From: Candidatus Kryptoniota bacterium
GTDB taxonomy: Bacteria > Bacteroidota > Ignavibacteria > Kryptoniales > JAKASW01
Assembly (NCBI GenBank): GCA_036567965.1
Contig: DATCTN010000031.1
Location: 124,001 to 188,000 of the forward strand
Direction of reading: 5' to 3'
DNA length: 64,000 nt
Positions 1 to 64,000 of the stretch are shown here, piece by piece (the stretch's first letter is position 1; each line of letters starts with the position of its first letter). The notes beneath the pieces were generated by a model. It was not told where the DNA came from. It saw only the letters and a program-made list of their open reading frames with translations, and did not search any database. The translations under genes were made by a program, and so were the position numbers.

Positions 1-2316
1 ATTGAAGTTTACAAAACGCTTACTCCGGATATGAACGCGAATGCCATCGGGGGTTTTGTCAACATGTCTCTAAGAGAGGCGCCGTCCGGAATCCATGGCG
101 ACGCTTTGTGGCAATCGGGCTACACGCAGAAGAGCAACACGTACGGAAATTACAGAGCTGTGGCATCGGCCAGCGATCGCTTTTTTAATGATATGCTCGG
201 AGTGTATGTGCTCGGAAATGCAGAGCAGTACGACAGAAATTCAGATAACATGACTGCCTCATACACTATCCCGGTTGCTGATTCGGTGAAGGTGACGAAT
301 GTTGGACTTCAGCGTCATATAGAAACCAGGAAACGGTACGGTGGAAATCTAATTCTTGATTACAAGTTCCCCTCGGGCTCGATTAAATCGATAAATATGA
401 TTAGCCGTCTGAATTCCAATTCTCAAGATTATACGGAGAACCTGAATTATTCGGGTAGAGCGCTCAGTTTCACGTATGGGGCGGGAAATCAAAATACTGA
501 TCTTGCCGTCAACACATTAAATATCGTGAATGATTTCGGGTTCGTGTCTGTAGATTTGTTAGCTGGCAATACTTATTCCCGTAACCATCTTCCAGCCTTC
601 CCTGATTTTCAATTTCACCAACAGCAATCGTATCCTCCAACTCCTCTCAACACCATTCCGGAGGATTTATCGACTGAGACAAAGTATCAAGGCACTGATG
701 CCACGATACTCGACGATATGGGTTTGTTTAGTTCCGACTATCACGAGAACGACCAGGTTTACAAAGGCGATTTCAAAGTGCCATTGAATTTCGGGAATTC
801 AGTTTCGGGCTTCTTCAAATTCGGCGGCGAGTATCGTTACAACTATCACACTAATGATCAAAGTACACCTTACGGAAATATAAGCGGACCGGTTGCTGGA
901 GGAGGGACTACCACTGATCCTAATACGATAATGGGTGATTCTCTCATAGCGCATTTCCCTCAACTCAAAGGGGCCAGTGGCAATTTCACCGGTACTTATT
1001 TCACGACGCCTCTCGGTTCGAATCTTTACAACAGTTTCCTCAACGACAACTTTGGAAAGATATACTGGATTGTCGACCCAACTATTTTGAATTATGCCGT
1101 TAATTATCTCTCCACCGACACCATTTTCCGTGCGAAAAGTGGTGCGGGTGGGTGGTATGATGGCATATATCAAAATTATCCTAACGACTATAAATACATA
1201 GAGAGGTATTACGCAGCATACTTGATGTCAGAATTAGATTTCGGACCTGACCTTATGGTGGTCGGAGGTGCGAGATACGAAGAGGATAAATCGCTGTTCT
1301 TTGCGTGGGACGTACTCGATGATCCTAGTCCTTCAAATCAACGGGCTTACCCCGTGACCAGTTATCCGGAAAGTCATTACTGGCTCCCAATGGTACAGGC
1401 GAAATATGATATTGCCGATTGGGCTGATCTGCGATATTCATATACGCAGACACTTGCACGGCCCGGTTATTCGCAACTTGATCCACACTTCTACCTGGAC
1501 TACAGCCATAATAATGTTTGGGCGGGGAACCCTAATCTCAAGCCTGCACAGGCGTACAATCATGATATTGAGCTTACGCTTCACAGCAATGGCATAGGAC
1601 TCATTACCATAGGGGCATTTTACAAAACCATATCGCACTTCACGTACCCCACGTCATACCCAATGCTTGATGATCCGAGTAGTGTCCCGGCCGGATTTGA
1701 CTCTACCGGTTCATTCCGTTTTCCAAATGGAGTTAAGCCAAATCAGCAGGTCGGAGCGGTGTATACTTACATAAACAGCCCTTACAAGGCTTTACTGAAA
1801 GGCGTCGAAGCAGATTTCGAAACGAGATTCTGGTATTTGCCGTCTCCGTTAGATGGGGTCGTTTTCGGTATCAACTACACTCATATTTCGTCGTCAGCGA
1901 CATATCCGTTTCTGTTCGTTCGTACTATCAACAATCCTACTCCGCCGCCGAGATTCAAGACCATTTTGGTCGATAGTTCACGCAGCGGAAGATTGCTTGA
2001 CCAGCCAAACGACATACTGAACACTTACATAGGTTATGACTATGAAGGGTTCTCTGCCAGGGTGTCTTTTGTTTTCCAGGGGAATTCTGTCAACTATGTT
2101 GGGCAGTATCCTCAACAGGACGGATATACCAGGAATTATTTTCGAATTGATGCCTCGGCAAGGCAGATGCTTCCCTGGATGGGAGCTCAAATCTACCTGG
2201 ATGCCAATAACCTAAACAGCGAGTCCAATATTTCCGCTCAGCAGACCATTGGCGGTTTCACATCCGAGCAATATTACGGCCTTACCGCGGACTTAGGAAT
2301 TCGGATCACGCTGTGA
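1..2316 (+). CDS. TonB-dependent outer-membrane receptor (5'-truncated by window edge)
   Basis: The reading frame is open from base 1 and lacks its start, so the gene begins before the window; 771 residues are visible. The first residues (IEVYKTLTPDMNANAIGG) match the end of a TonB plug domain, which normally carries a similar 'I-E-V-x-K-x-L-T-P-D' stretch before the barrel. The rest is rich in alternating aromatic and polar segments with long Tyr/Asn/Gly-rich loops, as in a 22-strand barrel, and it ends in a strand-like tail (GLTADLGIRITL) with a C-terminal Leu. The role inferred is energised uptake of a ligand, likely a glycan fragment given the neighbours, across the outer membrane. No SusD-like partner follows. 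A T9SS protein begins 43 bases downstream, so the two are probably cotranscribed. The substrate cannot be read from sequence. Confidence 0.88.
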   Translation: MEVYKTLTPDMNANAIGGFVNMSLREAPSGIHGDALWQSGYTQKSNTYGNYRAVASASDRFFNDMLGVYVLGNAEQYDRNSDNMTASYTIPVADSVKVTNVGLQRHIETRKRYGGNLILDYKFPSGSIKSINMISRLNSNSQDYTENLNYSGRALSFTYGAGNQNTDLAVNTLNIVNDFGFVSVDLLAGNTYSRNHLPAFPDFQFHQQQSYPPTPLNTIPEDLSTETKYQGTDATILDDMGLFSSDYHENDQVYKGDFKVPLNFGNSVSGFFKFGGEYRYNYHTNDQSTPYGNISGPVAGGGTTTDPNTIMGDSLIAHFPQLKGASGNFTGTYFTTPLGSNLYNSFLNDNFGKIYWIVDPTILNYAVNYLSTDTIFRAKSGAGGWYDGIYQNYPNDYKYIERYYAAYLMSELDFGPDLMVVGGARYEEDKSLFFAWDVLDDPSPSNQRAYPVTSYPESHYWLPMVQAKYDIADWADLRYSYTQTLARPGYSQLDPHFYLDYSHNNVWAGNPNLKPAQAYNHDIELTLHSNGIGLITIGAFYKTISHFTYPTSYPMLDDPSSVPAGFDSTGSFRFPNGVKPNQQVGAVYTYINSPYKALLKGVEADFETRFWYLPSPLDGVVFGINYTHISSSATYPFLFVRTINNPTPPPRFKTILVDSSRSGRLLDQPNDILNTYIGYDYEGFSARVSFVFQGNSVNYVGQYPQQDGYTRNYFRIDASARQMLPWMGAQIYLDANNLNSESNISAQQTIGGFTSEQYYGLTADLGIRITL

Positions 2317-2359
2317 AGCAAATAGGAAATTCTAAACACTCACGAGAAGGAGAATAAAA

Positions 2360-4213
2360 ATGAAACATTTTATACGTGCGCTGTTTCTCTTGGCGGCCAT
2401 GATACCGCTGTCATTGTACGCACAAACTGATACGGTAGATGTTCCTGCTGACGGTGCGAGCGGAGGAAATCTTGATGGCGCCATCAACACGGCCATAAGT
2501 CAAGGGACGCTGTCCAACACTGTTTTCAGGTTGGCCGCCGGATCTGGATACGGTCAGGATTATATCTTGAACGGTATAGTCACCACTCCAGTTCATCAGA
2601 AGCTCACCATAATCGCTCCGGATCCGACGCCCTCTTCGCCGCCTCCGCAGATAGTGATGAACGCACAGGGAGGTGTGACATGGACGGAGAACTTCGACTG
2701 CTTCGGTGATCTCTACATGAAAAATCTGTGGATAATGTATGTAAACACCAGTGGCACGCAAAATGGTGCCGGTTTATTCATAGAAGACGACAGTATCGCA
2801 AATCAAAGCGGTGAAGGAGAATACGGCTATTTCGAAAACTGTATTTTCGATATGCAGAAAACGAGTGCGAATGGTTGCATAAATCCGGAATGCCTGCATT
2901 TCAGAGGAACTTTCAAGAACTGCTATTTCCGGAACGACGTTGATAATTACTTCATCTATTATGGTCGAGCAATCTCCTGGCAGTATAGTGATACAAAGTG
3001 GCACACCGACAGTCTCTCGTTCGAGAATTGTACCTTTGCTAACCTGGGGTATGTTCTAATGAATGAGAAGCCTTGCTACTCGGACTATGTGTGGTTCAAT
3101 CATTGCACATTCCTGAATATTTGCTGTTATCCTTTGGAAGGAGACGTGTGGCATTGGCTTAACGTCAGCAATTGTATTTTCGTGAATACATGGATGTATG
3201 GTGACAATCAAAGCAGTCTCTATAGTAGATTCCCAAGAGGGGCAGGCACCAATCCAGGCGGCGCCATATTTTCAGTCGACAGTTTAGCCGCCAGCAACTA
3301 CTCTCAGGGCACTGACGCAGTAACATTTCCATACACCGATGCCGACAGGCACATACTTTTTGCCAACAACAGCTTTTATGAAGAGAAATGGTTGACGGAC
3401 TACTGGTTCAGCAATCCAATTACTATTTATCCCGCTAGCGACACGTCTCAGCCGCGTCCTGAGCCGATGATAAATCACCCAACTCTTCTGATGTTTGGGA
3501 ATGATTCTTTGGGTCAGAAACGTTTTCCTCTGATGAACCTGGCAAATCTTTACCCGTCTGATGATACCTCTTACAATGCTTCGATTGCGAACCCCGGCTT
3601 CGTTCTGCCTCCGACCCAAGCTGACAGCATCAAGCGCTTCTTGAACGGAAGATACTTTACCAGCGAACAGATCAACTGGGCGTATAACCAGGGCAAGGAT
3701 GATATAAACGGTGGATGGCCAATGGGCGAAGACCTGTCTTATGATGCGGGCTCTCCATTATACGCTGCGGGAATAAGCGGTTTTCCACTTGGAGATTTAT
3801 TTCATTGGTGGGGTCCAAATTCTTTGTCTGATAAATACACACCGTGGAAGGCACAGCAAGCGCAGGAAGATACTTTGATCCATCATGCACTTGCTACGGG
3901 AGATCTTACGGGAATTATAACCGCCGTGAAGCCGCGTCCTGGTACACCTGAGACTTATGTGCTTCTTCAGAACTATCCTAATCCGTTCAACCCGACGACA
4001 ACCATCGAATACTCGGTACCGAATAACGGATTTGTTACTCTGAAGGTTTATAATATTCTTGGACAGGAAGTAACCACGCTCTTCTCTGGTGTCCGGCAAG
4101 CAGGGAATTATCAGGCGACGTTTGAGGGCGCAAAGTTCGCCAGCGGGGTCTATTTCTACAGGCTGAATGCCGGCAGTGTGTCTATTACAAGGAAATTAGT
4201 TCTCATGAAATAG
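2360..4213 (+). CDS. Secreted beta-helix-like protein with T9SS type A sorting domain
   Basis: 617 residues. A signal peptide (about 1-21, ending SLYAQ) is preceded by a good ribosome site (GAAGGAG, 9 bases before ATG). Residues 25-400 contain many short strand motifs with Asn and aromatic residues (for example FENCIFD, FKNCYFR, FENCTFA, FNHCTFL). This pattern repeats about every 20-35 residues and resembles right-handed parallel beta-helix proteins such as pectate-lyase-like folds. No lyase catalytic signature could be assigned. The last 85 residues (from about 533) form a T9SS type A domain: [25 protein letters not shown] and GVYFYRL, ending KLVLMK. The protein is therefore probably exported across the outer membrane and anchored or released there. 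It lies between the TonB receptor and the FG-GAP protein. Its function is unknown; binding of or action on a polysaccharide is a guess from the fold. Confidence 0.8.
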   Translation: MKHFIRALFLLAAMIPLSLYAQTDTVDVPADGASGGNLDGAINTAISQGTLSNTVFRLAAGSGYGQDYILNGIVTTPVHQKLTIIAPDPTPSSPPPQIVMNAQGGVTWTENFDCFGDLYMKNLWIMYVNTSGTQNGAGLFIEDDSIANQSGEGEYGYFENCIFDMQKTSANGCINPECLHFRGTFKNCYFRNDVDNYFIYYGRAISWQYSDTKWHTDSLSFENCTFANLGYVLMNEKPCYSDYVWFNHCTFLNICCYPLEGDVWHWLNVSNCIFVNTWMYGDNQSSLYSRFPRGAGTNPGGAIFSVDSLAASNYSQGTDAVTFPYTDADRHILFANNSFYEEKWLTDYWFSNPITIYPASDTSQPRPEPMINHPTLLMFGNDSLGQKRFPLMNLANLYPSDDTSYNASIANPGFVLPPTQADSIKRFLNGRYFTSEQINWAYNQGKDDINGGWPMGEDLSYDAGSPLYAAGISGFPLGDLFHWWGPNSLSDKYTPWKAQQAQEDTLIHHALATGDLTGIITAVKPRPGTPETYVLLQNYPNPFNPTTTIEYSVPNNGFVTLKVYNILGQEVTTLFSGVRQAGNYQATFEGAKFASGVYFYRLNAGSVSITRKLVLMK

Positions 4214-4242
4214 TTTCTTGCTGAAGTTCTCTCTGACCCGGT

Positions 4243-4266
4243 CGGAGTCTCCACATCGGGACTCCG
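4243..4266. terminator. Weak hairpin after the beta-helix gene
   Basis: Inverted repeat CGGAGTC / GACTCCG with a 10-base loop, starting 30 bases after the stop at 4213 and followed only by ATTT. It could terminate or protect the upstream transcript. The short T-run makes it a weak candidate. Confidence 0.35.
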
Positions 4267-4377
4267 ATTTCCGGGCGGGGTGGACTTCTCAACGAATTTC
4301 GTTTGCCGACGGAGGAGGTGGTGAGGTTTTAGATGAAATGTTTGTGGATCAGCTTTTCTTTTTGGAACGCTTAAAAA

Positions 4378-4431
4378 TTATCGGGAGTTGTTAATGATCC
4401 GACCTGGTTCAGCTAACAATTACCCCGATAA
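4378..4431. promoter_or_regulatory. Long hairpin in the leader of the FG-GAP gene
   Basis: TTATCGGG and, two bases on, TTGTTA pair with downstream TAACAA and CCCGATAA (4414-4431). The loop can pair further (GATCC with GGTTC, one mismatch), giving a 54-base stem-loop that ends 12 bases before the ribosome site (AGGAGG at 4443-4448). On the plus strand it is followed by A-runs, so it is not a plus-strand intrinsic terminator. Read on the minus strand it would be followed by TTTTT. It may be an RNA leader structure, an operator, or a bidirectional boundary; sequence alone does not decide. Confidence 0.5.
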
Positions 4432-4452
4432 CAAAAAACCGTAGGAGGAAAT

Positions 4453-7400
4453 ATGAAAACATTTATACGTTCAGCAACAGCGGGATTGTTCTTGCTGTTG
4501 CTGGGCATCAGCACAGTGAATGCGCAGGAGGTGACATTCTCCGCAGGTCCGACGTTTCCCACGCTAACGGGTGCCGGCGCAAACGGCGGCTTTGCATGGG
4601 CAGACCTGAAAGGGAGTGGGAATTTGGATGTCTTCATTCCATCCAATATCCTTCTTCATAACAGCATCACAGCGTTCACCCAGGATGCGACTGCCACGGC
4701 GAATATTACGCCTAATACTAACTCGACCGGTTTGCTACTCGCCGATTTTAATGGCGACGGCGTTCCCGACCTGTTTTCAACCAATGGCGGCAATCCCAAT
4801 ACCGGTCTATTTTATGACAGCGCCGGGGTGTTCATACCGGCGACCGGCACTGGCGATCTTGCGACGGCGGGAGTTACTGGCGAAGTCTTCCAGGGGGCTT
4901 CGGCGGCACCTATCGATCACAGCAATTACCTCAGCATCGCGTATCCTGGTACCTTCACAGGTATTACGGGCTCGTCAGTGCCATACGGCGGAGGTATCTG
5001 GCTCCTTAAAGGAGGTCCGACCGGCTTTACTGATATAGGAAAAGGAGCAACAGCTGGAAATCTTGCCATAGACACCGCCCATTCATTCGAATCCTGGGAT
5101 GTACGCTTCTTCGACGCAAATAATGACGGCTACCAAGATTTGTTGATGCCGAGTTTCCGAAACGGATTTTCCCGAATAAACACCAAATCATCGGGCGGTG
5201 TAAATGGTTGCGTCCTGTTCTTGAATGATGGTACAGTCAAGTTTTATGTGCCGACTGCAACGACTCTTGGACGCTCAATCTATGCTCTCGATTCTGTAAC
5301 ACTTACCTATAATGGGGCTGCTGACAGTATTGAATATGCCAGCATTCATCCGGATACAGGAATCATTGTCGATGATACCGTCCGCCACTTCTCTGCCATT
5401 GGTGAGCAATGGGGTGACCTCAATAACGATGGTATCCCCGATCTCGTATTAAACGGTCTTAATTTAACCGATAACAGGGACGGTAATGATACCTTAAGGT
5501 CCGATATTATCCTGTACGGAAAGGGAGACGGCACGTTTACGTACAAGTGGAATGGAGTGCAAGTCGTTGCCAATAACGGATTGACCCAGGTCACATCCCA
5601 ACGGGCAATGAGCATAGGCGACTACAATAATGATGGGTTGCAGGATATATATACAATCCAAACCTACGGACCCCAACACCTTTACAGGAACAACGGTGAT
5701 GGTACGTTCACTGACGAAGCGACCACAGATGGACTGGCGACAAGTGGTGCGCGCGCTGGACAGTTAGTCGACTATAATAACGACGGATTCCTTGACATAT
5801 TCCAGTATACCGGTGGTACTCCTGCACTGCAGCTGAACGGCGGCAATTCCAACCATTGGATTGCGTTCAAGCCGATTGGCACTGGTCATAACAAGTCGGC
5901 AATCGGAGCAAAGTTCACCGTGTGGACCGGAGGACATCAACAAGTTCGCGTCATCCGTGCAGAAGGCGGCTCCGCAGGTATGGGCGGAACATTGAGAGCA
6001 AACTTCGGCCTTGGCACAGCGACCACGGTTGACAGCGTGCACGTTCAGTGGCCCGATGGAACCAGCCAGACCCTTGTTCTCAAAGATGGGGTCAATCGGT
6101 ATTATACTGTCAAGGAAGGCGAGCTGGTGCCCGCTGTTCCTGCCCTTGTCAGCCCGAAGAATGACTCGACGGGAGTGGCAACCTCGCTGACACTAAATTG
6201 GAACAGTGCCGCCAACGCTACTGGTTATCATGTGCAACTCTCGCTTGATCCCACATTTCAGACGAACGTTCTCGTGAACGATTCGACGGCCACAACTAGC
6301 AGCGCAGTTACTGGACTCGGCTATAGTTCATGGTATTACTGGCGCGTTGCCGCGTATGACACCGATTACACGAGCGGCTTCTCCATAGCTGATTCCTTCC
6401 AGACCATCGTACAGGCTCCGGTAGAAGTGCCCACGTTGCTCTTGCCTGCAAACAAAGCAACGAACCAGCCTTACAAGCTTAAACTGGCGATAAGCAAAAC
6501 ATCGGATGCTGCACAATATAATTGGCAGGTGTCGACTGACGGTACATTTGGTTCAAGCTTTGCCGTCAATGATTCAACTATCGACACGACGAATACCGTG
6601 ATGCTCGCCGGCGGCACGAAGTATTATTGGCGTGTACGCGGAGTCAACCCCGGTGGCGCGGCTGCCTTTTCGTCTGCCGATACGTTTACGGTCATGACTG
6701 TTCCGGCAGTACCGGTGCTTGCATTCCCTGCACAAGGTCAAATGTCTGTGCGTGCAGATACCCTGATTTTGAAGTGGCACGCTGTGGCGGCTGACACTGG
6801 GTATATTTGTCAGATCTCCACAAGCAAATCGTTCTCTTCGTTAGTATTTACTTCGGATACGACGAGAGACACGACGTTCAAGGCCACTTCATTGCACAAT
6901 CTCAGCTGGTACTACTGGCGTGTAGCGTCATACAACGCTGGCGGCGCAAGCGCATATAGCGCGATAGATTCATTCGAGACGATTGTCCCGCTCCCCGCCG
7001 CTCCGACGCTCTCTTCACCTGCTAGCAGCGCGACGGGTGTCGGTCGGTTGACAACCTTTGTGTGGCGCACCATGACGTATGCGACACTCTACCACCTGCA
7101 AGTCGCAACGGCTAATGACTTTTCTACTATAGTGCGCGACACGACATCCAGTGATACCACGGTAACTTTGTCGATTCATTTGGATGCCAGCACGAGATAC
7201 TATTGGCATGTAAGCGCAATCGATACCAAGGGGGAAGGTGTATTCTCATCTACGAGGACCTTCGTCACAGGATTAATAGACGCGGTTGATGAACAAGGCG
7301 GCAACATTCCGAAAGAGTTCGCGCTCTTGCAGAACTACCCGAATCCGTTCAACCCGTCGACCACGATCAGTTATGACATACCGAAGAGTTCGTACGTGAA

Positions 7401-7593
7401 GGTTGTAATTTACGACATACTCGGTCGGCAGGTCGCAACGCTCGCGGATGGCTTGCAACAGGCGAACCACTACATCATGCAGTGGTCACCGGCAGGCCTG
7501 AGCAGCGGCGTGTACTTCTGCCGCATCCAGGCCAACAGCCAGGACGGGAAGAATAGTTTCGCTTCCGTCAAGAAACTGATCTTCATGAAGTAA
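4453..7593 (+). CDS. Large secreted FG-GAP / ASPIC-UnbV / Fn3-like protein with T9SS sorting domain
   Basis: 1046 residues. Signal peptide about 1-24 (ending VNAQ), with an AGGAGG ribosome site. Residues 40-460 hold FG-GAP/VCBS-type beta-propeller repeats with calcium-loop motifs of the form D-x-N-x-D-G-x-x-D (DFNGDGVPDLF, DLNNDGIPDLV, DYNNDGLQDIY, DYNNDGFLDIF). Residues about 470-550 match an ASPIC/UnbV domain (IGAKFTVW...VRAEGG...FGLG...VHVQWPDG). Four Fn3-like repeats of about 88 residues follow (560-950), each containing a YYWRV or YYWHV core. A T9SS type A domain closes the protein ([17 protein letters not shown]...YDILGRQV...GVYFCRI). The likely role is a cell-surface binding or scaffold protein exported by the type IX system. 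No catalytic motif was found. A similar Fn3-like module recurs in the GH10 enzyme at 20383. Confidence 0.85.
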   Translation: MKTFIRSATAGLFLLLLGISTVNAQEVTFSAGPTFPTLTGAGANGGFAWADLKGSGNLDVFIPSNILLHNSITAFTQDATATANITPNTNSTGLLLADFNGDGVPDLFSTNGGNPNTGLFYDSAGVFIPATGTGDLATAGVTGEVFQGASAAPIDHSNYLSIAYPGTFTGITGSSVPYGGGIWLLKGGPTGFTDIGKGATAGNLAIDTAHSFESWDVRFFDANNDGYQDLLMPSFRNGFSRINTKSSGGVNGCVLFLNDGTVKFYVPTATTLGRSIYALDSVTLTYNGAADSIEYASIHPDTGIIVDDTVRHFSAIGEQWGDLNNDGIPDLVLNGLNLTDNRDGNDTLRSDIILYGKGDGTFTYKWNGVQVVANNGLTQVTSQRAMSIGDYNNDGLQDIYTIQTYGPQHLYRNNGDGTFTDEATTDGLATSGARAGQLVDYNNDGFLDIFQYTGGTPALQLNGGNSNHWIAFKPIGTGHNKSAIGAKFTVWTGGHQQVRVIRAEGGSAGMGGTLRANFGLGTATTVDSVHVQWPDGTSQTLVLKDGVNRYYTVKEGELVPAVPALVSPKNDSTGVATSLTLNWNSAANATGYHVQLSLDPTFQTNVLVNDSTATTSSAVTGLGYSSWYYWRVAAYDTDYTSGFSIADSFQTIVQAPVEVPTLLLPANKATNQPYKLKLAISKTSDAAQYNWQVSTDGTFGSSFAVNDSTIDTTNTVMLAGGTKYYWRVRGVNPGGAAAFSSADTFTVMTVPAVPVLAFPAQGQMSVRADTLILKWHAVAADTGYICQISTSKSFSSLVFTSDTTRDTTFKATSLHNLSWYYWRVASYNAGGASAYSAIDSFETIVPLPAAPTLSSPASSATGVGRLTTFVWRTMTYATLYHLQVATANDFSTIVRDTTSSDTTVTLSIHLDASTRYYWHVSAIDTKGEGVFSSTRTFVTGLIDAVDEQGGNIPKEFALLQNYPNPFNPSTTISYDIPKSSYVKVVIYDILGRQVATLADGLQQANHYIMQWSPAGLSSGVYFCRIQANSQDGKNSFASVKKLIFMK

Positions 7594-7610
7594 AACCAAC
7601 CAGCTCTTTT

Positions 7611-7642
7611 CCTTTCCCCTCCCTGAATAAGGGAGGGGAAGG
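7611..7642. repeat. GC-rich hairpin after the FG-GAP gene
   Basis: CCTTTCCCCTCCCT pairs with AGGGAGGGGAAGG across a 5-base loop with one bulged base. No T-run follows, so it is more likely a 3' stabilising hairpin or a dispersed palindrome than a terminator. It lies 17 bases after the stop codon. Confidence 0.5.
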
Positions 7643-7784
7643 AGAGGGCGGTTCCTGACCGGCTCTCGGTCCGGGTAATGGGTCATCGCTTTCGACCGAA
7701 AGATTGTAACAGCTGCGAGCGATAACCTCCGCCCGAACCGCAGGAGGTCGGAAGTTTTTCTAAGGTTGACTTCTCCTTCAGTTA

Positions 7785-7825
7785 GATTCCGTCCCGGCGA
7801 TCTCCGCCGGGACGGAAATCTTTTT
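7785..7825 (+). terminator. Intrinsic terminator closing region 1
   Basis: GATTCCGTCCCGGCG pairs with CGCCGGGACGGAAATC (one extra base in the right arm) over a short loop, followed immediately by TTTTT. This is a textbook Rho-independent terminator and marks the border between the TonB/FG-GAP genes and the xylan cluster. Confidence 0.85.
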
Positions 7826-7833
7826 CCGCGCAG

Positions 7834-7894
7834 TATGACCGACGGGGAAAAAGGTCATAGTACCAATTAACAGTGCAGTCGCCATTCATAACTA
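7834..7894 (+). promoter_or_regulatory. Candidate operator and promoter of the xylan cluster
   Basis: A perfect inverted repeat TATGACC-N12-GGTCATA (7834-7859) lies just upstream of a possible promoter, TTAACA (7867-7872), 16 bases, TAACTA (7889-7894). The arrangement follows the terminator at 7825 and precedes the GH8 start at 7956, where a promoter is expected. The -10 and spacing are imperfect, so only the palindrome is firm. The binding protein is unknown. The 362-base gap 7594-7955 holds nothing else I recognise beyond this and the two hairpins. Confidence 0.35.
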
Positions 7895-7955
7895 AAAGCC
7901 GTATCGTGAAACCTTCATCTGTAAAACGATCCTAGGAGACAGGAGCCCCAACGCG

Positions 7956-9218
7956 ATGAAAATAAATGGAAGTCTCGCTGCGGCATCTCTAACCGTTTTA
8001 CTCTTTAACGCCTCTCCGTGTCGCACCCAGACCGGATCCCAACGGTCGGGCTCATATTATTCAGGCAGATATGTAAACCTCTTCGTCCAGCTGCTTGGTA
8101 AGAACGAAAGTGAAACACGCGGGAAGATCGATACCGCATTCAACCGGTTGTTCTTCGGCGGCGACGAATCCCAGCGAGTTTGCTACCCCGCCGGAGATGA
8201 CATGGGCTATGTGGAAGATATTGCGAACGGCGACGTCAGAACCGAGGGAATGTCTTACGGAATGATGATAGCTGTCCAAATGGACAGAAAAGATGTCTTC
8301 GACCGAATCTGGAAGTGGGCGAAATCGAATATGCAAGTTCAAGCCGGACCGCATTCCGGTTACTTTGCGTGGCACTGCAAAACCGACGGGACAGTTCTCG
8401 ATTCAACTGCGGCTTCTGACGGTGAACAGTGGTTCGTTATGTCTTTGCTTTTCGCTTCGGCGAGATGGGGAAATGGGAACGGAATTTATGATTACCGGAC
8501 CGAAGCGCAAGAGATTCTGAATACGATGCTCCATAAAGAAGATGAACCGGACCACGGGAACGTAACCGACATGTTCGACGCAAAGTCTAAGCTCGTCTCT
8601 TTCGTGCCGGCGGCCCAGGCATCATGGTTCACCGACCCATCGTACCAACTCCCTCACTTCTACGAATTGTGGGCGAGATGGACGAACAACCAGTTCTGGT
8701 GCGACGCGGCGAAAGCTAGTCGGGATCTTCTTCAACAGGCAGCGGATCCGAAGACGGGTCTCTCCCCCGATTACTCAAACTTCGATGGTGGCCCTCTCGA
8801 CAGATGGGGACGCGGACACGATGATTTCCGCTTTGACGCGTGGCGCGTCGCTATGAATATCGCGATGGATCACGAGTGGTTTGACAAAGATCCGCGGGAA
8901 GTCGAAGAAGCAAACCGGCTTCTGAACTTTTTTTATTCACAGGGGATAGACGCGTATGTGAACCAATACTCGCTCAACGGAAAGCCTCTGTCTCACGATC
9001 GCAGCCTGGGCCTTGTAGCGATGAACGCGGTTGCGGCAGTTGCGTCGACGAACCGGAACAGGCAAGAATTTGTCGAGAAGCTCTGGAATAGTCCTGTCCC
9101 CAGCGGTTTCTACAGATATTATGACGGGATGTTGTACATGCTCGCAATGCTTCAGGTAAGCGGCAACTTCAGAATATATGATCCAACAGGGAAACCGGTT
9201 GAAGCTTGTACGAAATGA
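7956..9218 (+). CDS. GH8 reducing-end xylose-releasing exo-oligoxylanase (Rex-like)
   Basis: 420 residues, the usual size for the Rex group of GH8, which removes xylose from the reducing end of xylo-oligosaccharides (EC 3.2.1.156 in characterised members). The N-terminus (1-24) is signal-like. The family motif DVRTEGMSYGMM carries the general-acid Glu at about E97, SDGEQWF holds D155, and DDFRFDAWRVAMN holds the presumed base D294. Aromatic residues typical of the (alpha/alpha)6 barrel are present throughout. It is the first enzyme gene after the terminator and the probable operon head, and it would act on oligomers left by the GH10/GH30 enzymes downstream. It has no T9SS domain, so a periplasmic site is likely. 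Other GH8 activities (chitosanase, cellulase) are less likely given the Rex-like motifs and the xylan neighbours. Confidence 0.88.
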   Translation: MKINGSLAAASLTVLLFNASPCRTQTGSQRSGSYYSGRYVNLFVQLLGKNESETRGKIDTAFNRLFFGGDESQRVCYPAGDDMGYVEDIANGDVRTEGMSYGMMIAVQMDRKDVFDRIWKWAKSNMQVQAGPHSGYFAWHCKTDGTVLDSTAASDGEQWFVMSLLFASARWGNGNGIYDYRTEAQEILNTMLHKEDEPDHGNVTDMFDAKSKLVSFVPAAQASWFTDPSYQLPHFYELWARWTNNQFWCDAAKASRDLLQQAADPKTGLSPDYSNFDGGPLDRWGRGHDDFRFDAWRVAMNIAMDHEWFDKDPREVEEANRLLNFFYSQGIDAYVNQYSLNGKPLSHDRSLGLVAMNAVAAVASTNRNRQEFVEKLWNSPVPSGFYRYYDGMLYMLAMLQVSGNFRIYDPTGKPVEACTK

Positions 9219-9258
9219 CTTTAGGCAGAGAGTGAAACTTACTATTCACATAATCCGA

Positions 9259-9316
9259 CCACAGAGTCGCGGAGGCAGAGAGAGGCGCTCGTTCCCTCTG
9301 TGGCTCTGTGCCTGCA
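9259..9316 (+). repeat. Dispersed inverted repeat, copy 1 (CACAGAG type)
   Basis: The left arm CACAGAGTCGCGGAGGCAG and the right arm CTCTGTGGCTCTGTGCC are imperfect reverse complements. It lies in the gap between GH8 and GH115, but the GH115 frame is open right through it, reading FPLWLCAC in the right arm. The same element type occurs at 12424 and 17808. Further GC-rich palindromic sequence continues to about 9460. Confidence 0.7.
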
Positions 9317-9408
9317 CGCGCTCCGTCGCTGAAGCTTTGGAGCGTAAGCGACCGAAGTGCGTTTCGGCACGTTTACGCGCCGTATCATCAGCACGTGCAT
9401 GCAAGTCC

Positions 9409-12400
9409 ATGTTAGTTCGCTCCAACGCGCAGGCACGCAGGCGTGTCTCTTGTGGTATAATTTCAATATTCTTTGCTTTTCTCCTTTCCGGTCCGCAACA
9501 AGCATTTGCAGTCGGTGGCGACTCTTTTGTTCGATTTGAAAAAGTTGGCGCGGGCTTCCCGCTCTCTTCTTCAGGAAGACCTGCGCCGCTTTTGGTCAGC
9601 TCGAACGACTATCCAGGAGTCCTTCTCATCCTGAAAGATTTTCAAGAAGATGTCGAGGCGGCGACCGGTGCAAAACCTGAAATCTACACCGACACCGTCC
9701 CCTCAAATGGGGAGATAGTAATTGTCGGTACAATTGGACGGAGTGCCTTGGTCGATAAGCTGGTACAGCAAAAAAAGATAGACGTGACCGGAATCTCCGG
9801 TAAATGGGAGGCGTATTTGATCCAGTCCGTCGATAATCCTCTTCCGGGAGTTGATCGGGCACTTGTTGTTGCCGGAAGCGATAAACGCGGAACAATTTTC
9901 GGAATGTTCGAGATTTCAAGACAGATCGGTGTATCTCCGTGGTACTGGTGGGCAGATGTTCCTATAAAGCAACATGAAAATATTTACGTGACTTCCGGTC
10001 GTCACACAGACGGTCCCCCGTCGGTAAAGTATCGCGGAATTTTTTTGAACGATGAATGGCCGGACCTGACAAACTGGATCGTCGCCAAGTTCGGAACGGC
10101 GGCCGTGAGTCAAAACCCGCCCGTCCCGCCCGGCATCGCGAACTACGGTCACTTGTTCTACGAGAAAATCTTCGAACTTGTACTCAGACTAAAGGGCAAC
10201 TACCTCTGGCCTGCAATGTGGAACAACGCGTTCAACGAGGACGACCCTGAAAACCAGAAGCTTGCCGATGAATACGGAATAGTCATGGGTACGTCTCACC
10301 AGGAGCCGATGATGCGCGCGCAAAAGGAATGGGACAGGCGGTATCAGAGCACGCTGGGGAGCTGGAACTTCGCGAAGTTTCCCGAAACTCTGGAGAGCTT
10401 CTGGCAAGAAGGAATAAGACGCAACAAGAATTATGAGAGCATTGTCACGATCGGACTCCGCGGTGCAAATGACACACCCATGGCTCCGGGCGGCCCCGAA
10501 GCAAACATGACACTCCTGGAGAAAATTGTCGGAGTTCAACGGAATATTCTCGCAGAGGAAATGAATCCGGACGCCACAAAAGTTCCGCAGCTCTGGTGTC
10601 TTTACAAAGAGGTGCTGGACTTCTATAGCGCGGGAATGCGCGTTCCGGACGACGTGACTCTACTGTGGCCCGATGATAATTGGGGGAATGTACGGAGACT
10701 CCCGACATCCGGGGAACGAAATCGACCTGGCGGCGCAGGAATTTATTATCACTTCGACTATCACGGCGGACCTCGGAACTACCAGTGGATAAACACGAGT
10801 CCAATTTCAAAAATTTGGGACCAGTTGTCGCTTGCAAAAGAATACGGCGCGGACAGGATCTGGATCGTTAACGTAGGCCATCTAAAAGGTTATGAATTCC
10901 CTATAGAGTTCTTCATGGACCTGGCGTGGAACGCAGATCGATGGACGAACTCGAATCTGAATGAGTACTCGGAACTATGGGCAAAGGAACAGTTTGGCGA
11001 GAAATACTCCGATCAGATCGCGCGGATTCTTTCCGAGTATACAAAGTTTAACGGCAGGCATAAGCCGGAGCTGCTCGCACCGAAGACCTATAGCCTCGTC
11101 GATTATGACGAAGCAGAAAATGTGATCGCGGCGTTCGACTCGTTAAAAGATGACGCGGAGAAAATCTTTAAAGAACTCCCCGAAGATGAACGCGATGCGT
11201 TCTATGAACTTGTCCTTTTCCCGACTCAGGTGAGCGCGATCCTGAACGAGATGTATTATGCAGCCGGGCGGAATGAGCTTTATGCGAAGCAGGGCCGCTC
11301 ACTTACAGACAGTATGGCGGATGAAACGAGATCGCTCTTCAGCAAGGACACTAGTCTCTTCGGTTACTTCAACCGCACTTTTGCCGGCGGAAAGTGGGAC
11401 CATTTCATGGATCAACCTGTAATCGGGTACACCGGCTGGAATCAGCCGTCTGAAAATAATCTGGGGGCCGTCGATCTGAAAGAGTTGAATCTGCCTGCCG
11501 ATGCTGCGATGGGTGTGGCAGTAGAAAATTCGGACGAGGCATGGCCGGGACCCAATGATGCTCCCGAGCTGCCGCGGTTCGATCCCTTTAATGAGCAGCG
11601 ACACCACATCGATCTTTTTAATAAAGGCAAAACGCCATTTGAGTACGCCGTTCATGCGAGCGATCCCTGGATCAAAGTGAGTTCTCCGTCCAGCGAGGTT
11701 CGCGATCAGTCGAGGATCTGGGTCGACATAGACTGGAGCAAAGCTCCGCAAGGTTTCTCATCCGCAACTTTGACAATCTCCGGAACAGACAAAAAAGTGC
11801 CAGTTGGTGTTCGGTTATGGAATCCCGCTGATGTTACGCGCGACAACCTTGACGGGTTTGTCGAAGAAGACGGCTGCGTGTCGATCGAAGCTACGCACTA
11901 TTCAAGCAAGTCAGATGCAGGCACAAGAAAGTGGGTTCAGATCGAAAATTACGGGAACACATTGTCCGCGATGCGGGCATGTTCCGGTCCTGACGACCCA
12001 CCAGCCGACCCCGGAAAGGACTCTCCTCTTCTGGAATACAAAATGTTCTTAACTGATTCGGGTAAGATCGATGTCGAAGGAATATTTGGGCCCTCCTTGA
12101 ATTTCATGCCCGGTCGCGCTGTGAGGTACGCGGTGTCCTTCGATGATGAGGCCCCGCAGGTTGTCGCTCTCGTTCCCGATAAATATAACGCTCAGAACGG
12201 TAACCGGGATTGGGAGAAGTCGGTAGCCGATAACGCACGTCGCTGTCATACTGCACATGAAATTTCACGGGTTGGTTATCACACGCTGAAAATCTGGATG
12301 ATCGATCCGGGAATCGCGTTGGAGAAGATCGTTGTCAATTTCGGAGGTGCCAAACCCAGCTACCTCGGTCCGCCCGAAAGTTTTCACAGGGAAGTCAAGA

Positions 12401-12411
12401 ATGACGATTGA
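9409..12411 (+). CDS. GH115 xylan alpha-1,2-(4-O-methyl)glucuronidase
   Basis: 1000 residues from the ATG at 9409, close to the normal GH115 length. GH115 enzymes release (4-O-methyl)glucuronic acid from internal and terminal xylose units of glucuronoxylan. Recognisable blocks include SPWYWWADVP, GTSHQEPMMRAQKEW (about residue 293), WPDDNWGNVRRLP, and YYHFDYHGGPRNYQW (about 445-460), the family hallmarks. The C-terminal 200 residues are beta-rich, as in the family. The frame is open upstream to 9178, inside GH8. I chose 9409 because it gives a normal signal peptide (RRRVSCGIISIFFAFLLSG...AFA) and avoids the repeat copy at 9259. No clear ribosome site precedes it, so the start is uncertain. 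Its last 11 bases overlap the CE15 start. Confidence 0.92.
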   Translation: MLVRSNAQARRRVSCGIISIFFAFLLSGPQQAFAVGGDSFVRFEKVGAGFPLSSSGRPAPLLVSSNDYPGVLLILKDFQEDVEAATGAKPEIYTDTVPSNGEIVIVGTIGRSALVDKLVQQKKIDVTGISGKWEAYLIQSVDNPLPGVDRALVVAGSDKRGTIFGMFEISRQIGVSPWYWWADVPIKQHENIYVTSGRHTDGPPSVKYRGIFLNDEWPDLTNWIVAKFGTAAVSQNPPVPPGIANYGHLFYEKIFELVLRLKGNYLWPAMWNNAFNEDDPENQKLADEYGIVMGTSHQEPMMRAQKEWDRRYQSTLGSWNFAKFPETLESFWQEGIRRNKNYESIVTIGLRGANDTPMAPGGPEANMTLLEKIVGVQRNILAEEMNPDATKVPQLWCLYKEVLDFYSAGMRVPDDVTLLWPDDNWGNVRRLPTSGERNRPGGAGIYYHFDYHGGPRNYQWINTSPISKIWDQLSLAKEYGADRIWIVNVGHLKGYEFPIEFFMDLAWNADRWTNSNLNEYSELWAKEQFGEKYSDQIARILSEYTKFNGRHKPELLAPKTYSLVDYDEAENVIAAFDSLKDDAEKIFKELPEDERDAFYELVLFPTQVSAILNEMYYAAGRNELYAKQGRSLTDSMADETRSLFSKDTSLFGYFNRTFAGGKWDHFMDQPVIGYTGWNQPSENNLGAVDLKELNLPADAAMGVAVENSDEAWPGPNDAPELPRFDPFNEQRHHIDLFNKGKTPFEYAVHASDPWIKVSSPSSEVRDQSRIWVDIDWSKAPQGFSSATLTISGTDKKVPVGVRLWNPADVTRDNLDGFVEEDGCVSIEATHYSSKSDAGTRKWVQIENYGNTLSAMRACSGPDDPPADPGKDSPLLEYKMFLTDSGKIDVEGIFGPSLNFMPGRAVRYAVSFDDEAPQVVALVPDKYNAQNGNRDWEKSVADNARRCHTAHEISRVGYHTLKIWMIDPGIALEKIVVNFGGAKPSYLGPPESFHREVKNDD

Positions 12412-13972
12412 AACGAAGAAGGATTGCGCTGAGTCGCGCAAAGAGATTCAAGCGATACTTGGCGACTTCTTAGTTCAATCGAGCTCACGGCTCCTCCGCG
12501 TCTCTCTGCGTAATATTTTCCTTGCGGCTCTGTTCATCGGTTCTCATGCAAGCGCTCAGACACCTGAATTCACGAAGATGACCCCTCAAGAACGCGCGGC
12601 GTACTTCGCCAAGATTGGTGCCGAATCCCAGAAAGATTGGCAGAGGATGATCGACATTCTTCACATAGGGTTGCCGGACTCACTTCCCTCTCCGGCAGAA
12701 GATCCCAACCGCCCCGCGGACACGTTCCAGAAAAAAGGATCAACAAGCTGGTACGACAGCACCGGCAATACCTACACGCGCTCCGCCTGGGGAACATGGA
12801 ACAATTATGATGAGATGAAAGCAAACCCATATCGGAATCTGCCGGATCCATTGATAATGGATGACGGCCTGACCATCGCGGATGCCAATGCTTGGTGGAA
12901 AGTCCGCCGTCCCGAAGTGGAGAGACAGTTCGACGAGGAGATCTTCGGTCACGTTCCGGAGAATGTGCCGGCAGTAAATTGGAGAATTGTGGAAACCACG
13001 GACAGCACGATCGGAAGTGTCGCTGTTGTCATAAAACATCTCGTCGGACATGCGGACAATTCGCTCGATCCTGATATTCAGGTGAATATTCAACTTGCTC
13101 TCACACTCCCTGCCAAAGTGGTACACCCGGTTCCTGTGATCATGGAATTCGGATTCGTATTTCCACCGGGTTTTAAATTTCCCGGAATGCCTGAACCAAA
13201 AGGACCGACGTGGCAGGAACAAGTTCTCGACAAGGGTTGGGGATATGCCATTTATGTTCCGACGAGCGTCCAGCCGGACAATGGCGCCGGATTGACGGAA
13301 GGAATCGTCGGACTGGTGAATAAAGGTCAGCCGCGAACTCCAGGTCAATGGGGGGCATTGCGTGCCTGGGCTTGGGGAGCAAGCAGAGTCTTGGATTATT
13401 TTGAGACGGACAAGTCGGTTGACGCAAAGAAAGTCGGCATCGAAGGCGTCTCTCGTTATGGCAAGGCTGTTCTTGTAACCATGGCATATGACCGGAGATT
13501 TGCGATAGTACTTGTCGGATCTTCCGGCAAAGGTGGAGCAGCACTTTACCGGCGCGACTTCGGTGAGGACATGGGGAATATTTGTTCGTCAGGAGAGTAC
13601 CATTGGTTTGCCGGAAATTTCCTGAAATATGTTTTGAATCCGGATAGTCTATCCGTCGATTCGCACGAGCTGATTGACCTTTGCGCACCGCGACCGGTTT
13701 TCATTAGCTGCGGCTCGCCGCAGGAGGAAGGAAGCTGGGTTGATGACAGGGGGCAATTCATGGCAGAGGTTGCTGCGGGACCGGTCTACAGACTTCTGGG
13801 AGAGAAATCTATGGAGGTCACCCAAATGCCGGTGATGGGCACACAGATCGTCGACGGTGCTCTCGGATTTCGCCAGCATGAGGACGGACATACGGTCGGA
13901 CCCAACTGGCCGTACTTCCTCGAGTTTGCGCAACGGTATTTTGATACAATCGCAAATTCATCAGCTAAATGA
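12401..13972 (+). CDS. CE15 glucuronoyl esterase
   Basis: 523 residues. CE15 enzymes cleave the ester between 4-O-methylglucuronic acid of xylan and lignin alcohols. The alpha/beta-hydrolase nucleophile elbow is GVSRYGK with Ser at about residue 351. The block GGAALYRRDFGE and the EYHWFAGNF motif follow, and the catalytic His is in EDGHTVGPNW (about H497), as in bacterial CE15. The ATG overlaps the GH115 stop by 11 bases (ATG, five bases, TGA), indicating translational coupling. The first 45 residues are odd: MTIETKKDCAES is followed by a signal-like segment (RVSLRNIFLAALFIGSHASA) encoded largely by repeat copy 2. The mature enzyme would start near AQTPEF. The function is well supported by the neighbouring glucuronidase and xylanases. 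Confidence 0.87.
   Translation: MTIETKKDCAESRKEIQAILGDFLVQSSSRLLRVSLRNIFLAALFIGSHASAQTPEFTKMTPQERAAYFAKIGAESQKDWQRMIDILHIGLPDSLPSPAEDPNRPADTFQKKGSTSWYDSTGNTYTRSAWGTWNNYDEMKANPYRNLPDPLIMDDGLTIADANAWWKVRRPEVERQFDEEIFGHVPENVPAVNWRIVETTDSTIGSVAVVIKHLVGHADNSLDPDIQVNIQLALTLPAKVVHPVPVIMEFGFVFPPGFKFPGMPEPKGPTWQEQVLDKGWGYAIYVPTSVQPDNGAGLTEGIVGLVNKGQPRTPGQWGALRAWAWGASRVLDYFETDKSVDAKKVGIEGVSRYGKAVLVTMAYDRRFAIVLVGSSGKGGAALYRRDFGEDMGNICSSGEYHWFAGNFLKYVLNPDSLSVDSHELIDLCAPRPVFISCGSPQEEGSWVDDRGQFMAEVAAGPVYRLLGEKSMEVTQMPVMGTQIVDGALGFRQHEDGHTVGPNWPYFLEFAQRYFDTIANSSAK
12424..12513 (+). repeat. Dispersed inverted repeat, copy 2, within the CE15 signal region
   Basis: The left arm TTGCGCTGAGTCGCGCAAAGAG and the right arm CTCCTCCGCGTCTCTCTGCG (ending TAA) are imperfect reverse complements about 45 bases apart. 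The element is wholly inside the first 40 codons of the CE15 gene. Its right arm is read L-L-R-V-S-L-R, the start of the hydrophobic signal segment, in the same codon phase as copies 1 and 3. Confidence 0.65.
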
Positions 13973-14044
13973 ATTTAGATGAAAATGACCTCGTGCAACC
14001 GGTCTTGAGATTCGCCGATACTCAAGGACAAAAGGAATGTAGAA

Positions 14045-15772
14045 ATGAAGAACCCTGAGTCATCATGCAAAATGACACTGGAGCTGCCCCGCCGGCTTCG
14101 TCATCTGAGCGTGGGCAGACATAAGACAATCATGTCCATCGCGGTATTTTCTGTTGCCCTCTTGTCGGCACCGGTCCTCGATGCGCAGAGGTCGGACACC
14201 GGTATCCCACATCTGGTCAAGCATGGAACCGCCACCCAACTGGTCGTTGATGGTAAACCATTTCTTGTCCTGGGTGGCGAGCTTGGCAATTCATCCGCGT
14301 CAGATATGAATTACCTGAATCCATTTTGGAAGAACTTTGAGCAGATGCACCTGAACGCTCTAATAGTTCCCGTTTACTGGGAGCTGATAGAGCCCGAAGA
14401 AGGACATTTCAATTTCACGTTAGTCGATAGCATCATTACCGCGGCGCGACAACATAAACTAAAAATCGTTTTCCTCTGGTTCGGTTCGTGGAAGAACAGC
14501 ATGTCCTGCTATACTCCCCTGTGGGTGAAGACCGATGAGAAGAGGTTTCCAAGAGCGCGCGCGAAGAGCGGAGCGGCGCTTGAAATACTGACGCCCTTCA
14601 GCGACGAGTCCCGTGATGCCGATGCGGGAGCCTTCGCCGCGCTGATGAAACACATCCGGACGATAGACGGTCCGAATGGATCCCTTCGGGAGAAGAGCTA
14701 TACTGTCATCATGGTACAGGTTGAAAATGAAATTGGAATGATACCGGACGCAAGAGATTATTCTCCCGAAGCAAATAAGGCTTTTAAGGCGGCCGTGCCA
14801 CAGGAGCTGATCAACTGCCTGGAGACACATAAAGATTCGCTTGAAGCCGGCATGAGAAATAGTTGGGAGGAAAACGGGTTCAAGACGACCGGAACGTGGG
14901 AAGAAATATTCGGACAAGGATTGAGCACGGACGAGTTATTCATGGCATGGTATTTTGGAAAGTACACAGACTATGTTGCCGAGGCAGGAAAACGTGAATA
15001 TCCTCTGCCTATGTACGTGAACGCGGCATTGATCCGGCCCGGATACAAGCCGGGCCAATACCCGAGTGCGGGACCGCTGCCTCACCTTTTTGACATATGG
15101 AGAGCGGCGGCTCCTCATCTGGATTTTCTGGCCCCCGATGTCTACTTCGCTAACTTTTCGGAGTGGATCGGCAAATACGACCATCGAGGGAATCCTCTTT
15201 TCATTCCCGAATGCGCGAACAGTCAAAGTGTCGCAAACGCCTATTTTGCATTCGCCGAGCACAATGCCATCGGCTTCAGCCCGTTTTCAATCGAGTCTCT
15301 CGAAGACCCTGATCATAATCAGGTCTCGCAGGGATACAAAGTGCTTCACGAGCTCACTCCGTTGATACTTGAAAACCAGGGTAAAGGCACAATGGCAGGT
15401 GTCCTGCTCGACAGTGCGGGTCAGGAAGATAAGATTACTCTTGGAAATTATCTGTTCACCGTAAAGCACGAATACGCATGGAGATTTGCAGAGAGGGAAA
15501 GCGGGCCGACGCCGAGAGTGGGAGGCATGATCATTATGCTGTCTCCGGATGAATTTATAATTGCCGGCACAGGCATGCTCATTACATTCGAGACGCGCGC
15601 CGGAGGAAATTCCATTGCCGGAATTGGCACCGACTATGAAGGAAGATTCGTGGATGGGAAATGGGTTCCAGGTCTTAGTCTGAATGGTGACCAGACAAAC
15701 CAGGGAAGACAGGTCTTCCTGCGCGGTGGAAAATTCACAATCCAGAGAGTGAGACTTTACAGCTACGAATAA
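14045..15772 (+). CDS. GH35-type beta-galactosidase/glycosidase with DUF5597
   Basis: 575 residues. An AAGGA site precedes ATG 14045. A long basic n-region is followed by a hydrophobic segment and signal-peptidase-like site (MSIAVFSVALLSAPVLDAQ); the start at 14132 is an alternative. The TIM-barrel core has VPVYWELIEPEEG, the acid/base motif QVENEIG (about E229) and the presumed nucleophile in FIPECAN (E389). The C-terminal 130 residues match the DUF5597 beta-domain found on this GH35 branch, whose characterised members include xyloglucan-acting beta-galactosidases. In this cluster it probably removes a side-chain galactose, or another beta-linked sugar, from hemicellulose. It follows CE15 by 72 bases and precedes the acetylesterase. 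The exact substrate is not determinable. Confidence 0.78.
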   Translation: MKNPESSCKMTLELPRRLRHLSVGRHKTIMSIAVFSVALLSAPVLDAQRSDTGIPHLVKHGTATQLVVDGKPFLVLGGELGNSSASDMNYLNPFWKNFEQMHLNALIVPVYWELIEPEEGHFNFTLVDSIITAARQHKLKIVFLWFGSWKNSMSCYTPLWVKTDEKRFPRARAKSGAALEILTPFSDESRDADAGAFAALMKHIRTIDGPNGSLREKSYTVIMVQVENEIGMIPDARDYSPEANKAFKAAVPQELINCLETHKDSLEAGMRNSWEENGFKTTGTWEEIFGQGLSTDELFMAWYFGKYTDYVAEAGKREYPLPMYVNAALIRPGYKPGQYPSAGPLPHLFDIWRAAAPHLDFLAPDVYFANFSEWIGKYDHRGNPLFIPECANSQSVANAYFAFAEHNAIGFSPFSIESLEDPDHNQVSQGYKVLHELTPLILENQGKGTMAGVLLDSAGQEDKITLGNYLFTVKHEYAWRFAERESGPTPRVGGMIIMLSPDEFIIAGTGMLITFETRAGGNSIAGIGTDYEGRFVDGKWVPGLSLNGDQTNQGRQVFLRGGKFTIQRVRLYSYE

Positions 15773-15830
15773 ATGACAAGCGTCAATCAGTAGAAGATTA
15801 GTCATGGTACGTCGAAGGAGTTCAAAACGA

Positions 15831-17768
15831 ATGAAGAGAAATATCTTTTGTTATTTGCTCTGTTCCATTTTGTTTGTCGCTTTACAAGCCGGTGTCTGTA
15901 ACGTTAAACTTCCGCGTCTCGTCAGTGACGGAATGGTTTTGCAAAGAGGGGACACCCTGCGCGTCTGGGGTTGGGCTTCACCGGGCGAGAAAGTAGCAGT
16001 CAGATTCTTAGGGCGAATCGTCAGCACAACGACTGGCTCAGAAGGAAAGTGGGCGATCATGCTTCCTCCAATGAAAGCGGGCGGACCGTGCAGCATGGAG
16101 ATTGACGGCAACAATCATATCGTTCTAAACAATATCCTGATCGGCGACGTGTGGGTTTGTTCCGGGCAATCCAACATGGAGCTGCCTATGGCGAGAGTCA
16201 AATGGAAATACGAAGATGTGATCGCTCATTCTGACAACTCCTTCATAAGACAGATTCTCGTTCCCGATAAATATGATTTCAGCGCGCCCCAGGATGACAT
16301 ACAGTGGACCACATGGGAGCCGGCAAATCCCTGGACGGTGCTCCAATTTACCGCCGCAGGATACTTTTTTGCGAGAAGCCTCTACGAGAAATACCATGTT
16401 CCGATCGGCTTGATAAACGCAAGTGTCGGCGGAACACCGATTGAAGCCTGGATGAGCAAGGATGCGTTGAAGGAATTTCCCGACATTCTGGCAAGAGGCG
16501 AAAAGTTCCGCGAGAGTGCCTACAGAGACAGCATCACAAAACGGAGCGACTCGGTATATGGTGGCTGGAATAGCAGTGTGTGGCAGCGAGATGAAGGTCT
16601 CCACGGCGACAAACCGTGGTACGATCCAACTTATAACGACTCTGGATGGCAAACGATGAAACTCCCTGCATATTGGGCGGATGAAGGTTTGAAAAACACC
16701 AATGGAATAGTCTGGTTCAGGAGGGAGTTTGTTGTGCCGCCGTCTCTGGCAGGCAAGCAGGCAAAGCTCATCATGGGGAGAATCGTTGATGCCGATTTTG
16801 ATTACATCAATGGAGTGTTCGTCGGGTCGGTTTCTTACCAGTATCCTCCCAGAAGATATGACGTTGCTCCGGGCTTGCTCAATGCGGGTAAGAACACTGT
16901 CGTGGTACGCGTTCTTAATTCAGGCGGCCTCGGAGGATTCATTAAGGATAAACAGTATGCTTTGGTAATAGGGAACCGTATTATCAATCTTGCCGGGAAT
17001 TGGAAATACAAAGTAGGTGTTGCGGCATCGCCAATGCCGTTTGGAGGACCAACAATAATTTATCAGCCGTTCGGGTGTTTCAACGCGATGATCGCTCCAC
17101 TTTTGAACTATACCATCAAAGGCGTGATCTGGTACCAGGGCGAATCGAACGCGGGTTATCCCATTGGGTACGCGAAGAAATTTTCGGCTATGATTGCCGA
17201 TTGGAGGGAGAAATGGCGTGAGGGAGAATTTCCATTCATCTACGTCCAGCTTCCCAACTACGGTGAACCGTTCGACCATCCCACCGAGAGCGGCATGGCG
17301 GGTCTCAGGGAGGCACAGCTTCAAACACTCTCGGTTCCCAACACTGGCATGGCGGTAACAATTGACATCGGCGAGTGGAACGACATTCATCCCCTTGATA
17401 AAGGCGATGTCGGCAAGCGGCTGGCGCTCGCGGCTGAAAAAGTGGCTTACGGCAACAACAAGATTGTCTATTCCGGTCCGATTTATAAAAGCGTGAAGAT
17501 TGAAGGAGCCAGAGCCGTGGTCTCGTTCACAAATGTCGGAACCGGGTTGGTCTCGAAGGGCGGACACCTCAGAACTTTTGAGATTTGCGGTGCCGATGGC
17601 AAATACGTCTGGGCAAATGCGACGATCAGAGATAACGAGGTAGTTGTATGGAGTGATTCGGTATCGGTTCCCGTCGCCGTCCGGTATGCCTGGGCCGATA
17701 CACCCACCGGTGCGAACCTGTACAACAGGGAGGGTTTACCTGCCTCGCCATTTGAGACGGGAAAGTGA
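15831..17768 (+). CDS. SASA-domain (sialate O-acetylesterase / CE20-type) carbohydrate acetylesterase
   Basis: 645 residues. The ATG at 15831 is preceded by AAGGAG and gives a normal signal peptide (MKRNIFCYLLCSILFVALQAG). The ATG at 15804 is in frame but lacks a ribosome site. The SGNH-type core shows WVCSGQSNMELPM with nucleophile S114, IWYQGESNA, and the C-terminal D-x-x-H block (WNDIHPLDKG). A jelly-roll insertion (about 235-390, WFRREFVVP...VVVRVLNSGG) divides the esterase domain, as in family PF03629 proteins with a galactose-binding-like insert. Characterised relatives deacetylate sialic acid or, in CE20, xylan or xyloglucan. With no sialic-acid genes nearby, deacetylation of xylan side groups is the better inference. 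Confidence 0.82.
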   Translation: MKRNIFCYLLCSILFVALQAGVCNVKLPRLVSDGMVLQRGDTLRVWGWASPGEKVAVRFLGRIVSTTTGSEGKWAIMLPPMKAGGPCSMEIDGNNHIVLNNILIGDVWVCSGQSNMELPMARVKWKYEDVIAHSDNSFIRQILVPDKYDFSAPQDDIQWTTWEPANPWTVLQFTAAGYFFARSLYEKYHVPIGLINASVGGTPIEAWMSKDALKEFPDILARGEKFRESAYRDSITKRSDSVYGGWNSSVWQRDEGLHGDKPWYDPTYNDSGWQTMKLPAYWADEGLKNTNGIVWFRREFVVPPSLAGKQAKLIMGRIVDADFDYINGVFVGSVSYQYPPRRYDVAPGLLNAGKNTVVVRVLNSGGLGGFIKDKQYALVIGNRIINLAGNWKYKVGVAASPMPFGGPTIIYQPFGCFNAMIAPLLNYTIKGVIWYQGESNAGYPIGYAKKFSAMIADWREKWREGEFPFIYVQLPNYGEPFDHPTESGMAGLREAQLQTLSVPNTGMAVTIDIGEWNDIHPLDKGDVGKRLALAAEKVAYGNNKIVYSGPIYKSVKIEGARAVVSFTNVGTGLVSKGGHLRTFEICGADGKYVWANATIRDNEVVVWSDSVSVPVAVRYAWADTPTGANLYNREGLPASPFETGK

Positions 17769-17774
17769 TTCAAG

Positions 17775-19577
17775 ATGAATCGAAGTTTGGTGATCACAAC
17801 CGGAAGAGGGACAAAGGCACGGAGATGCGTAGACACCGAGAGAAAGAAATTGCTTTGTGCCTCTATGCCTCTTTACCTTTTTGCCTTTATCATGATTACA
17901 GGAGCCACCTTTAACCTGCATGCACAAATGAAATCGGAATACACAAATCCAATCCTCGCTGGCTTCTATCCTGATCCCAGCATCTGTCGCGTGGACGATG
18001 ACTATTATCTTGTCAACTCCACTTTTGCTTATTATCCGGGCATCCCGGTGTTCCACAGTAAGGATCTTGTCAACTGGAAATTGAGCGGGTATGTTATAGA
18101 CAGGCCGGACGAATTGAATTATGACAGCCTCGGGGTTTCGCGAGGGATATTCGCACCGGCGATAAGGTACCACGATGGACTCTTTTATGTCACCTGCACA
18201 TTTGTGGATGGAGGTGGAAACTTCGTTTGTACAGCAAAGAATCCTGCTGGCCCTTGGTCAAAGCCGGTTTGGTTACCGCAGGTTAGTGGAATAGATCCAT
18301 CTTTGTTTTTCGACGACAACGGAAAGGCGTATTTGGTTTTTAACAGCATCGCGCCCGATAATAAGCCGCTCTACCAGGGGCACAGGACGATCAGGATCCG
18401 GGAATTTGACTACGTGGGGCTGCATGTTCTCGATGAAGAAAAAATTATTGTGAATGGCGGAACAAATATCAAAAACAAACCAGTTTGGATTGAAGGACCT
18501 CATGTTTTCAAAGTGCGCGACAGGTATTACCTCATCGCTGCAGAAGGAGGTACGGCCGAAAATCATTCCGAAGTCGTGTTCAGAAGCGAAAACATTGACG
18601 GCCCTTATGTTCCCTACGAAGATAACCCGATCCTCACGCAGAGGGATTTGAATCCTGACCGGAAGAATCCGGTGACATGCACGGGACATGCGGATCTCGT
18701 CGAGACTCAAGCGAGTACCTGGTGGGCAGTCTTTCTCGGTTGCCGGCCATACGCGGACGATTCCTACAACACCGGCAGAGAAACATTCCTCGCACCTGTG
18801 ACTTGGAAGAACGACTGGCCGATAATTCTTCCACACGGCGATGCAGTGAAGTACTTCTATCAACGACCACTTCCCCCGGTTAGCTCAGACGAGCAATCAT
18901 CTTATAGCGGCAATTTCAAATTCCGGGACGACTTTGATTCAGATAGCTTGAACCTCGTTTGGGAATTCCTGAGGGCTCCTATTGAAAACTGGTACAACCT
19001 GCGCGACAGGAAAGGATATTTGACTCTGCAACTTAGACCGGAGACATGCTCCGGAAAGAATAATCCAAGCTTTATAGCTCATCGCCAGGAACATATGGCT
19101 AGCACAGCGAGCACAGCATTCCAGTTTCTTCCTAAAGCTGAAAACGAGAAAGCCGGTCTGATAATTTTCCAGAACGAGTCGCACTTCTATTTCCTTTGCA
19201 AATCTCTTGAAGAGGGCAAACCTGCGGTCCAGCTTTACAGGTCTATCGACAGCGACAGCTCGAAGACTGAGATGGAACTCATCGCCTCGCGCGAGCTCAG
19301 CCCGGACAGAAGAAATTCCGAATTGAATCTTGAGATCGTGGCGAAGGGCGCTTACTACTCGTTCTCATACGGCTTCAAAAATGACAGATGGATTTCTTTG
19401 GGTGACAGTGTTGACGCTGCGTTCTTGAGTACGAAGACCGCTGGAGGCTTTGTCGGCTGTATGTTCGGTTTATACGCGACATCAATGGGCAAATTGAGCG
19501 GCAACAAGGCGGAGTTTGATTGGTTTAGATACATTGGTAATGATAGCGTTTATTCGAAAGGGACGGATGAAAAGTAA
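17775..19577 (+). CDS. GH43 beta-xylosidase/alpha-L-arabinofuranosidase with GH43 C2 domain
   Basis: 600 residues. The five-blade propeller residues are present: catalytic base Asp in GFYPDPS (D67), pKa modulator in GIDPSLF (D174), and acid Glu in WIEGPHVF (E240). The C-terminal 220 residues (from about 375: FRDDFDSDSLNLVWEFLRAP) form the concanavalin-like beta-sandwich of GH43 xylosidases. The enzyme likely removes xylose or arabinose from xylo-oligosaccharides. The N-terminus is unusual: 30 residues partly encoded by repeat copy 3 lead into a signal segment (MPLYLFAFIMITGATFNLHA). An internal ATG at 17865 would give a standard signal peptide, and neither start has a convincing ribosome site. 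The last 11 bases overlap the SDR start. Confidence 0.85.
   Translation: MNRSLVITTGRGTKARRCVDTERKKLLCASMPLYLFAFIMITGATFNLHAQMKSEYTNPILAGFYPDPSICRVDDDYYLVNSTFAYYPGIPVFHSKDLVNWKLSGYVIDRPDELNYDSLGVSRGIFAPAIRYHDGLFYVTCTFVDGGGNFVCTAKNPAGPWSKPVWLPQVSGIDPSLFFDDNGKAYLVFNSIAPDNKPLYQGHRTIRIREFDYVGLHVLDEEKIIVNGGTNIKNKPVWIEGPHVFKVRDRYYLIAAEGGTAENHSEVVFRSENIDGPYVPYEDNPILTQRDLNPDRKNPVTCTGHADLVETQASTWWAVFLGCRPYADDSYNTGRETFLAPVTWKNDWPIILPHGDAVKYFYQRPLPPVSSDEQSSYSGNFKFRDDFDSDSLNLVWEFLRAPIENWYNLRDRKGYLTLQLRPETCSGKNNPSFIAHRQEHMASTASTAFQFLPKAENEKAGLIIFQNESHFYFLCKSLEEGKPAVQLYRSIDSDSSKTEMELIASRELSPDRRNSELNLEIVAKGAYYSFSYGFKNDRWISLGDSVDAAFLSTKTAGGFVGCMFGLYATSMGKLSGNKAEFDWFRYIGNDSVYSKGTDEK
17808..17886 (+). repeat. 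Dispersed inverted repeat, copy 3, within the GH43 signal region
   Basis: The left arm (17809-17844, ACAAAGGCACGGAGATGCG...) and the right arm (17853-17886, CTTTGTGCCTCTATGCC...) are imperfect reverse complements about 35 bases long. The right arm is read L-L-C-A-S-M-P-L-Y-L-F-A in the GH43 frame and forms the hydrophobic part of the predicted signal peptide. It is in the same codon phase as copies 1 and 2. Confidence 0.75.
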
Positions 19578-20346
19578 ACTAGACAAGACTCCTCTATATG
19601 AGGACTTGAAAAATAAAATTGTTCTCGTGACGGGAGGATCCGGCGGAATCGGGTACGCGATAACCGAAGCGTTCCTGGCAATCGGTTCCCGAGTCGTCAT
19701 CGTGGGAAGGGACAGAGATAAGCTTCGCGCGGCAGAAAAAAAACTGAACGGTGACGTGAAGTCATTCGCATTTGACCTGAATGAGATCGACAAGATTCCA
19801 TCGCTTATAAAGAAAATCACCTCAACTGTCGGCGAGATCGATATTCTCGTCAACAACGCGGGTGTCAACCTGAAGAAGGACGCGCTCGCCCTCTCAAACC
19901 AGGAATACAAAGAAATAATACTCGCGAATCAAACTGCTGTCTTCGCGCTGAGCAGGGAAGTCGCAAAGCCAATGCTGGCGCGTCGGAGCGGCAATATTAT
20001 AATGATAAGCTCGATGGCGTCCCTGTACGGGATCCCCAAAGTGGTCGCCTATACGGCATCCAAATCTGCCATCGAAGGAATGACGCGCGCCCTTGCAGTC
20101 GAGTGGTCGCCACACGGCATTCGCGTGAATTGCATCGCGCCCGGTTTCATCGAGACCGCGATGTCTAAGAGAGCGCTGGATACCGATCCTGAAAGAAAAA
20201 ATAAAGTCCTCGAACGAACTCCGCTTGGGAAACTTGGTGAGCCTTCAGACGTTGCAAGCGCCGCGCTCTTTCTCGCTTCGTCCCAGTCGAAATATATTAC
20301 CGGGATCGTGCTTCCGGTCGACGGCGGAAACTCAATAGGATTCTAG
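19567..20346 (+). CDS. Short-chain dehydrogenase/reductase (candidate uronate or aldonate oxidoreductase)
   Basis: 259 residues, a classical SDR. The nucleotide motif is TGGSGGIG (22-29), with LVNNAG (95-99) and the catalytic set S149, Y162 and K166 (YTASK). The end carries GIVLPVDGG. It has no signal peptide, so it is cytoplasmic, unlike its neighbours. The ATG at 19567 has GAAAGGGA upstream and overlaps the GH43 stop by 11 bases. Relatives include 2-deoxy-gluconate 3-dehydrogenase (KduD), gluconate 5-dehydrogenase and the SDR-type fructuronate reductase of Bacillus (UxuB). Since uxuA and a hexuronate carrier are in the window, fructuronate reductase is an attractive but unproven role. Confidence 0.85.
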   Translation: MKSKLDKTPLYEDLKNKIVLVTGGSGGIGYAITEAFLAIGSRVVIVGRDRDKLRAAEKKLNGDVKSFAFDLNEIDKIPSLIKKITSTVGEIDILVNNAGVNLKKDALALSNQEYKEIILANQTAVFALSREVAKPMLARRSGNIIMISSMASLYGIPKVVAYTASKSAIEGMTRALAVEWSPHGIRVNCIAPGFIETAMSKRALDTDPERKNKVLERTPLGKLGEPSDVASAALFLASSQSKYITGIVLPVDGGNSIGF

Positions 20347-20382
20347 TCAGTACTCAAGTACCAGAGTGAAAAGGAGCCGAAC

Positions 20383-21990
20383 ATGTTGTTTGAAGTAATG
20401 CGTCGCTGCAAACGAAGGGAACTCTCCGTTGCATTATCCCTTCTTATTGTCGTCTCGTTACCCGCTCAGTCGATCTCGCAATTGGCTCTCGGCAGGAATA
20501 AGTTCGTGGGCAATGCCGTAACATTTGGCAGTAATATTCCATTGAACTTCATGCAGTATTGGGATCAGGTCACTCCAGGCAATGACGGCAAGTGGGGAAG
20601 TGTAGAGAACACTCAGGGCGTGTTTAGTTGGTCGGGCCTCGACGCCATCTATAATTTTGCCCTGATAAACGGGATTCCCTTCAAAGAGCACAACCTCATC
20701 TGTGGATCGCAGCAGCCTTCGTGGATCGGTTCACTCGATTCCGCCGATCAAAGAGCCGCGATACAAGCCTGGATCGACAGCGTCGGGCACAGATATCCGC
20801 AAGCGACGTTTGTCGATGTCGTCAACGAACCCTTCAATACTCCACCCGACGGGAATAACGGCAGGCCCAACTACATCAATGCGATTGGCGGGGCGGGGGC
20901 TACGGGCTGGGATTGGGTCGTCACGGCGTTCACATGGGCAAGGAAGTCCTTTGCGCCGGGCGTGAAGCTCCTGGTGAATGAATACAACATTCTGCAAAGC
21001 AACTCGGTCACGAGTAACTACATCGCCCTCATTGACACGCTGAAGTCAAGAGGACTCATCGACGGGATCGGAATCCAGGGACACTACTTTGAATTCAAGG
21101 ACGCGGCATACCTTGGATCCAGGTATTCTTATCCCGTTAGTACGTTGAAATCCAATCTTGACAGACTGGCTTCCGCCACCGGTTTGCCTATTTACATTAC
21201 AGAGTTCGATGTTGACGAGAAAGACGGCAATACCCAACTTCAAAATTATAAAACGTATTTCCCTCTCTTCTACGAAGATCCCGGCGTAAAGGGGATGACA
21301 TTGTGGGGATATAATTACGGAGACACGTGGAAACCCTACGCATATCTAGATTCTGTAGGAGTGGAACGACCGGCGTTACAGTGGCTGACGACGTACCTGG
21401 CGAAGTATCTGCTGCAGCCGGCGGTGATATCACCGGCAGACAACACGACAGGCGCACTGCGAAATCCCGTAATGTCGTGGCATACATCGATAGCGGCATC
21501 GTTATACCGGGTGCAGGTATCGACGAACGACATATTCACGAGTGTAGTTGCGGACACGACGGTATCCGACACGCTCCTGCAGCTGCCGGCCCTTACCGCT
21601 CATGTGAAATACTACTGGCATGTCAGCGCAATGAATGCGAGCGACACCGGCGATTTCTCCGCGCCGCTGAGTTTCACGACAGGAGACTCGATAGCTACCG
21701 GTATAAAAGAATTTGAAGAGGTTCCGACCGAGTTTAAACTTTCTCAGAACTATCCGAACCCATTCAACCCGACGACTGTGATCAGCTATCAGTTGTCGGC
21801 AGTCAGCAATGTAAGCCTGAAGATCTATGACGTTCTTGGAAGAACAGTCGCGACTCTAGTGAATGGGAGACAGAACGCCGGATATTACAATGTCATATTC
21901 GACGCGAGCAATCTTCCGAGCGGAGTCTATTTTTATCGGTTGAGCACTCAGAACTTTATTGCGGTTAAGAAACTTCTGCTTCTCAAATGA
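20383..21990 (+). CDS. GH10 endo-beta-1,4-xylanase with Fn3-like and T9SS domains
   Basis: 535 residues. AAGGAG precedes the ATG, and the signal segment spans about 13-33. The GH10 barrel (34-345) contains acid/base E149 in VDVVNEP and nucleophile E274 in YITEFDV. An Fn3-like repeat (about 346-434, YYWHVSAMN) is homologous to those of the FG-GAP protein at 4453. A T9SS type A domain ends the protein ([18 protein letters not shown]...YDVLGRTV...GVYFYRL). It is therefore a surface-exported endoxylanase making oligomers for the TonB and exo-enzyme steps. The usual Trp in the 'H-T-L-V-W' motif is Cys here ([13 protein letters not shown]), while the second GH10 keeps Trp. This may alter subsite binding. 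Confidence 0.9.
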
Positions 21991-22013
21991 TATAAGAAAG
22001 CGGGAACAACAGC

Positions 22014-23873
22014 ATGAACAATTTTCATAAACGTCTTTTTGCAATTATTGTAGTGGCCGCGGCATTTTCATCGAGCGCCTACGCGCAGTCGTACACCGTC
22101 AGTGGCAACGTGTCGGCGTCATCGAATGCCGTCCGAAATGCCTCGATCATTTTCACTGATAATGGTAATCCCACTCTAAAATACACAGCTGTAACTGACA
22201 GTATGGGCAATTTCTTGATTGGCTCGATTACGTCAGTTAACAATGGGACCAACGTACCGTCCAGTTTCAAGCTGCAACAGAACTATCCCAACCCATTTTC
22301 GAGTGCGACGTCTATCCCTTACGAGCTCGACAAGCAATCGGATGTGAAGGTTACGATTTACGATATTCTTGGAAGAAAGGTCCAGGAATTTTCGGTCGGC
22401 TTTCAGTCGGCCGGGGCACACGGAATAGTATGGAACGGGAGAGACAATTTCGGAAAGAGAGTCGCAGCAGGTGTCTACATCTATCGCCTTCAGGCGGGAG
22501 GTGAAGCCCAGGCCAGGAAGCTTGTCTTTGGATTGGGAGGTGAAAACGCGCCCATTTCATTTTCGGGTCTGATCCCTTCGAGATCTTCAGAAATACAATA
22601 TGAGAAGCCCGCGACTCCAGCAGGTGAAACTTTTACCGTGCAGATTCAGAATACAGACAGCACATTCCCTGCGATCACCCCGCAGCAATTCAACAACGTA
22701 ACGGTTCAAAGCGATACCACACTCGATTACAGTGTAACCGCGCCGGCCCCTGTGATGGTTTACTTCGACAGCACCCAGCAGATAATTAGGGGATTTGGTG
22801 CGGCTAATATAGTCACCTGGCGGCCAGACATGACGCCGGCAGAAATCCAGACCGCTTTCGGAACAGGCCCCGGCCAACTCGGGCTTTCTATAATGCGCCT
22901 CCGGATCCCGCCCGACTCCACACAGTTTGGCATCAACATCCCCTCGGCAAAGGCGGCGGAAACTCTCGGTGTGACGGTCATTGCATCGCCATGGACGCCG
23001 CCGGCTTGGATGAAGACTAACGACAACATTGTCGGCGGAAGCCTGGATACAAATAACTACGCCGCGTTCGCTGCATTCCTCAATTCGTTCGCGGATACCA
23101 TGGCGAATAACGGCGCACCGATGTACGCTATCTCAGTCCAGAATGAACCCGACGCAAACGTCACTTACGAGTCGTGCTACTGGACGGGAGCGCAATTTCT
23201 AAATTTCATGAGGAACAACGCGCCCGCAGTGGGCACACCGATTATAATGCCGGAATCCGAAAGCTTCACACACTCGTTCTCCGATCCGACGCTCAACGAT
23301 TCCCTCGCGGCGTCCCATCTTACCATTGTCGGCGGACACCTGTACGGTACGAGCCCCTCGCCTTATCCGCTTGCACTAAGTAAGGGGAAAGAATTATGGA
23401 TGACAGAATATCTTGTGACCGATACGACATGGAACGCGGTCATGGGAACCGCCCAGAGCATCAATGATTGCATGGCCGACCAGATGAGCGCGTACATATG
23501 GTGGTACATCATAAGATTTTACGGACCGATTAACGAAAGCGGCGTGGTCATGAAGAGAGGCTATGTAATGTCCCAGTACTCAAAATTCGTCCGTCCCGGA
23601 TCATACCGTGTCGCTGCGACAGCGAATCCTTTGCCAGGGGTCTACCTGACGGCTTACAAGAACGGCTCTAAAGTGGTTGTCGTGGTCATCAGCACTAACT
23701 CGTCTTCATCCCGTTTGACATTTGATGTTGAGGGCGGGTCCGCGTCTTCATTCACTCCATATGTTACGTCGACTACGAAAAATTGCGCGCAAGGGATCAG
23801 CATACCTGTTACCGGGGGAGGTTTCGCCGCTTCGCTTGATGCATCAAGCGTGACCACTTTCGTATCGAATTGA
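22014..23873 (+). CDS. GH30 glucuronoxylanase-like enzyme with an internal T9SS-like domain
   Basis: 619 residues. The signal peptide ends near AYAQ (25). Residues 26-75 look like the start of a carboxypeptidase-regulatory-like domain. Residues 83-176 are a T9SS type A/FlgD-like domain (QQNYPNPFSSATSIPYEL, YDILGRKV, GVYIYRLQAGG), here placed before the enzyme instead of at the C-terminus. The GH30 catalytic domain starts near 250 (IIRGFGAANI) with acid/base E378 in ISVQNEPD and nucleophile E465 in LWMTEYL. A beta-sandwich side domain runs to the end. The sequence resembles subfamily GH30_8, whose members cut xylan at positions set by glucuronic acid branches. Being between two GH10 genes supports this. 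Whether the internal domain still directs secretion is unclear, since no C-terminal signal exists. Confidence 0.85.
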   Translation: MNNFHKRLFAIIVVAAAFSSSAYAQSYTVSGNVSASSNAVRNASIIFTDNGNPTLKYTAVTDSMGNFLIGSITSVNNGTNVPSSFKLQQNYPNPFSSATSIPYELDKQSDVKVTIYDILGRKVQEFSVGFQSAGAHGIVWNGRDNFGKRVAAGVYIYRLQAGGEAQARKLVFGLGGENAPISFSGLIPSRSSEIQYEKPATPAGETFTVQIQNTDSTFPAITPQQFNNVTVQSDTTLDYSVTAPAPVMVYFDSTQQIIRGFGAANIVTWRPDMTPAEIQTAFGTGPGQLGLSIMRLRIPPDSTQFGINIPSAKAAETLGVTVIASPWTPPAWMKTNDNIVGGSLDTNNYAAFAAFLNSFADTMANNGAPMYAISVQNEPDANVTYESCYWTGAQFLNFMRNNAPAVGTPIIMPESESFTHSFSDPTLNDSLAASHLTIVGGHLYGTSPSPYPLALSKGKELWMTEYLVTDTTWNAVMGTAQSINDCMADQMSAYIWWYIIRFYGPINESGVVMKRGYVMSQYSKFVRPGSYRVAATANPLPGVYLTAYKNGSKVVVVVISTNSSSSRLTFDVEGGSASSFTPYVTSTTKNCAQGISIPVTGGGFAASLDASSVTTFVSN

Positions 23874-23893
23874 AGAACCAGGTGAAGCACCGG

Positions 23894-25174
23894 ATGAGAC
23901 TTATTGCTACTCTCGGGCTGATATTCGCGTCAGTCTTCTTATCGGGTGAGAAGTGTCTGTCTCAAATTGCGGAAGGTCAGGGCAAGTTCGTCGGCTGCGC
24001 TGTGAGCTTACCGATTCCGCAGAGCTTTCTGACCTACTGGAATCAAGTCACGCCCGCGGATGAAGGCAAATTTGGACGGGTCGCCAGCTTATCTGCTGAT
24101 ACATCATTGTGGATCTGGAGTTCTCTTGACCAGATTTATGATTTTGCGTTGATTGACAGTATCCCTTTCAAAGAACATAATCTCGTCTGGGGGCAGGAAC
24201 AGCCGTCGTGGATCGGTTCACTCGATTCATCCGATCAGTACCAGGATGTGGTCAACTGGATAAGGCTTTGTGGAGAGAGATATCCCAAAACGGCAATGGT
24301 CGACGTTGTAAATGAGCCTCTCCATGACACGCCGCAGGCCTCCCAAAGCCCTGTACCATATTACAACGCGCTGGGAGGCGCAGGCTCGACGGGCTGGGAT
24401 TGGGTTATTACCGCTTTTACACTGGCGAGGAAATATTTCCCGAATGCGAAGCTGCTTATCAATGAATACTACATTCTTAATTCCGACCCGTCCGATCCCT
24501 ATGCGTCAGTCTATAAGTACGTGAACATAATTAATCTTTTGAAACAGCGGAATCTCATTGACGGGATCGGTTGCGAGATGCATTTTCTGGAACAGCAGGA
24601 TTCATCAGTCTTAAGAGCGAATCTTGATATCCTCGCAGCGACAGGCGTGCCGATCTATATCACGGAATACACGATCAACGAGTCGAGTGATGCAGCACAG
24701 CTTTCCATCATCGAAAATCAGTTCCCCGTATTCTGGAAGCACCCCGCCGTGAAAGGAATTACCTTCTTTGGTTACATACAGGGGCAGGTGTGGAACCGGA
24801 CTCCAAATTGTTTCCTGATTTATTCGAACGGATCCGTGCGGCCGGCATTGACTTGGCTGATGAATTACGTGGCAGAGAACCCTACAGGAATAAAGAAGAC
24901 GATTCTCCCTTCATCGCCGACGCTCGACCAGAACTTCCCCGATCCATTCAATCCGACAACAGTTATTAGGTATCAGCTATCAGCCACCAGCCGCGTGAGT
25001 CTGAAGGTGTACGATGTAATAGGAAGGGAAATTGAAACGCTTGTGGACGAAAGAGAAACACCCGGAACGCACAGTGTTTCATTTGATGCAGCAAAATTCC
25101 CGAGCGGCGTCTACTTCTACCGGCTCGTGACGGGGAATTTCAATGAAGTAAAGAAACTTGTCCTGATTAAATGA
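23894..25174 (+). CDS. Second GH10 endo-beta-1,4-xylanase with T9SS domain
   Basis: 426 residues from the ATG at 23894, which has AGGTG nine bases upstream. An in-frame TTG at 23870 overlapping the GH30 stop is the alternative. The signal segment (MRLIATLGLIFASVFLSG) precedes a GH10 barrel with EHNLVWGQEQPSW, acid/base E141 (VDVVNEP) and nucleophile E258 (YITEYTI). There is no Fn3 domain: the barrel runs almost directly into the T9SS type A domain ([17 protein letters not shown]...YDVIGREI...GVYFYRL). It is clearly a paralogue of the GH10 at 20383, with a shorter architecture and a conserved Trp that the other lacks. It probably acts on the same chain with different subsite preference. Confidence 0.9.
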   Translation: MRLIATLGLIFASVFLSGEKCLSQIAEGQGKFVGCAVSLPIPQSFLTYWNQVTPADEGKFGRVASLSADTSLWIWSSLDQIYDFALIDSIPFKEHNLVWGQEQPSWIGSLDSSDQYQDVVNWIRLCGERYPKTAMVDVVNEPLHDTPQASQSPVPYYNALGGAGSTGWDWVITAFTLARKYFPNAKLLINEYYILNSDPSDPYASVYKYVNIINLLKQRNLIDGIGCEMHFLEQQDSSVLRANLDILAATGVPIYITEYTINESSDAAQLSIIENQFPVFWKHPAVKGITFFGYIQGQVWNRTPNCFLIYSNGSVRPALTWLMNYVAENPTGIKKTILPSSPTLDQNFPDPFNPTTVIRYQLSATSRVSLKVYDVIGREIETLVDERETPGTHSVSFDAAKFPSGVYFYRLVTGNFNEVKKLVLIK

Positions 25175-25235
25175 TAAACGGAATGACAGGAAACATAATG
25201 CAGACACAAACCCGCAAAAAATCGAAGGCATTCCA

Positions 25236-27095
25236 ATGAATCGATTTCTGAGATACACTTTCATCCCGGCGCTTTTCCTTTTGTGTTGTGACTTGATACC
25301 GGTTTCGGCTCAGCCTTCCGGTGGACCTTACGGTCCCGCTCGACAAACTTATGAGTTGCCGATCGTCTCTGGAAAAGTATATTATGTCGCACCTGACGGA
25401 AACGGCGCGCAGCCCGGTCAATCCCTGACGAATCCGACATCACTGGATTCGGCAATTGCGCGAGTCGTGTCGGGTGACGCCATCGTAATCCGCGGAGGAG
25501 TATACCGGACGGGAAACCTGGAGGTCAACCAGGGAATTGCCATACAGCCGTACGAAGATGAGCAACCGGTACTGAAGGGAACCTATGTCGCCGCGAACTG
25601 GAAAAACCTCGGTAACGGCCTGTGGGTCACAAAGTGGACTCGTCTTTTCCCTGACAAGCCCGCCGACTGGTGGCAGCGCAGTACCGAAGGGAAGAAGACT
25701 CCGCTGTGCAAGTTCAACGATGATATGGTGTTTGTCGACGGGAAGTTCCTTCAGTCAGTGGGATGGGAGGGCGGAGTCGATGAGAATTCATACTACATCG
25801 ATTATGACGACAGCCTGGTGTACATCGGCATAGATCCGACCAACCGTCTGGTGGAGATCACCGCCTTCAACTCGGCGCTCATCAGAACCACTGGTGAGTG
25901 TCACGGGAAACAAGCTGACCATGAAGGGTTTGCCATCCGCGGCATTACGTTCACGCAGTACGCATACCGAGCGCTCGAGATCGAAGGCGCTGAGCCGGGC
26001 AAGGCTGAGGACGAATCGCAATTCGGAAAGGACGTCGTCGGCACGACACTCGAGAATTGCACGATCTCATACTGTTCGCGGGTCGCGGGATTTTTCCGTG
26101 GAGACCGCCTGACGATTCGACATTGCATGATTAGCAATACAAGCACCGAAGGCGTTTATGTCATTGCATCAAATGATATTCTTCTTGAAGGAAACATTTT
26201 CGAGCGGAATAATATTGAGAATATCACCGGCTACTATCCTGCCGCCGTGAAAATCTTTAACCAATGCCACCGCGCGACGTTCCGCGATAATCTCGTCACT
26301 GACCTTCCGAACTCGAACGGCGTGTGGTACGATGTGGGCGAAGTAGACGGCGTTTTCGTGAACAACTGGGTTGAGAATGTCGGCCATGTCGAGAAGACAA
26401 TCCCGACAAACCAGGTCTGGCCAAGCAGCAATGGGTTTTTCTTCGAGATTTCAAAAGGCGCAGTGTGCGCCGGAAATGTTTTTGTGAATTGCGACCACGG
26501 CATGATGATACTCAATAGCTCGAACGTCGGCGTCTACCAGAACACTTTCGTCAACAGCATGGCATGCTTCGGAAGGAACGGCAGGACTCCCGCGGGAGAC
26601 AGGTTCGGTTGGCATTCGAGCACCGGTCCCGATGTCGACAAACGTGAGGGGCACATTTTTGTAAATAACCTTCTCACGGGAGACGAGAATTTTCTCAGAC
26701 CGCTCCTTTTCGTCTGGCAGCCGGCATCTGTGTGCGGTCAGCTTACGAAACCGGAACTGAGCAAGTTCGACCACAATGTATATGTGCGCAATGCAAACAG
26801 GACAGAGTATTCACTCATCTTATGGAGTCCCGCACAAAATGATACATGTCAGGTCGGATTTGATTCCCCTGAAAGTGTAACCAAGTTGTATCCTGAGTTC
26901 GAGTCTGACAGCCGCGCTTACACCGGATACAGCAACTCGGTATTCAAGAGCGCTGTGCTTCATAATTACCGTTTGCTGCCGGAGTTTCCCGGCGTAAAAC
27001 TCGGAACGAAACTTCCGAAAGATGTTGCCGCATTCCTGGAAAAATCCGGAGCGGAAGAAACATACGTCGGAGCCTATCCGCCGGGACCGAAATAG
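25236..27095 (+). CDS. Secreted right-handed parallel beta-helix protein
   Basis: 619 residues. A signal peptide (about 1-25, ending VSAQ) is followed by the typical DUF1565-like opening (YYVAPDGNGAQPGQSLTNPTS...IVIRGGVY). From about 230 the helix coils appear (GFAIRGITFTQ, TLENCTISYCSRVAGFF, LTIRHCMISNTSTEGVYV, ILLEGNIFERNNIE, FRDNLVTDLPNSNGVW). Such proteins include polysaccharide lyases, epimerases and hydrolases, but I could not identify a lyase or GH28 catalytic pattern. It has no T9SS domain. It follows the second GH10 by 61 bases and lies before the URO-D-like gene. A role on a side chain or uronate-containing glycan fits the context but is inferred. Confidence 0.75.
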   Translation: MNRFLRYTFIPALFLLCCDLIPVSAQPSGGPYGPARQTYELPIVSGKVYYVAPDGNGAQPGQSLTNPTSLDSAIARVVSGDAIVIRGGVYRTGNLEVNQGIAIQPYEDEQPVLKGTYVAANWKNLGNGLWVTKWTRLFPDKPADWWQRSTEGKKTPLCKFNDDMVFVDGKFLQSVGWEGGVDENSYYIDYDDSLVYIGIDPTNRLVEITAFNSALIRTTGECHGKQADHEGFAIRGITFTQYAYRALEIEGAEPGKAEDESQFGKDVVGTTLENCTISYCSRVAGFFRGDRLTIRHCMISNTSTEGVYVIASNDILLEGNIFERNNIENITGYYPAAVKIFNQCHRATFRDNLVTDLPNSNGVWYDVGEVDGVFVNNWVENVGHVEKTIPTNQVWPSSNGFFFEISKGAVCAGNVFVNCDHGMMILNSSNVGVYQNTFVNSMACFGRNGRTPAGDRFGWHSSTGPDVDKREGHIFVNNLLTGDENFLRPLLFVWQPASVCGQLTKPELSKFDHNVYVRNANRTEYSLILWSPAQNDTCQVGFDSPESVTKLYPEFESDSRAYTGYSNSVFKSAVLHNYRLLPEFPGVKLGTKLPKDVAAFLEKSGAEETYVGAYPPGPK

Positions 27096-27141
27096 TTTCT
27101 TTTTTCAATTGCATGTCGATATTATGAAATGAGGGAATTAG

Positions 27142-28173
27142 ATGACAGATCAACAATGGGAAACTCTGAAAGAAATCGTCAGCGGCCGGCAGGTCAACCC
27201 GCTTCCGATCGGTTTCGTGATCGATAGCCCATGGCTTCCGAACTGGTACGGAATAAAGATCATTGATTATTTCTCCAACGATGAATTGTGGTTGAATGCC
27301 AACTTGAAGGCACTAAATGATTTTCAGGATGTGATGTTTCTTCCAGGATTCTGGTCGGAGTTTGGAATGTGCACAGAGCCTTCGGCGTTTGGCGCACGCT
27401 GCACATTCCCGCCGGATGAATTTCCGTTTGCCCATAAGATCATCAGGTCGACGGATGATATCGATTACCTGCCGGAGCCCAATCCAAAAACAGACGGCCT
27501 CCTCCCTTATGTTGTTAACCGCTTGAAACTTGCCCGCCCGAAGATCGAAGCGGCCGGACATAAGATCAGATTTGCCGTTGCCAGAGGGCCTCTCAATATC
27601 GCAAGCTATCTCATGGGTTCGACTGAATTCCTTACGACCATGATGATGGAACCTGAGAAAGCCGAGACGCTCGTCAAAAAGATAACCGCGTTCCTTAAGA
27701 ACTGGCTCAACTTCCAGATGGAAACTTTTCCCACCATCGACGGAATTTTCCTGCTTGATGACATAATCGGATTCATGGGCGAGACGGAATTCCTTTCGTT
27801 CGGCATGCCGTTCTTCAAGGAACTGTTCGACGTAAATGTCTCGATCAAGTTTCTCCACAACGATGCACCGTGCAGAGTGTCGGCACCGTTCCTTCCGGAG
27901 ATGGGAGTCAACCTTTTCAACATGGGTTTCGATGTGACATTGAACGAGCTTAAAGAAATGTCGAAAAACCGCGTCACGATGCTCGGGAATCTACCTCCGC
28001 GAGACGTGCTCGCTGCGGGTACTCCCGCCGTTGTCGAAAAAACCGCAGGTGAAATGGCGGCCGCTCTGAAGGAAAAGGCGAGAGTGATCATGTCGTGTGG
28101 GGGCGGTATGCCTCCGGGAGTGAAGACGGAGAATATTCAGGCTTTCATCCGTGGAATCCGAAATGCGCGATGA
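27142..28173 (+). CDS. URO-D-family protein (MtaA/CmuA-like methyltransferase fold)
   Basis: 343 residues, no signal peptide, with a strong GAGGGAA ribosome site. The pattern follows the uroporphyrinogen decarboxylase superfamily: FAVARGPLNIASYLMG, GIFLLDDIIGFM, FNMGFDVTLNELK, MLGNLPPRDVLAAG, and MSCGGGMPPGVKTENIQAF at the end. In corrinoid/CoM methyltransferases of this fold (MtaA, MtbA, CmuA) zinc is held by H-x-C and a later Cys. Here the matching positions are H239, D241 and C319, so one Cys is replaced by Asp. True HemE is unlikely because its arginine signature is absent and the setting is glycan degradation. A role in moving the methyl group of 4-O-methylglucuronate is a hypothesis. 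No corrinoid protein gene is in the window. Confidence 0.7.
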   Translation: MTDQQWETLKEIVSGRQVNPLPIGFVIDSPWLPNWYGIKIIDYFSNDELWLNANLKALNDFQDVMFLPGFWSEFGMCTEPSAFGARCTFPPDEFPFAHKIIRSTDDIDYLPEPNPKTDGLLPYVVNRLKLARPKIEAAGHKIRFAVARGPLNIASYLMGSTEFLTTMMMEPEKAETLVKKITAFLKNWLNFQMETFPTIDGIFLLDDIIGFMGETEFLSFGMPFFKELFDVNVSIKFLHNDAPCRVSAPFLPEMGVNLFNMGFDVTLNELKEMSKNRVTMLGNLPPRDVLAAGTPAVVEKTAGEMAAALKEKARVIMSCGGGMPPGVKTENIQAFIRGIRNAR

Positions 28174-28335
28174 CCTCCCGACGGGACGCTTTATCGTGCG
28201 GATATGGGCGTCATTACCAGACCGAGAACCTCCTGATCAATTGCGGCGTTGAATATTTAACGGGCCGCTCCGGAAAAATCACATGGTCTCACCGACGGGC
28301 GGCTTGTTGAATTCAATTTTTCGGGAGAATCGAAC

Positions 28336-29205
28336 ATGAGACGAAGAGATTTCATCAGGTACGCGACGGTGGCTGCTGGGGTGCTCTCACTGCCGTCATA
28401 CGCCCGGAAATTAGCCGCGGCTCCAGTGAAGAAGTTCGCAAGCGATGTCGTGACGCTGGGAAAATCAGGAATTAAAGTGTCACGTCTTGCGGTTGGAACA
28501 GGCACGCACGGATTCAATCACCGATCTGACCAGTCGGAAAACCTCGGCTTGAGCGGACTCGCCGACCTGCTCCACGCCGCGTATGACAGAGGCATAAACT
28601 TCTGGGATTCAGCAGACCAATACGGTACACATCCAGATTTGAAGGAGGCACTGAAGAAAATACCGCGTGAAAAAGTGGTGATTCTTACGAAGACTGAGGC
28701 GACCACGGCGGACGAAATGCGGTCGGACCTCGACAGGTTCAGGAGAGAAATCGGAACGGATTATATAGACATAATTCTTCTTCATATGATGACGGATCGC
28801 GATTGGCCCACATCGAAGCGCGGTGCAATGGAAGTATTGTCGAAGGCGCGCGAGGACGGTGTCATCCGTGCGCATGGAGTATCATGCCACACCCTCGAAG
28901 CTCTGCGGTCGGCGGCGGATTCGGATTGGGTACAGGTGGACTTCGCACGCATCAACCCAGCTGGCACAATGATGGACGCTGACGTGCCGACAGTCGCGGA
29001 TGTCCTGAAGAAAATGCACTCCGGCGGAAAAGGCGTTGTGGGAATGAAAATATTTGGCGCAGGTCGGCTTGTCGCGAGAAAAGACGAGTGCCTCAGGTAT
29101 GTGCTCGGTCTCGATTTTGTCGACGCGTTTACAATCGGCCAGGAAAGCAAGGAACAAATGCTCGATCTGATAGAAAGCATCCCTGCCGCAAGCATCGCAG
29201 GTTAA
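28336..29205 (+). CDS. Tat-exported aldo/keto reductase
   Basis: 289 residues. It begins MRRRDFIRYATVAAGVL, a twin-arginine signal. The aldo/keto reductase barrel follows with all four catalytic residues by pattern: D91 and Y96 (FWDSADQYG), K119 (ILTKTE) and H150 (IDIILLHMM). The C-terminal third is short for a full AKR, ending SIPAASIAG, but closes the barrel normally for this subgroup. Such proteins occur widely in glycan loci of Planctomycetota and Bacteroidota, often next to URO-D-like or dehydrogenase genes. A periplasmic NAD(P)-dependent enzyme needs a retained cofactor, as in Gfo/Idh Tat proteins. The substrate is unknown. The 162-base gap before it has no convincing gene. Confidence 0.82.
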   Translation: MRRRDFIRYATVAAGVLSLPSYARKLAAAPVKKFASDVVTLGKSGIKVSRLAVGTGTHGFNHRSDQSENLGLSGLADLLHAAYDRGINFWDSADQYGTHPDLKEALKKIPREKVVILTKTEATTADEMRSDLDRFRREIGTDYIDIILLHMMTDRDWPTSKRGAMEVLSKAREDGVIRAHGVSCHTLEALRSAADSDWVQVDFARINPAGTMMDADVPTVADVLKKMHSGGKGVVGMKIFGAGRLVARKDECLRYVLGLDFVDAFTIGQESKEQMLDLIESIPAASIAG

Positions 29206-29322
29206 ACGAAGAGCAATCGTCCGGAATCGTCGTGTCTGTTCGCGATTCGGAATTCATTCTTGTTCGTCCGGACCGTTTGCGAGGTGGTTTGCACATTCAC
29301 AAACCTTGGAGGAAGAAGATCA

Positions 29323-30444
29323 ATGAGTCGAATGATCCTGAAATCGTGTCTGTTCCTCATTGTCGTGAGCGTATCGCGTCTAAACGCGCAGTCATTGACT
29401 GATACCGGCGTATTATCACCGCCTGCAGTCCAGATCGCCGGCTCACAGTCTTTCACGATCGCATCTTCCATCACGAAGGAGAAGTACGACATCTATGTTT
29501 ACGTCCCTCGTAGTTATGGAGACACGACAAGAGTTTTTCCCGTGATATATTCGCTCGACGGGCAATGGGACTTCACGCTCATCGAAAGCATTTTCGGACA
29601 GCAATATTACGATGGGTTTCTCCCCCAACTTGTAGTCGTGGGAATAACCTGGAACGGTCCGAACCCAAATTACGATTATCTGCGTGCAATGGATCTCACC
29701 CCAACAACAAGCGACGAAATGCCGCTATCGGGTAAAGGACCGAAGTTCCTTCAATTCATCAAGAGTGAACTCATCCCATTTATCGAATCAAGATTCCGGG
29801 TCAGAAAGGACGACAGGACTCTGATTGGAAGTTCACTCGGAGGACTCTTTACATTATATACTCTTTTCAAAGAGACAAATCTTTTCGAACGATACGTCCT
29901 GACAAGTCCCGCGGTGCAGTGGGACAACGGGGTCATTTACAATTTCGAGAGCGAATACCACAAGAAGAATTCACAGCTTCCTGTAAAGTTATTCATGGCG
30001 ATAGGTGAATACGAAGATGTCACGCCGTTCCAGCGCTTTGTAGATGTCCTTAAGTCGCGAGAATACGGCGGGTTGAGCATGCAGACGATGGTCCTCGCCG
30101 CCACCGGTCACTCCGGCACGAAGGCAGAAGGATTTGCGAGAGGGCTGCAATTTGTTTATGCACGCCCGGATCTGATGATCGATAGTAAAACGCTCGAGAG
30201 ATACTCCGGAACTTACCGAACCTTCGCGGGCGCGTCAACGATAATTTCTGTTGAAGATGGACACCTCATGATTCAGGAATCCGAATCGACCAGGCATGTG
30301 TTATCAGCTGAAACCGATTCTGACTTTTACGTCAGGGGGACTTTCGAATTCGTCCACTTCAACAAAGACTCGACCGGGAAGACAACTGGATTTCTCATCC
30401 GGCGGTTCAACGGAAACAGTTCGGCGACACGAGTGGAGAATTAG
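29323..30444 (+). CDS. Secreted alpha/beta-hydrolase esterase (putative-esterase / CE1-like)
   Basis: 373 residues from the ATG at 29323, preceded by GGAGGAAG. The signal peptide ends near RLNAQ. The fold is that of esterase D/Fes-type proteins (PF00756): KYDIYVYVPRSYG, FPVIYSLDGQWDF, nucleophile elbow IGSSLGG with S171, and a late His in ATGHSGTK. The C-terminal 80 residues are a beta-rich extension. In CE1 this fold includes feruloyl and acetylxylan esterases, and that role fits the xylan neighbours. Relatives also include siderophore esterases, which the context does not favour. The gap to the reductase upstream is 117 bases, so it may share the long transcript. Confidence 0.78.
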   Translation: MSRMILKSCLFLIVVSVSRLNAQSLTDTGVLSPPAVQIAGSQSFTIASSITKEKYDIYVYVPRSYGDTTRVFPVIYSLDGQWDFTLIESIFGQQYYDGFLPQLVVVGITWNGPNPNYDYLRAMDLTPTTSDEMPLSGKGPKFLQFIKSELIPFIESRFRVRKDDRTLIGSSLGGLFTLYTLFKETNLFERYVLTSPAVQWDNGVIYNFESEYHKKNSQLPVKLFMAIGEYEDVTPFQRFVDVLKSREYGGLSMQTMVLAATGHSGTKAEGFARGLQFVYARPDLMIDSKTLERYSGTYRTFAGASTIISVEDGHLMIQESESTRHVLSAETDSDFYVRGTFEFVHFNKDSTGKTTGFLIRRFNGNSSATRVEN

Positions 30445-30577
30445 CATCAGCGCCGTCTAAGCGTTAGATTATTCTTTGGCGTTCACCGAACGATCCGTAT
30501 ACCTGAGGATCTTAAAATTTATATTTCCGTTCCGCAGCCGGGCACGAATGAAGCATCTTATGGAAAGTGAATAGTCT

Positions 30578-31852
30578 ATGGTACGTTCGACGGTTTCTCT
30601 CTCGTGGAAATTCAATCGTGAATTGATCCTTCTATTTATCTTAATAGCTTTTCCATACGAACATTCGGCGGCAGGACAACTCCCGGGCGACGACAGTTCT
30701 CTAACTATACAGAAGATAAAAGCTGTCGCAAGTATGGTCATCAAAAGCAGCACGTTTGAGTTTGTCGATGACAGCACAGGCAAGAAGTACGGATCGACTT
30801 CAGACGCGCCCGACATCGCGCGGATCCGTCCGGAAAGCCCATACAACGATTGGAGATACTGGAACGGAGTCCTGAATATCGCGATGATTAACTTGGGCAA
30901 GGTCATGAACGATCCTTCCTGCGTGACTTTTTCGGAAAAATCAATTTCATTCGATTTCGACAATTACGGATATTTCCGGGATCGGTACGTTAATCAGGAC
31001 AAATGGTCGTACCCATTCGGCCAGAAAATCGTCATCGAAGTTCTCGACGACTACGGCGCAATGGGGGCAAGCCTGATAGAGGTGTATGAACAGGATAGGC
31101 AGAAGCGCTATCGGGAATACATCGACCAGGCAATCGATTTTCTTGAGACCAAACAGGATCGTCTCGCCTATGGCACGCTGGTCCGTCCGCTTCCGAGAAA
31201 GTGGACCCTCTGGGCAGATGACCTCTATATGAGTGTATCGTTCCTGAGTCGCATGGGCGAGCTGACTCATGATGACCGCTATCTCGATGACGCGGCGAAT
31301 CAGGTTATAAACTTTCACAAGTGTCTCTTCGATTCCCTGACGGGTTTAAATTATCACTGCTGGTTCTCCGACTCCATGAAAAACGGTGTGGCCTGCTGGG
31401 GACGTGCGAACGGTTGGATCATGCTCGGCCAGATCGACCTGCTGGATCGGCTGCCGGCAAATTATTCAAAGCGCGACACACTCCTCTCGATCTTTAGAGA
31501 AGAGATCGCAGGGATTGCAAGGTACCAGAGCGATAATGGTTTATGGCACCAGCTCCTCGACAAACCCGATTCATATCTCGAGACATCTTGCTCGGCCATG
31601 TTTACTTACGTAATCGCGCGCGGCGTGAGAAAAGGGTATCTTGAGCGCCAGTATGAATCCGTTGCACGCCGGGGGTGGAACGGCGTCATGTCAAGGATCA
31701 GGCCTGACGGCGAGATTGAAGGGGTATGCGAGGGAACCGGCGTCGGGGATGATCTCGCATTCTACTACGCAAGGCCGACACCTTTAAATGATCCGCACGG
31801 TATCGGTCCGGTCCTCCTGGCAGGAGCCGAAATCCTGCGACTCGCAAAATAA
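30578..31852 (+). CDS. GH105 unsaturated glucuronyl/rhamnogalacturonyl hydrolase
   Basis: 424 residues. A GGAAAG site precedes the ATG, and the signal segment is about 15-34. The (alpha/alpha)6 barrel motifs of GH105/GH88 are visible: NDWRYWNGVLNIAM, DDYGAMGASLIEVYE, the catalytic block WADDLYMSVSFL (Asp at about 214-215), WGRANGWIM, and GLWHQLLDKPDSYLETSCSAMF. The family adds water to 4,5-unsaturated uronic acid at the non-reducing end of lyase products. This implies that a polysaccharide lyase supplies its substrate, and the beta-helix protein at 25236 or a gene outside the window is a candidate. It adjoins the hexuronate transporter, which would carry the released uronate. Confidence 0.85.
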   Translation: MVRSTVSLSWKFNRELILLFILIAFPYEHSAAGQLPGDDSSLTIQKIKAVASMVIKSSTFEFVDDSTGKKYGSTSDAPDIARIRPESPYNDWRYWNGVLNIAMINLGKVMNDPSCVTFSEKSISFDFDNYGYFRDRYVNQDKWSYPFGQKIVIEVLDDYGAMGASLIEVYEQDRQKRYREYIDQAIDFLETKQDRLAYGTLVRPLPRKWTLWADDLYMSVSFLSRMGELTHDDRYLDDAANQVINFHKCLFDSLTGLNYHCWFSDSMKNGVACWGRANGWIMLGQIDLLDRLPANYSKRDTLLSIFREEIAGIARYQSDNGLWHQLLDKPDSYLETSCSAMFTYVIARGVRKGYLERQYESVARRGWNGVMSRIRPDGEIEGVCEGTGVGDDLAFYYARPTPLNDPHGIGPVLLAGAEILRLAK

Positions 31853-31875
31853 TTGTTGCGATGGGAAAAAGGGAC

Positions 31876-31904
31876 TTGAAGTGGAATAAATCCTCTATTA
31901 ATAA
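31876..31904 (+). promoter_or_regulatory. Possible promoter before the hexuronate transporter
   Basis: TTGAAG (31876-31881), 17 bases, TAATAA (31899-31904). It is only 12 bases from the transporter ATG, which would make a nearly leaderless mRNA, so the call is tentative. Confidence 0.28.
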
Positions 31905-31916
31905 CGGGACAATCCA

Positions 31917-33200
31917 ATGGTAACCGAACAAGAGAGATCCGGAAACTCTGCTTCTCCTATGAGCTCATATCGATGGACGGTCTGCGCGCTCCTCTTCTTT
32001 GCGACGACGATAAATTATATTGACAGACAGGTCCTCGGGATCCTTGCGCCCGTTCTTCAGAAGGACATAGGCTGGAACGAGATCGAATACGGCTACATCG
32101 TCGCCGCGTTCACAGGCGCGTATGCTGTCGGGCTTTTGTTTGTGGGAAGATTCATCGATCGAGTGGGAACAAAGATCGGCTATTCCATTTCGATATTTAT
32201 ATGGAGTATCGCGGCCATGGCACACGCGCTCGCGAGAAACGCTTTAGGATTTGGAGCGGCGAGGGCGGCACTCGGGCTCGGCGAATCGGGAAATTTTCCT
32301 GCGGCAATAAAGGCAACGGCTGAATGGTTCCCTAAAAAGGAAAGAGCATTCGCGACCGGGTTATTCAACTCCGGCGCCAATATAGGTGCGGTCGTCGCGC
32401 CGCTCGTCGTACCGTGGATCACGCTCACCTGGGGCTGGCGGGAAGCTTTTATTTTCACCGGACTTCTCGGATTTATCTGGTTCGCATTGTGGGTCTGGCT
32501 TTATGAAACCCCGGAAAGACATAAAAGAGTCTCTCAAGCGGAGCTCGCGTACATCCGGAGCGATCCCGAAGAACTCGTCTCGGTGAAAGTCCCCTGGCTG
32601 AAGCTTCTAAAGTACAAGGAGACATGGGCGTTCGTCGCCGGAAAATTCTTAACCGATCCGATATGGTGGTTCTATCTTTACTGGCTTCCGAAGTTTCTGA
32701 ATGAAAGATATAATCTGGATCTCGCTCAGCTCGGATTACCCCTCATCGTCATTTATACAATGACGAGCATCGGGAGCATCGGAGGGGGCTGGTTATCGGG
32801 AGCGTTTCTAAAGAGAGGGTGGACACTCAACCGAAGCAGGAAATCGGTAATGCTGGTCAGCGCGATATTGATAGTTCCCATCGTGTTCGCTTCGACTGTC
32901 CCCGAGTGGTGGGCCGTTCTCCTGATTGGGCTCGCCGCCGCGTCTCACCAGAGTTGGTCTGCAAACCTATTCACGACTGTCTCCGACATGTTTCCGAAAG
33001 AAGCCGTCGGTTCTGTTGTCGGGTTGGGAGGAACGGCAGGCGCGGTCGGAGGAATGCTCGTGGCGACTGCCGCCGGACTTATCCTGCAATTGACGGGGAA
33101 TTATCTGTCGCTCTTCATTCTCGCGGGAACGGTATACCTGCTCGCGTTATTGATCTTCAACTGGCTCGTCCCCAGACTCAAGCAAATTCAACTTGCCTGA
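31917..33200 (+). CDS. MFS hexuronate transporter (ExuT-like, anion:cation symporter family)
   Basis: 427 residues with about 12 hydrophobic segments. The first helix reads CALLFFATTINYIDRQVLGILAP, typical of the ACS family that includes ExuT (glucuronate/galacturonate) and GarP. The MFS loop motif is GRFIDRVGTKIGY, and ALGLGESGNFPAAIKATAEWFP is a strong ACS family block. The function inferred is proton-driven uptake of glucuronate or galacturonate released by GH115 and GH105. It ends the plus-strand xylan series and converges with uxuA (87 bases apart). A second Met (31959) is a possible start that would remove a hydrophilic tail. Whether it accepts methylated glucuronate is unknown. Confidence 0.85.
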   Translation: MVTEQERSGNSASPMSSYRWTVCALLFFATTINYIDRQVLGILAPVLQKDIGWNEIEYGYIVAAFTGAYAVGLLFVGRFIDRVGTKIGYSISIFIWSIAAMAHALARNALGFGAARAALGLGESGNFPAAIKATAEWFPKKERAFATGLFNSGANIGAVVAPLVVPWITLTWGWREAFIFTGLLGFIWFALWVWLYETPERHKRVSQAELAYIRSDPEELVSVKVPWLKLLKYKETWAFVAGKFLTDPIWWFYLYWLPKFLNERYNLDLAQLGLPLIVIYTMTSIGSIGGGWLSGAFLKRGWTLNRSRKSVMLVSAILIVPIVFASTVPEWWAVLLIGLAAASHQSWSANLFTTVSDMFPKEAVGSVVGLGGTAGAVGGMLVATAAGLILQLTGNYLSLFILAGTVYLLALLIFNWLVPRLKQIQLA

Positions 33201-33286
33201 GAGAATCAATTTAACAGCGGAAGACGACATTCGCTCTTGAAATCAGAAATCGCCTGAGTGGTGAGTATGGTGATGGGAGGACGCGA

Positions 33287-34483
33287 CTAGTAACCGAGAG
33301 AACGTCTGATACCCATTTCCAGGCCGCGTAATTCGGCAAGCCCTCTCATTCTTCCGAAGAGAGAGTAGCCCGGATAAATTCCTTTCCTGTTTTGATCGGG
33401 TATCATGAGATGCCCGTGATCGGGGCGCATCGGCATCTTCGCGCCTCGCCTTCCTTCTTTCAACCGGTTGTTCTGTTCCACTATCAACGGCCTCATAACG
33501 CCGTAAATATCTATATCACCCTCGAGATGATTTTCTTCAAGGAAGTCGCCGTCAGCGTTCCTTGTCACGTTTCGCAAATGAATGAAGTTTACCCTCCGCG
33601 CAAATGTCTGTGCCATATCGACGAGATCGTTCTTGAATGAGGCACCAAACGACCCGGTGCAAAGAGTTATTCCATTCGAAGGCGAATCGTTAACTCGTAA
33701 GATCTGTTCAATGTCTTTCTTGTCGCATACGACCCGCGGCAATCCCAGAAGAGGCCAGGGCGGATCGTCAGGATGGATTGCCATCATGACCCCCGATTCG
33801 TCGGCGACAGGAATGATCTCTTTCACGAACCCATGAAGGTTTTGTCGAAGTTCGCCGTCACCTATCTCCCTGTACTCTGCGAGAGCCGACCTGAAACCGT
33901 CGAGAGTATATGCTTCAAGCGAGCCGGGAAGACCGAGAAGAATGGTGTCCACCAATTTCTTTTTCTTATCGTCGTCCAATCTTCCAAAATATTTTTTCGC
34001 GAGGCGGATTTGGTCGGGAGTGTAATCTCTCTCAGCGTCGTTACGCTTCAGAATGAAAATGTCGAACGCGGCAAGCGCTTTCGGTTCGAACCGCGTGGTG
34101 ATGGAGCCATCGCGATAAATCACCTGTAAATCCGTGCGGAGCCAATCGAGGACAGGCATGAAGTTATAGCAGACGGTATCGACTCCGCATTCCCCAAGGT
34201 TTCTGATCGATTGCTTGTAATTTTCAATTAGCTTTCTGTAATTGTCTTTTTGCTTTTTGATATTTTCGTGGACCGGAATGCTCTCCGCTACTGACCACCT
34301 TAGCCCTTCCGATTCTACAACGGCTTTTCTTTTGTTTATCTCGTCGGGTGTCCACACGTCACCGACGGGAATGTGGTGCAGGGCGGTGACGATTCCTGTC
34401 GCACCGGTCTGCCTTATTTCCTTGAGACTGAATGGATCGTTGGGTCCGAACCATCTCCAGGTTTGTTCAAATCCTGCAGGCAT
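33287..34483 (-). CDS. uxuA: Mannonate dehydratase UxuA
   Basis: 398 residues, close to the 394 of E. coli UxuA. The N-terminus (EQTWRWFGPNDPFSLKEIRQTGATGIVTALHHIPVGDVW) aligns nearly block for block with the family; the clearest pieces are WRWFGPNDP and TALHHIP. MMAIHPDDPPWPLLGLPRVV carries the metal-site His, with LCTGSFGA, FIHLRNV and MRPDHGHLM further on. The enzyme removes water from D-mannonate to give 2-keto-3-deoxygluconate in the glucuronate pathway. No other pathway enzyme (UxaC, KdgK, KdgA) is in the window. It lies 35 bases behind batE on the same strand, so it may be transcribed with the Bat operon, and it converges with the hexuronate carrier. Confidence 0.93.
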   Translation of the reverse strand: MPAGFEQTWRWFGPNDPFSLKEIRQTGATGIVTALHHIPVGDVWTPDEINKRKAVVESEGLRWSVAESIPVHENIKKQKDNYRKLIENYKQSIRNLGECGVDTVCYNFMPVLDWLRTDLQVIYRDGSITTRFEPKALAAFDIFILKRNDAERDYTPDQIRLAKKYFGRLDDDKKKKLVDTILLGLPGSLEAYTLDGFRSALAEYREIGDGELRQNLHGFVKEIIPVADESGVMMAIHPDDPPWPLLGLPRVVCDKKDIEQILRVNDSPSNGITLCTGSFGASFKNDLVDMAQTFARRVNFIHLRNVTRNADGDFLEENHLEGDIDIYGVMRPLIVEQNNRLKEGRRGAKMPMRPDHGHLMIPDQNRKGIYPGYSLFGRMRGLAELRGLEMGIRRSLGY

Positions 34484-34518
34484 AGATTCCCATGGTCATT
34501 GTGTATCCGAATATCCCG

Positions 34519-35307
34519 TCAGATTGTCGCGATCTCGTCTTTTTGGATCCATCCGAGTTTTCCATCCTGCAGCCTTATCTTCACCCAGTTTTCGACTTCG
34601 TCTAGCTCTCTCACTTTTAAGCCCTCGTGTACGACAAACGCATCGTTGCTGGTGGGGTCGGGGGCGAGCTTCACGACGGCTGTCGGCTCAATTACTATTG
34701 CGTCCCGGACTGTAAGTTCTCTGTTAAGTTTTACGGCCCCTATAGAGATCGAGAGAATAAGCAATAAAGTTGCAACGAGTCCTACGAAAAACGAATTTCG
34801 CTGTATAAATCTCTGCCTCGCAAGGAAGTACAGACCGAATGCGAAAAGGGAAATGATGTATAGGGTAAATACGACGTGAGTCCATCCGGATAGCGAAAAT
34901 AACGCGAGGAGACTTTCCCACCATTGGAAGACAAAGAACCTCGGCAGTGCATCCAACTTGTCGACGGTCCTGGCGTTGGCGATCGCGAGATTGTGCGCGA
35001 CGTCCTCATCGCCTGGCGACAGTCTCGAGGCCTTTTCGTAATAAAGTATCGCGAGACCGATCTTTCCCGCCCGGTAATATGAATTTCCGAGGTTGTAATA
35101 GAGAGATGTCCCTTCGTACCCGAGACTAGTTAATTCCTGGTACGCTGCGATCGCCCTCGGAAAGTCTTTGCTCTGGTACGCGGCATTTCCGGTGCTCATC
35201 AGGCTGTCGGTCGTGGATGCCAGCGCACTGCCGGAAAGAATGAGAAGCGCGACAGCGACCAGCCGTGCAAGCGGCAATTTTCTAAAGATGTCTTCTCCCT
35301 TAAACAT
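34519..35307 (-). CDS. batE: BatE: TPR and SH3-domain membrane protein
   Basis: 262 residues. A signal/first membrane segment (12-30) is followed by two TPR units (about 34-105: GNAAYQSKDFPRAIAAYQEL, YYNLGNSYYRAGKIGLAILYYEKA). Two membrane helices follow (about 130-190) and a C-terminal bacterial SH3-like domain (VVKLAPDPTSNDAFVVHEGLKVRELDEVENWVKI) ending in LGWIQKDEIATI. This order is that of BatE in Bacteroidota. It probably sits in the inner membrane with the TPRs outside, as part of the Bat complex linked to stress or envelope maintenance. Its start overlaps the batD stop by 8 bases, showing coupling. It is the last Bat gene before uxuA. Confidence 0.88.
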   Translation of the reverse strand: MFKGEDIFRKLPLARLVAVALLILSGSALASTTDSLMSTGNAAYQSKDFPRAIAAYQELTSLGYEGTSLYYNLGNSYYRAGKIGLAILYYEKASRLSPGDEDVAHNLAIANARTVDKLDALPRFFVFQWWESLLALFSLSGWTHVVFTLYIISLFAFGLYFLARQRFIQRNSFFVGLVATLLLILSISIGAVKLNRELTVRDAIVIEPTAVVKLAPDPTSNDAFVVHEGLKVRELDEVENWVKIRLQDGKLGWIQKDEIATI

Positions 35308-37147
35308 TCTTCTTTACCGTTCCTCCGGCGAGATGCTTCTCGAGTTCCACGACGACATGAGTCAGCCCCGCATACATCTCCTTCATGGCGGGTGCGCCCT
35401 CGCCGGCGGGAGCGAATCTCATGAACTCACACCTGTCGACGCAGTCCTTAAGTTGAGCAATCACTTCTTCCTTCACGTTTCTCTTCCTGAGTTCGGAAGC
35501 CGCAAATTCGGACGACACATCCGATTTTGGAATGTGAAGCTTGTCTTCCAGGTATCCGAAGACAGCCTGCGAAATCTCCGCGTAAAATCCCGTCTGATTT
35601 CCGGAGTCCATCAACGCTTTGGCGTTCTTGAATCTCTTCCGGGCGATCTTCTCCGCCCTTTGGTACCGGAGAAGCTGGAGATTGCCCGCCAGCCTGTCCT
35701 GCTTCCTCCGCCATGTGACTAGTCCGCCGAAAGCTACCAGAGGGACGATTGCCCCGGCCCAGAATCCGAAACCGAATACTTCTATTCCCTCGCTCCTTCT
35801 GATGTCGCTGTCGGTCGTCTTTATGTACCTGATGTCCTGTCCGAGCAGGGTTATCTCCTCCTTCGAGAATCCTCCCGCGGCTTCGTTCTCCGAGCCCGTC
35901 CCCTGTACTACATGCAATTCGTACGACGGGGATGCGAGTGCTATGTATGACTTCTTAGCCGGACTGAAGTATGAAAACTGTTCGGGTGGAATTGCTTTTG
36001 TCCCCGGGTCTCTCGGCACGATGAGATATTCGAAAGTTTTTGTCCCTGAAATCGTTCCGTTTCTGTCTATCTGCTGGGAAATCTTCGGCTGATACTTATC
36101 GAATCCGGGCGGGAGATCAATATCGGGAAGGTTCAGCAGCTGTATGTTGCCGCGGCCGCTCAGGTTAAACTTCAGCGACAGCGGTTCGTTCGTCTTGGCG
36201 TTTGTCGAGCTGATGGATGACGAGAGCGAGTAGTCGCCCACGGCTCCGTTGAAAGATTTCGGAACTCCTTTCGTGGGAAGCGGGATCACATGAAGGCGGA
36301 TCGTGTTGGAGGTGGCAGTATAGTTGACGACCTGAGCTGTATTGAAGAACGGATCGTTGAAGAACCTGTCGAAAAAACTGTCGCCGGTTTTTTGTTTTTG
36401 CTGCACCTGGATCGGTATGTCGAGGACGAGCGGCGTGACTGATAACTCACCAAGCTGTGAAGGAAAAAGGGCAACTCTATCTATCGTATACACCCGGTAT
36501 TGTTTCTTGTTGTACATTTCCAGGGAGGATGGGATCGGACTCGGAACGTTTAATTGTTCCGACCATAATCCCTCGTAGGAGGGAAGTTTGGAAGGCTGGA
36601 AGGACGCAATGTCGAGCCGCGTGTAAATTTTGTACGTGACTGTCACCTGCTCTCCCAGGTAGATGTTCTGCTTGTCGGCTGTGGCCAGAATGAAGAGGTT
36701 GTCGCCTATATCTTTCGAAGAGATGCTCTGGTTACTCTGTCGCGTGCTCGCCTGCGGAGGAGTGCCTTTTGTAACCGTAATCTCAATCGGCTGCGTGGTA
36801 AGAGGTTTCCCTTCGTAATCGATCCTAGCGCTCCCGATCGTGAACTTTCCTGCCTCCCGAGCTTGAAGATAATATGAGTAAGACGCCGACGCAGAGACCG
36901 ATCCGTTTATGAACTGCATACTCGTGGATTGGTTCGGGCCCGATATTATCATGAATCCCTTGAAGTCGGGAGGATTGAAATTCTTCATCCCGTTAATGTC
37001 TTTTCCCGCAAATGTAAATGTAATCTGGAACTGATCTGAGGTTGATACCGTGGTGTTGTCTACTGATGCCGTAAAAGTCTGCGCACCCGTGGTTTCAGCG
37101 AGTATCGTGATTGCAAGCGCGAAAATTAATTTCAAAATTGTCTTCAT
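35300..37147 (-). CDS. batD: BatD: oxygen-tolerance-type membrane protein
   Basis: 615 residues. The signal peptide ends near TTGAQ. The BatD family pattern (PF13584) is clear: FTASVDNTTVSTSDQFQITFTF near the start, SYYLQAREAGKFTIGSARI, repeated beta-domains up to about 430, then one membrane helix (FGFGFWAGAIVPLVAFGGLVTW) and a cytoplasmic C-terminal helical region. Extracytoplasmic Ig-like domains probably bind partner proteins of the Bat complex. It follows batC by 107 bases and overlaps batE. The precise biochemical role of BatD is not established for the family. Confidence 0.92.
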   Translation of the reverse strand: MKTILKLIFALAITILAETTGAQTFTASVDNTTVSTSDQFQITFTFAGKDINGMKNFNPPDFKGFMIISGPNQSTSMQFINGSVSASASYSYYLQAREAGKFTIGSARIDYEGKPLTTQPIEITVTKGTPPQASTRQSNQSISSKDIGDNLFILATADKQNIYLGEQVTVTYKIYTRLDIASFQPSKLPSYEGLWSEQLNVPSPIPSSLEMYNKKQYRVYTIDRVALFPSQLGELSVTPLVLDIPIQVQQKQKTGDSFFDRFFNDPFFNTAQVVNYTATSNTIRLHVIPLPTKGVPKSFNGAVGDYSLSSSISSTNAKTNEPLSLKFNLSGRGNIQLLNLPDIDLPPGFDKYQPKISQQIDRNGTISGTKTFEYLIVPRDPGTKAIPPEQFSYFSPAKKSYIALASPSYELHVVQGTGSENEAAGGFSKEEITLLGQDIRYIKTTDSDIRRSEGIEVFGFGFWAGAIVPLVAFGGLVTWRRKQDRLAGNLQLLRYQRAEKIARKRFKNAKALMDSGNQTGFYAEISQAVFGYLEDKLHIPKSDVSSEFAASELRKRNVKEEVIAQLKDCVDRCEFMRFAPAGEGAPAMKEMYAGLTHVVVELEKHLAGGTVKKNV

Positions 37148-37254
37148 CTTTGTGTCTATGAATAAAAAAATCTGCTCAAAAGGTTAGTTCCACATTTTAA
37201 TGTCTTAATCCGTATACCTTTCTTCCGCTTGCCCTTTTCGTCATTCTTGTACTT

Positions 37255-37950
37255 TTACCAATCCTTATCTGTCTTCGCCTGTTCAGCCTTCATTTTCCTG
37301 AGCCTCTTCTGCAACGCCTTCTCGTCGTTGTTCAGCGCGCTGAGTATCGCTTCGGCCTGGTCCCTTGAGATTTTGCTCTGTTTCATCTGGGCCTGCTGGT
37401 TCTGCTGCTGTTTATTCTGGTCTTTGTTCTTCTGATTGTTGTCCTGCTTATTCTGCTTTTGATCGTTCTTATCCTGATTGTTTTTATTCTTGTCTTTATT
37501 CTGATTCTGGTTTTTCAGCAGGTCGATCGCGTAAGATAAATTATATTTCGCGTCCTGGTCGTTCGGATTAAGTTTGAGCGCGTCCACGTATGCGCCGATG
37601 CTTTCCTTGATCTTCTTATCTTTGAGAAGCGAGTTTCCCATGTTGTAAAATATATCGGACTTCCGGTTCTCGCCGCCGGCTTTCGGCAGCGCTGTGTTGT
37701 ACGATTTCATGGCCTCGTCGTATTTACCTTCTTTGTAGTAAGAATCGCCGAGGTTGTAGTGGGCCTGGAAATTTGCCGGCGCCTGAGCGAGACCTTTCTT
37801 GAATTCCACCTCAGAGTCTACGTATCTTCCGTCCTTGTAAAGTTTGACGCCCTTGTTGACATGTGACCTTATGGTTTGCGCCGGTGCGAACCCGGCCGAT
37901 GCAAATATCACGAATAGGGTAGAATATGCAATCAAGTATTTATTTCTCAT
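37255..37950 (-). CDS. batC: BatC: TPR protein with Asn/Gln/Lys-rich tail
   Basis: 231 residues. The signal peptide (1-24) ends FAPAQ. TPR units at about 30-145 (YKDGRYVDSEVEFKKGLAQA, YNLGDSYYKEGKYDEAMKSY, YNMGNSLLKDKKIKESIGAY) are followed by a low-complexity stretch (about 155-200) made almost only of N, Q, K and D. A short charged helix then carries the motif SRDQAEAILSALNNDEKALQKRL, which is seen as a conserved end in many Bacteroidota BatC proteins; key residues are Q-A-E-x-I-L. It is three bases from batB. The low-complexity linker may keep the conserved tail at a distance from the TPR domain. Confidence 0.86.
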   Translation of the reverse strand: MRNKYLIAYSTLFVIFASAGFAPAQTIRSHVNKGVKLYKDGRYVDSEVEFKKGLAQAPANFQAHYNLGDSYYKEGKYDEAMKSYNTALPKAGGENRKSDIFYNMGNSLLKDKKIKESIGAYVDALKLNPNDQDAKYNLSYAIDLLKNQNQNKDKNKNNQDKNDQKQNKQDNNQKNKDQNKQQQNQQAQMKQSKISRDQAEAILSALNNDEKALQKRLRKMKAEQAKTDKDW

Positions 37951-37953
37951 GGA

Positions 37954-39015
37954 TCACTCTTTCTCGTCTGAGTCGGCTGTGAGGCCAAGTTTCCGATTCA
38001 ATCTGCCGAAAAGTGCCGATTTACGCTCTGACATCTGGAATTCGACCAGAAGAAGAAATATTGCCGGTGCCAGAAAATAGTAAAATCTGTCCTCGAAGTC
38101 AGTGACTTTTTTCTCGCCGAGCTCCGCCTTCTTCAGTTTGGAAAGATCCTTGTAGATAATATCAAGCTCATCCCGGTCGTTAGTACCCCTGAAGTATTCT
38201 CCTCCTGTGCCGGAAGAAATCTCACTCAATGCGGATTCATCGAGCTTTGTCAAAACAGTTTTCCCCGATCTGTCCTGCTTGAAACCGGTCTGCTGACCTT
38301 GATCATTGTAAACCGGTATTGGAACTCCGTCCGGTGAGCCGAGTCCGACTGTGTAGATAAGAACGTTTTTGCTCTTCGCGTCACTTATCGCCTCACCGAG
38401 ATTTCCCTCGTGATCTTCGCCGTCCGTAAAGATAACAATCATCCGTTCACGCGGTGTCGTGTAGTCGAATGAGCGCGTCGCGAGTTGTATTGCCGATGCG
38501 ATTGCCGTTCCCTGGTCTGGCACCGTGGAGACGTCTGCCGCTGAAAGAAAAAGACTCGCCGCGGAATAGTCCGTCGTCAGCGGAAACTGCACGAACGGTT
38601 CACCCGCAAAAACTATAAGGCCAATCCGGTCGCCGCTGAGTTTCTGAATGAGGTTCGATATTTCAAATTTCGCCTTCTCAAGCCTGCTTGGTTTTATGTC
38701 CTGCGCCTGCATGCTTAGCGAGACGTCCAAAAGAATATAAATGTCGATTCCTGTCTGCTTGACATTTTCGATCCTGGTCCCGACCTGCGGATCGGCCGCG
38801 GCGAGAAAAAGGAGAGCGATGACAATTACGATCGTACCCGATCTGAGGAAAGCTTTCCAGCCGCTATAAGCGGGAATAAGTATATGGTGCAGCTTCCTGT
38901 CCGCAAAGTTGCCCACGGCCCGGTTCCGCCTTACTGCCGCGTACCAGAGACTCATTATCACCAGCGGGATGACGTACAGGCCGTTAAGATATTCGGGATG
39001 AGCGAATCGAAACAT
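37954..39015 (-). CDS. batB: BatB: von Willebrand factor A membrane protein
   Basis: 353 residues. Two N-terminal membrane helices (about 12-30 and 56-75), a VWA domain with MIDAS D97-x-S99-x-S101 (LLDVSLSMQAQDIKPSR), TDYSAAS (the MIDAS Thr region) and FTDGEDHEG, and a C-terminal helix (YYFLAPAIFLLLVEF). The MIDAS is complete, so metal-dependent binding is expected. Together with BatA it forms the paired VWA proteins of the Bat system. The gap to batA is 74 bases, and batC begins three bases after its stop. Confidence 0.92.
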   Translation of the reverse strand: MFRFAHPEYLNGLYVIPLVIMSLWYAAVRRNRAVGNFADRKLHHILIPAYSGWKAFLRSGTIVIVIALLFLAAADPQVGTRIENVKQTGIDIYILLDVSLSMQAQDIKPSRLEKAKFEISNLIQKLSGDRIGLIVFAGEPFVQFPLTTDYSAASLFLSAADVSTVPDQGTAIASAIQLATRSFDYTTPRERMIVIFTDGEDHEGNLGEAISDAKSKNVLIYTVGLGSPDGVPIPVYNDQGQQTGFKQDRSGKTVLTKLDESALSEISSGTGGEYFRGTNDRDELDIIYKDLSKLKKAELGEKKVTDFEDRFYYFLAPAIFLLLVEFQMSERKSALFGRLNRKLGLTADSDEKE

Positions 39016-39089
39016 GCGTTCAGTTCAGATCTTTTTGAATGGTTGTTCTAAATTATTTGACGGTCGGAAATTTTCTTTGTTCATACGTT

Positions 39090-40085
39090 CTACGGGGACT
39101 TTCTCAGTATTGTTTTTGAGAGCGACAGCTCAAGGAGAAGTATGAGGAGGCCGGCATTCAGCCACGCCGGGAAAAGTTCGGCGGCGTTACGGTAAGAAGT
39201 GACTTCGATCCTCGATTTTTCGAGCTGGTCGATCTTCTTGTAGATTTCTTCGAGCGTTCTGTTGTTCGAAGCGACATACGCCTGTCCGCCGGTTATATCG
39301 GCGATGTCTTTGAGCAAGCCTTCGTCGATCGCAAAGGAGACCATCTGGTAACGGAGTCCATACGGTGTCTGGACGGGATATGGTGCGGGGGCACCGGTGC
39401 CGACACAGATCGTGTATACACGTATTCCATACGTCTTCGCGATTTCGGCAGCGGTCCGAGGGTCTATCTCGCCCGCATTACTGGCGCCGTCGGTCAGGAG
39501 GATAATGATTTTGCTCTTAGCCTGTCCATCTTTCAGTCTGCCAACCGCGTCAGCGATGCCGTTGCCTATGGCGGTTCCGTCGGGAAGCATGCTCGGATCG
39601 ATTTTCTGCAGGAGATCTTTCAAAACCCGGTGATCGATAGTGATCGGACATTGAGTGAACGCCTCACCCGCGAAGATGACCAGTCCTATCCTGTCGTTCG
39701 GCCTGCCGTCTATGAACTTATCGGCAACGCTCTTTGCCGCATCCACGCGGTTCGGTTTGAAGTCTTCAGACCTCATGCTTCCTGAAATGTCCACCGCGAG
39801 CACGATATCGATTCCTTCAGTGGTAACGTTCTGACCCGTCGAGAAACTCTGCGGCCTCGCGAGTGCGATGATGAGGATGGCTGTTGCGATTGAGCGAAGC
39901 GCGACCGGCAGATGCCTCGCCCTCTCCTTCCACGATGGTGGTACAGACTGGAATATCTTGAGCGAAGAATAAGTCAGGGATGTCTGTCTTTTCGCGCCGA
40001 TCCTCCAGTACCAGAAGATCATCGCGGGAATAATTGCGAGAAAGTAGAGGACCCACGGATAAGCGAACTTCACGTCACCGAACAT
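39090..40085 (-). CDS. batA: BatA: von Willebrand factor A membrane protein
   Basis: 331 residues from the ATG at 40085, which has a GGAG site eight bases upstream and overlaps the previous stop by 11 bases (ATG, five bases, TGA). Two membrane helices near the start (WVLYFLAIIPAMIFWYW and LRSIATAILIIALA), a VWA domain with MIDAS D99-x-S101-x-S103 (AVDISGSMRSEDFKPNR), the LLTDGASNAGEIDP block, and a final membrane helix (LNAGLLILLLELSLS). BatA and BatB are paralogues. In related species Bat genes affect aerotolerance or virulence; the mechanism is not known. Confidence 0.92.
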   Translation of the reverse strand: MFGDVKFAYPWVLYFLAIIPAMIFWYWRIGAKRQTSLTYSSLKIFQSVPPSWKERARHLPVALRSIATAILIIALARPQSFSTGQNVTTEGIDIVLAVDISGSMRSEDFKPNRVDAAKSVADKFIDGRPNDRIGLVIFAGEAFTQCPITIDHRVLKDLLQKIDPSMLPDGTAIGNGIADAVGRLKDGQAKSKIIILLTDGASNAGEIDPRTAAEIAKTYGIRVYTICVGTGAPAPYPVQTPYGLRYQMVSFAIDEGLLKDIADITGGQAYVASNNRTLEEIYKKIDQLEKSRIEVTSYRNAAELFPAWLNAGLLILLLELSLSKTILRKSP

Positions 40086-41028
40086 CTTTGCTCTCCGGCG
40101 TTCCGTCCTCATTGTCTCGAGGCGCGGTCCTGTTTACGATATCCATCGCCTGCCGCATCATCTGTTCGTTTACAGAGTCGAGAGGAGTGAACTTCGCGAA
40201 TTTCACCATGTCAGCGTTGGATAGAAACTCGTACGTGATCTCCAATACGGGCTCAGTGCCGTCCTTCGTTCTCAACAGCTCAACGGATTCGGACGTAGGG
40301 AGTTCCATCGCAGGCATCCCGAAACGATCTTCAAAATATCGCCGCACAATCTCGGTGATCCTGGAGTGATATTCTTTTATTTGTCCTCTTCTCCAAAGTT
40401 CCTGTTCCGCGAGTTCCTTCAGCGCGTTCATCGCCACAACGTGTGGAGGGAGTACAACAGCCGGCGCGGCCTGATTGGCCGCGGCGCGTTGCTTCTTGTA
40501 AAACCGGTACAGGAAATAAACGATCGCAGCTCCTGCCAGAATTACTACGACCCAGAGAAGGACCAGCTTCCAATCGAGCGGAATGGCGAGCGGCGGCTTG
40601 ACGTCTTTGATGTCCTGCTGCGTGTTGACCTTCAATGTCCGGATCGTGAAGCTCACCGGGTTTGAATACGCAACTCTGATTACCGAGTCACCCGGGGCCT
40701 TGTACATCAAGGAGACGGGAGGGACCACCACTCCCGCGGAATCATATCCGGATAGTATATAGTTGAACGTAATTGTCTTTTTACCAGCGGAGTCTTCTTC
40801 GGTTGGGCTGAAAGTCTTCAGCAATGAGACGTTCCTCAGGCTGTCGGTGAAGGATGGAGTGTAGATCGTTACGCTGGTGTCGGACTTCACGCGCAAAACA
40901 AAATGAATGTAGTCTCCCACCTGATAATCGGACTTGTCGGATGAAGCAGTCGTGCTTACTGATTGTGACCGCGCGCCGGATGGGACCAGAAGTCCGAGTA
41001 ATACGACCGCGAAGAACTTCCTTACCAC
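40075..41028 (-). CDS. DUF4381-like membrane protein of the Bat/MoxR cluster
   Basis: 317 residues if the GTG at 41028 is used. That choice gives a normal signal peptide (VVRKFFAVVLLGLLVPSGARSQ) and a 7-base overlap with the DUF58 stop. Longer in-frame starts run deep into the DUF58 gene. A beta-rich external domain (SDKSDYQVGDYIHFVLRV, about 30-150) is followed by one membrane helix (LVLLWVVVILAGAAIVYFLYRF) and a cytoplasmic helical domain (ALKELAEQELWRRGQIKEYHSRITEIVRRYFEDRF). The topology is like DUF4381 and the BatD ends. It is probably a coupling protein between DUF58 and BatA/B. The function is not known. Confidence 0.72.
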   Translation of the reverse strand: MVRKFFAVVLLGLLVPSGARSQSVSTTASSDKSDYQVGDYIHFVLRVKSDTSVTIYTPSFTDSLRNVSLLKTFSPTEEDSAGKKTITFNYILSGYDSAGVVVPPVSLMYKAPGDSVIRVAYSNPVSFTIRTLKVNTQQDIKDVKPPLAIPLDWKLVLLWVVVILAGAAIVYFLYRFYKKQRAAANQAAPAVVLPPHVVAMNALKELAEQELWRRGQIKEYHSRITEIVRRYFEDRFGMPAMELPTSESVELLRTKDGTEPVLEITYEFLSNADMVKFAKFTPLDSVNEQMMRQAMDIVNRTAPRDNEDGTPESKDVR

Positions 41029-41897
41029 CGTGTTTGTCTCAATTTGAAAAACTTTACAAGGGGTTTTATGTAGTTCTCCCCGGTTTGAATCTCGATACTG
41101 TCGAGATGACTCGACAAGAATAGCGATTTCCTGTTCGCCCGAATAGTCTCCCTCGACTTTTTGAACATGTCTCTCGTTCTCTTGTCCTCGGTATCGATCC
41201 ATCTTTCCTTTCCGGTTTCGGCGTCGAGGAATTTCACCAATCCCATCCTCGGTATTTCTTCTTCCCTCCTGTCGTTGAGCACGATCCCGATAAGGTCGTG
41301 CTTCTTTCCGACCACGCGCAGAATCTTTTCGTGCCCCGAATCCATAAAGTCTGAAATGAGAAACACTATGCTCCGTTTCTTGATCGCAGAATTCATGAAT
41401 TCCAGGGCGGACTTGATATTCGTGGATTTACCCTTTGCTTCGAACGAAAGGACTTCACGGATAATCCTCAGGACATGTTTTCTCCCTTTTCTTGGAGGAA
41501 CAAACGTCTCGATGCCGTCGGTGAAGAGAATAAGACCGACCTTATCGTTGTTCTTAAGTGCGGAGAATGCGAGGATTGCGCTGATCTCGGCGGCGATCTG
41601 CTGCTTTGTCTTCTCAACCGAGCCGAAGACTAGTGAGCCGCTCAGGTCGACCAACAAGATAATCGTGAGCTCACGCTCCTCTTCGAAGATCTTTACGAAA
41701 GGATGGCCGAAACGCGCTGTCACGTTCCAGTCGATGCTCCTGATATCGTCCCCTAGCTGATACTCCCGCACTTCGGAAAACTCCATACCTCTTCCTTTGA
41801 AAACGGAATGGTATTCACCGGAGAAGACCTGGTTAACCAGACCCTTCGTCTGGATTTCAATCTGTCTGACCTGTTTCAGAAGTTCTTTGGTAAGCAT
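41022..41897 (-). CDS. DUF58-family protein
   Basis: 291 residues, no signal peptide. It carries the DUF58 signature (GLVNQVFSGEYHSVFKGRGMEFSEVREYQLGDD followed by IRSIDWNVTARFG, here described by the key residues G-x-G-x-x-F-x-x-x-R-x-Y and D-D-x-R-x-I-D-W). A VWA-like fold follows with LLVDLSGSLVFG (D-x-S-x-S) and VFLISDFMDSG. DUF58 proteins nearly always follow a MoxR ATPase and are thought to be its client or adaptor. It lies between MoxR and the DUF4381-like gene, separated from MoxR by an 85-base gap that contains an inverted repeat. Confidence 0.92.
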   Translation of the reverse strand: MLTKELLKQVRQIEIQTKGLVNQVFSGEYHSVFKGRGMEFSEVREYQLGDDIRSIDWNVTARFGHPFVKIFEEERELTIILLVDLSGSLVFGSVEKTKQQIAAEISAILAFSALKNNDKVGLILFTDGIETFVPPRKGRKHVLRIIREVLSFEAKGKSTNIKSALEFMNSAIKKRSIVFLISDFMDSGHEKILRVVGKKHDLIGIVLNDRREEEIPRMGLVKFLDAETGKERWIDTEDKRTRDMFKKSRETIRANRKSLFLSSHLDSIEIQTGENYIKPLVKFFKLRQTRW

Positions 41898-41905
41898 GGG
41901 TGAAG

Positions 41906-41981
41906 CAGCGATCAGCTGTCAGTGATCAGCACTTAGCCGTTGGAGCAGGCGCTGATAGCTGACGGCTGATTACTAACTGCT
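41906..41981. repeat. ATCAGC-type inverted repeat between moxR and the DUF58 gene
   Basis: The left arm has three ATCAGC-like units (ATCAGCTGTCAGTGATCAGC, 41911-41930). The right arm (GCTGATAGCTGACGGCTGAT, 41951-41970) is its reverse complement with three mismatches, and a 20-base spacer separates them. It fills nearly the whole moxR-DUF58 gap. Closely similar 21-base stretches occur inside two T9SS sorting domains (21787-21807 and 24971-24991). Confidence 0.75.
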
Positions 41982-41982
41982 A

Positions 41983-42966
41983 TTACGGCACTTCCACCTT
42001 ATTCAGGATTTCTCTAATAACGTCCTCGGTCGTTATCTCCTCGGCCTCGGCTTCGTATGTTATCGCGATGCGGTGGCGAAGGACATCAAGCGCAATTCCT
42101 CTGACATCTTCCGGAATGACATAGCCCCGTCTCCGGATAAACGCCAGCGCCTTTGCACCGAGGGCCAGGTTGATTGACGCCCGCGGTGAGGCTCCGTAAC
42201 TGATGAAGTCCGCAAGATTCGGCAGGCCGAACTCCTTCGGAGAACGCGTGGCAAATACTATGTCGAGTATATACTTCTCGATCTTTTCATCGATGTATAC
42301 CTCATGGACAAGACCGCGGGCTCTGAGGATGTCCTTGGGGGTTACCACCTGCTGCACCACGCCGTCGGTCATGCCGACGTTCTGGCGCATGATCTTCAAT
42401 TCTTCATCACGGGTGGGATATGATATCTTTACCTTCAGCATGAACCTGTCGACCTGGGCTTCAGGAAGAGGATATGTCCCCTCCTGTTCTATCGGGTTCT
42501 GTGTCGCGAGGACGAGGAAAGGTTCTTCAAGCTTAAACGTCTGATCCCCGATCGTGACCTGTCTTTCCTGCATTGCTTCAAGTAGTGCGCTCTGGACTTT
42601 TGCGGGTGCCCGATTGATTTCATCTGCAAGAATAAAATTGGAAAAGATCGGGCCCTTCCTGATCATGAAGCTTCCGTCCTTCTGGTTGTAGATCTGAGTT
42701 CCAATCAAATCTGCCGGAAGGAGATCGGGCGTGAACTGGATCCTCTGGAACTTCGCTTTCGTTGCGGACGACAGCGTTTTGATCGCGAGTGTTTTTGCAA
42801 GACCGGGAACACCCTCGAGTAGGATGTGGCCATTGCTGAGGAGTCCTATGACAAGTCTTTCTACCATCGGCTTCTGTCCCACGATGACTTTGCCGATTTC
42901 GTTCATCAGAAGATCGACGAACGCGCTGTCCTGCTTGATCTTTTCGTTAAGTGCTGTAATATCCAA
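41983..42966 (-). CDS. MoxR-type AAA+ ATPase
   Basis: 327 residues. Walker A is EGVPGLAKT (about 51-59), Walker B is FILADEIN (111-118), sensor 1 lies in LVLATQNPIEQEGTYPLPEAQVDRF (key N and the family's E-G-T-Y-P-L-P-E-A-Q-x-D-R-F block), and the end carries the AAA lid. The start codon is TTG (42966) with GAGG seven bases upstream; an internal ATG 60 bases on would cut the conserved N-terminus. MoxR ATPases act as chaperone-like partners of VWA proteins. It is the first gene of the Bat operon, with a good promoter at 42982-43010. Confidence 0.93.
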   Translation of the reverse strand: MDITALNEKIKQDSAFVDLLMNEIGKVIVGQKPMVERLVIGLLSNGHILLEGVPGLAKTLAIKTLSSATKAKFQRIQFTPDLLPADLIGTQIYNQKDGSFMIRKGPIFSNFILADEINRAPAKVQSALLEAMQERQVTIGDQTFKLEEPFLVLATQNPIEQEGTYPLPEAQVDRFMLKVKISYPTRDEELKIMRQNVGMTDGVVQQVVTPKDILRARGLVHEVYIDEKIEKYILDIVFATRSPKEFGLPNLADFISYGASPRASINLALGAKALAFIRRRGYVIPEDVRGIALDVLRHRIAITYEAEAEEITTEDVIREILNKVEVP

Positions 42967-42981
42967 TATCGGCCTCGTTCA

Positions 42982-43010
42982 ATTTTATGTTCTTTGATCA
43001 ATATTTTCAA
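42982..43010 (-). promoter_or_regulatory. Promoter of the moxR-bat operon
   Basis: On the minus strand: TTGAAA (43010-43005), 17 bases, TAAAAT (42987-42982), 16 bases before the moxR TTG start. Both boxes and the spacing are close to the housekeeping sigma consensus. It lies in the 200-base gap after the LacI-type gene. The rest of that gap shows nothing I recognise. Confidence 0.65.
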
Positions 43011-43166
43011 GTTGAAAAGAAACCCGGCGTCGGGAGTAAATCTCCTTGCTGGGATTAACTTGCACCGGTTTCCGGCCCGCTGCAGCGGCGCTAACGGATC
43101 CGACGTAACCGTGCAGCGACTATCTCGGGGTCAAACAGTAGCAGATAATTATGCAGATGAACTTCT

Positions 43167-44204
43167 CTATTTCGTGCCGTTCAAAACTCTTGAGGATTCT
43201 CTGATCACAAACTCCGTATCGAGTACGACCCGCTCGATCGGTAGGAGCGTCGAAGATTCGATGTTCCTTATCAGGATCTCGGCTGCAGTTTTCCCGATCT
43301 CTTGCTGAGGCGCTTGTATCGTTGTCAACGGTATCGGGTACATCTTGGCATAATAGATGTCGTCATTTCCGATAATCGATATCTCTTGCGGTACAGATAT
43401 CTTCAGTTGTTTAAGAGCCGTCATTACCGCGAGTGCTTGCTGATCATTGAAACAAACAATTGCAGTCGGAAAATCATTCCTGTCCAGTTTCCTAAAATAT
43501 TCGATTGTCTTGCCGTAGCTCTCTTCGTAGTGCGATCCGATCGAGACGATCATGTTTTCGTTGAACACCAGAGTGCTCTCGCTAAACGCGTCGCGGAATC
43601 CCTCGATGCGTTCCTGCGTGTGGGATGACTGCGGCGGACCAGCGAAATGCACGATCTTGGTATGCCCGCCTTCGATAAGATATTTCACCGCCTTTTTTAT
43701 CGCTCTAAGGTTGTCGATTGCCACCACGTTTGCTTGTATGCCCTTGACGTCCTCGAGAAGTACGAAAGGATGATTTATCATCTTCAACTTGAATAGGTGC
43801 TCGATTTCAGCAGAGCCCTGTACGATCGGTGCGATTATGGTCCCCTTTATGTCCTTCGTCGAAAAGAGATGTGAGAGTTTCTTTTCGCGTTCGTGATTGT
43901 CATCGGAACTTGTGATGATCACCGAATAACCTTTTTGTGCGGCATAATCCTTTACACCTGTGGCGATCGATGTATAAAATGGATAGTTCAAATCTTTTAT
44001 GATGATCGCGATGCTCTTGTCCTGAGCCCCGTTCTTCAGGTTTCTGGCCGTCCCCCTTGGTCGAAAATTCACTTCCTTCATTATCTCGAGTATCCGATCT
44101 CTCGTGCCCGGTTTGACGGTGTTCTTCGCGTTTATGACCGCAGAAACCGTCCCCTTCGAGACCCCGGCGCGTTTTGCAACGTCTTCGATAGTAATTTTCT
44201 TCAT
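43167..44204 (-). CDS. LacI-family transcriptional regulator
   Basis: 345 residues, the normal LacI length. The N-terminal helix-turn-helix is ITIEDVAKRAGVSKGTVSAVIN with the hinge EVNFRPRGTARNLKNG. A periplasmic-binding-like sensor domain follows (IAIIIKDLNYPFYTSIATGVKDY, FAGPPQSSHTQERIEGF, SIIGNDDIYYAKMYPIPLTTI). The ribosome site is GGGAGG eight bases from the ATG. It is divergent from the GH29/GH20/GH35 genes and probably controls them. Its own promoter at 44270-44298 is overlapped by an inverted repeat, suggesting autoregulation. The ligand is likely a sugar released by the adjacent enzymes, which is an inference. It could also touch the Bat operon downstream, but that has its own promoter. 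Confidence 0.92.
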   Translation of the reverse strand: MKKITIEDVAKRAGVSKGTVSAVINAKNTVKPGTRDRILEIMKEVNFRPRGTARNLKNGAQDKSIAIIIKDLNYPFYTSIATGVKDYAAQKGYSVIITSSDDNHEREKKLSHLFSTKDIKGTIIAPIVQGSAEIEHLFKLKMINHPFVLLEDVKGIQANVVAIDNLRAIKKAVKYLIEGGHTKIVHFAGPPQSSHTQERIEGFRDAFSESTLVFNENMIVSIGSHYEESYGKTIEYFRKLDRNDFPTAIVCFNDQQALAVMTALKQLKISVPQEISIIGNDDIYYAKMYPIPLTTIQAPQQEIGKTAAEILIRNIESSTLLPIERVVLDTEFVIRESSRVLNGTK

Positions 44205-44269
44205 CTGGCCCTCCCTATCCTTGGGTCATTCCTCGTAATTGAAACGGCATGAAAAATCCTGAACTTTTT

Positions 44270-44298
44270 AATTTATTCTCATAAACCCTCAGAATCAA
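44270..44298 (-). promoter_or_regulatory. Promoter of the LacI-type regulator gene
   Basis: On the minus strand: TTGATT (44298-44293), 17 bases, TAAATT (44275-44270). The ATG is at 44204. The spacing is exact and both boxes are near consensus. The -35 lies inside an inverted repeat at 44289-44306. Confidence 0.5.
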
Positions 44299-44306
44299 CG
44301 TTCTGA
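44289..44306. promoter_or_regulatory. Putative LacI-type operator
   Basis: TCAGAA-TCAACG-TTCTGA, 6-base arms with a central AACGTT that resembles the CG-centred core of many LacI-family operators. It covers the -35 of the regulator's own promoter, so binding would block transcription. Confidence 0.4.
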
Positions 44307-44410
44307 ACTTGAAATGAATCCAAGCACGAAAGAAATTAAGTTCTTCGCCGGTGCACTGTCTCAGGAGCTCTTTTCGTCCTCACTCCTTCGGCTCCTCGGC
44401 CGGCTTGTCT

Positions 44411-44426
44411 CGGGAAAAATTTCCCG
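44411..44426. promoter_or_regulatory. Palindrome in the regulator/fucosidase gap
   Basis: CGGGAAA-AA-TTTCCCG, 7-base arms, 2-base centre, midway in the 481-base gap between the LacI-type gene and the first GH29 gene. It may be a second regulatory site. Apart from this, the operator and the two promoters, I see no gene or RNA in the gap. Confidence 0.35.
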
Positions 44427-44573
44427 CTGAGTCAGTCCGGTCGCTTCAAATACTGTCGGAAAAATCTCGCGTCTCTCATTTTGCCAACCGCTAGTCCGCA
44501 TCGATGAGGGTGCGGAGTCGCGCAATAAGACGTTCCTTCACAAGGACATCAATCAAATCTTTCCAGGTAAGTC

Positions 44574-44602
44574 TTGACATTAAAGGGGTGTTTGCCTAAA
44601 AT
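44574..44602 (+). promoter_or_regulatory. Promoter of the fucosidase cluster
   Basis: TTGACA (44574-44579), exactly 17 bases, TAAAAT (44597-44602), about 84 bases before the GH29 ATG. This is the best sigma70-like match in the window, with a perfect -35. Confidence 0.7.
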
Positions 44603-44685
44603 CGATGGGTTTAATGGGACAGCGAACAAACTCGAGTTAAGAAACGCACATTCAAAGACCTGCACCAAGCCGCCAAAAGAGAGCG

Positions 44686-46248
44686 ATGACGAGGAGTACC
44701 ACAACGACTCACCTGCTATTCTGTCTTTTCACTTTCGCTCTAGTGAATCCGTTTTCGAGCGCATTCGCCCAGGAAAAGAAATTTAACTTCGTCGCGATCG
44801 GTCGAACCGACACTAAGTCAGAAATCATCACCAAGGCAGCGAATGTTGTTCCGACAACGGAGCAGTACGAGTGGCAGAAGATGGAGTGTATCGCGTTCGT
44901 CCACTTCGGTATGAACACGTTCACTGAGACACAGATTGGGAGCGGACATGCGGATCCGAATCTGTTCGATCCAACCGGGCTCGACTGCGATCAATGGGCA
45001 CGCGTCCTCAAAAACGCCGGAATGAAAATGGCAATCCTCACCGCGAAACACCACGACGGTTTCTGTCTCTGGCCAAGCAGATTTACGGACTACTCGGTCA
45101 AGAGCAGCCGATGGAAGAACGGGAAGGGAGATGTCGTTAAAGAATTTGTCGACGCGTGCAGGAAGCACGGACTCAAGGTGGGTCTTTATCTTTCTCCATG
45201 GGACAGAAACAATACGGCGTACGGCACTCCCGCTTACAACACTTATCTCATGAACCAGCTGCGCGAGCTTCTATCTAATTACGGGAAGATAAGTGAAGTC
45301 TGGTTCGACGGTTACCGTGGACCTGGTGCGAAGCCGGAGTCTTACCACTGGCACGGGCATTACCGGCTGATCAGGCAGCTCCAACCAGATGCTCTGATCG
45401 CCGTAATGGGTCCCGACGTTCGGTGGGTCGGAACCGAATCAGGTTACGGCAGGGAGACCGAGTGGGATGTAATTCCGCTCGACGTGAACGGTGAAAATAT
45501 ATCGAAGGAAGAAGACGGCGATCACCCGCTTGACAGCATTTTTATCCCGCGCAACTATATGGGAGATGATCTCGGCAGCAGAGATTCGTTGTACAGCGCG
45601 AGCGCGTTGTTCTGGTATCCCGCGGAGACCGATGTGTCCATCCGGCCCGGCTGGTTCTACGACTCGTCGCAGGACACATCCGTCAAGTCCGTCGATCAGC
45701 TTGTCGACATTTACTTCAACTCTGTCGGGAAGAATTCCGTTTTGCTTCTCAACGTTCCTGCAGACAAAAGGGGACTGATCTCGGATTACGACATAAAAGC
45801 GCTTGACGGATTTCACAGAGTTCTCAAAAAGACATTTAGCGTCAACCTCTCAAGCGATGCGATTGTCAGGCATGGCGGGGAGAAGGGATTGAAGTATGCT
45901 AAACTGTTCGGTGATCATAGATTCTGGTCGGGTCCGGATAATACCGATACGAGTTCTCTGGAATTCGACCTCAAAGGTGAAAAGACATTCGATGTCGCGA
46001 TGCTTCAGGAAGAAATAACCGTAGGCCAGAGGATTGAGAAGTTTCACGTCGATTATTGGGACGAAGGCGGTTGGAAGAAGCTTACTGAGGGAACAACAGT
46101 TGGGTATAAAAGACTCTTGCGATTTAAGCCCGTCAAGACTTCTCGCGTACGGTTGGTAATTGAGAGTTCGAGACTCAATCCGACGCTCGCGAATTTCGGA
46201 TTGTACATGCTTCCGGAACGATACGTTCAGTTCTCACACTCCGAATGA
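44686..46248 (+). CDS. GH29 alpha-L-fucosidase with C-terminal galactose-binding-like domain
   Basis: 520 residues. The signal peptide ends near SSAFAQ (29). The GH29 barrel contains FVHFGMNTFT, LTAKHHDGFCLW (the family H-H-D-G-F-x-x-W block) and the nucleophile D208 in EVWFDGYRG. The last 150 residues (GLKYAKLFGDHRFWSG...VRLVIESSRLNPTLANFGLYM) resemble an F5/8-type C or related beta-sandwich domain. It probably removes alpha-fucose from glycans. The layout resembles the broad GH29 branch; linkage cannot be read. It heads the region-4 plus-strand genes under the promoter at 44574. Confidence 0.88.
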   Translation: MTRSTTTTHLLFCLFTFALVNPFSSAFAQEKKFNFVAIGRTDTKSEIITKAANVVPTTEQYEWQKMECIAFVHFGMNTFTETQIGSGHADPNLFDPTGLDCDQWARVLKNAGMKMAILTAKHHDGFCLWPSRFTDYSVKSSRWKNGKGDVVKEFVDACRKHGLKVGLYLSPWDRNNTAYGTPAYNTYLMNQLRELLSNYGKISEVWFDGYRGPGAKPESYHWHGHYRLIRQLQPDALIAVMGPDVRWVGTESGYGRETEWDVIPLDVNGENISKEEDGDHPLDSIFIPRNYMGDDLGSRDSLYSASALFWYPAETDVSIRPGWFYDSSQDTSVKSVDQLVDIYFNSVGKNSVLLLNVPADKRGLISDYDIKALDGFHRVLKKTFSVNLSSDAIVRHGGEKGLKYAKLFGDHRFWSGPDNTDTSSLEFDLKGEKTFDVAMLQEEITVGQRIEKFHVDYWDEGGWKKLTEGTTVGYKRLLRFKPVKTSRVRLVIESSRLNPTLANFGLYMLPERYVQFSHSE

Positions 46249-46309
46249 AGTCCCGAAACTTTCTTGCCGTCCATTTCCGAATTAGAATCTATCTGTCGGG
46301 AAAAATAAA

Positions 46310-48556
46310 ATGAGAGAAATTGCCGTCGTGATCTTGTTAATGGTTGTGTTCGGTTCTGCGACAACTGTTGCGCAGTCGTCGATAAACGTCATCCCGAAAC
46401 CCGATTCAGTCGTGTATATAAATGGTGCGTTCCGATATTCGGCCGCGTCCGTGATCTCTTCTGATGATAACCTGGGGAAACTTGCAGAGTATCTGTCGGA
46501 ACAATTGGCGCTGTTTACAAAAATCTCTCCCGCGCTGGTCGGAGGAAAAAGCACCGACGGATCTGGGCTGATCACTTTAGATATTGATTCCACTTCAGCA
46601 CCCGCGAATCCTGAATCTTATAAGCTCGACATATCACGGGAGAAAATAGCGTTGACGGCGAGAACTGAGGCAGGACTCTTCAGGGGCATCCAGACACTCC
46701 TGCAGATATTTCCGCCGGCGGACTCGTTGGCACCGCAAGAAGTATATCTGATTCCATGCTGCACGATCATCGATCATCCCAGGTTCTCCTGGCGCGGACT
46801 CAACCTCGATTGTTGCAGACACTTCATGACGAAGGACTTCATCAAGAGATATATCGACCTCCTTGCTTATTACAAGTTCAACATACTTCACTGGCATCTC
46901 ACTGATGATCAGGGCTGGCGGATCGAGATCAAGAAATATCCGAGACTTACTCAGGTAGGCGCATGGCGAAAGGAACCGGACGGTTCGGTATATGGAGGAT
47001 TCTACACTCAGGAGGACATCAGAGAAATTGTGGCTTACGCCGAGAGCAGATACATAAATGTAGTCCCCGAGATAGAGATGCCGGGACATTGTATGGCATC
47101 CCTCGCGGCATATCCCGAGAATTCCTGTACCGGAGGCCCGTTCGATGTGGGCATACAGTGGGGCGTATACAAAGATGTTTACTGTGCAGGAAGGGATTCG
47201 ACATTCATTTTCCTTGAGAATATCCTCGATGAAGTGATGCAGCTTTTCCCGTCTCACTACATTCACATCGGAGGTGACGAAGTGCCGAAGGACCGCTGGA
47301 AAGCGTGCCCACGTTGCCAGAGGCGCATCAAGGACAACAATCTCAAGGACGAAGAAGAATTGCAGAGTTACTTCATCAAGAGGATTGAGAAATATGTCGA
47401 ATCGAAGGGAGGAGAGATAATCGGCTGGGACGAAATACTTGAGGGCGGTCTGGCTCCTGGCGCGACGGTGCAATCGTGGCGGGGTGTCGATGGAGCGATT
47501 CAGGCGGCACAGAGCAAACACAACACGATTGTGTCTCCCGGCGACTACGCGTATTTCGATAGGAGTGTGGATGAGCTGGATCTGGATACCGTGTACTCAT
47601 TCAACCCGGTCCCTGCCGGTCTTTCTCCCGACGAATCGAAGTATGTCCTGGGCACGGAGGCAAACATGTGGAGCGAAAGGGCGCCGCAGGAAACGGTCGA
47701 CAGCAAACTCTTCCCGCGCATTCTTGCACTTTCGGAAGTCGGCTGGACTGAACTCCGTAAGAAAGACTATAAAGAATTTCATAACAGGCTGGAGGGTCAG
47801 TACGAACGCCTCTCGTGCCTTGGCGTCGATTACGGCCTTGAAAGAAAAGCGATCGGATATAAGACGTACTTCGATGAAGTGAAAAAGGACTTCACGATTG
47901 AACTTGAGTCGCTGCAGGCGGGAACGAAAATCCGTTACACGCTCGACGGAGGCATACCTTCTCTCTCTTCGCCGCTGTACGAATCGCCTTTAACCGTTAA
48001 GGGGACTTCCCAGCTCATTGCACAATCGGTGATGAACGGAAAACTCGTTGGAAATCCAATCGATCTTGCATTCATGATTTCTAAAACCCTAAATGCGAGT
48101 GTCTCATTAAACATCCCGTTCTGGCGAAAATATCCTGCAAGTGGAGCCGGCTCTCTTGTCGACGGAGTGCGGGGAACGATGGACTTCCGGGACGGACTGT
48201 GGCAGGGTTACGAAGGAGTGGATATTGACGCAGTGATTGACCTCGGCAGACAAACCGAGATTTCCCAAATTGGTGCCGGCTTCTATCAGAATACAAGCTC
48301 GTGGATCTTCATGCCCGACAGCGTGGTGTTCTCGGTCTCGACTGACGGCGTGAAGTACAATCAATTGGGAGTTGCAAGGAATGATGTCCCCCAGAAGGAC
48401 CCCGATCCTGTGAAAAAAGATTTTACTCTGGAATTCGGCAAACAGAATATACGATTCCTGAGAGTTCAGGCGAAGAATATAGGCGTCTGCCCTCCATGGC
48501 ACGAGGGAGCTGGAGGAAAGGCCTGGCTTTTCATCGATGAGGTATATGCCAATTGA
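46310..48556 (+). CDS. GH20 beta-N-acetylhexosaminidase with chitobiase-C and discoidin-like domains
   Basis: 748 residues. The signal peptide ends near TVAQ (22). A GH20b domain (24-153) precedes the barrel: RGLNLDCCRHFM, LHWHLTDDQGWRIEIKKYP, and the catalytic pair D323-E324 in HIGGDEVPKDRW. After the barrel comes a chitobiase C-terminal-like module (IRYTLDGGIPSLSSPLYESPL) and an F5/8-type domain ending KNIGVCPPWHEGAGGKAWLF. The same two-module end, nearly identical at the tail, is on the GH92 enzyme at 55623. The enzyme releases terminal GlcNAc or GalNAc using the substrate acetamido group as nucleophile. In this set it would strip GlcNAc after galactose is removed. Confidence 0.92.
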   Translation: MREIAVVILLMVVFGSATTVAQSSINVIPKPDSVVYINGAFRYSAASVISSDDNLGKLAEYLSEQLALFTKISPALVGGKSTDGSGLITLDIDSTSAPANPESYKLDISREKIALTARTEAGLFRGIQTLLQIFPPADSLAPQEVYLIPCCTIIDHPRFSWRGLNLDCCRHFMTKDFIKRYIDLLAYYKFNILHWHLTDDQGWRIEIKKYPRLTQVGAWRKEPDGSVYGGFYTQEDIREIVAYAESRYINVVPEIEMPGHCMASLAAYPENSCTGGPFDVGIQWGVYKDVYCAGRDSTFIFLENILDEVMQLFPSHYIHIGGDEVPKDRWKACPRCQRRIKDNNLKDEEELQSYFIKRIEKYVESKGGEIIGWDEILEGGLAPGATVQSWRGVDGAIQAAQSKHNTIVSPGDYAYFDRSVDELDLDTVYSFNPVPAGLSPDESKYVLGTEANMWSERAPQETVDSKLFPRILALSEVGWTELRKKDYKEFHNRLEGQYERLSCLGVDYGLERKAIGYKTYFDEVKKDFTIELESLQAGTKIRYTLDGGIPSLSSPLYESPLTVKGTSQLIAQSVMNGKLVGNPIDLAFMISKTLNASVSLNIPFWRKYPASGAGSLVDGVRGTMDFRDGLWQGYEGVDIDAVIDLGRQTEISQIGAGFYQNTSSWIFMPDSVVFSVSTDGVKYNQLGVARNDVPQKDPDPVKKDFTLEFGKQNIRFLRVQAKNIGVCPPWHEGAGGKAWLFIDEVYAN

Positions 48557-48715
48557 GACGATCAGATCCGTGAGTCAAACAAGGATGCATAACTTAATAC
48601 CGATCTCGCAAGACATACGCCCTGCTGGATGTACCGGATCATCGGCTGGTGTAAGTGGTGTGTATGAAGTTAAAGGGCTGTCTGTTGTGAAATGTCCAAT
48701 GGGAGAAGTGTACAG

Positions 48716-50161
48716 ATGAAAAGGACCGCCTTGGTAGTTTTGTTCTTAATGCTGGCTAGCGGGTTGTCGTTCGGCCAGGACTATTTGCAAAAGTATTACC
48801 CTGAGACCGACACGCTGGTACTGGGGAATCTCCATAAGTGGCAAGGAAACAAGTTCGGTCTCCTCATGCATTGGGGCACGTACAGTCAATGGGGCGTTGT
48901 TGAATCGTGGTCGATCTGTTCGGAAGACGAAGGATGGGAAAAGAGACGAGACTCGAATTATACGGAATACAAAACACGGTACCAGGACCTGATAAAGACT
49001 TTCAATCCGGTGAAGTTTAATCCTGCAAAATGGGCTGAAGCTGCTGAAGACGCAGGAATGAAATACGTCGTGTTCACGACAAAGCATCACGACGGGTTTT
49101 GCATGTTTGATACGAAAACGACCGATTACAAAATCACTGGGCCCGATTGTCCGTTTCACACCGATCCCCGCGCAAATATCGCAAAGGAAATTTTTGACGC
49201 GTTCAGAAAAGACGGATTCATGATTGGCGCCTATTTCTCGAAACCTGACTGGCATTCTCCATACTACTGGTGGCCGAACTTCGCTACGCCTGACAGAAAT
49301 CCTAATTACAGCATCAGACGTCATCCCGACAGGTGGCAGAAGTTTGTCGAGTACACGCAGGCTCAAATTAACGAGCTCATGTCCGATTATGGCCGCATCG
49401 ATATTCTCTGGCTGGACGGCGGATGGGTGCGGCAGAAAACCGATGCGGAAATTACTGAAGAGAAATTGAGCGCGGATTATCCGGTGTTTCCGCAGAGTCA
49501 GGACATCGACATGCCGCTCATTGTCAGAGATGCCAGGGAAAAACAACCCGGACTGATTGTCGTCGACCGTGCTGTGCCGGGTCCGGATCAGGACTATCTT
49601 ACGCCGGAGAATACCGTCCCGGATCACCCGCTTCCGTATCCGTGGGAAACATGCATGCCGATGGCGACAAGCTGGTCGTACGTCCCACATGACAAGTATA
49701 AATCAGTCGGCGAATTGATACATCTGTTGGTCGATATTGTTTCGAAAGGCGGAAATTTTCTCGTTAATATCGGCCCGGGACCTGATGGTGAATTCGATCC
49801 GGTCGCTTACGAGAGACTTAAAGGAATCGGCGAATGGATGAAGATCAACGGCGAGGCGATATACAAGACTCATCCCGTCGCGCCATATAAAGATGGAAAA
49901 GTCTGCTTGACTCAGCTCGATGACGGAACAACCTACGCAATATATCTTGCGGATAAAGATGAGACTAATCCCCCTCCGAAAATATGGATGTCTGAATTTT
50001 GTCCTGAGAGCGGGGCAAAGGTCACACTTCTCGGCTCAAACAGCGAACTCATTTGGGAGAAGGTGGGGAATGGATTCGAAGTGGAGGTGCCCTCGTCATA
50101 TCAACAGCATCCTCCGTGCAAGTACGCGTGGGTACTGAAGATTTCCGGCCAGCATAAATGA
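48716..50161 (+). CDS. Second GH29 alpha-L-fucosidase
   Basis: 481 residues from the ATG at 48716 (GGGAGAAG nine bases upstream). The signal peptide ends near SFGQ (21). The motifs are FGLLMHWGTYSQWG, FTTKHHDGFCMFDTKTTDY and the nucleophile D234 in DILWLDGGWV. The Gly-rich block GGNFLVNIGPGPDGEF ends the barrel. It is shorter than the first GH29 and differs in the catalytic loop (LDGGW versus FDGYR), so the two belong to different branches and may target different fucose linkages. The 159-base gap before it contains nothing I recognise. It overlaps the GH35 start by four bases (ATGA), showing coupling. Confidence 0.9.
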   Translation: MKRTALVVLFLMLASGLSFGQDYLQKYYPETDTLVLGNLHKWQGNKFGLLMHWGTYSQWGVVESWSICSEDEGWEKRRDSNYTEYKTRYQDLIKTFNPVKFNPAKWAEAAEDAGMKYVVFTTKHHDGFCMFDTKTTDYKITGPDCPFHTDPRANIAKEIFDAFRKDGFMIGAYFSKPDWHSPYYWWPNFATPDRNPNYSIRRHPDRWQKFVEYTQAQINELMSDYGRIDILWLDGGWVRQKTDAEITEEKLSADYPVFPQSQDIDMPLIVRDAREKQPGLIVVDRAVPGPDQDYLTPENTVPDHPLPYPWETCMPMATSWSYVPHDKYKSVGELIHLLVDIVSKGGNFLVNIGPGPDGEFDPVAYERLKGIGEWMKINGEAIYKTHPVAPYKDGKVCLTQLDDGTTYAIYLADKDETNPPPKIWMSEFCPESGAKVTLLGSNSELIWEKVGNGFEVEVPSSYQQHPPCKYAWVLKISGQHK

Positions 50162-51975
50162 AAAGAATATTTCTCGTCCTCAGTTTTCTTGCTGCTGTTG
50201 TCTCCGCCCGTGAGACACGGCATTCGTTCGCGATTTCAGGAAACAATTTTCTGCTCGACGGTAAACCATTTCAGATCATCAGCGGCGAGATGCATTTCTC
50301 CAGAATACCGAGAGAGTACTGGCGGTCGCGTCTACGGATGGCGAAAGCCATGGGATTGAACACGGTCTGCACTTATGTTTTCTGGAACGTCGAGGAACCC
50401 GAAAAGGGAAAATTCAATTTTAAAAGAGGCGCTGATGTTGCCGCATTCGTACGAATTGCCCAGGAGGAAGGACTCTGGGTACTGGTACGGCCAAGCGCCT
50501 ACGCGTGCGCCGAATGGGAATTCGGCGGGTATCCTTACTGGCTCCTTAACGAAAAGGGAATGAAGGTACGAAGCCGTAATCCGGATTTCATGAAGCTGAT
50601 GAAAAATTACTATGAACGACTCGGCAAGGAGCTCGCCCCGCTGCAGGTGACGAATGGCGGACCGATTCTGATGGTCCAGATTGAGAATGAATATGGCTCT
50701 TACGGAAATGATAAGAAATATTTGATGATGAATGAGCAACTGATGCGCGATGCAGGATTTGATGTTCCGTTTTATACTCTCGACGGGATCGACAGGGTCT
50801 CCATGGGATCTGTCGAAGGGGCGCTTCCTGCTGTCGACGGGTCGACCGACGTCGAACAAATCGAAGATACGGTCCGGACCTATCACAACGGGTCGGGTCC
50901 GTTTTTCATCGGAGAGTGGTATCCCGGCTGGTTTGACGACTGGGGAAAGCCGTTCAACACCGTGTCCGCGAAAGTATGCGCAGAACAGCTTGACACGATC
51001 ATTGCACATGGTCTGTCGGTAAATATGTATATGGCGCATGGTGGTACAACCCGTGCGTTCATGAACGGGGCGAACTATTCGGATGACAATCCTTATTCAC
51101 CTCAGATCAGCAGCTACGATTACGACGCGCCCATAGACGAAGCTGGGCATGCTACACCCAAATATTTTGCTCTGCGGAAAGTGATCCGAAAATTTCTTTC
51201 TGACAGCTCGAAGATTCCGCCTGTCCCGGCAGTGGAGAACATTATCGATATTCGCGGGTTCAAACTACGGTACTCCTCGGATATCGTGCACTTCCTTCCA
51301 AAACCCGCCCGCTCGAGAGTCCCCCTGACATTTGAGGAACTTCACCAGCCGTACGGTTATGTCCTGTATTCGAGCAGTCTTATTGGCCCGCTGAAAGGGG
51401 CACTTCACATAGTTCACCTGAGGGATTTTGGAATTGTATTTGTCGACGGGAAACGCGTCGCGGTCCTGGATAGACGCCTGGGTCAGGATAGCTGCGAAAT
51501 TGAGCTGGCAAAGGGTGAAAACAAGATCGACATATTCGTCGAGAACCTGGGACGAATAAACTACGGCAAGTATATAAATGATAATTGCAAAGGGATTACT
51601 GATTCCGTTTCCATAGACGGAAAAAAAATCGACGGTTGGAAAATTTACGGTTTCCCAATGACAGTCCAGCCGGAAGTCGGTATCTCACGAGAGAAGCGCT
51701 CTGATTACCCGGCCGTACTCGAAGGGGACTTTGTGCTCGAGAAAGTCGGAGACGCATTCCTCGACATGCGGGAGTTCGGAAAGGGAGTTGTCTGGGTAAA
51801 CGGTCACAACCTCGGAAGATACTGGAACATCGGACCGCAGCAGACGCTCTACGTTCCCGCGCCATGGCTCAAGATTGGGAGAAACACGATCGCAGTCTTC
51901 GAAGAGCTCAAGACCGGACAGGACTCGATCGGTTCACTCACTTCTCCGATCCTCAACGAGTTGAAATCGAATTAG
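50158..51975 (+). CDS. GH35 beta-galactosidase
   Basis: 605 residues, the typical length. Signal peptide 1-17. The family motifs are LDGKPFQIISGEMHFSRIP, YVFWNVEEPEKGKFNF, VQIENEYGSYG with acid/base E178, and FIGEWYPGWFDDWG with nucleophile E253. Two C-terminal beta-domains follow (GPLKGALHIVHLRDFGIVFVDG... and GKGVVWVNGHNLGRYWNIGPQ), as in GH35 of Bacteroidota. It cleaves terminal beta-galactose. It is translationally coupled to the second fucosidase, which fits removal of fucose and galactose from the same chain. It converges with the GH38 gene with only 31 bases between. Confidence 0.93.
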   Translation: MKRIFLVLSFLAAVVSARETRHSFAISGNNFLLDGKPFQIISGEMHFSRIPREYWRSRLRMAKAMGLNTVCTYVFWNVEEPEKGKFNFKRGADVAAFVRIAQEEGLWVLVRPSAYACAEWEFGGYPYWLLNEKGMKVRSRNPDFMKLMKNYYERLGKELAPLQVTNGGPILMVQIENEYGSYGNDKKYLMMNEQLMRDAGFDVPFYTLDGIDRVSMGSVEGALPAVDGSTDVEQIEDTVRTYHNGSGPFFIGEWYPGWFDDWGKPFNTVSAKVCAEQLDTIIAHGLSVNMYMAHGGTTRAFMNGANYSDDNPYSPQISSYDYDAPIDEAGHATPKYFALRKVIRKFLSDSSKIPPVPAVENIIDIRGFKLRYSSDIVHFLPKPARSRVPLTFEELHQPYGYVLYSSSLIGPLKGALHIVHLRDFGIVFVDGKRVAVLDRRLGQDSCEIELAKGENKIDIFVENLGRINYGKYINDNCKGITDSVSIDGKKIDGWKIYGFPMTVQPEVGISREKRSDYPAVLEGDFVLEKVGDAFLDMREFGKGVVWVNGHNLGRYWNIGPQQTLYVPAPWLKIGRNTIAVFEELKTGQDSIGSLTSPILNELKSN

Positions 51976-52006
51976 GCCGCTTCCGGCTCTCGGCCGGGTC
52001 TCTTCT

Positions 52007-55000
52007 TCACTTTATCCGGATAATCTTCAATTCGTTCGGACTAAATGTAATTTCGGAAGAAGGATGTCCGATCGTCTCCTGAAGGCTGTTGACTTCGATG
52101 ACGGATTTTCCAGGAAGAGGTTTGAGGAGCTGTGTAATATCAAGCTTTGTACCTTTGCCTTCTTTCTCCCTCATGTAGAGGATGTCGCCGTTGCCATCCC
52201 ATGCCGGCCGGGCCAAAACAAGCATCAGGTCCGGGTTCCCGAAGTCTAGAAATGATTTCGAACCGATTTCACTTCCTTTGGAGCTTCCTTCATTCGTTGT
52301 CGCCACGAGAGGCATGCGTGAACTCCATCCGAAATCATCGGCAAACCCGATCGAAGTATCGGCAGTGGAAGTAATCTCGTATCGCCACTCCATTCCGCCT
52401 TCCTGGCTCGCGACAAAGTTCGTTGTCCAGTAGTTGTTCAACACCCATGAGTAGATGTAGGGCTTCTCATAACTCGAGACTTCCTGGAATTTCCCGACGT
52501 TGATGTCGCCGAATTCCATTATCGGAATTTCAGGACTGCTTATGACGATTTGACCCGCGCCTCCACGGACCGTTGCGAAATTCTGTACGCCATCCCAGTC
52601 CGACGCCGACCCGGGAAGCTGGTCACGTCCTGGTACGACTGTACCACCCTGTGCTTCAAATGAGATTTGACCGGCGGCCATCGAAAACGGGAACGCTACG
52701 TACGCACCCTCCGGCGATAAAACTTCTTTCTTCTTCATCGAGTAGACCAGCTCGATTTGCTTCTCTTGCTTGTAAAGTCTTACCTCACACGTGATCCCGC
52801 TGCTGTCGGCACACTGTGGGAGTTGACCGGTTATGTCGACGCTTGTCCACACCGGGCCGTCGATGATTTTTCCGAATTCGATCTTGTTCATCGATGTCCT
52901 GGTGTAATGGTCGACTAAGTGTCTCGAAATTCCTTCCCTGTCGGGGAGTGTTTCGTAAATAAATTCGCCGAGCTTCCATGGAGCGCCGGTGTCGACTATT
53001 TGCAGGTTGTTCGATTTGTCGATGACGCTGCGGATTGCTCCGGCAGTTGTGTCGAACTCGATGGTGTAAAACTTGTTCTCGAGTTTTCCGTGAAACTCCT
53101 GTTCAGGATAGGTAGGAGCTGGAGAGGTGCTCGCTTCGATCTTGAACGATTTATACCCGAACGCGGGAACGTCTGTAACATTGAGCGCCCAATAATTTCC
53201 TTCTGCGCGGCGCGCAAGGAGCTGTGCGGGAACGTCATTCCCATCCTGGTCAACTATTTTGAAAGCATTGCCGGCGGGGAGCATGCCGTTGAAAATGAAC
53301 GCGTCGGTCACGCCCGATCTCTTGAAACTCATGGTGTTGAAGACTGTCGCCGTCGGTGTCGTAGAGGCCGGAAGATATGGACGTAAAAGTGCGATTGCTT
53401 CGTTCTCCAGAATACCGTCGAGCCTGTATGAATTCCAGGCAAATGCACGTTTCTCGTTCCATTGAACGGTGGAATTGTAGGACAGCGGATCGGAAATGCT
53501 CTCGGCCGCTCCGAATGTGTGCTCGTCATAGAAGACATTAGATTCGTTGATCGTCCTGAGATTGTCCGACAACGCGGGTTTTGGCTTTGCTCCAAGGAGT
53601 TGTGCCATAGCCACGAGTCCCTGGTCCGCTATGAACTCTGCCTGCTCGTCCCTCACATGCGCCGTCTCATTCTCGGCTGAACCGAATCCATCTATCCACC
53701 AGTCGGGCCATGCAAGTCTGTATGTCGGCAGATCGGCAGAGTGGTCCTTAGCGATGTAGTCGAAGTATTCCCCGATTGTGGTGAGCTCGAGTTTTGGCCA
53801 TTCATATTTCTCATTCCATTCCCGGACGAGGTCGCATGCCTTGATTGACGGTGGCGCGTTATCGGTGTAGTATCCGAGAAATTGCAGCATCGTCCTGTCA
53901 TACGGATATCCCTTTCCTTCCAGCGATTTCAAATATCTGAAAAGATTTTCGGAGAACGAGCCCATGTCGCCGTTCAGTATCCCGAGATTGTCGGCGTACA
54001 TGTAGTGCTCGCCGCGGTACGCGAGCACCTTGCTTCCCGAAGGCGATTCCCACCAGAATGCCGTCGGTCTATTGAATGGCTCCAGCGCCCGGTCGGTGTT
54101 CTGTCCCATTGTGAAATATTTTACTCCGGCGCTTGCCAGATAATCGGGAAGACACCACGCCGCGCCATTCACATCGTCCTGCATCGCTGTCCTCACCGGG
54201 ATCCCGTGCGACTCGAATTCCTTTATCGTCTCCATCATGTTGGCGACAGTCGGTTCGTCGAGTAAATCCGACATGTTAAGGAAGAGACCTGTTACTTCGA
54301 TACGACCTTCTTTGATTCGGGCAAGCAGGCGTTCGATTTGTTTTTCGGGACGAGTGCGCAGATATTCTCTCACAGCCCAGGCGGTCTCACACGTCCAGTG
54401 GAATTTTGCGGCGTTCTGATACTTGTCCGTCTCATCACAAAAGTCGAGCGCCTCATCGATGTATCTAAGATGAGCTGCCATTATTTCGTTCTGCGGTCTG
54501 GTGTAGCCGACATCCGTGTGGGTATGCTCAACAAGATATACGGTCCACTTCCTGATCGGGTTCAAGGTGATTTTCTTGCTGATGGCCTTTCCGTCCATTG
54601 CAATTTTAGCCGAAACCTGTGTCGCGGTGTCAACTTGAGGGTAATCGATTTGAAATGAATTGTATCCGGGTTCGATTGTGAAATTCTGGATGATACCTCC
54701 TGGCAGCGTGACCGTCGCGGCGGCGGCCTTCCCGAGGTGGACGAAATCAAATTCAACGGGTTCAAGGATTTTATCGTTCTTCTTCAGGAGTGCCTCTATT
54801 TGTTTTACTTCGATGTTCTCTTCCACCTGCGCCTCGAATGTCATGTACCATGACGTGCTTCCGGCATTCTCCCCGGAGATTCTTATCGTTTGTCGACTGT
54901 CGGATGCAATCAGATCACGCCGAAGTTTCAGGATCGCGTACCCCATTACATCATTGTATCTGTCTTTCAAGGTCGGAATAAATGTGAGCGAGGAACTATC

Positions 55001-55381
55001 CGCGCCATCCACTCTCCATTCCGTTCTTGTTGGCGAAGGCGGATTGCTGAAGGTGAGGAGTCGTGACCCGTTGACCGACAGTTGGAAGTGATGAACTCCG
55101 TTGTTCGCGTCGATACCGAACAGCCAGACGAAGTACGCAAATTCTCCGGAGAATTCTGCGGGCAGCTTCGCGGTCTTCCACTCGATATAGTCGGTCGAGA
55201 TAAGAGACCTGATCAGCATCGCGGAGGTTACATCGGGTTGAGACGAGTGATAACCGAAGCCTCCACCGTGAACGGTTTCCTCGTATCCGCTCACGAAAGT
55301 GCCGGGCCAGGTGGGGTTCTCATTCTGGCAGATCGCGTGTGCTGGAATAGTCAGGAAGATAATGATGAGAAGTCTTTTCAT
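52007..55381 (-). CDS. GH38-family alpha-mannosidase
   Basis: 1124 residues. Signal peptide about 1-19. An N-terminal beta-domain (20-275) precedes the catalytic domain: VEHTHTDVGYTRPQ carries the zinc ligands (H288 and D290 by pattern), and the nucleophile is D403 in MQDDVNGAAW. Long beta-sandwich domains follow, as in GH38 enzymes (for example YWALNVTDVPAFGYKSFKIE). Family members hydrolyse alpha-1,2, 1,3 or 1,6 mannose links by a retaining, zinc-dependent mechanism. The N-terminal extension and an 'HTHTDVGYT' motif place it in a divergent bacterial branch, so the substrate may differ from N-glycan mannose. It is divergent from GH92 and shares the promoter gap 55382-55622. Confidence 0.88.
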   Translation of the reverse strand: MKRLLIIIFLTIPAHAICQNENPTWPGTFVSGYEETVHGGGFGYHSSQPDVTSAMLIRSLISTDYIEWKTAKLPAEFSGEFAYFVWLFGIDANNGVHHFQLSVNGSRLLTFSNPPSPTRTEWRVDGADSSSLTFIPTLKDRYNDVMGYAILKLRRDLIASDSRQTIRISGENAGSTSWYMTFEAQVEENIEVKQIEALLKKNDKILEPVEFDFVHLGKAAAATVTLPGGIIQNFTIEPGYNSFQIDYPQVDTATQVSAKIAMDGKAISKKITLNPIRKWTVYLVEHTHTDVGYTRPQNEIMAAHLRYIDEALDFCDETDKYQNAAKFHWTCETAWAVREYLRTRPEKQIERLLARIKEGRIEVTGLFLNMSDLLDEPTVANMMETIKEFESHGIPVRTAMQDDVNGAAWCLPDYLASAGVKYFTMGQNTDRALEPFNRPTAFWWESPSGSKVLAYRGEHYMYADNLGILNGDMGSFSENLFRYLKSLEGKGYPYDRTMLQFLGYYTDNAPPSIKACDLVREWNEKYEWPKLELTTIGEYFDYIAKDHSADLPTYRLAWPDWWIDGFGSAENETAHVRDEQAEFIADQGLVAMAQLLGAKPKPALSDNLRTINESNVFYDEHTFGAAESISDPLSYNSTVQWNEKRAFAWNSYRLDGILENEAIALLRPYLPASTTPTATVFNTMSFKRSGVTDAFIFNGMLPAGNAFKIVDQDGNDVPAQLLARRAEGNYWALNVTDVPAFGYKSFKIEASTSPAPTYPEQEFHGKLENKFYTIEFDTTAGAIRSVIDKSNNLQIVDTGAPWKLGEFIYETLPDREGISRHLVDHYTRTSMNKIEFGKIIDGPVWTSVDITGQLPQCADSSGITCEVRLYKQEKQIELVYSMKKKEVLSPEGAYVAFPFSMAAGQISFEAQGGTVVPGRDQLPGSASDWDGVQNFATVRGGAGQIVISSPEIPIMEFGDINVGKFQEVSSYEKPYIYSWVLNNYWTTNFVASQEGGMEWRYEITSTADTSIGFADDFGWSSRMPLVATTNEGSSKGSEIGSKSFLDFGNPDLMLVLARPAWDGNGDILYMREKEGKGTKLDITQLLKPLPGKSVIEVNSLQETIGHPSSEITFSPNELKIIRIK

Positions 55382-55449
55382 TTTATCAACTCCGGTAGGT
55401 ATTTACGCGCATTGAAGATTCGGAACAACAGTTCATTCTCTTTTTCGGT

Positions 55450-55478
55450 TGGATAATCTATGATTGATTTGAATTCAA
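55450..55478 (-). promoter_or_regulatory. Possible promoter of the GH38 gene
   Basis: On the minus strand: TTGAAT (55478-55473), 17 bases, TATCCA (55455-55450). It is 69 bases before the ATG at 55381. The spacing is ideal and the -10 is moderate. Confidence 0.4.
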
Positions 55479-55512
55479 CTCAGAACAATCTCCAAACAAC
55501 AGAATATTCTCA

Positions 55513-55541
55513 TTGAAAATATATCAACGAGTCTTTAACAT
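55513..55541 (+). promoter_or_regulatory. Possible promoter of the GH92 gene
   Basis: TTGAAA (55513-55518), 17 bases, TAACAT (55536-55541). A 10-base palindrome AGAATATTCT (55501-55510) lies just upstream, between the two divergent promoters, and could be a shared regulator site. Confidence 0.45.
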
Positions 55542-55622
55542 TCACAAGCGTAAAGGATCTGACAGGCAAATCTTTCTCCGCCTCAACCGGTGACTTCACA
55601 TTTAGCGCACAAGGAATCATAA

Positions 55623-58583
55623 ATGAAACGTCGCAACTTAATCTTCGTCGCCTGGATTCTCACGATTGTTCCTATCAGTCATGTGAAATGCCAGGGTGTG
55701 GACTACTGCAAATTCGTTAACCCAATGATTGGGACCGCGGCACATGGGCATACCTTTCCCGGACCCGTCATGCCATTCGGCATGGTTCAGTTAAGTCCGG
55801 ACGAGGAGACTAACGGGTGGGACTGGTGCTCCGGGTATAACTATTCATCGAAGACGATCATGGGATTCAGTGAAACCCATCTCAGCGGGACCGGAGGCGC
55901 GGATTATGGAGATATTCTTTTGATGCCGACCGTGGGTCAAGTGAAAGTCGAACCCGGCACGGACGACAACCCGGATGTGGGATACCGATCAAGATTCAGT
56001 CATGATAATGAAGTCGCGTCGCCGGGTTATTATGCGGTTACTCTTGACGATTATGGAGTGAGAGCGGAACTCGCCGCGACAGACAGGTGCGGGATGCAGA
56101 GATACACTTTTCCGGAATCAGATTCATCGAACATCATTTTCGATCTCGAGCATGGGATTGGAAGCACCGCAGTCGAATGGACCAGGATCGTGGGCGACCG
56201 CCGTGTGGAGGGAATGAGACGCTCGCACGGCTGGGCGAGCGACCGGTATGTCTATTTCGTCGCCGAGTTCTCGAAGCCGTTCTCAAAATTCGGAACCGCT
56301 GAAGATAGTGCCATCACTTCCGGAAGCCGCAGCGAAAACGGAAAGAGCGTAAAAGCATTTGTCACTTTCCGTACAACTGCGGGTGAACAAATTCTTGTTA
56401 AAGTTGGCATATCGGGGGTCGATCTTGATGGCGCACGAAAGAACCTTTCCACCGAGATGCCGGATTTCAATTTCGATAAGTACAGAGATGCGGCGCGTGC
56501 GGCCTGGAATAAGGTCCTTGGCGTCATCAGCGTCGAAGGCGGAACAGCCTCGGAAAGAGTGACGTTCTATACCGCCCTGTACCATTCAATGATTCATCCG
56601 AGCCTGTTCCAGGATGTCGACGGCAGATACTACGGGATGGATCACAAGATACACAAGGCGAAGGGGTTCAAGAACTACAACGTCTTCTCACTGTGGGACA
56701 CGTTCCGCGCTCTCCATCCACTCATGACAATCATCGACCCGGGACGGGACGGCGATTTTGTGAAGACGCTGATACAGAAATATAAAGAGTGCGGGCTCCT
56801 GCCCGTTTGGGAGCTTTGGGGAAATGAAACTTACACGATGATAGGTTATCCGTCAATTCCCGTTTTGTTTGACGCGTACATGAAACACATAGGCGGGTGG
56901 GACGCGGATACCGCGCTCGCGGCAATGGAACACAGCGCGGAACTCGATTGGCTCGGACTTAAGTATTACAAGGAACGCGGATTCATTCCGGGGGACAAGG
57001 AAAACGAATCGGTTTCCAAAACTCTCGAGTACTCTTATGACGACTGGTGCATAGCGCAAATGGCGAAGCGCCTTGGTAAGATGGACGTCTACAGAGAATT
57101 CAATCAGCGGTCGCTTTTTTACTCAAATCTCTTTGACAGTACAACAGGGTTCATGCGGGCGAAGTATTCTGACGGTAAATGGGCAACACCGTTCGATCCT
57201 TTCTCGGTTTCAGGACACTATACGGAAGCCAACGCGTGGCAGTATACTTTCTTCGTGCCGCAGGACATCGGCGGCCTGATCAAACTTTACGGCGGCAAAG
57301 AGAATTTTGCGGATAAACTCGATTCGCTGTTCAGCGAGAGGAGTCAACTCGAAGGAAGATACCAGCCGGACATAAGCGGGATGATCGGGCAGGACGCGCA
57401 GGGAAATGAACCGAGCCATCACGTCGCTTATCTCTATGACTACGCCGGAAAACCCTGGAAGACTCAAAATATTGTCCGCGAGATCATGTCGAGATTTTAT
57501 ACCGACAAAGTCGACGGTCTTTGCGGGAACGACGACTGCGGGCAAATGTCCGCGTGGTATGTGTTCAGCGCGATTGGATTTTATCCGGTGACTCCAGGAC
57601 AAAACACTTATGCGGTCGGATCACCCCTTTTTAGCAGGATAGATATCAAACTTCCGAATGGAAAGAATTTCATAATGAAAGCCAATGGAGCGTCGGACGA
57701 TGCTAAGTATATCGCGTCGGCAACTCTGAATGGAAAGCCATACGAAAAGGCGTATCTGACTCATTCGGACATAGTGGACGGCGGCGAGCTTGAGCTCTCG
57801 ATGGTCTCAACTCCGAACAAATCGTGGGGGATTGACAGCCCCGGGCTATTCGTGATGGCACCGGACCATGCAGTCGTCGAAATGCCCTCGGTTATCTCCG
57901 GCGGAAATATTTTTTATGATTCCACCACCGTAACGCTCCTGACTTCAGATTCAAGTGCGGTCGTGCGGTATACGCTGGATGGTTCGGAGCCCGGAGAGAA
58001 ATCGAATCTCTACCGGGATCCGCTTGTCATCAGGACGTCGCGCACGGTCAAAGCGGCCGCTTTTACAGGCGGAGGCAAGAGGAGCATGACCGCAGTCTCC
58101 ACATTCACCAAATCTCTCTATCCTCCCGCTAAATATGTTAACTCGTTCGCCGACAAATATCCCGGCGGAGGGCTTATGGGATTAACAGACGGGCGGGTCG
58201 GCACAACGAATTATCAGACCGGCGAGTGGCAGGGATTCGAAGGAACCGATCTCGATGTCACCATAGATCTTACTAAGGAGAAAAAGATTGACGAGCTATC
58301 GACTGGCTTCCTTCAGGATACGGACGTATGGATATTTCTTCCTGAATACGTCGATTACTTCGTCTCTAGTGACGGTATCAATTTTACAAAAGTATCCGAA
58401 GTGAGGAATGACGTCGATTCGCAGAAAGAGGGAAGCCTCGTAAAACATTTTGACGCCAAGTTCAACGGCACCGAGGCAAAATACGTTCGCGTTCTCGCGA
58501 AGAACATCGGGGTTTGTCCTCCCTGGCACAAGGGCGCGGGAGGCAAAGCGTGGTTGTTCGTGGACGAAGTGACAATAAAATAG
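55623..58583 (+). CDS. GH92 alpha-mannosidase with chitobiase-C and discoidin-like domains
   Basis: 986 residues. Signal peptide about 1-22. The family start VNPMIGTAAHGHTFPGPVMPFGMVQLSPD is clear from its key pieces (NPMIGT, PGPxxPFGMVQLSPD), as is GFSETHLSGTGG. The acid Glu is in GNEPSHHVAYLYD (E596) and the calcium/base region is CGNDDCGQMSAWYVFSAIGFYPV (D637-D638). GH92 enzymes are calcium-dependent, inverting alpha-mannosidases. After the catalytic domain come a chitobiase-C-like module (VRYTLDGSEPGEKSNLY) and an F5/8-type domain ending KNIGVCPPWHKGAGGKAWLF, matching the GH20 end. It works alongside GH38 on mannose-rich glycans; the exact linkage is unknown. Confidence 0.94.
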   Translation: MKRRNLIFVAWILTIVPISHVKCQGVDYCKFVNPMIGTAAHGHTFPGPVMPFGMVQLSPDEETNGWDWCSGYNYSSKTIMGFSETHLSGTGGADYGDILLMPTVGQVKVEPGTDDNPDVGYRSRFSHDNEVASPGYYAVTLDDYGVRAELAATDRCGMQRYTFPESDSSNIIFDLEHGIGSTAVEWTRIVGDRRVEGMRRSHGWASDRYVYFVAEFSKPFSKFGTAEDSAITSGSRSENGKSVKAFVTFRTTAGEQILVKVGISGVDLDGARKNLSTEMPDFNFDKYRDAARAAWNKVLGVISVEGGTASERVTFYTALYHSMIHPSLFQDVDGRYYGMDHKIHKAKGFKNYNVFSLWDTFRALHPLMTIIDPGRDGDFVKTLIQKYKECGLLPVWELWGNETYTMIGYPSIPVLFDAYMKHIGGWDADTALAAMEHSAELDWLGLKYYKERGFIPGDKENESVSKTLEYSYDDWCIAQMAKRLGKMDVYREFNQRSLFYSNLFDSTTGFMRAKYSDGKWATPFDPFSVSGHYTEANAWQYTFFVPQDIGGLIKLYGGKENFADKLDSLFSERSQLEGRYQPDISGMIGQDAQGNEPSHHVAYLYDYAGKPWKTQNIVREIMSRFYTDKVDGLCGNDDCGQMSAWYVFSAIGFYPVTPGQNTYAVGSPLFSRIDIKLPNGKNFIMKANGASDDAKYIASATLNGKPYEKAYLTHSDIVDGGELELSMVSTPNKSWGIDSPGLFVMAPDHAVVEMPSVISGGNIFYDSTTVTLLTSDSSAVVRYTLDGSEPGEKSNLYRDPLVIRTSRTVKAAAFTGGGKRSMTAVSTFTKSLYPPAKYVNSFADKYPGGGLMGLTDGRVGTTNYQTGEWQGFEGTDLDVTIDLTKEKKIDELSTGFLQDTDVWIFLPEYVDYFVSSDGINFTKVSEVRNDVDSQKEGSLVKHFDAKFNGTEAKYVRVLAKNIGVCPPWHKGAGGKAWLFVDEVTIK

Positions 58584-58694
58584 AAAACATCAGTCTGCTT
58601 GAGCGACCTTCATTGCCAGTGGTGCGTGCAAAACCACGCAACGGACCGATAGGTCAGCCATGAATCTCCTTCTCCAACAATCCTCGGAGTCAAG

Positions 58695-59807
58695 ATGAAA
58701 ATCTCTTTTGTTGTTTCCTGCCTGACAGCTCTTTTTACGATTAGTAACTCGCCGGCGCAAACCTCGTTTCCGGTTCCGCAGATTTCTTTTGGACCGAAAC
58801 ATTACATTTGCTATCAAGCATCGGATTCTATCGTCGTCGACGGAAAGCTGGACGAGGCTTCATGGACGAAGACTGACTGGAGCGATTATTTCGTGGACAT
58901 TCAGGGCGACCAGAAACCGGCGCCGGCATACAAAACGAGAGTGAAGATGCTCTGGGATGACAAATATCTATACGTCGGGGCTGAAATTGAGGAACCGAAC
59001 CTGTGGGCAACGCTCAGGCAGAGGGACACAGTAATCTTCCGCGATAATGATTTCGAAGTTTTCATCGATCCAAATGGTTCCACGCAGCCTTACTATGAAA
59101 CCGAGGTGAATGCTCTCGGAACAGTGTGGGACCTACTCCTCCGCCTGCCGTATCGGGACGGCGAGAAAGTCGCGGTCGATGCGTGGGACATCAAAGGGTT
59201 GAAAGTCGGAATCGGATTGCATGGCACTCTTGATAATCCTGCAGATGTCGATAGCGGCTGGACAGTGGAGCTGGCATTTCCCTGGTCCGTTCTGGGGCAG
59301 TGTGCATTAAACGGGGCGCCTCCTCAACCGGGTGATCAATGGAGAATTAATTTCTCACGTGTCGAATGGCATCTTCGTGTGAAAGATGGATCTTATGTGA
59401 AAGACATCGATTCCGCGACGGGAAGGACTCTTCCTGAAGAAAACTGGGTGTGGTCCCCGCAAGGACTCATTAATATGCATTATCCGGAAATGTGGGGGTT
59501 CCTCCAATTCTCCGGGATGAAAGTCGGCCAGGGGATCGACACGCTTAAGTGGAACCCGGTGGAGGATGCAAAGTGGGCATTGAGGAAAATTTATTATGCG
59601 GAACGAAATTACTATTTCGCTCATGCCACATACACGGACGATGTTTCTAAACTAAACCTTCAGGAAATCAACACGAAGGATTTTTCTTGGCCGCCGCGGA
59701 TCTATGTCACCCCCGATCTTTTTGAGGCAACCGTTGTGTTAGGCACCGGCCCAATGCTTCTTCACATCCGGCAGGATGGCGAAACATGGACGACAAAAGA
59801 GAAGTGA
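58695..59807 (+). CDS. Secreted CBM9-like carbohydrate-binding protein
   Basis: 370 residues. The signal peptide ends near SPAQ (about 23). The carbohydrate-binding family 9-like pattern is strong: SIVVDGKLDEASWTKTDWS, TRVKMLWDDKYLYVGAEIEEP, DNDFEVFIDPNG, YYETEVNALGTVWDLLL and WRINFSRVEW. No enzyme domain is attached; residues 300-370 are unassigned. Such stand-alone proteins occur in many glycan loci and probably bind sugar at the cell surface or in the periplasm. It follows GH92 by 111 bases and converges with the TPR/SGNH gene. Confidence 0.82.
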   Translation: MKISFVVSCLTALFTISNSPAQTSFPVPQISFGPKHYICYQASDSIVVDGKLDEASWTKTDWSDYFVDIQGDQKPAPAYKTRVKMLWDDKYLYVGAEIEEPNLWATLRQRDTVIFRDNDFEVFIDPNGSTQPYYETEVNALGTVWDLLLRLPYRDGEKVAVDAWDIKGLKVGIGLHGTLDNPADVDSGWTVELAFPWSVLGQCALNGAPPQPGDQWRINFSRVEWHLRVKDGSYVKDIDSATGRTLPEENWVWSPQGLINMHYPEMWGFLQFSGMKVGQGIDTLKWNPVEDAKWALRKIYYAERNYYFAHATYTDDVSKLNLQEINTKDFSWPPRIYVTPDLFEATVVLGTGPMLLHIRQDGETWTTKEK

Positions 59808-59871
59808 ACTGGCTCCCGGTCAATCAAGTGTGAGTGAGTCCCCGAAGTTCAGAAATTGGACTTGGATGAAT

Positions 59872-61896
59872 CTATTTCGTGCTTGTTGAACTGCTGGATT
59901 CGAGCGCTCTGACGTCGTCCAGAAGTTTCTTTGCCGCCTGATAATCGGGCGCCGCTGCAAGCATTGCAAGGAGCCGTCTCTTCGCGTTTTCGTATTGTCC
60001 GGCCTTGGCATAAGCGTAGCTGATCACCATGCCGTTACGCAATCTCTCTTCGCGAGTTTGAGCGAAGTCATCCATCTTCTCGTAAAACTTGACGGCGCTA
60101 TCTGGGTTTGCCAGCCGCATCATTATGTCTCCGAGCGATCTGTATGTCTGCAGAGTTGGATATATTTCAATGGAAGGAAGAAGCACTTTCGCGGCCTCTC
60201 GGAGTTGGTTCGCACGCTGATACGCCTCCTCAACGTCGGTCCGGAGCGAGATGTCCAGCTGCGCCTCGGACAGGAGTGATCTGTAGATGGCGGCTACTTC
60301 GTCCCAGTTGCCGCGGTTCTTATAAAAATCTGCGGCAAGTATATGCGCAGCCGACCATGATACTTTGCCGGCAACCGCTTCTTCGGCGATCCAATCGAGA
60401 GTGTCTAAGCGAGATACCGCCTTCAAAGCAGGCGCCTGATTTCTAAAAGGCCAGCCTGAAATCAACCAGTCTACAGAAAGATTTGCCATGTGCTCGTCGA
60501 TATCTGTCACGAGCCGTTTATTCCAGAGCTCGCGGTCGCCGATCGTGTCTGCCCTGTCCCATCCCGCCCGGGATTCGAACAGTCCATTATCATGCATCAC
60601 CGCGGCGTAACATTTTGCGATGGCAAAAGCACCATTCGAATTCGGGTGAAGATGTTCCAGTATGAGATTGTGACCGATAAGAGAGTCCGGTGAAAGAGAT
60701 TCGAAAGTCTTCTCCACATCGGCGACGAAGCACGTCTTCCCGTCGTCCATGGATCTGATGAGATTATTGAAATTGCTGTCGGTCCGAAATCTCAGCTGGT
60801 CATAGTTGCGCGCCATGGTGTACTGCTGCAGCGCCTCGCTTTTATGTCCGGCAGTATCAAGACACTGGGCGAGTCGATAGTGGGCATCAGCGTATAGTGA
60901 ATCCAGTTTAATTGCCGAACGGTAATCAGCTTCCGCAGAATCCCACTTTCCGTCCGCCTGGGATCTTTCTCCCTCTTCGAACAGTTTGTGAAATTCGGTT
61001 TTCGCGTCCCCGGTTATGCCTGCTGGGTTTCTCGAGACAAATGGCGGTTGGTCTCGCATATCTGACACCTGTGTCCCCATTATCAGTGGAATGCCTCTTG
61101 CCCGGCAATATTTTCTTATGCCTTTGAGGTTTTCCCTGAAGATCGAATATGCCGATTGGTACAGGGGGCTATCGTAAGGCACAAGATGACCACGCGCAAC
61201 TTTCTCCATCTCGGTGCCGCGTGAGATCGGTCCCGCACTTTTGCCGAACAGGTTTCCAACCCATTGAATCGTATTCCGAAGCAGCTGGAAGGTACGCAGG
61301 TGGACGAGCTTAAGATAAATCTCGGTAACGAACCTATATGAGCCCACGGAAAGATTCGATGCGACACCGAGTGCGCCGTAAAATTCGTTGTGCCCGCCAT
61401 AATAAATGATGAGGTCCGGTTGGTATTTTCCGAGCTCCGTCACAATATCAAGCGCGGTGTAACTGTTAGTCGCGGTCATCCCGAGGTTGATCACCTCTAT
61501 CCTTCTCCCCGGGAAAACTGCGTTCAGCCTTGTTCGAAGATAAGCGGGAAAAGCGCCGTTGTACCAGTATGGATATCCGGCCGTTGTGGATTCGCCTAGC
61601 GTGAAGATGCGATACTCACCCTGAGGTTTTGGCAGCTGGAAAAACTCCGGATCAGTGGATGGCTGGAAATCGGTTGTGCCGAAGTAGCGGAATTTTATGT
61701 CTGGATTCATCTGGAGATAAGGTCTTCCCCAGATATTCTCTTGCCTGAATAGAGATAGGTTCGGGCCGTACCCGAACACACGGAGTCCGAGTTCCAGCAT
61801 GACCAGTACAAGAATTGGGGTGGAGAAAGTTATTGCGAGAAAGATTCTCCGCTTTCCAGGCGTCAGTTCCGGATAATATTTCGTACGTTTCTGCAA
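59872..61896 (-). CDS. Membrane-anchored SGNH/GDSL hydrolase-like protein with TPR repeats
   Basis: 674 residues. The start is TTG (61896) with GGAAAAG upstream. An N-terminal membrane helix (about 18-40) anchors it with the rest outside. The SGNH blocks are LGESTTAGYPY (Ser103), INLGMTATNSY, YYGGHNEFYG, and LEHLHPNSNG near the catalytic His. Between and after these are TPR units (EADYRSAIKLDSLYADAHYRLAQCLD; ADPSAVKFYEK-like repeats at about 560-660, including AKAGQYENAKRRLLAML). The combination of SGNH and TPR in one protein recurs in Bacteroidota and related phyla, but its substrate is not established. It could deacetylate or acetylate an exported glycan. It faces the CE2 gene across a 253-base gap. 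Confidence 0.78.
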   Translation of the reverse strand: MQKRTKYYPELTPGKRRIFLAITFSTPILVLVMLELGLRVFGYGPNLSLFRQENIWGRPYLQMNPDIKFRYFGTTDFQPSTDPEFFQLPKPQGEYRIFTLGESTTAGYPYWYNGAFPAYLRTRLNAVFPGRRIEVINLGMTATNSYTALDIVTELGKYQPDLIIYYGGHNEFYGALGVASNLSVGSYRFVTEIYLKLVHLRTFQLLRNTIQWVGNLFGKSAGPISRGTEMEKVARGHLVPYDSPLYQSAYSIFRENLKGIRKYCRARGIPLIMGTQVSDMRDQPPFVSRNPAGITGDAKTEFHKLFEEGERSQADGKWDSAEADYRSAIKLDSLYADAHYRLAQCLDTAGHKSEALQQYTMARNYDQLRFRTDSNFNNLIRSMDDGKTCFVADVEKTFESLSPDSLIGHNLILEHLHPNSNGAFAIAKCYAAVMHDNGLFESRAGWDRADTIGDRELWNKRLVTDIDEHMANLSVDWLISGWPFRNQAPALKAVSRLDTLDWIAEEAVAGKVSWSAAHILAADFYKNRGNWDEVAAIYRSLLSEAQLDISLRTDVEEAYQRANQLREAAKVLLPSIEIYPTLQTYRSLGDIMMRLANPDSAVKFYEKMDDFAQTREERLRNGMVISYAYAKAGQYENAKRRLLAMLAAAPDYQAAKKLLDDVRALESSSSTSTK

Positions 61897-62149
61897 TGCT
61901 TTTCCGAGTCGCTAATTTAGCTGGCTCGCAAAATATACAACTCGTAATCGGAAAATCCCCCGCCGTTAGTGCCGAGCAATGCTGAGAGACAAGAAACATG
62001 CGAGAGGTATGCGCGAAAAGGCTCCTCCTGTCTTAAATCGGATGCGTCACGACCATTTCTTCGAATCGTTTTATCGCGTACACGAAGCGGCTTTCACTTT
62101 GACCCGTTTGCCGTTAGATTCATTTCCGAAGACCGAAGGGAAAACAAAC

Positions 62150-63268
62150 ATGAAGCCTTGTTTACACTTTTCGATGATCCTTTTCGCTTACCTGAGTCTC
62201 GTCTTTCAGATGAGTTCATGTTCTTTCATTACAACCATACCGGAGAGCGACACAAGCGGCATCGTCGATGCCGACAATCCGAACATACAGTATATCGGCA
62301 GGTTCAATTTCTCGAACCCCAAGAGAGTGCTGTTCGACTGGGCGGGGGTTTACATCTGTGCGAGGTTTTCCGGAACGAGTTGTTCCGTCAGGATTCATGA
62401 TTCCACGGACGAATATGCCGTTACGATCGACGATCATGCGCCGAGAATTCTTTCCATGGATTCTTCCGACGTATACCGTGTTGCTTCGGGTCTCACCGAT
62501 TCAGTACCCCACACAATCATACTTCAAAAGCGGACTGAGCCGCTTGTCGGAAGAGGGGCTTTCATGGGATTTATTCTTGACAGGGGCGCCAGGCTACTGG
62601 CACCGGAGAAGAGACCCGGCAGGCGAATAGAGTACATCGGGAATTCAATTACAAGCGGATTCGGCGTGATGGGCGACTCTTCAAACTGCAATTTTACTCC
62701 TCAGACAGAAGATGCAGCGATGTCGTTTGCTGCCATCGCATCGCGAGCATTGGGCGCTGACTACCACATGATCTCATACTCCGGCAGAGGAGTAGTGAGG
62801 AATTACGGTGACAAGAACAAGATTTCTGTCGATCCGATGCCGGCTCTTTATGACCGTACGTGCAACTTTGACTCGACCGTAAAATGGGACTTCACGAAAT
62901 GGATCCCGCAGTCAGTGGTCATCAATCTTGGTACGAACGATTTCTCAACGGAGCCGCATCCGGACAGGGACGTCTTTGAGGCGGCCTACGACAGGCTTAT
63001 CAACCGGGTTAGGGCTCTGTATCCTGGTGTGACGATGTTCTGCGTGACAGGTCCGATGATCATGGAACCATGCACAGACTACGTGAGTGAGGTGGTACGG
63101 AAGCAGCAGCAAAGCGAGGGAAGAGACAAAGATGTCTTCCTGATAGACATCCCGCACAGTATTATGGATCCGGGCGACTGGGGATGCGCAATGCACCCGA
63201 ATATTTTCGGCGCGGAAAAGATGGCGAATATCATAGTCCCCTTGATCAGACTGAGAATGAACTGGTGA
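62150..63268 (+). CDS. CE2-type carbohydrate acetylesterase, probable lipoprotein
   Basis: 372 residues from the ATG at 62150 (GAAGGG upstream); longer in-frame starts lack ribosome sites and a signal. The signal segment ends MSSC at C24, a plausible lipobox. The N-terminal jelly-roll (YIGRFNFSNPKRVLFDWAG) and the SGNH core fit CE2: YIGNSITSGFG with nucleophile S166, YSGRGVVRNY, VINLGTNDFS, and CAMHPNIFGAEKMA with the catalytic His. CE2 enzymes remove 6-O- or other acetyl groups from xylan, mannan or glucans. Here it would prepare acetylated glycans for the mannosidases or xylanases. The 253-base gap before it holds no promoter I can defend. Confidence 0.87.
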   Translation: MKPCLHFSMILFAYLSLVFQMSSCSFITTIPESDTSGIVDADNPNIQYIGRFNFSNPKRVLFDWAGVYICARFSGTSCSVRIHDSTDEYAVTIDDHAPRILSMDSSDVYRVASGLTDSVPHTIILQKRTEPLVGRGAFMGFILDRGARLLAPEKRPGRRIEYIGNSITSGFGVMGDSSNCNFTPQTEDAAMSFAAIASRALGADYHMISYSGRGVVRNYGDKNKISVDPMPALYDRTCNFDSTVKWDFTKWIPQSVVINLGTNDFSTEPHPDRDVFEAAYDRLINRVRALYPGVTMFCVTGPMIMEPCTDYVSEVVRKQQQSEGRDKDVFLIDIPHSIMDPGDWGCAMHPNIFGAEKMANIIVPLIRLRMNW

Positions 63269-63456
63269 ATTGCGCGACCGGCGTCGAAGGCAGGATTCGT
63301 TTTGCGGAATATTATTTGTGGATCAGTTCTTTCAACTCAAGAACAAAAGCACGATGAAATCGGAATCGGTCGGGTAATAACTTGCCCGGGTTTGATCGAA
63401 TCTTTCAATTCAAGTTCGTTCGACGATTCAACATTGCTCAGTACGGATTCCCTCGA

Positions 63457-63942
63457 TCAGAATGTCAACGAGATTGCATCCTGGCTGGCGAATTCCAGGA
63501 AGGTTGCGGCGCCGCCTATTTCAACCCCATCGATCAGATCTTCTTTCTTCACCCCCATTACATCCATTGTCATCTGGCAGCCGATCAGTCTCACGCCTGA
63601 CTCAATCGCAATATTGATGAGCTCGCTTAGCCTGGCAACATTTGCGCCCTTCATCCAGCTGTTCATCATCCCCGTTGCCACAGCTGTCATTCCCGGAAGT
63701 ACGCCGAGGATGTTAGGGACTGAAATTCCCAGGAGTGGTTTGGGCATCGCTGGATTGGCGATCGGCGCGACCTGGAGCTTGTCTGCACGTCCCTTCTTGA
63801 GGATTTCTAATCCGTAAAACGTAAAGAAGATCGCAGCTTCCATATCCATTGCCACGGCAGCCGTGCTGAGAATGAACGGGGGATACGCCATGTCTAGCGT
63901 ACCGTGAATCGAAATTATTGCAAGTCTCTTTGCCTGTGCCAT
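63457..63942 (-). CDS. DsrE/DsrF-like protein
   Basis: 161 residues, no signal peptide. It matches the DsrE_2 group (PF13686) of DsrE/F-like sulfur-relay proteins: KRLAIISIHGTLDMAYPPFILSTAAVAMD with its key residues near the start, AAIFFTFYGLEILKKG, and the conserved Cys in LIGCQMTMDVMGVKKEDLIDG (C122). In this group the Cys may carry persulfide. It is not part of the glycan cluster. The 58 bases to the window end may hold the end of an upstream partner (TusA- or rhodanese-type genes often adjoin this family), which cannot be seen. The 188-base gap between it and the CE2 gene shows nothing else I recognise. Confidence 0.85.
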   Translation of the reverse strand: MAQAKRLAIISIHGTLDMAYPPFILSTAAVAMDMEAAIFFTFYGLEILKKGRADKLQVAPIANPAMPKPLLGISVPNILGVLPGMTAVATGMMNSWMKGANVARLSELINIAIESGVRLIGCQMTMDVMGVKKEDLIDGVEIGGAATFLEFASQDAISLTF

Positions 63943-64000
63943 CTTAGTTGTATTCTTCTTTCAACTTCAATTTGTTGGACGATCTGGCGGATCAAGAAGC

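Follow-up and report, generated by a model that had tools for sequence, protein, structure and literature searches.

How might a xylanase be exported when the domain that resembles a sorting signal lies in front of the enzyme? T9SS cargo is currently defined by a C-terminal domain (CTD). In the window analysed here, a stretch of 64,000 nucleotides from a Candidatus Kryptoniota bacterium, an intact open reading frame of 619 amino acids (22014-23873, + strand) has a different layout, with a Sec signal peptide followed by a nested N-terminal module and a GH30_8 xylanase. The signal peptide (residues 1-24; 22014-22085, +) is predicted from its sequence to be cut between AYA and Q, exposing a glutamine, as is usual among Bacteroidota SPI substrates (PMC5837995). 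The gene is flanked by two GH10 xylanases with ordinary C-terminal T9SS sorting domains, one at 20383-21990 (+; domain at 457-532 of 535 residues) and the other at 23870-25174 (+; 356-431 of 434). The latter opens at a TTG at 23870 according to the program call, with an in-frame ATG slightly downstream. About 15 orthologous loci likewise have GH10 neighbours with CTDs. Two other proteins of the window, 2360-4213 and 4453-7593, also end in ordinary CTD-like tails (...VSITRKLVLMK and ...SVKKLIFMK).

The catalytic part (residues 250-619; 22761-23870, +) comprises a barrel and a side beta-domain, and is a complete XynC-type enzyme, with 45% identity and a TMt of 0.94 to 1nof. Pfam and NCBIfam place the GH30 TIM barrel and GH30C matches at residues 307 to 616, and PDB matches place the GH30 domain at residues 254-618. 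The identity of the catalytic domain to known GH30_8 glucuronoxylanases (XynC, DdXynA 1nof) is 43-45%. Glu378 (QNEPD; 23145-23147, +) and Glu465 (MTEY; 23406-23408, +), which from GH30 family knowledge we take to be the acid/base and the nucleophile, are invariant in 17 orthologues. By its fold and Glu pair the xylanase is of the GH30 subfamily 8 type; XynC equivalog status is not claimed, as the NCBIfam equivalog model reached 366 bits against a cut-off of 650. The protein stops at the native GH30_8 C-terminus (...SVTTFVSN). Nothing follows this usual GH30_8 endpoint, and the protein therefore has no C-terminal signal or sorting domain.

The first-pass annotation had described a broken N-terminal beta-domain, and had seen in the sorting-like domain next to it a possible fusion into a linker. 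The first description holds, the second does not. The broken domain is a single CarboxypepD_reg/CnaB-like host domain, whose N-terminal half (residues 26-70; 22089-22223, +) and C-terminal half (residues 204-244, FTVQIQNTDSTFP...SDTTLDYSV; 22623-22745, +) are separated by an Ig guest domain (residues 82-172; 22257-22529, +), which lies between the strands of this one beta-sandwich. Two linkers frame the guest: linker 1 (residues 71-81; 22224-22256, +) and linker 2 (residues 173-203; 22530-22622, +), the latter variable and predicted to be disordered. With the Ig domain removed, the joined flanks matched CarboxypepD_reg over positions 1-80 of 82 with 28.0 bits (E 2.7e-6), a weak match below the Pfam cut-off of 32.3, compared to 21.7 bits for the N-terminal half alone and no match for the C-terminal half alone. 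In a relative (L049) the joined host reached 32.2 bits against the same cut-off. Foldseek matches of the full-length AF2 model largely reflected the GH30 domain, and a separate AF2 model of the module was therefore made. Both linkers had low confidence in this model, with pLDDT values of about 76-91 for the host strands and about 70-90 for the guest. SdrD B, BcpA, and SpaA aligned across both host halves while skipping the guest (model residues 1-222, 86-95 positions, Z 8.4-9.1), and thus in the model the host halves together form a CnaB/transthyretin-like fold, inside which the guest is nested. One protein (L068) has an interrupted host followed by an uninterrupted copy, and in a two-sequence comparison this copy and the joined halves aligned along 81 residues (33% identity, E 7e-14). 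The rest of that protein (L068:1339-3126, genome G268) belongs to an unknown family and has no CTD.

The guest was recognized by several profiles. FlgD_ig gave the best Pfam score of the region (residues 99-161, 43.4 bits, cut-off 27), followed by Por_Secre_tail (PF18962, residues 91-171, 30.4 bits, cut-off 27). TIGR04183 matched with 38.7 bits (NCBIfam cut-off 23), and NCBIfam also aligned the region to the C-terminus of PorU with 46.9 bits. Together with the PDB matches, this bears out the first-pass annotation in placing a sorting-like domain ahead of GH30. The AF2 model predicts a seven-stranded Ig-like beta-sandwich, whose structural matches include the PorU C-terminus (Z 10.1), FlgD 3osv (Z 9.2), and PorZ (Z 8.3). 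A full FlgD hook-cap protein was not found, as full-length FlgD models covered only the Ig region, with 35 bits against a cut-off of 230.

Among 17 orthologues, the mean pairwise identity was 54% for the guest, 53% for GH30, 41% for the host halves, 28% and 14% for linkers 1 and 2, and 22% for the signal peptide region, which is nevertheless present in all complete rows of the alignment. Conservation of the guest therefore equals that of the catalytic domain, with the host below both. The guest, with its motifs QNYPNPF, IYDILGR, GVYIYRL, and RKLVF, follows the C-terminal CTDs column by column, with QNYPNPF near-invariant and GxY kept. According to cryo-EM of the translocon, the motifs of CTDs serve mostly to define the fold. 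A single contact residue is conserved, a lysine of functional importance close to the C-terminus, which is almost invariant and touches PorV (PMC10994853). The best-aligned equivalent of this motif E lysine in the guest is Lys169 (22518-22520, +), the 17th residue from the GVY glycine, which lines up with the conserved CTD lysine in an alignment to the substrate chain 8glj_D. This position is 98% Lys and 2% Arg in 43 N-terminal guests, compared to 85% Lys in 196 C-terminal domains. Lys169 would be the counterpart of RemZ K1110, a residue that cannot be mapped with certainty from the text of PMC10994853. The C-terminal domains end 22 residues from GxY, in K/R (93%), whereas the guests continue into G/N-rich linkers. 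Neither the final hydrophobic residue nor the terminal K/R of the CTDs is kept in the guests, which have G/N and then mixed residues instead, and in the 619-residue protein more than 440 residues come after the guest.

This nested anatomy is conserved in the class. Seven orthologues with the same domain order (51-59% identity) were found in five other genomes of the genus. A module profile run against 294 genomes of the class matched over its full length in 29, which belong to at least nine families. The module was cleanly separated from ordinary CTDs, the weakest full match having 172 bits and partial matches at most 133. Further relatives come from MAGs named Kryptoniota, Ignavibacteria, Melioribacter, Neomarinimicrobiota, and Calditrichota. 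Melioribacter roseus has an annotated GH30_8 glucuronoxylanase, Mros2090, which adjoins the GH10 Mros2091 (PMC3534657), and a Melioribacter sp. protein (L101) has the nested module. The module lies directly behind the signal peptide in all 44 sequences examined, a few of which are incomplete because of contig ends or a frameshift. Its partner is GH30 in 34 of them and another region in ten, including PD40, PQQ, and BNR propellers. A C-terminal CTD is absent from all 44, whichever the partner. On the other side, all 167 related domains without module flanks lay no more than 26 residues from the C-terminus. In the source genome, 90 of a sample of 91 complete sorting-like domains were C-terminal (88 at most 20 residues from the end, two at most about 30), the only exception being the guest described here.

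Some loci deviate from this picture. Plasmid-borne relatives matched only in the GH30 region, and none over the module. A candidate stand-alone module protein of 276 amino acids (G001) was withdrawn, its frame being cut by a contig end. Two short proteins (L111:3857-4558 and L112:3902-4522) consist of a signal peptide, the N-terminal host half and the guest, and end soon after; possibly they are decayed module proteins. The module-GH30 gene of Ignavibacteria GWC2_36_12 (L096:3887-5860) appears to be split by a frameshift into frames of 469 and 206 amino acids.

The tree set of 43 GH30_8 proteins, from the class search and the named MAGs, included 33 with the module, four with a C-terminal CTD, five with a lipobox, and one with a second module type (L205). 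Two devices never occurred together in these 43 proteins, and no complete GH30_8 was without any device. The tree requires at least five changes between device states, which indicates several exchanges of device, the enzyme retaining one each time. In GH30 enzymes, the module stands in for the C-terminal CTD or the lipobox. A Fisher test of module versus other device gave 1.8e-9, a value which is only descriptive because relatives were treated as independent. The exclusivity could also partly reflect shared ancestry, considering that the class search yielded only nine complete module-free GH30s and that the module is held by related sequences. Two genomes (G071 and G012) each have two different forms of the enzyme. 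The same-genus GH30_8 lipoproteins L031, L027, L033, L036, and L038 are without an Ig domain, and most are encoded beside GH10 genes with CTDs.

The arrangement is not limited to one kind of module. A GH30 protein (L205) and a GH20 protein (L228) carry, behind the signal peptide, a host of different sequence with another CTD subtype as guest, and neither has a C-terminal CTD. The GH20 protein (L228:1291-3558, genome G002, same genus) is a hexosaminidase with a type II N-terminal host and a CTD-like guest. In a low-resolution guest tree, which has too few columns to count recruitments, the type II guests clustered (SH-aLRT 90) and were nearer to the C-terminal domains than to the type I guests. 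The type II guests may thus have been recruited into this arrangement separately.

The machinery for T9SS export is present in the source genome (G000), as indicated by SprA (937 bits) and a full PorU (918 bits; C18:10729-14058). A second long PorU-like ORF of 1645 amino acids (G000:C31:443209-447471) scored 243 bits, below the cut-off. SprA was above the cut-off in 32 of 32 module-bearing genomes tested. The T9SS and SprA are probably general in the class, so that the presence of SprA is a necessary condition only and carries little weight. In the open-access literature searched, which is part of the whole literature, we found no N-terminal or internal T9SS signal, and the described signals are C-terminal. 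One published screen accepted a T9SS match only if it was C-terminal (PMC11969387).

Our best reading, to which we give a probability of about 0.5, is that the guest is part of an N-terminal, nested, and uncleaved recognition module, which works like a T9SS CTD. We do not file the module as a CTD, because it lacks two defining features, the C-terminal position and the terminal residues; what we propose is a likeness in function. In this reading, the T9SS would still recognize the guest. Once Sec had exported the protein, the guest, folded and held by two flexible linkers, would engage the PorV/SprA translocon in the manner of a CTD, with the host domain and the xylanase passing through after it. 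The position of the guest away from the C-terminus would prevent PorU from cutting it and joining the enzyme to a surface sugar in the usual way, and the guest would probably be kept, as are the CTDs of PorU and PorZ, which stay uncleaved. Its removal by PorU in this domain order would not leave the enzyme attached. The enzyme might then stay on a PorV-type shuttle or leave together with the module. In both cases, the xylanase and the flanking CTD-bearing GH10 xylanases would end up on the same side of the outer membrane. The part of this proposal that departs furthest from known cargo, namely that the T9SS reads a sorting domain which is N-terminal, lies within a second domain and precedes the entire cargo, we advance tentatively, at slightly below even odds.

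The first-pass annotation had left the choice between a retained structural module and an unusual sorting arrangement. Both stay, and three facts, as far as sequences can tell, make us lean toward sorting: the exclusivity of the devices, a guest as conserved as the enzyme, and the kept CTD lysine. Further points counted for sorting are the lack of a CTD in the 44 module proteins, the second nested type, the presence of SprA and PorU, the GH10 neighbours, and the fold matches to PorU and PorZ. The strongest argument against sorting comes from Porphyromonas gingivalis, in which the signal is formed by the last 22 residues and trimming of the last few blocks export (PMC4804311); this end is lost in the guest.

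The same loss is what one would see if the guest were a structural accessory, a retired sorting domain or a FlgD-type Ig domain which, together with the host, spaces or stabilizes the enzyme or contacts the substrate, with the enzyme being periplasmic or exported by another route. We consider this a serious alternative, though a less probable one. A structural Ig domain is possible given that FlgD_ig outscores Por_Secre_tail, and the diverse partners of the module, propellers included, are reminiscent of generic Ig or CnaB modules. Moreover, as the fold is largely what CTD motifs specify (PMC10994853), their presence would be compatible with a purely structural domain. Against this, the guest matches the catalytic domain in conservation while its own host does not, and its surface lysine is kept at 98%. 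The module and a C-terminal CTD are also never found together, and domains of the QNYPNPF type are otherwise C-terminal in the source genome.

Recognition by the surface machinery could, alternatively, serve only retention. The guest would then bind PorV, PorU or PorZ-like partners on the outside, and something else would export the protein. PorU and PorZ, which keep their C-terminal Ig domain, are among the nearest fold matches, the NCBIfam match to the C-terminus of PorU points the same way, and the lipoprotein forms of the same enzyme represent a second way of staying attached. Yet no other export route is apparent for the non-lipoprotein enzyme, and by sequence this docking role is hard to tell from sorting by the module; we regard it as improbable. 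As for an assembly error at 22260-22541, a frameshift product or a one-off fusion, only the unusual domain order speaks for it, and it has been refuted by an intact reading frame with intact catalytic residues and by the recurrence of the same order in the genus, the class and the named MAGs, across at least nine families and several partner domains.

If the guest does act as a recognition module, a free C-terminus would not be needed for recognition by the T9SS, and signals would be read as folded domains wherever they are placed. Cargo could then either precede or follow the signal, and retention with no cleavage by the sortase would be a normal option. It would also mean that annotation, by looking only at C-termini, has overlooked a class of secreted enzymes, and that the predicted secretomes of Ignavibacteria and Kryptoniota-type bacteria would gain further enzymes. 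For enzyme export, the module would offer a front-end tag. Even if its role is only structural, it provides a clear case of an Ig domain lodged in another beta-sandwich and common to unrelated enzymes.

Compared to known systems, the protein combines familiar parts in an unfamiliar order. With the GH30_8 glucuronoxylanases (XynC, DdXynA 1nof) it shares the catalytic Glu residues and a xylanase gene neighbourhood, but the known structures are without such an N-terminal module. The joined host halves give a weak match, below the cut-off, along the CarboxypepD_reg profile (PF13620) and align structurally with the CnaB-type pilin domains SdrD B, BcpA, and SpaA, but here a whole Ig domain stands between the strands. 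The FlgD Ig-like domain (PF13860) gives the guest its best Pfam score and a close structural match, yet the guest has no flagellar context, and to our knowledge FlgD is without the QNYPNPF and KKM signatures, positions which lie outside the alignment made here. The retained Ig domains of PorU and PorZ are of the same long FlgD-like subtype, and the guest is presumed to be uncleaved as well, but they form the C-terminal parts of machine components. The T9SS type A CTD (TIGR04183/PF18962; RgpB, PorZ, RemZ) is C-terminal with a free end and a terminal K/R, whereas the guest (82-172 of 619) is N-terminal, internal, and nested, has the enzyme after it, and has lost this residue. The guest scores above both curated cut-offs for this CTD and shares with it the Ig fold of the model, the lysine, and the motifs up to KK-M-[VIL], in a genome which has a T9SS.

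Follow-up and report, generated by a model that had tools for sequence, protein, structure and literature searches.

A URO-D-superfamily protein in a glucuronoxylan locus of a Candidatus Kryptoniota bacterium is a candidate corrinoid-dependent O-demethylase of 4-O-methylglucuronate

We analysed a 64,000-nucleotide stretch of DNA from a Candidatus Kryptoniota bacterium (the window) and identified in it a gene, P0001, whose product is probably the methyltransferase I (MTI) of an oxygen-independent corrinoid O-demethylase. The predicted substrate is 4-O-methylglucuronate or one of its metabolites, and the methyl group would pass to homocysteine. Judged from sequence, we put the probability of this reading at roughly two in three; catalysis, its direction and the exact substrate are predicted, and sequence family, fold, operon partners, co-occurrence and motif were observed. 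The initial annotation had guessed at such an enzyme from gene context, and both the corrinoid partners of P0001 and its co-occurrence with GH115 argue for that guess.

P0001 lies in a glucuronoxylan locus in which the glycosidase and MFS genes share its strand and uxuA is on the opposite strand. The cluster of GH115, CE15, GH30, MFS and UxuA genes reported earlier was recovered in full, the CE15-like member through the Pfam GCE family:

7956..9218, + strand: GH8 family protein, reducing-end xylanase-like (PF01270)
9178..12411, + strand: GH115 alpha-glucuronidase, releasing (4-O-methyl)glucuronic acid (PF15979, 8.6e-150)
12332..13972, + strand: CE15-like glucuronoyl esterase (PF22244 GCE_fung, 1.8e-30)
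17775..19577, + strand: GH43 protein with GH43_C2 domain (domain match)
20383..21990, + strand: GH10 xylanase with T9SS tail (domain match)
22014..23873, + strand: GH30 glucuronoxylanase, XynC-like (PF02055; 366 bits against NCBIfam XynC, cut-off 650)
23870..25174, + strand: second GH10 xylanase with T9SS tail (domain match)
27142..28173, + strand: P0001, 343 aa, ATG start; URO-D-superfamily protein, proposed methyltransferase I (candidate O-demethylase)
30578..31852, + strand: GH88-family protein, unsaturated glucuronyl hydrolase-like (PF07470)
31917..33200, + strand: sugar-acid MFS transporter, galactonate-like (PF07690; TIGR00893 score under the cut-off)
33287..34483, - strand: UxuA mannonate dehydratase (PF03786, 4e-125)

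Relatives of the MFS transporter adjoin P0001 orthologs in several loci. Directly downstream of P0001, positions 28336-29205 encode an aldo/keto-reductase with an N-terminal twin-arginine-like signal; a 72% identical ortholog lies beside P0001 in G039, a genome of the same genus. The GH30 protein has an unusual domain order, with a T9SS sorting-tail-like domain (residues 91-171) placed after the signal peptide and before the catalytic domain rather than at the C-terminus.

According to uronate chemistry, a 4-O-methyl ether would end as 2-O-methyl-glyceraldehyde phosphate after the UxuA/KDG route, and demethylation is therefore needed at some step. The claim that no known demethylase is encoded here held for the window, which has no B12-binding gene; all 14 B12-binding matches of the genome lie outside it. 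4-O-Methylglucuronate is described as a major side group of xylan (PMC3879575), and in the open-licence literature we found no published 4-O-methylglucuronate demethylase, anaerobes included.

P0001 belongs to the UroD superfamily by both sequence score and fold. It matched the Pfam URO-D family PF01208 with an E-value of 8e-33 and 114.3 bits (gathering score 23.9), and its AlphaFold2 model (pLDDT 95.6) has the URO-D TIM-barrel fold. The top solved-structure match to the model was MtaA 4ay7 (Z 32.4, 2.7 Å, 327 residues), with which HemE entries tied within 1 Z (~31, ~31.4); the structural matches listed for the model (VIA-align, Foldseek) included no MTI structure of the CdmB/MtoB type. The sequence profile A2, comprising 50 of 84 proteins, matched the PDB entries of CdmB (E 1.2e-5) and MtaA (E 1.3e-6).

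Several more specific assignments were rejected. P0001 scored 56.2 bits against the HemE model TIGR01464 of NCBIfam (equivalog cut-off 302.95), and a separate HemE is encoded on contig C27 (415 bits) of the genome, which has eight URO-D genes in total. Membership of the MtaA/CmuA family was likewise dismissed (TIGR01463, 57.4 bits; cut-off 235.4), as was a role as an S-methyltransferase (SCMT/Mlp), since P0001 has no His-Cys-Cys zinc sphere and carries HND and G321 at those columns. In a tree of 38 rows, whose deeper joins are long branches and were left unused, P0001 and a sister group (P0001') formed a clade with support of 99/95, and the C21b URO-D of the same genome grouped with a second URO-D of G039 (99/88).

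The residues at the predicted active site are encoded as follows:

27757..27762, + strand: codons of D206-D207, an invariant acidic pair; EP in MtaA-like second URO-Ds
27856..27864, + strand: codons of H239-N240-D241, which stands in for HxC; invariant in 83/83
28096..28104, + strand: codons for C319-G320-G321, of which G321 and not C319 occupies the canonical second Cys column

The 83 proteins with H239-N240-D241 are 80 relatives of P0001 and 3/3 members of the sister group; D206, D207, E73, E79 and R148 are likewise invariant across the aligned relatives. HxC...GC is carried by MtaA-like paralogs, including second URO-Ds in P0001 loci and two C21 proteins of the same genome. The initial annotation had set H239, D241 and C319 in the zinc-ligand places. 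The residue positions are correct, but C319 is not the canonical ligand. In a MAFFT alignment with the HxC...GC paralogs, and in an hhalign profile-profile alignment that is ungapped at this point, the canonical second Cys is aligned with G321, two residues downstream of C319. Moreover, the residue is Cys in 78/80 relatives, Ser in 2/80 and Val in 3/3 sister-group proteins, indicating that C319 is not essential. On this register and these replacements, C319 was rejected as a zinc ligand. MAFFT puts D241 in the first canonical Cys column, whereas hhalign introduces a gap and puts C244 there; the assignment of D241 to this column is thus less sure.

Kountz and Balskus describe UroD-superfamily S-methyltransferases as using His-Cys-Cys and O-methyltransferases as swapping Cys for carboxylates or non-ligands (PMC10418091). 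By the rule given there, the His-carboxylate arrangement of P0001, kept in every relative aligned, points to an O-methyl substrate. As that source reports His-carboxylate for O-methyl transfer, the HND motif does not by itself mark a new subgroup, as had been suggested.

A search for corrinoid partners, proposed at the outset, located them beside P0001 in many relatives. In loci from Ignavibacteria, Spirochaetes, Fibrobacterota and Verrucomicrobiota, the genes run in the order corrinoid protein (CoP; PF02310+PF02607), homocysteine S-methyltransferase (Hcy; PF02574), MetH-type activation domain (Act; PF02965) and P0001; the arrangement is divergent in Bacteroidales. This set looks like a split methionine synthase in which the URO-D protein takes the place of the methyl-folate module. 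We counted neighbours in the best 80 of 566 confirmed relatives, a set drawn from named genomes that leans to close relatives and in which short contigs lower the counts. At least one of the three partners lay within 6 kb of P0001 in 33/80 loci and all three in 23/80; among the 43 of these loci with at least 5 kb upstream and at least 4 kb downstream, the corresponding numbers were 23 and 16. Several loci carry, adjacent or close to P0001, a second URO-D with HxC, and with GC where the protein is complete: L045, L048, L049, L052, L061, L076 and L083, and also L037 and L039.

In the genome of the window, the corrinoid, Hcy and activation genes are on a separate contig, C21, along with three further URO-Ds. 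The closest copy of the C21 set is in G039, some 6 kb past the P0001 ortholog, the two sets being 83% identical in the corrinoid protein, 69% in the Hcy methyltransferase (Hcy-MT), 63% in the second URO-D and 58% in the activation protein. We infer that the C21 set serves P0001. A corrinoid protein is thus encoded with the MTI in relatives and on a different contig here. The methyl acceptor enzyme and activator are encoded too, as Hcy-MT and a MetH-type activation protein in the P0001 group and as MTII, MTHFR and RACE in the sister group; a RACE activase gave no match in the window's genome at E ≤ 0.001. The three URO-Ds beside the C21 set (positions 7519-12354 of L019, G000:C21:42000-61000) comprise two MtaA-like HxC...GC proteins and one of 447 aa. 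The set adjoins mannose-6-phosphate-isomerase-like and glycosidase-like genes, and the C21 cluster's own donor substrate may differ from that of P0001. In G039, a formyl-THF deformylase-like gene (ACT and formyl transferase; 8960-9823 of L034) lies directly upstream of the P0001 ortholog, which hints at one-carbon overflow.

Across the class, the P0001-type corrinoid protein (E ≤ 1e-100) was found in 26/29 genomes of the close group versus 7/265 others. A corrinoid protein lay within 10 kb of P0001 in 19/29 genomes and of P0001' in 7/8. Three P0001 carriers of family f4 (G014, G557 and G563) had a weaker corrinoid protein match only. The seven genomes with a strong match that have no P0001 (G035, G097, G243, G263, G341, G381 and G547) may encode related demethylases that act on other donors.

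The sister group provides a second operon type. P0001' proteins are 32-34% identical to P0001; of the 37 carrier genomes in the class, 8 encode this type, and in 7/8 of them a corrinoid protein follows P0001'. In L043, the run consists of URO-D', corrinoid protein, Hcy-MT, an MTHFR with a MetV domain and a pterin-binding methyltransferase, after which the opposite strand encodes an activation-like protein (a match to the Act profile, in no Pfam family) and then a RACE activase. This run adjoins GH10, XylB-like and UxuA genes. A similar run occurs in L042 and none within the 20 kb of L041. URO-D' is the sole URO-D found in the sister-group operon. By their sequences, the parts in L043 would make up a classical O-demethylase, with URO-D' as the only candidate for methyltransferase I.

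P0001 co-occurs tightly with GH115. Among the 294 genomes of the class, 37 encode P0001 or P0001' (E ≤ 1e-40) and 33 encode GH115, all 33 being inside the 37. Expressed otherwise, P0001/P0001' is present in 33/33 GH115 genomes and in 4/261 others (Fisher 1e-39, ungrouped by kinship). By genus, the GH115 link was seen in 20/21 carrier genera versus 0/131 other genera. Within the window's genus, every GH115 carrier has P0001, and the five listed members without P0001 are also without GH115. The carriers without GH115 are G373, G450, G501 and G513; G450 has GH67. GH115 and P0001 are no more than 25 kb apart in 21/33 genomes.

GH10 served as a control. Among the 36 genomes with GH10, of 235, P0001 was present in 22/22 with GH115 versus 2/14 without it (Fisher 7e-8). 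GH10 without GH115 thus predicts P0001 poorly, which indicates that P0001 follows the glucuronidase and not xylanase in general; plain confounding by xylan degradation was rejected as the source of the GH115 link. The co-occurrence that the initial annotation had asked for was therefore borne out within the class.

Further afield, the association is looser. In a draw from the phylum, 44 GH115 genomes from other classes had no P0001 at E ≤ 1e-40, indicating that P0001 is not required wherever 4-O-methylglucuronate is released. It had been proposed that a subgroup common in loci with no methylated sugars would speak against the demethylase, and this was found in part: among relatives of less than 65% identity (Bacteroidales and Spirochaetes), xylan genes flank 6/34 loci of the best 80 of 566, and several lie among housekeeping genes. 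However, GH115 or GH67 occurs somewhere in the genome in 25/39 other carriers and neither in 14/39, these being MAGs of unstated completeness. The 39 are the 34 loci below 65% identity and five at 66-71% (L059, L072, L076, L080 and L088) without flanking xylan markers, all from the best 80 of 566.

In the proposed mechanism, GH115 and GH67 would free 4-O-methylglucuronate from xylan and the MFS transporter would import it. P0001 would bind 4-O-methylglucuronate, or an early metabolite (4-O-methyl fructuronate, for example, or the corresponding mannonate), and position it above the partner protein's Co(I) corrinoid. An acid or metal site formed by H239, D241, D206 and D207 would activate the ether oxygen, and Co(I) would attack the 4-O-methyl carbon, moving the methyl group to cobalt and allowing the free uronate to enter the UxuA pathway. 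A stand-alone enzyme corresponding to MetH module 1 would then transfer the methyl group from the methyl-corrinoid to homocysteine, by which the methyl group of xylan would become that of methionine. Co(II) would be rescued by the stand-alone MetH-type activation protein. Contig C21 would supply these partners in the window's genome. Sister-group members could also pass the methyl group to folate through the pterin-binding MTII and MTHFR, with RACE as the activase.

Other readings of P0001 are less probable. The protein could be part of a corrinoid O-demethylase for methoxylated aromatics, such as ferulate of arabinoxylan or lignin fragments freed by CE15 from glucuronoxylan. UroD-superfamily MTIs do serve the known aromatic O-demethylases, and methoxy-aromatics are the substrates reported for the known corrinoid O-demethylases of this superfamily (PMC13222342, PMC8630106). 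PF00756-type esterases also occur in the window (29260-30444) and in 7/80 loci of the best 80 of 566 relatives. The tight link, however, is to GH115, a source of methylated sugar rather than of an aromatic, while GH10 without GH115 does not predict P0001, and no such esterase is labelled by profile in L041, L042 or L043 of the sister group. We consider an aromatic substrate unlikely.

We also doubt that P0001 is the URO-D subunit of a folate-independent methionine synthase drawing its methyl group from a general cellular donor, with the xylan link arising by hitch-hiking in polysaccharide-degrading genomes. The co-occurrence of P0001 with GH115, perfect within the class, the conditional association within GH10 genomes, the proximity of P0001 to GH115 in 21/33 genomes and an HND motif that speaks against a thiol or S-methyl substrate all count against it, even though the partners are MetH modules and the sets of Bacteroidales and Spirochaetes often lie among housekeeping genes. 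Some other role in the uronate pathway on the URO-D/TIM-barrel fold, such as that of a decarboxylase, would involve no methyl transfer. HemE has the same fold, but a separate HemE is present, P0001 falls far below the HemE cut-off (56 versus 303), and recurrent operons with a corrinoid protein, a homocysteine methyltransferase and an activation domain make such a role very improbable.

A 4-O-methylglucuronate demethylase built on P0001 would resemble the three-component systems MtvABC, Odm/Vdm and MtoABCD, whose MTI is described as a UroD-superfamily member (PMC13222342), in having a separate corrinoid protein, a dedicated methyl acceptor enzyme and an activator; the sister group also shares their pterin-binding MTII and RACE-type activase. 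Unlike in those systems, the proposed substrate is a sugar ether, and in the P0001 group the methyl group would go to homocysteine by way of MetH modules, with a MetH-like activator and no RACE match in the window's genome. P0001 shares superfamily and fold with MtaA/MtbA (SCMT) and the type 1 mlp clusters, and HxC...GC is present in the second URO-D of P0001 loci; P0001 itself differs in having no His-Cys-Cys and in scoring 57 bits where TIGR01463 requires 235. Type 1 mlp clusters, which combine Mlp2 and Mlp3 with His-Cys-Cys, a corrinoid protein and RACE, are tied by their describers to sulfur or selenium metabolism (PMC10418091). P0001 was not assigned to such a cluster, because it lacks this motif and its genome gave no RACE match. 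The corrinoid, homocysteine and activation modules of MetH are all present in P0001 loci, but as separate proteins, and the operon has a URO-D protein instead of a methyl-folate module. The only sugar-ether demethylase that we met in the open-licence literature is the cytochrome P450 of porphyran degraders, reported to act on 6-O-methylgalactose (PMC10033563). Like the reaction proposed for P0001, it removes an O-methyl group from a polysaccharide-derived sugar; unlike it, the P450 is described as oxidative, needs O2, yields formaldehyde and belongs to an unrelated protein family.

Relatives of P0001 occur in Ignavibacteriota, Bacteroidota, Spirochaetota, Fibrobacterota, Calditrichota, Verrucomicrobiota, Sumerlaeota and KSB1. 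The chances are evenly balanced that they form a widespread, unnamed family of oxygen-independent sugar O-demethylases in anaerobes, in which the methyl group of 4-O-methylglucuronate reaches methionine via a split MetH, or folate in the sister group, and hemicellulose methyl groups feed one-carbon metabolism. If the assignment of P0001 is correct, this enzyme set would fill a gap in the anaerobic demethylation of 4-O-methylglucuronate and would extend corrinoid O-demethylation beyond aromatic ethers to aliphatic sugar ethers. In anoxic sediments and guts, methyl groups would then derive from hemicellulose as well.
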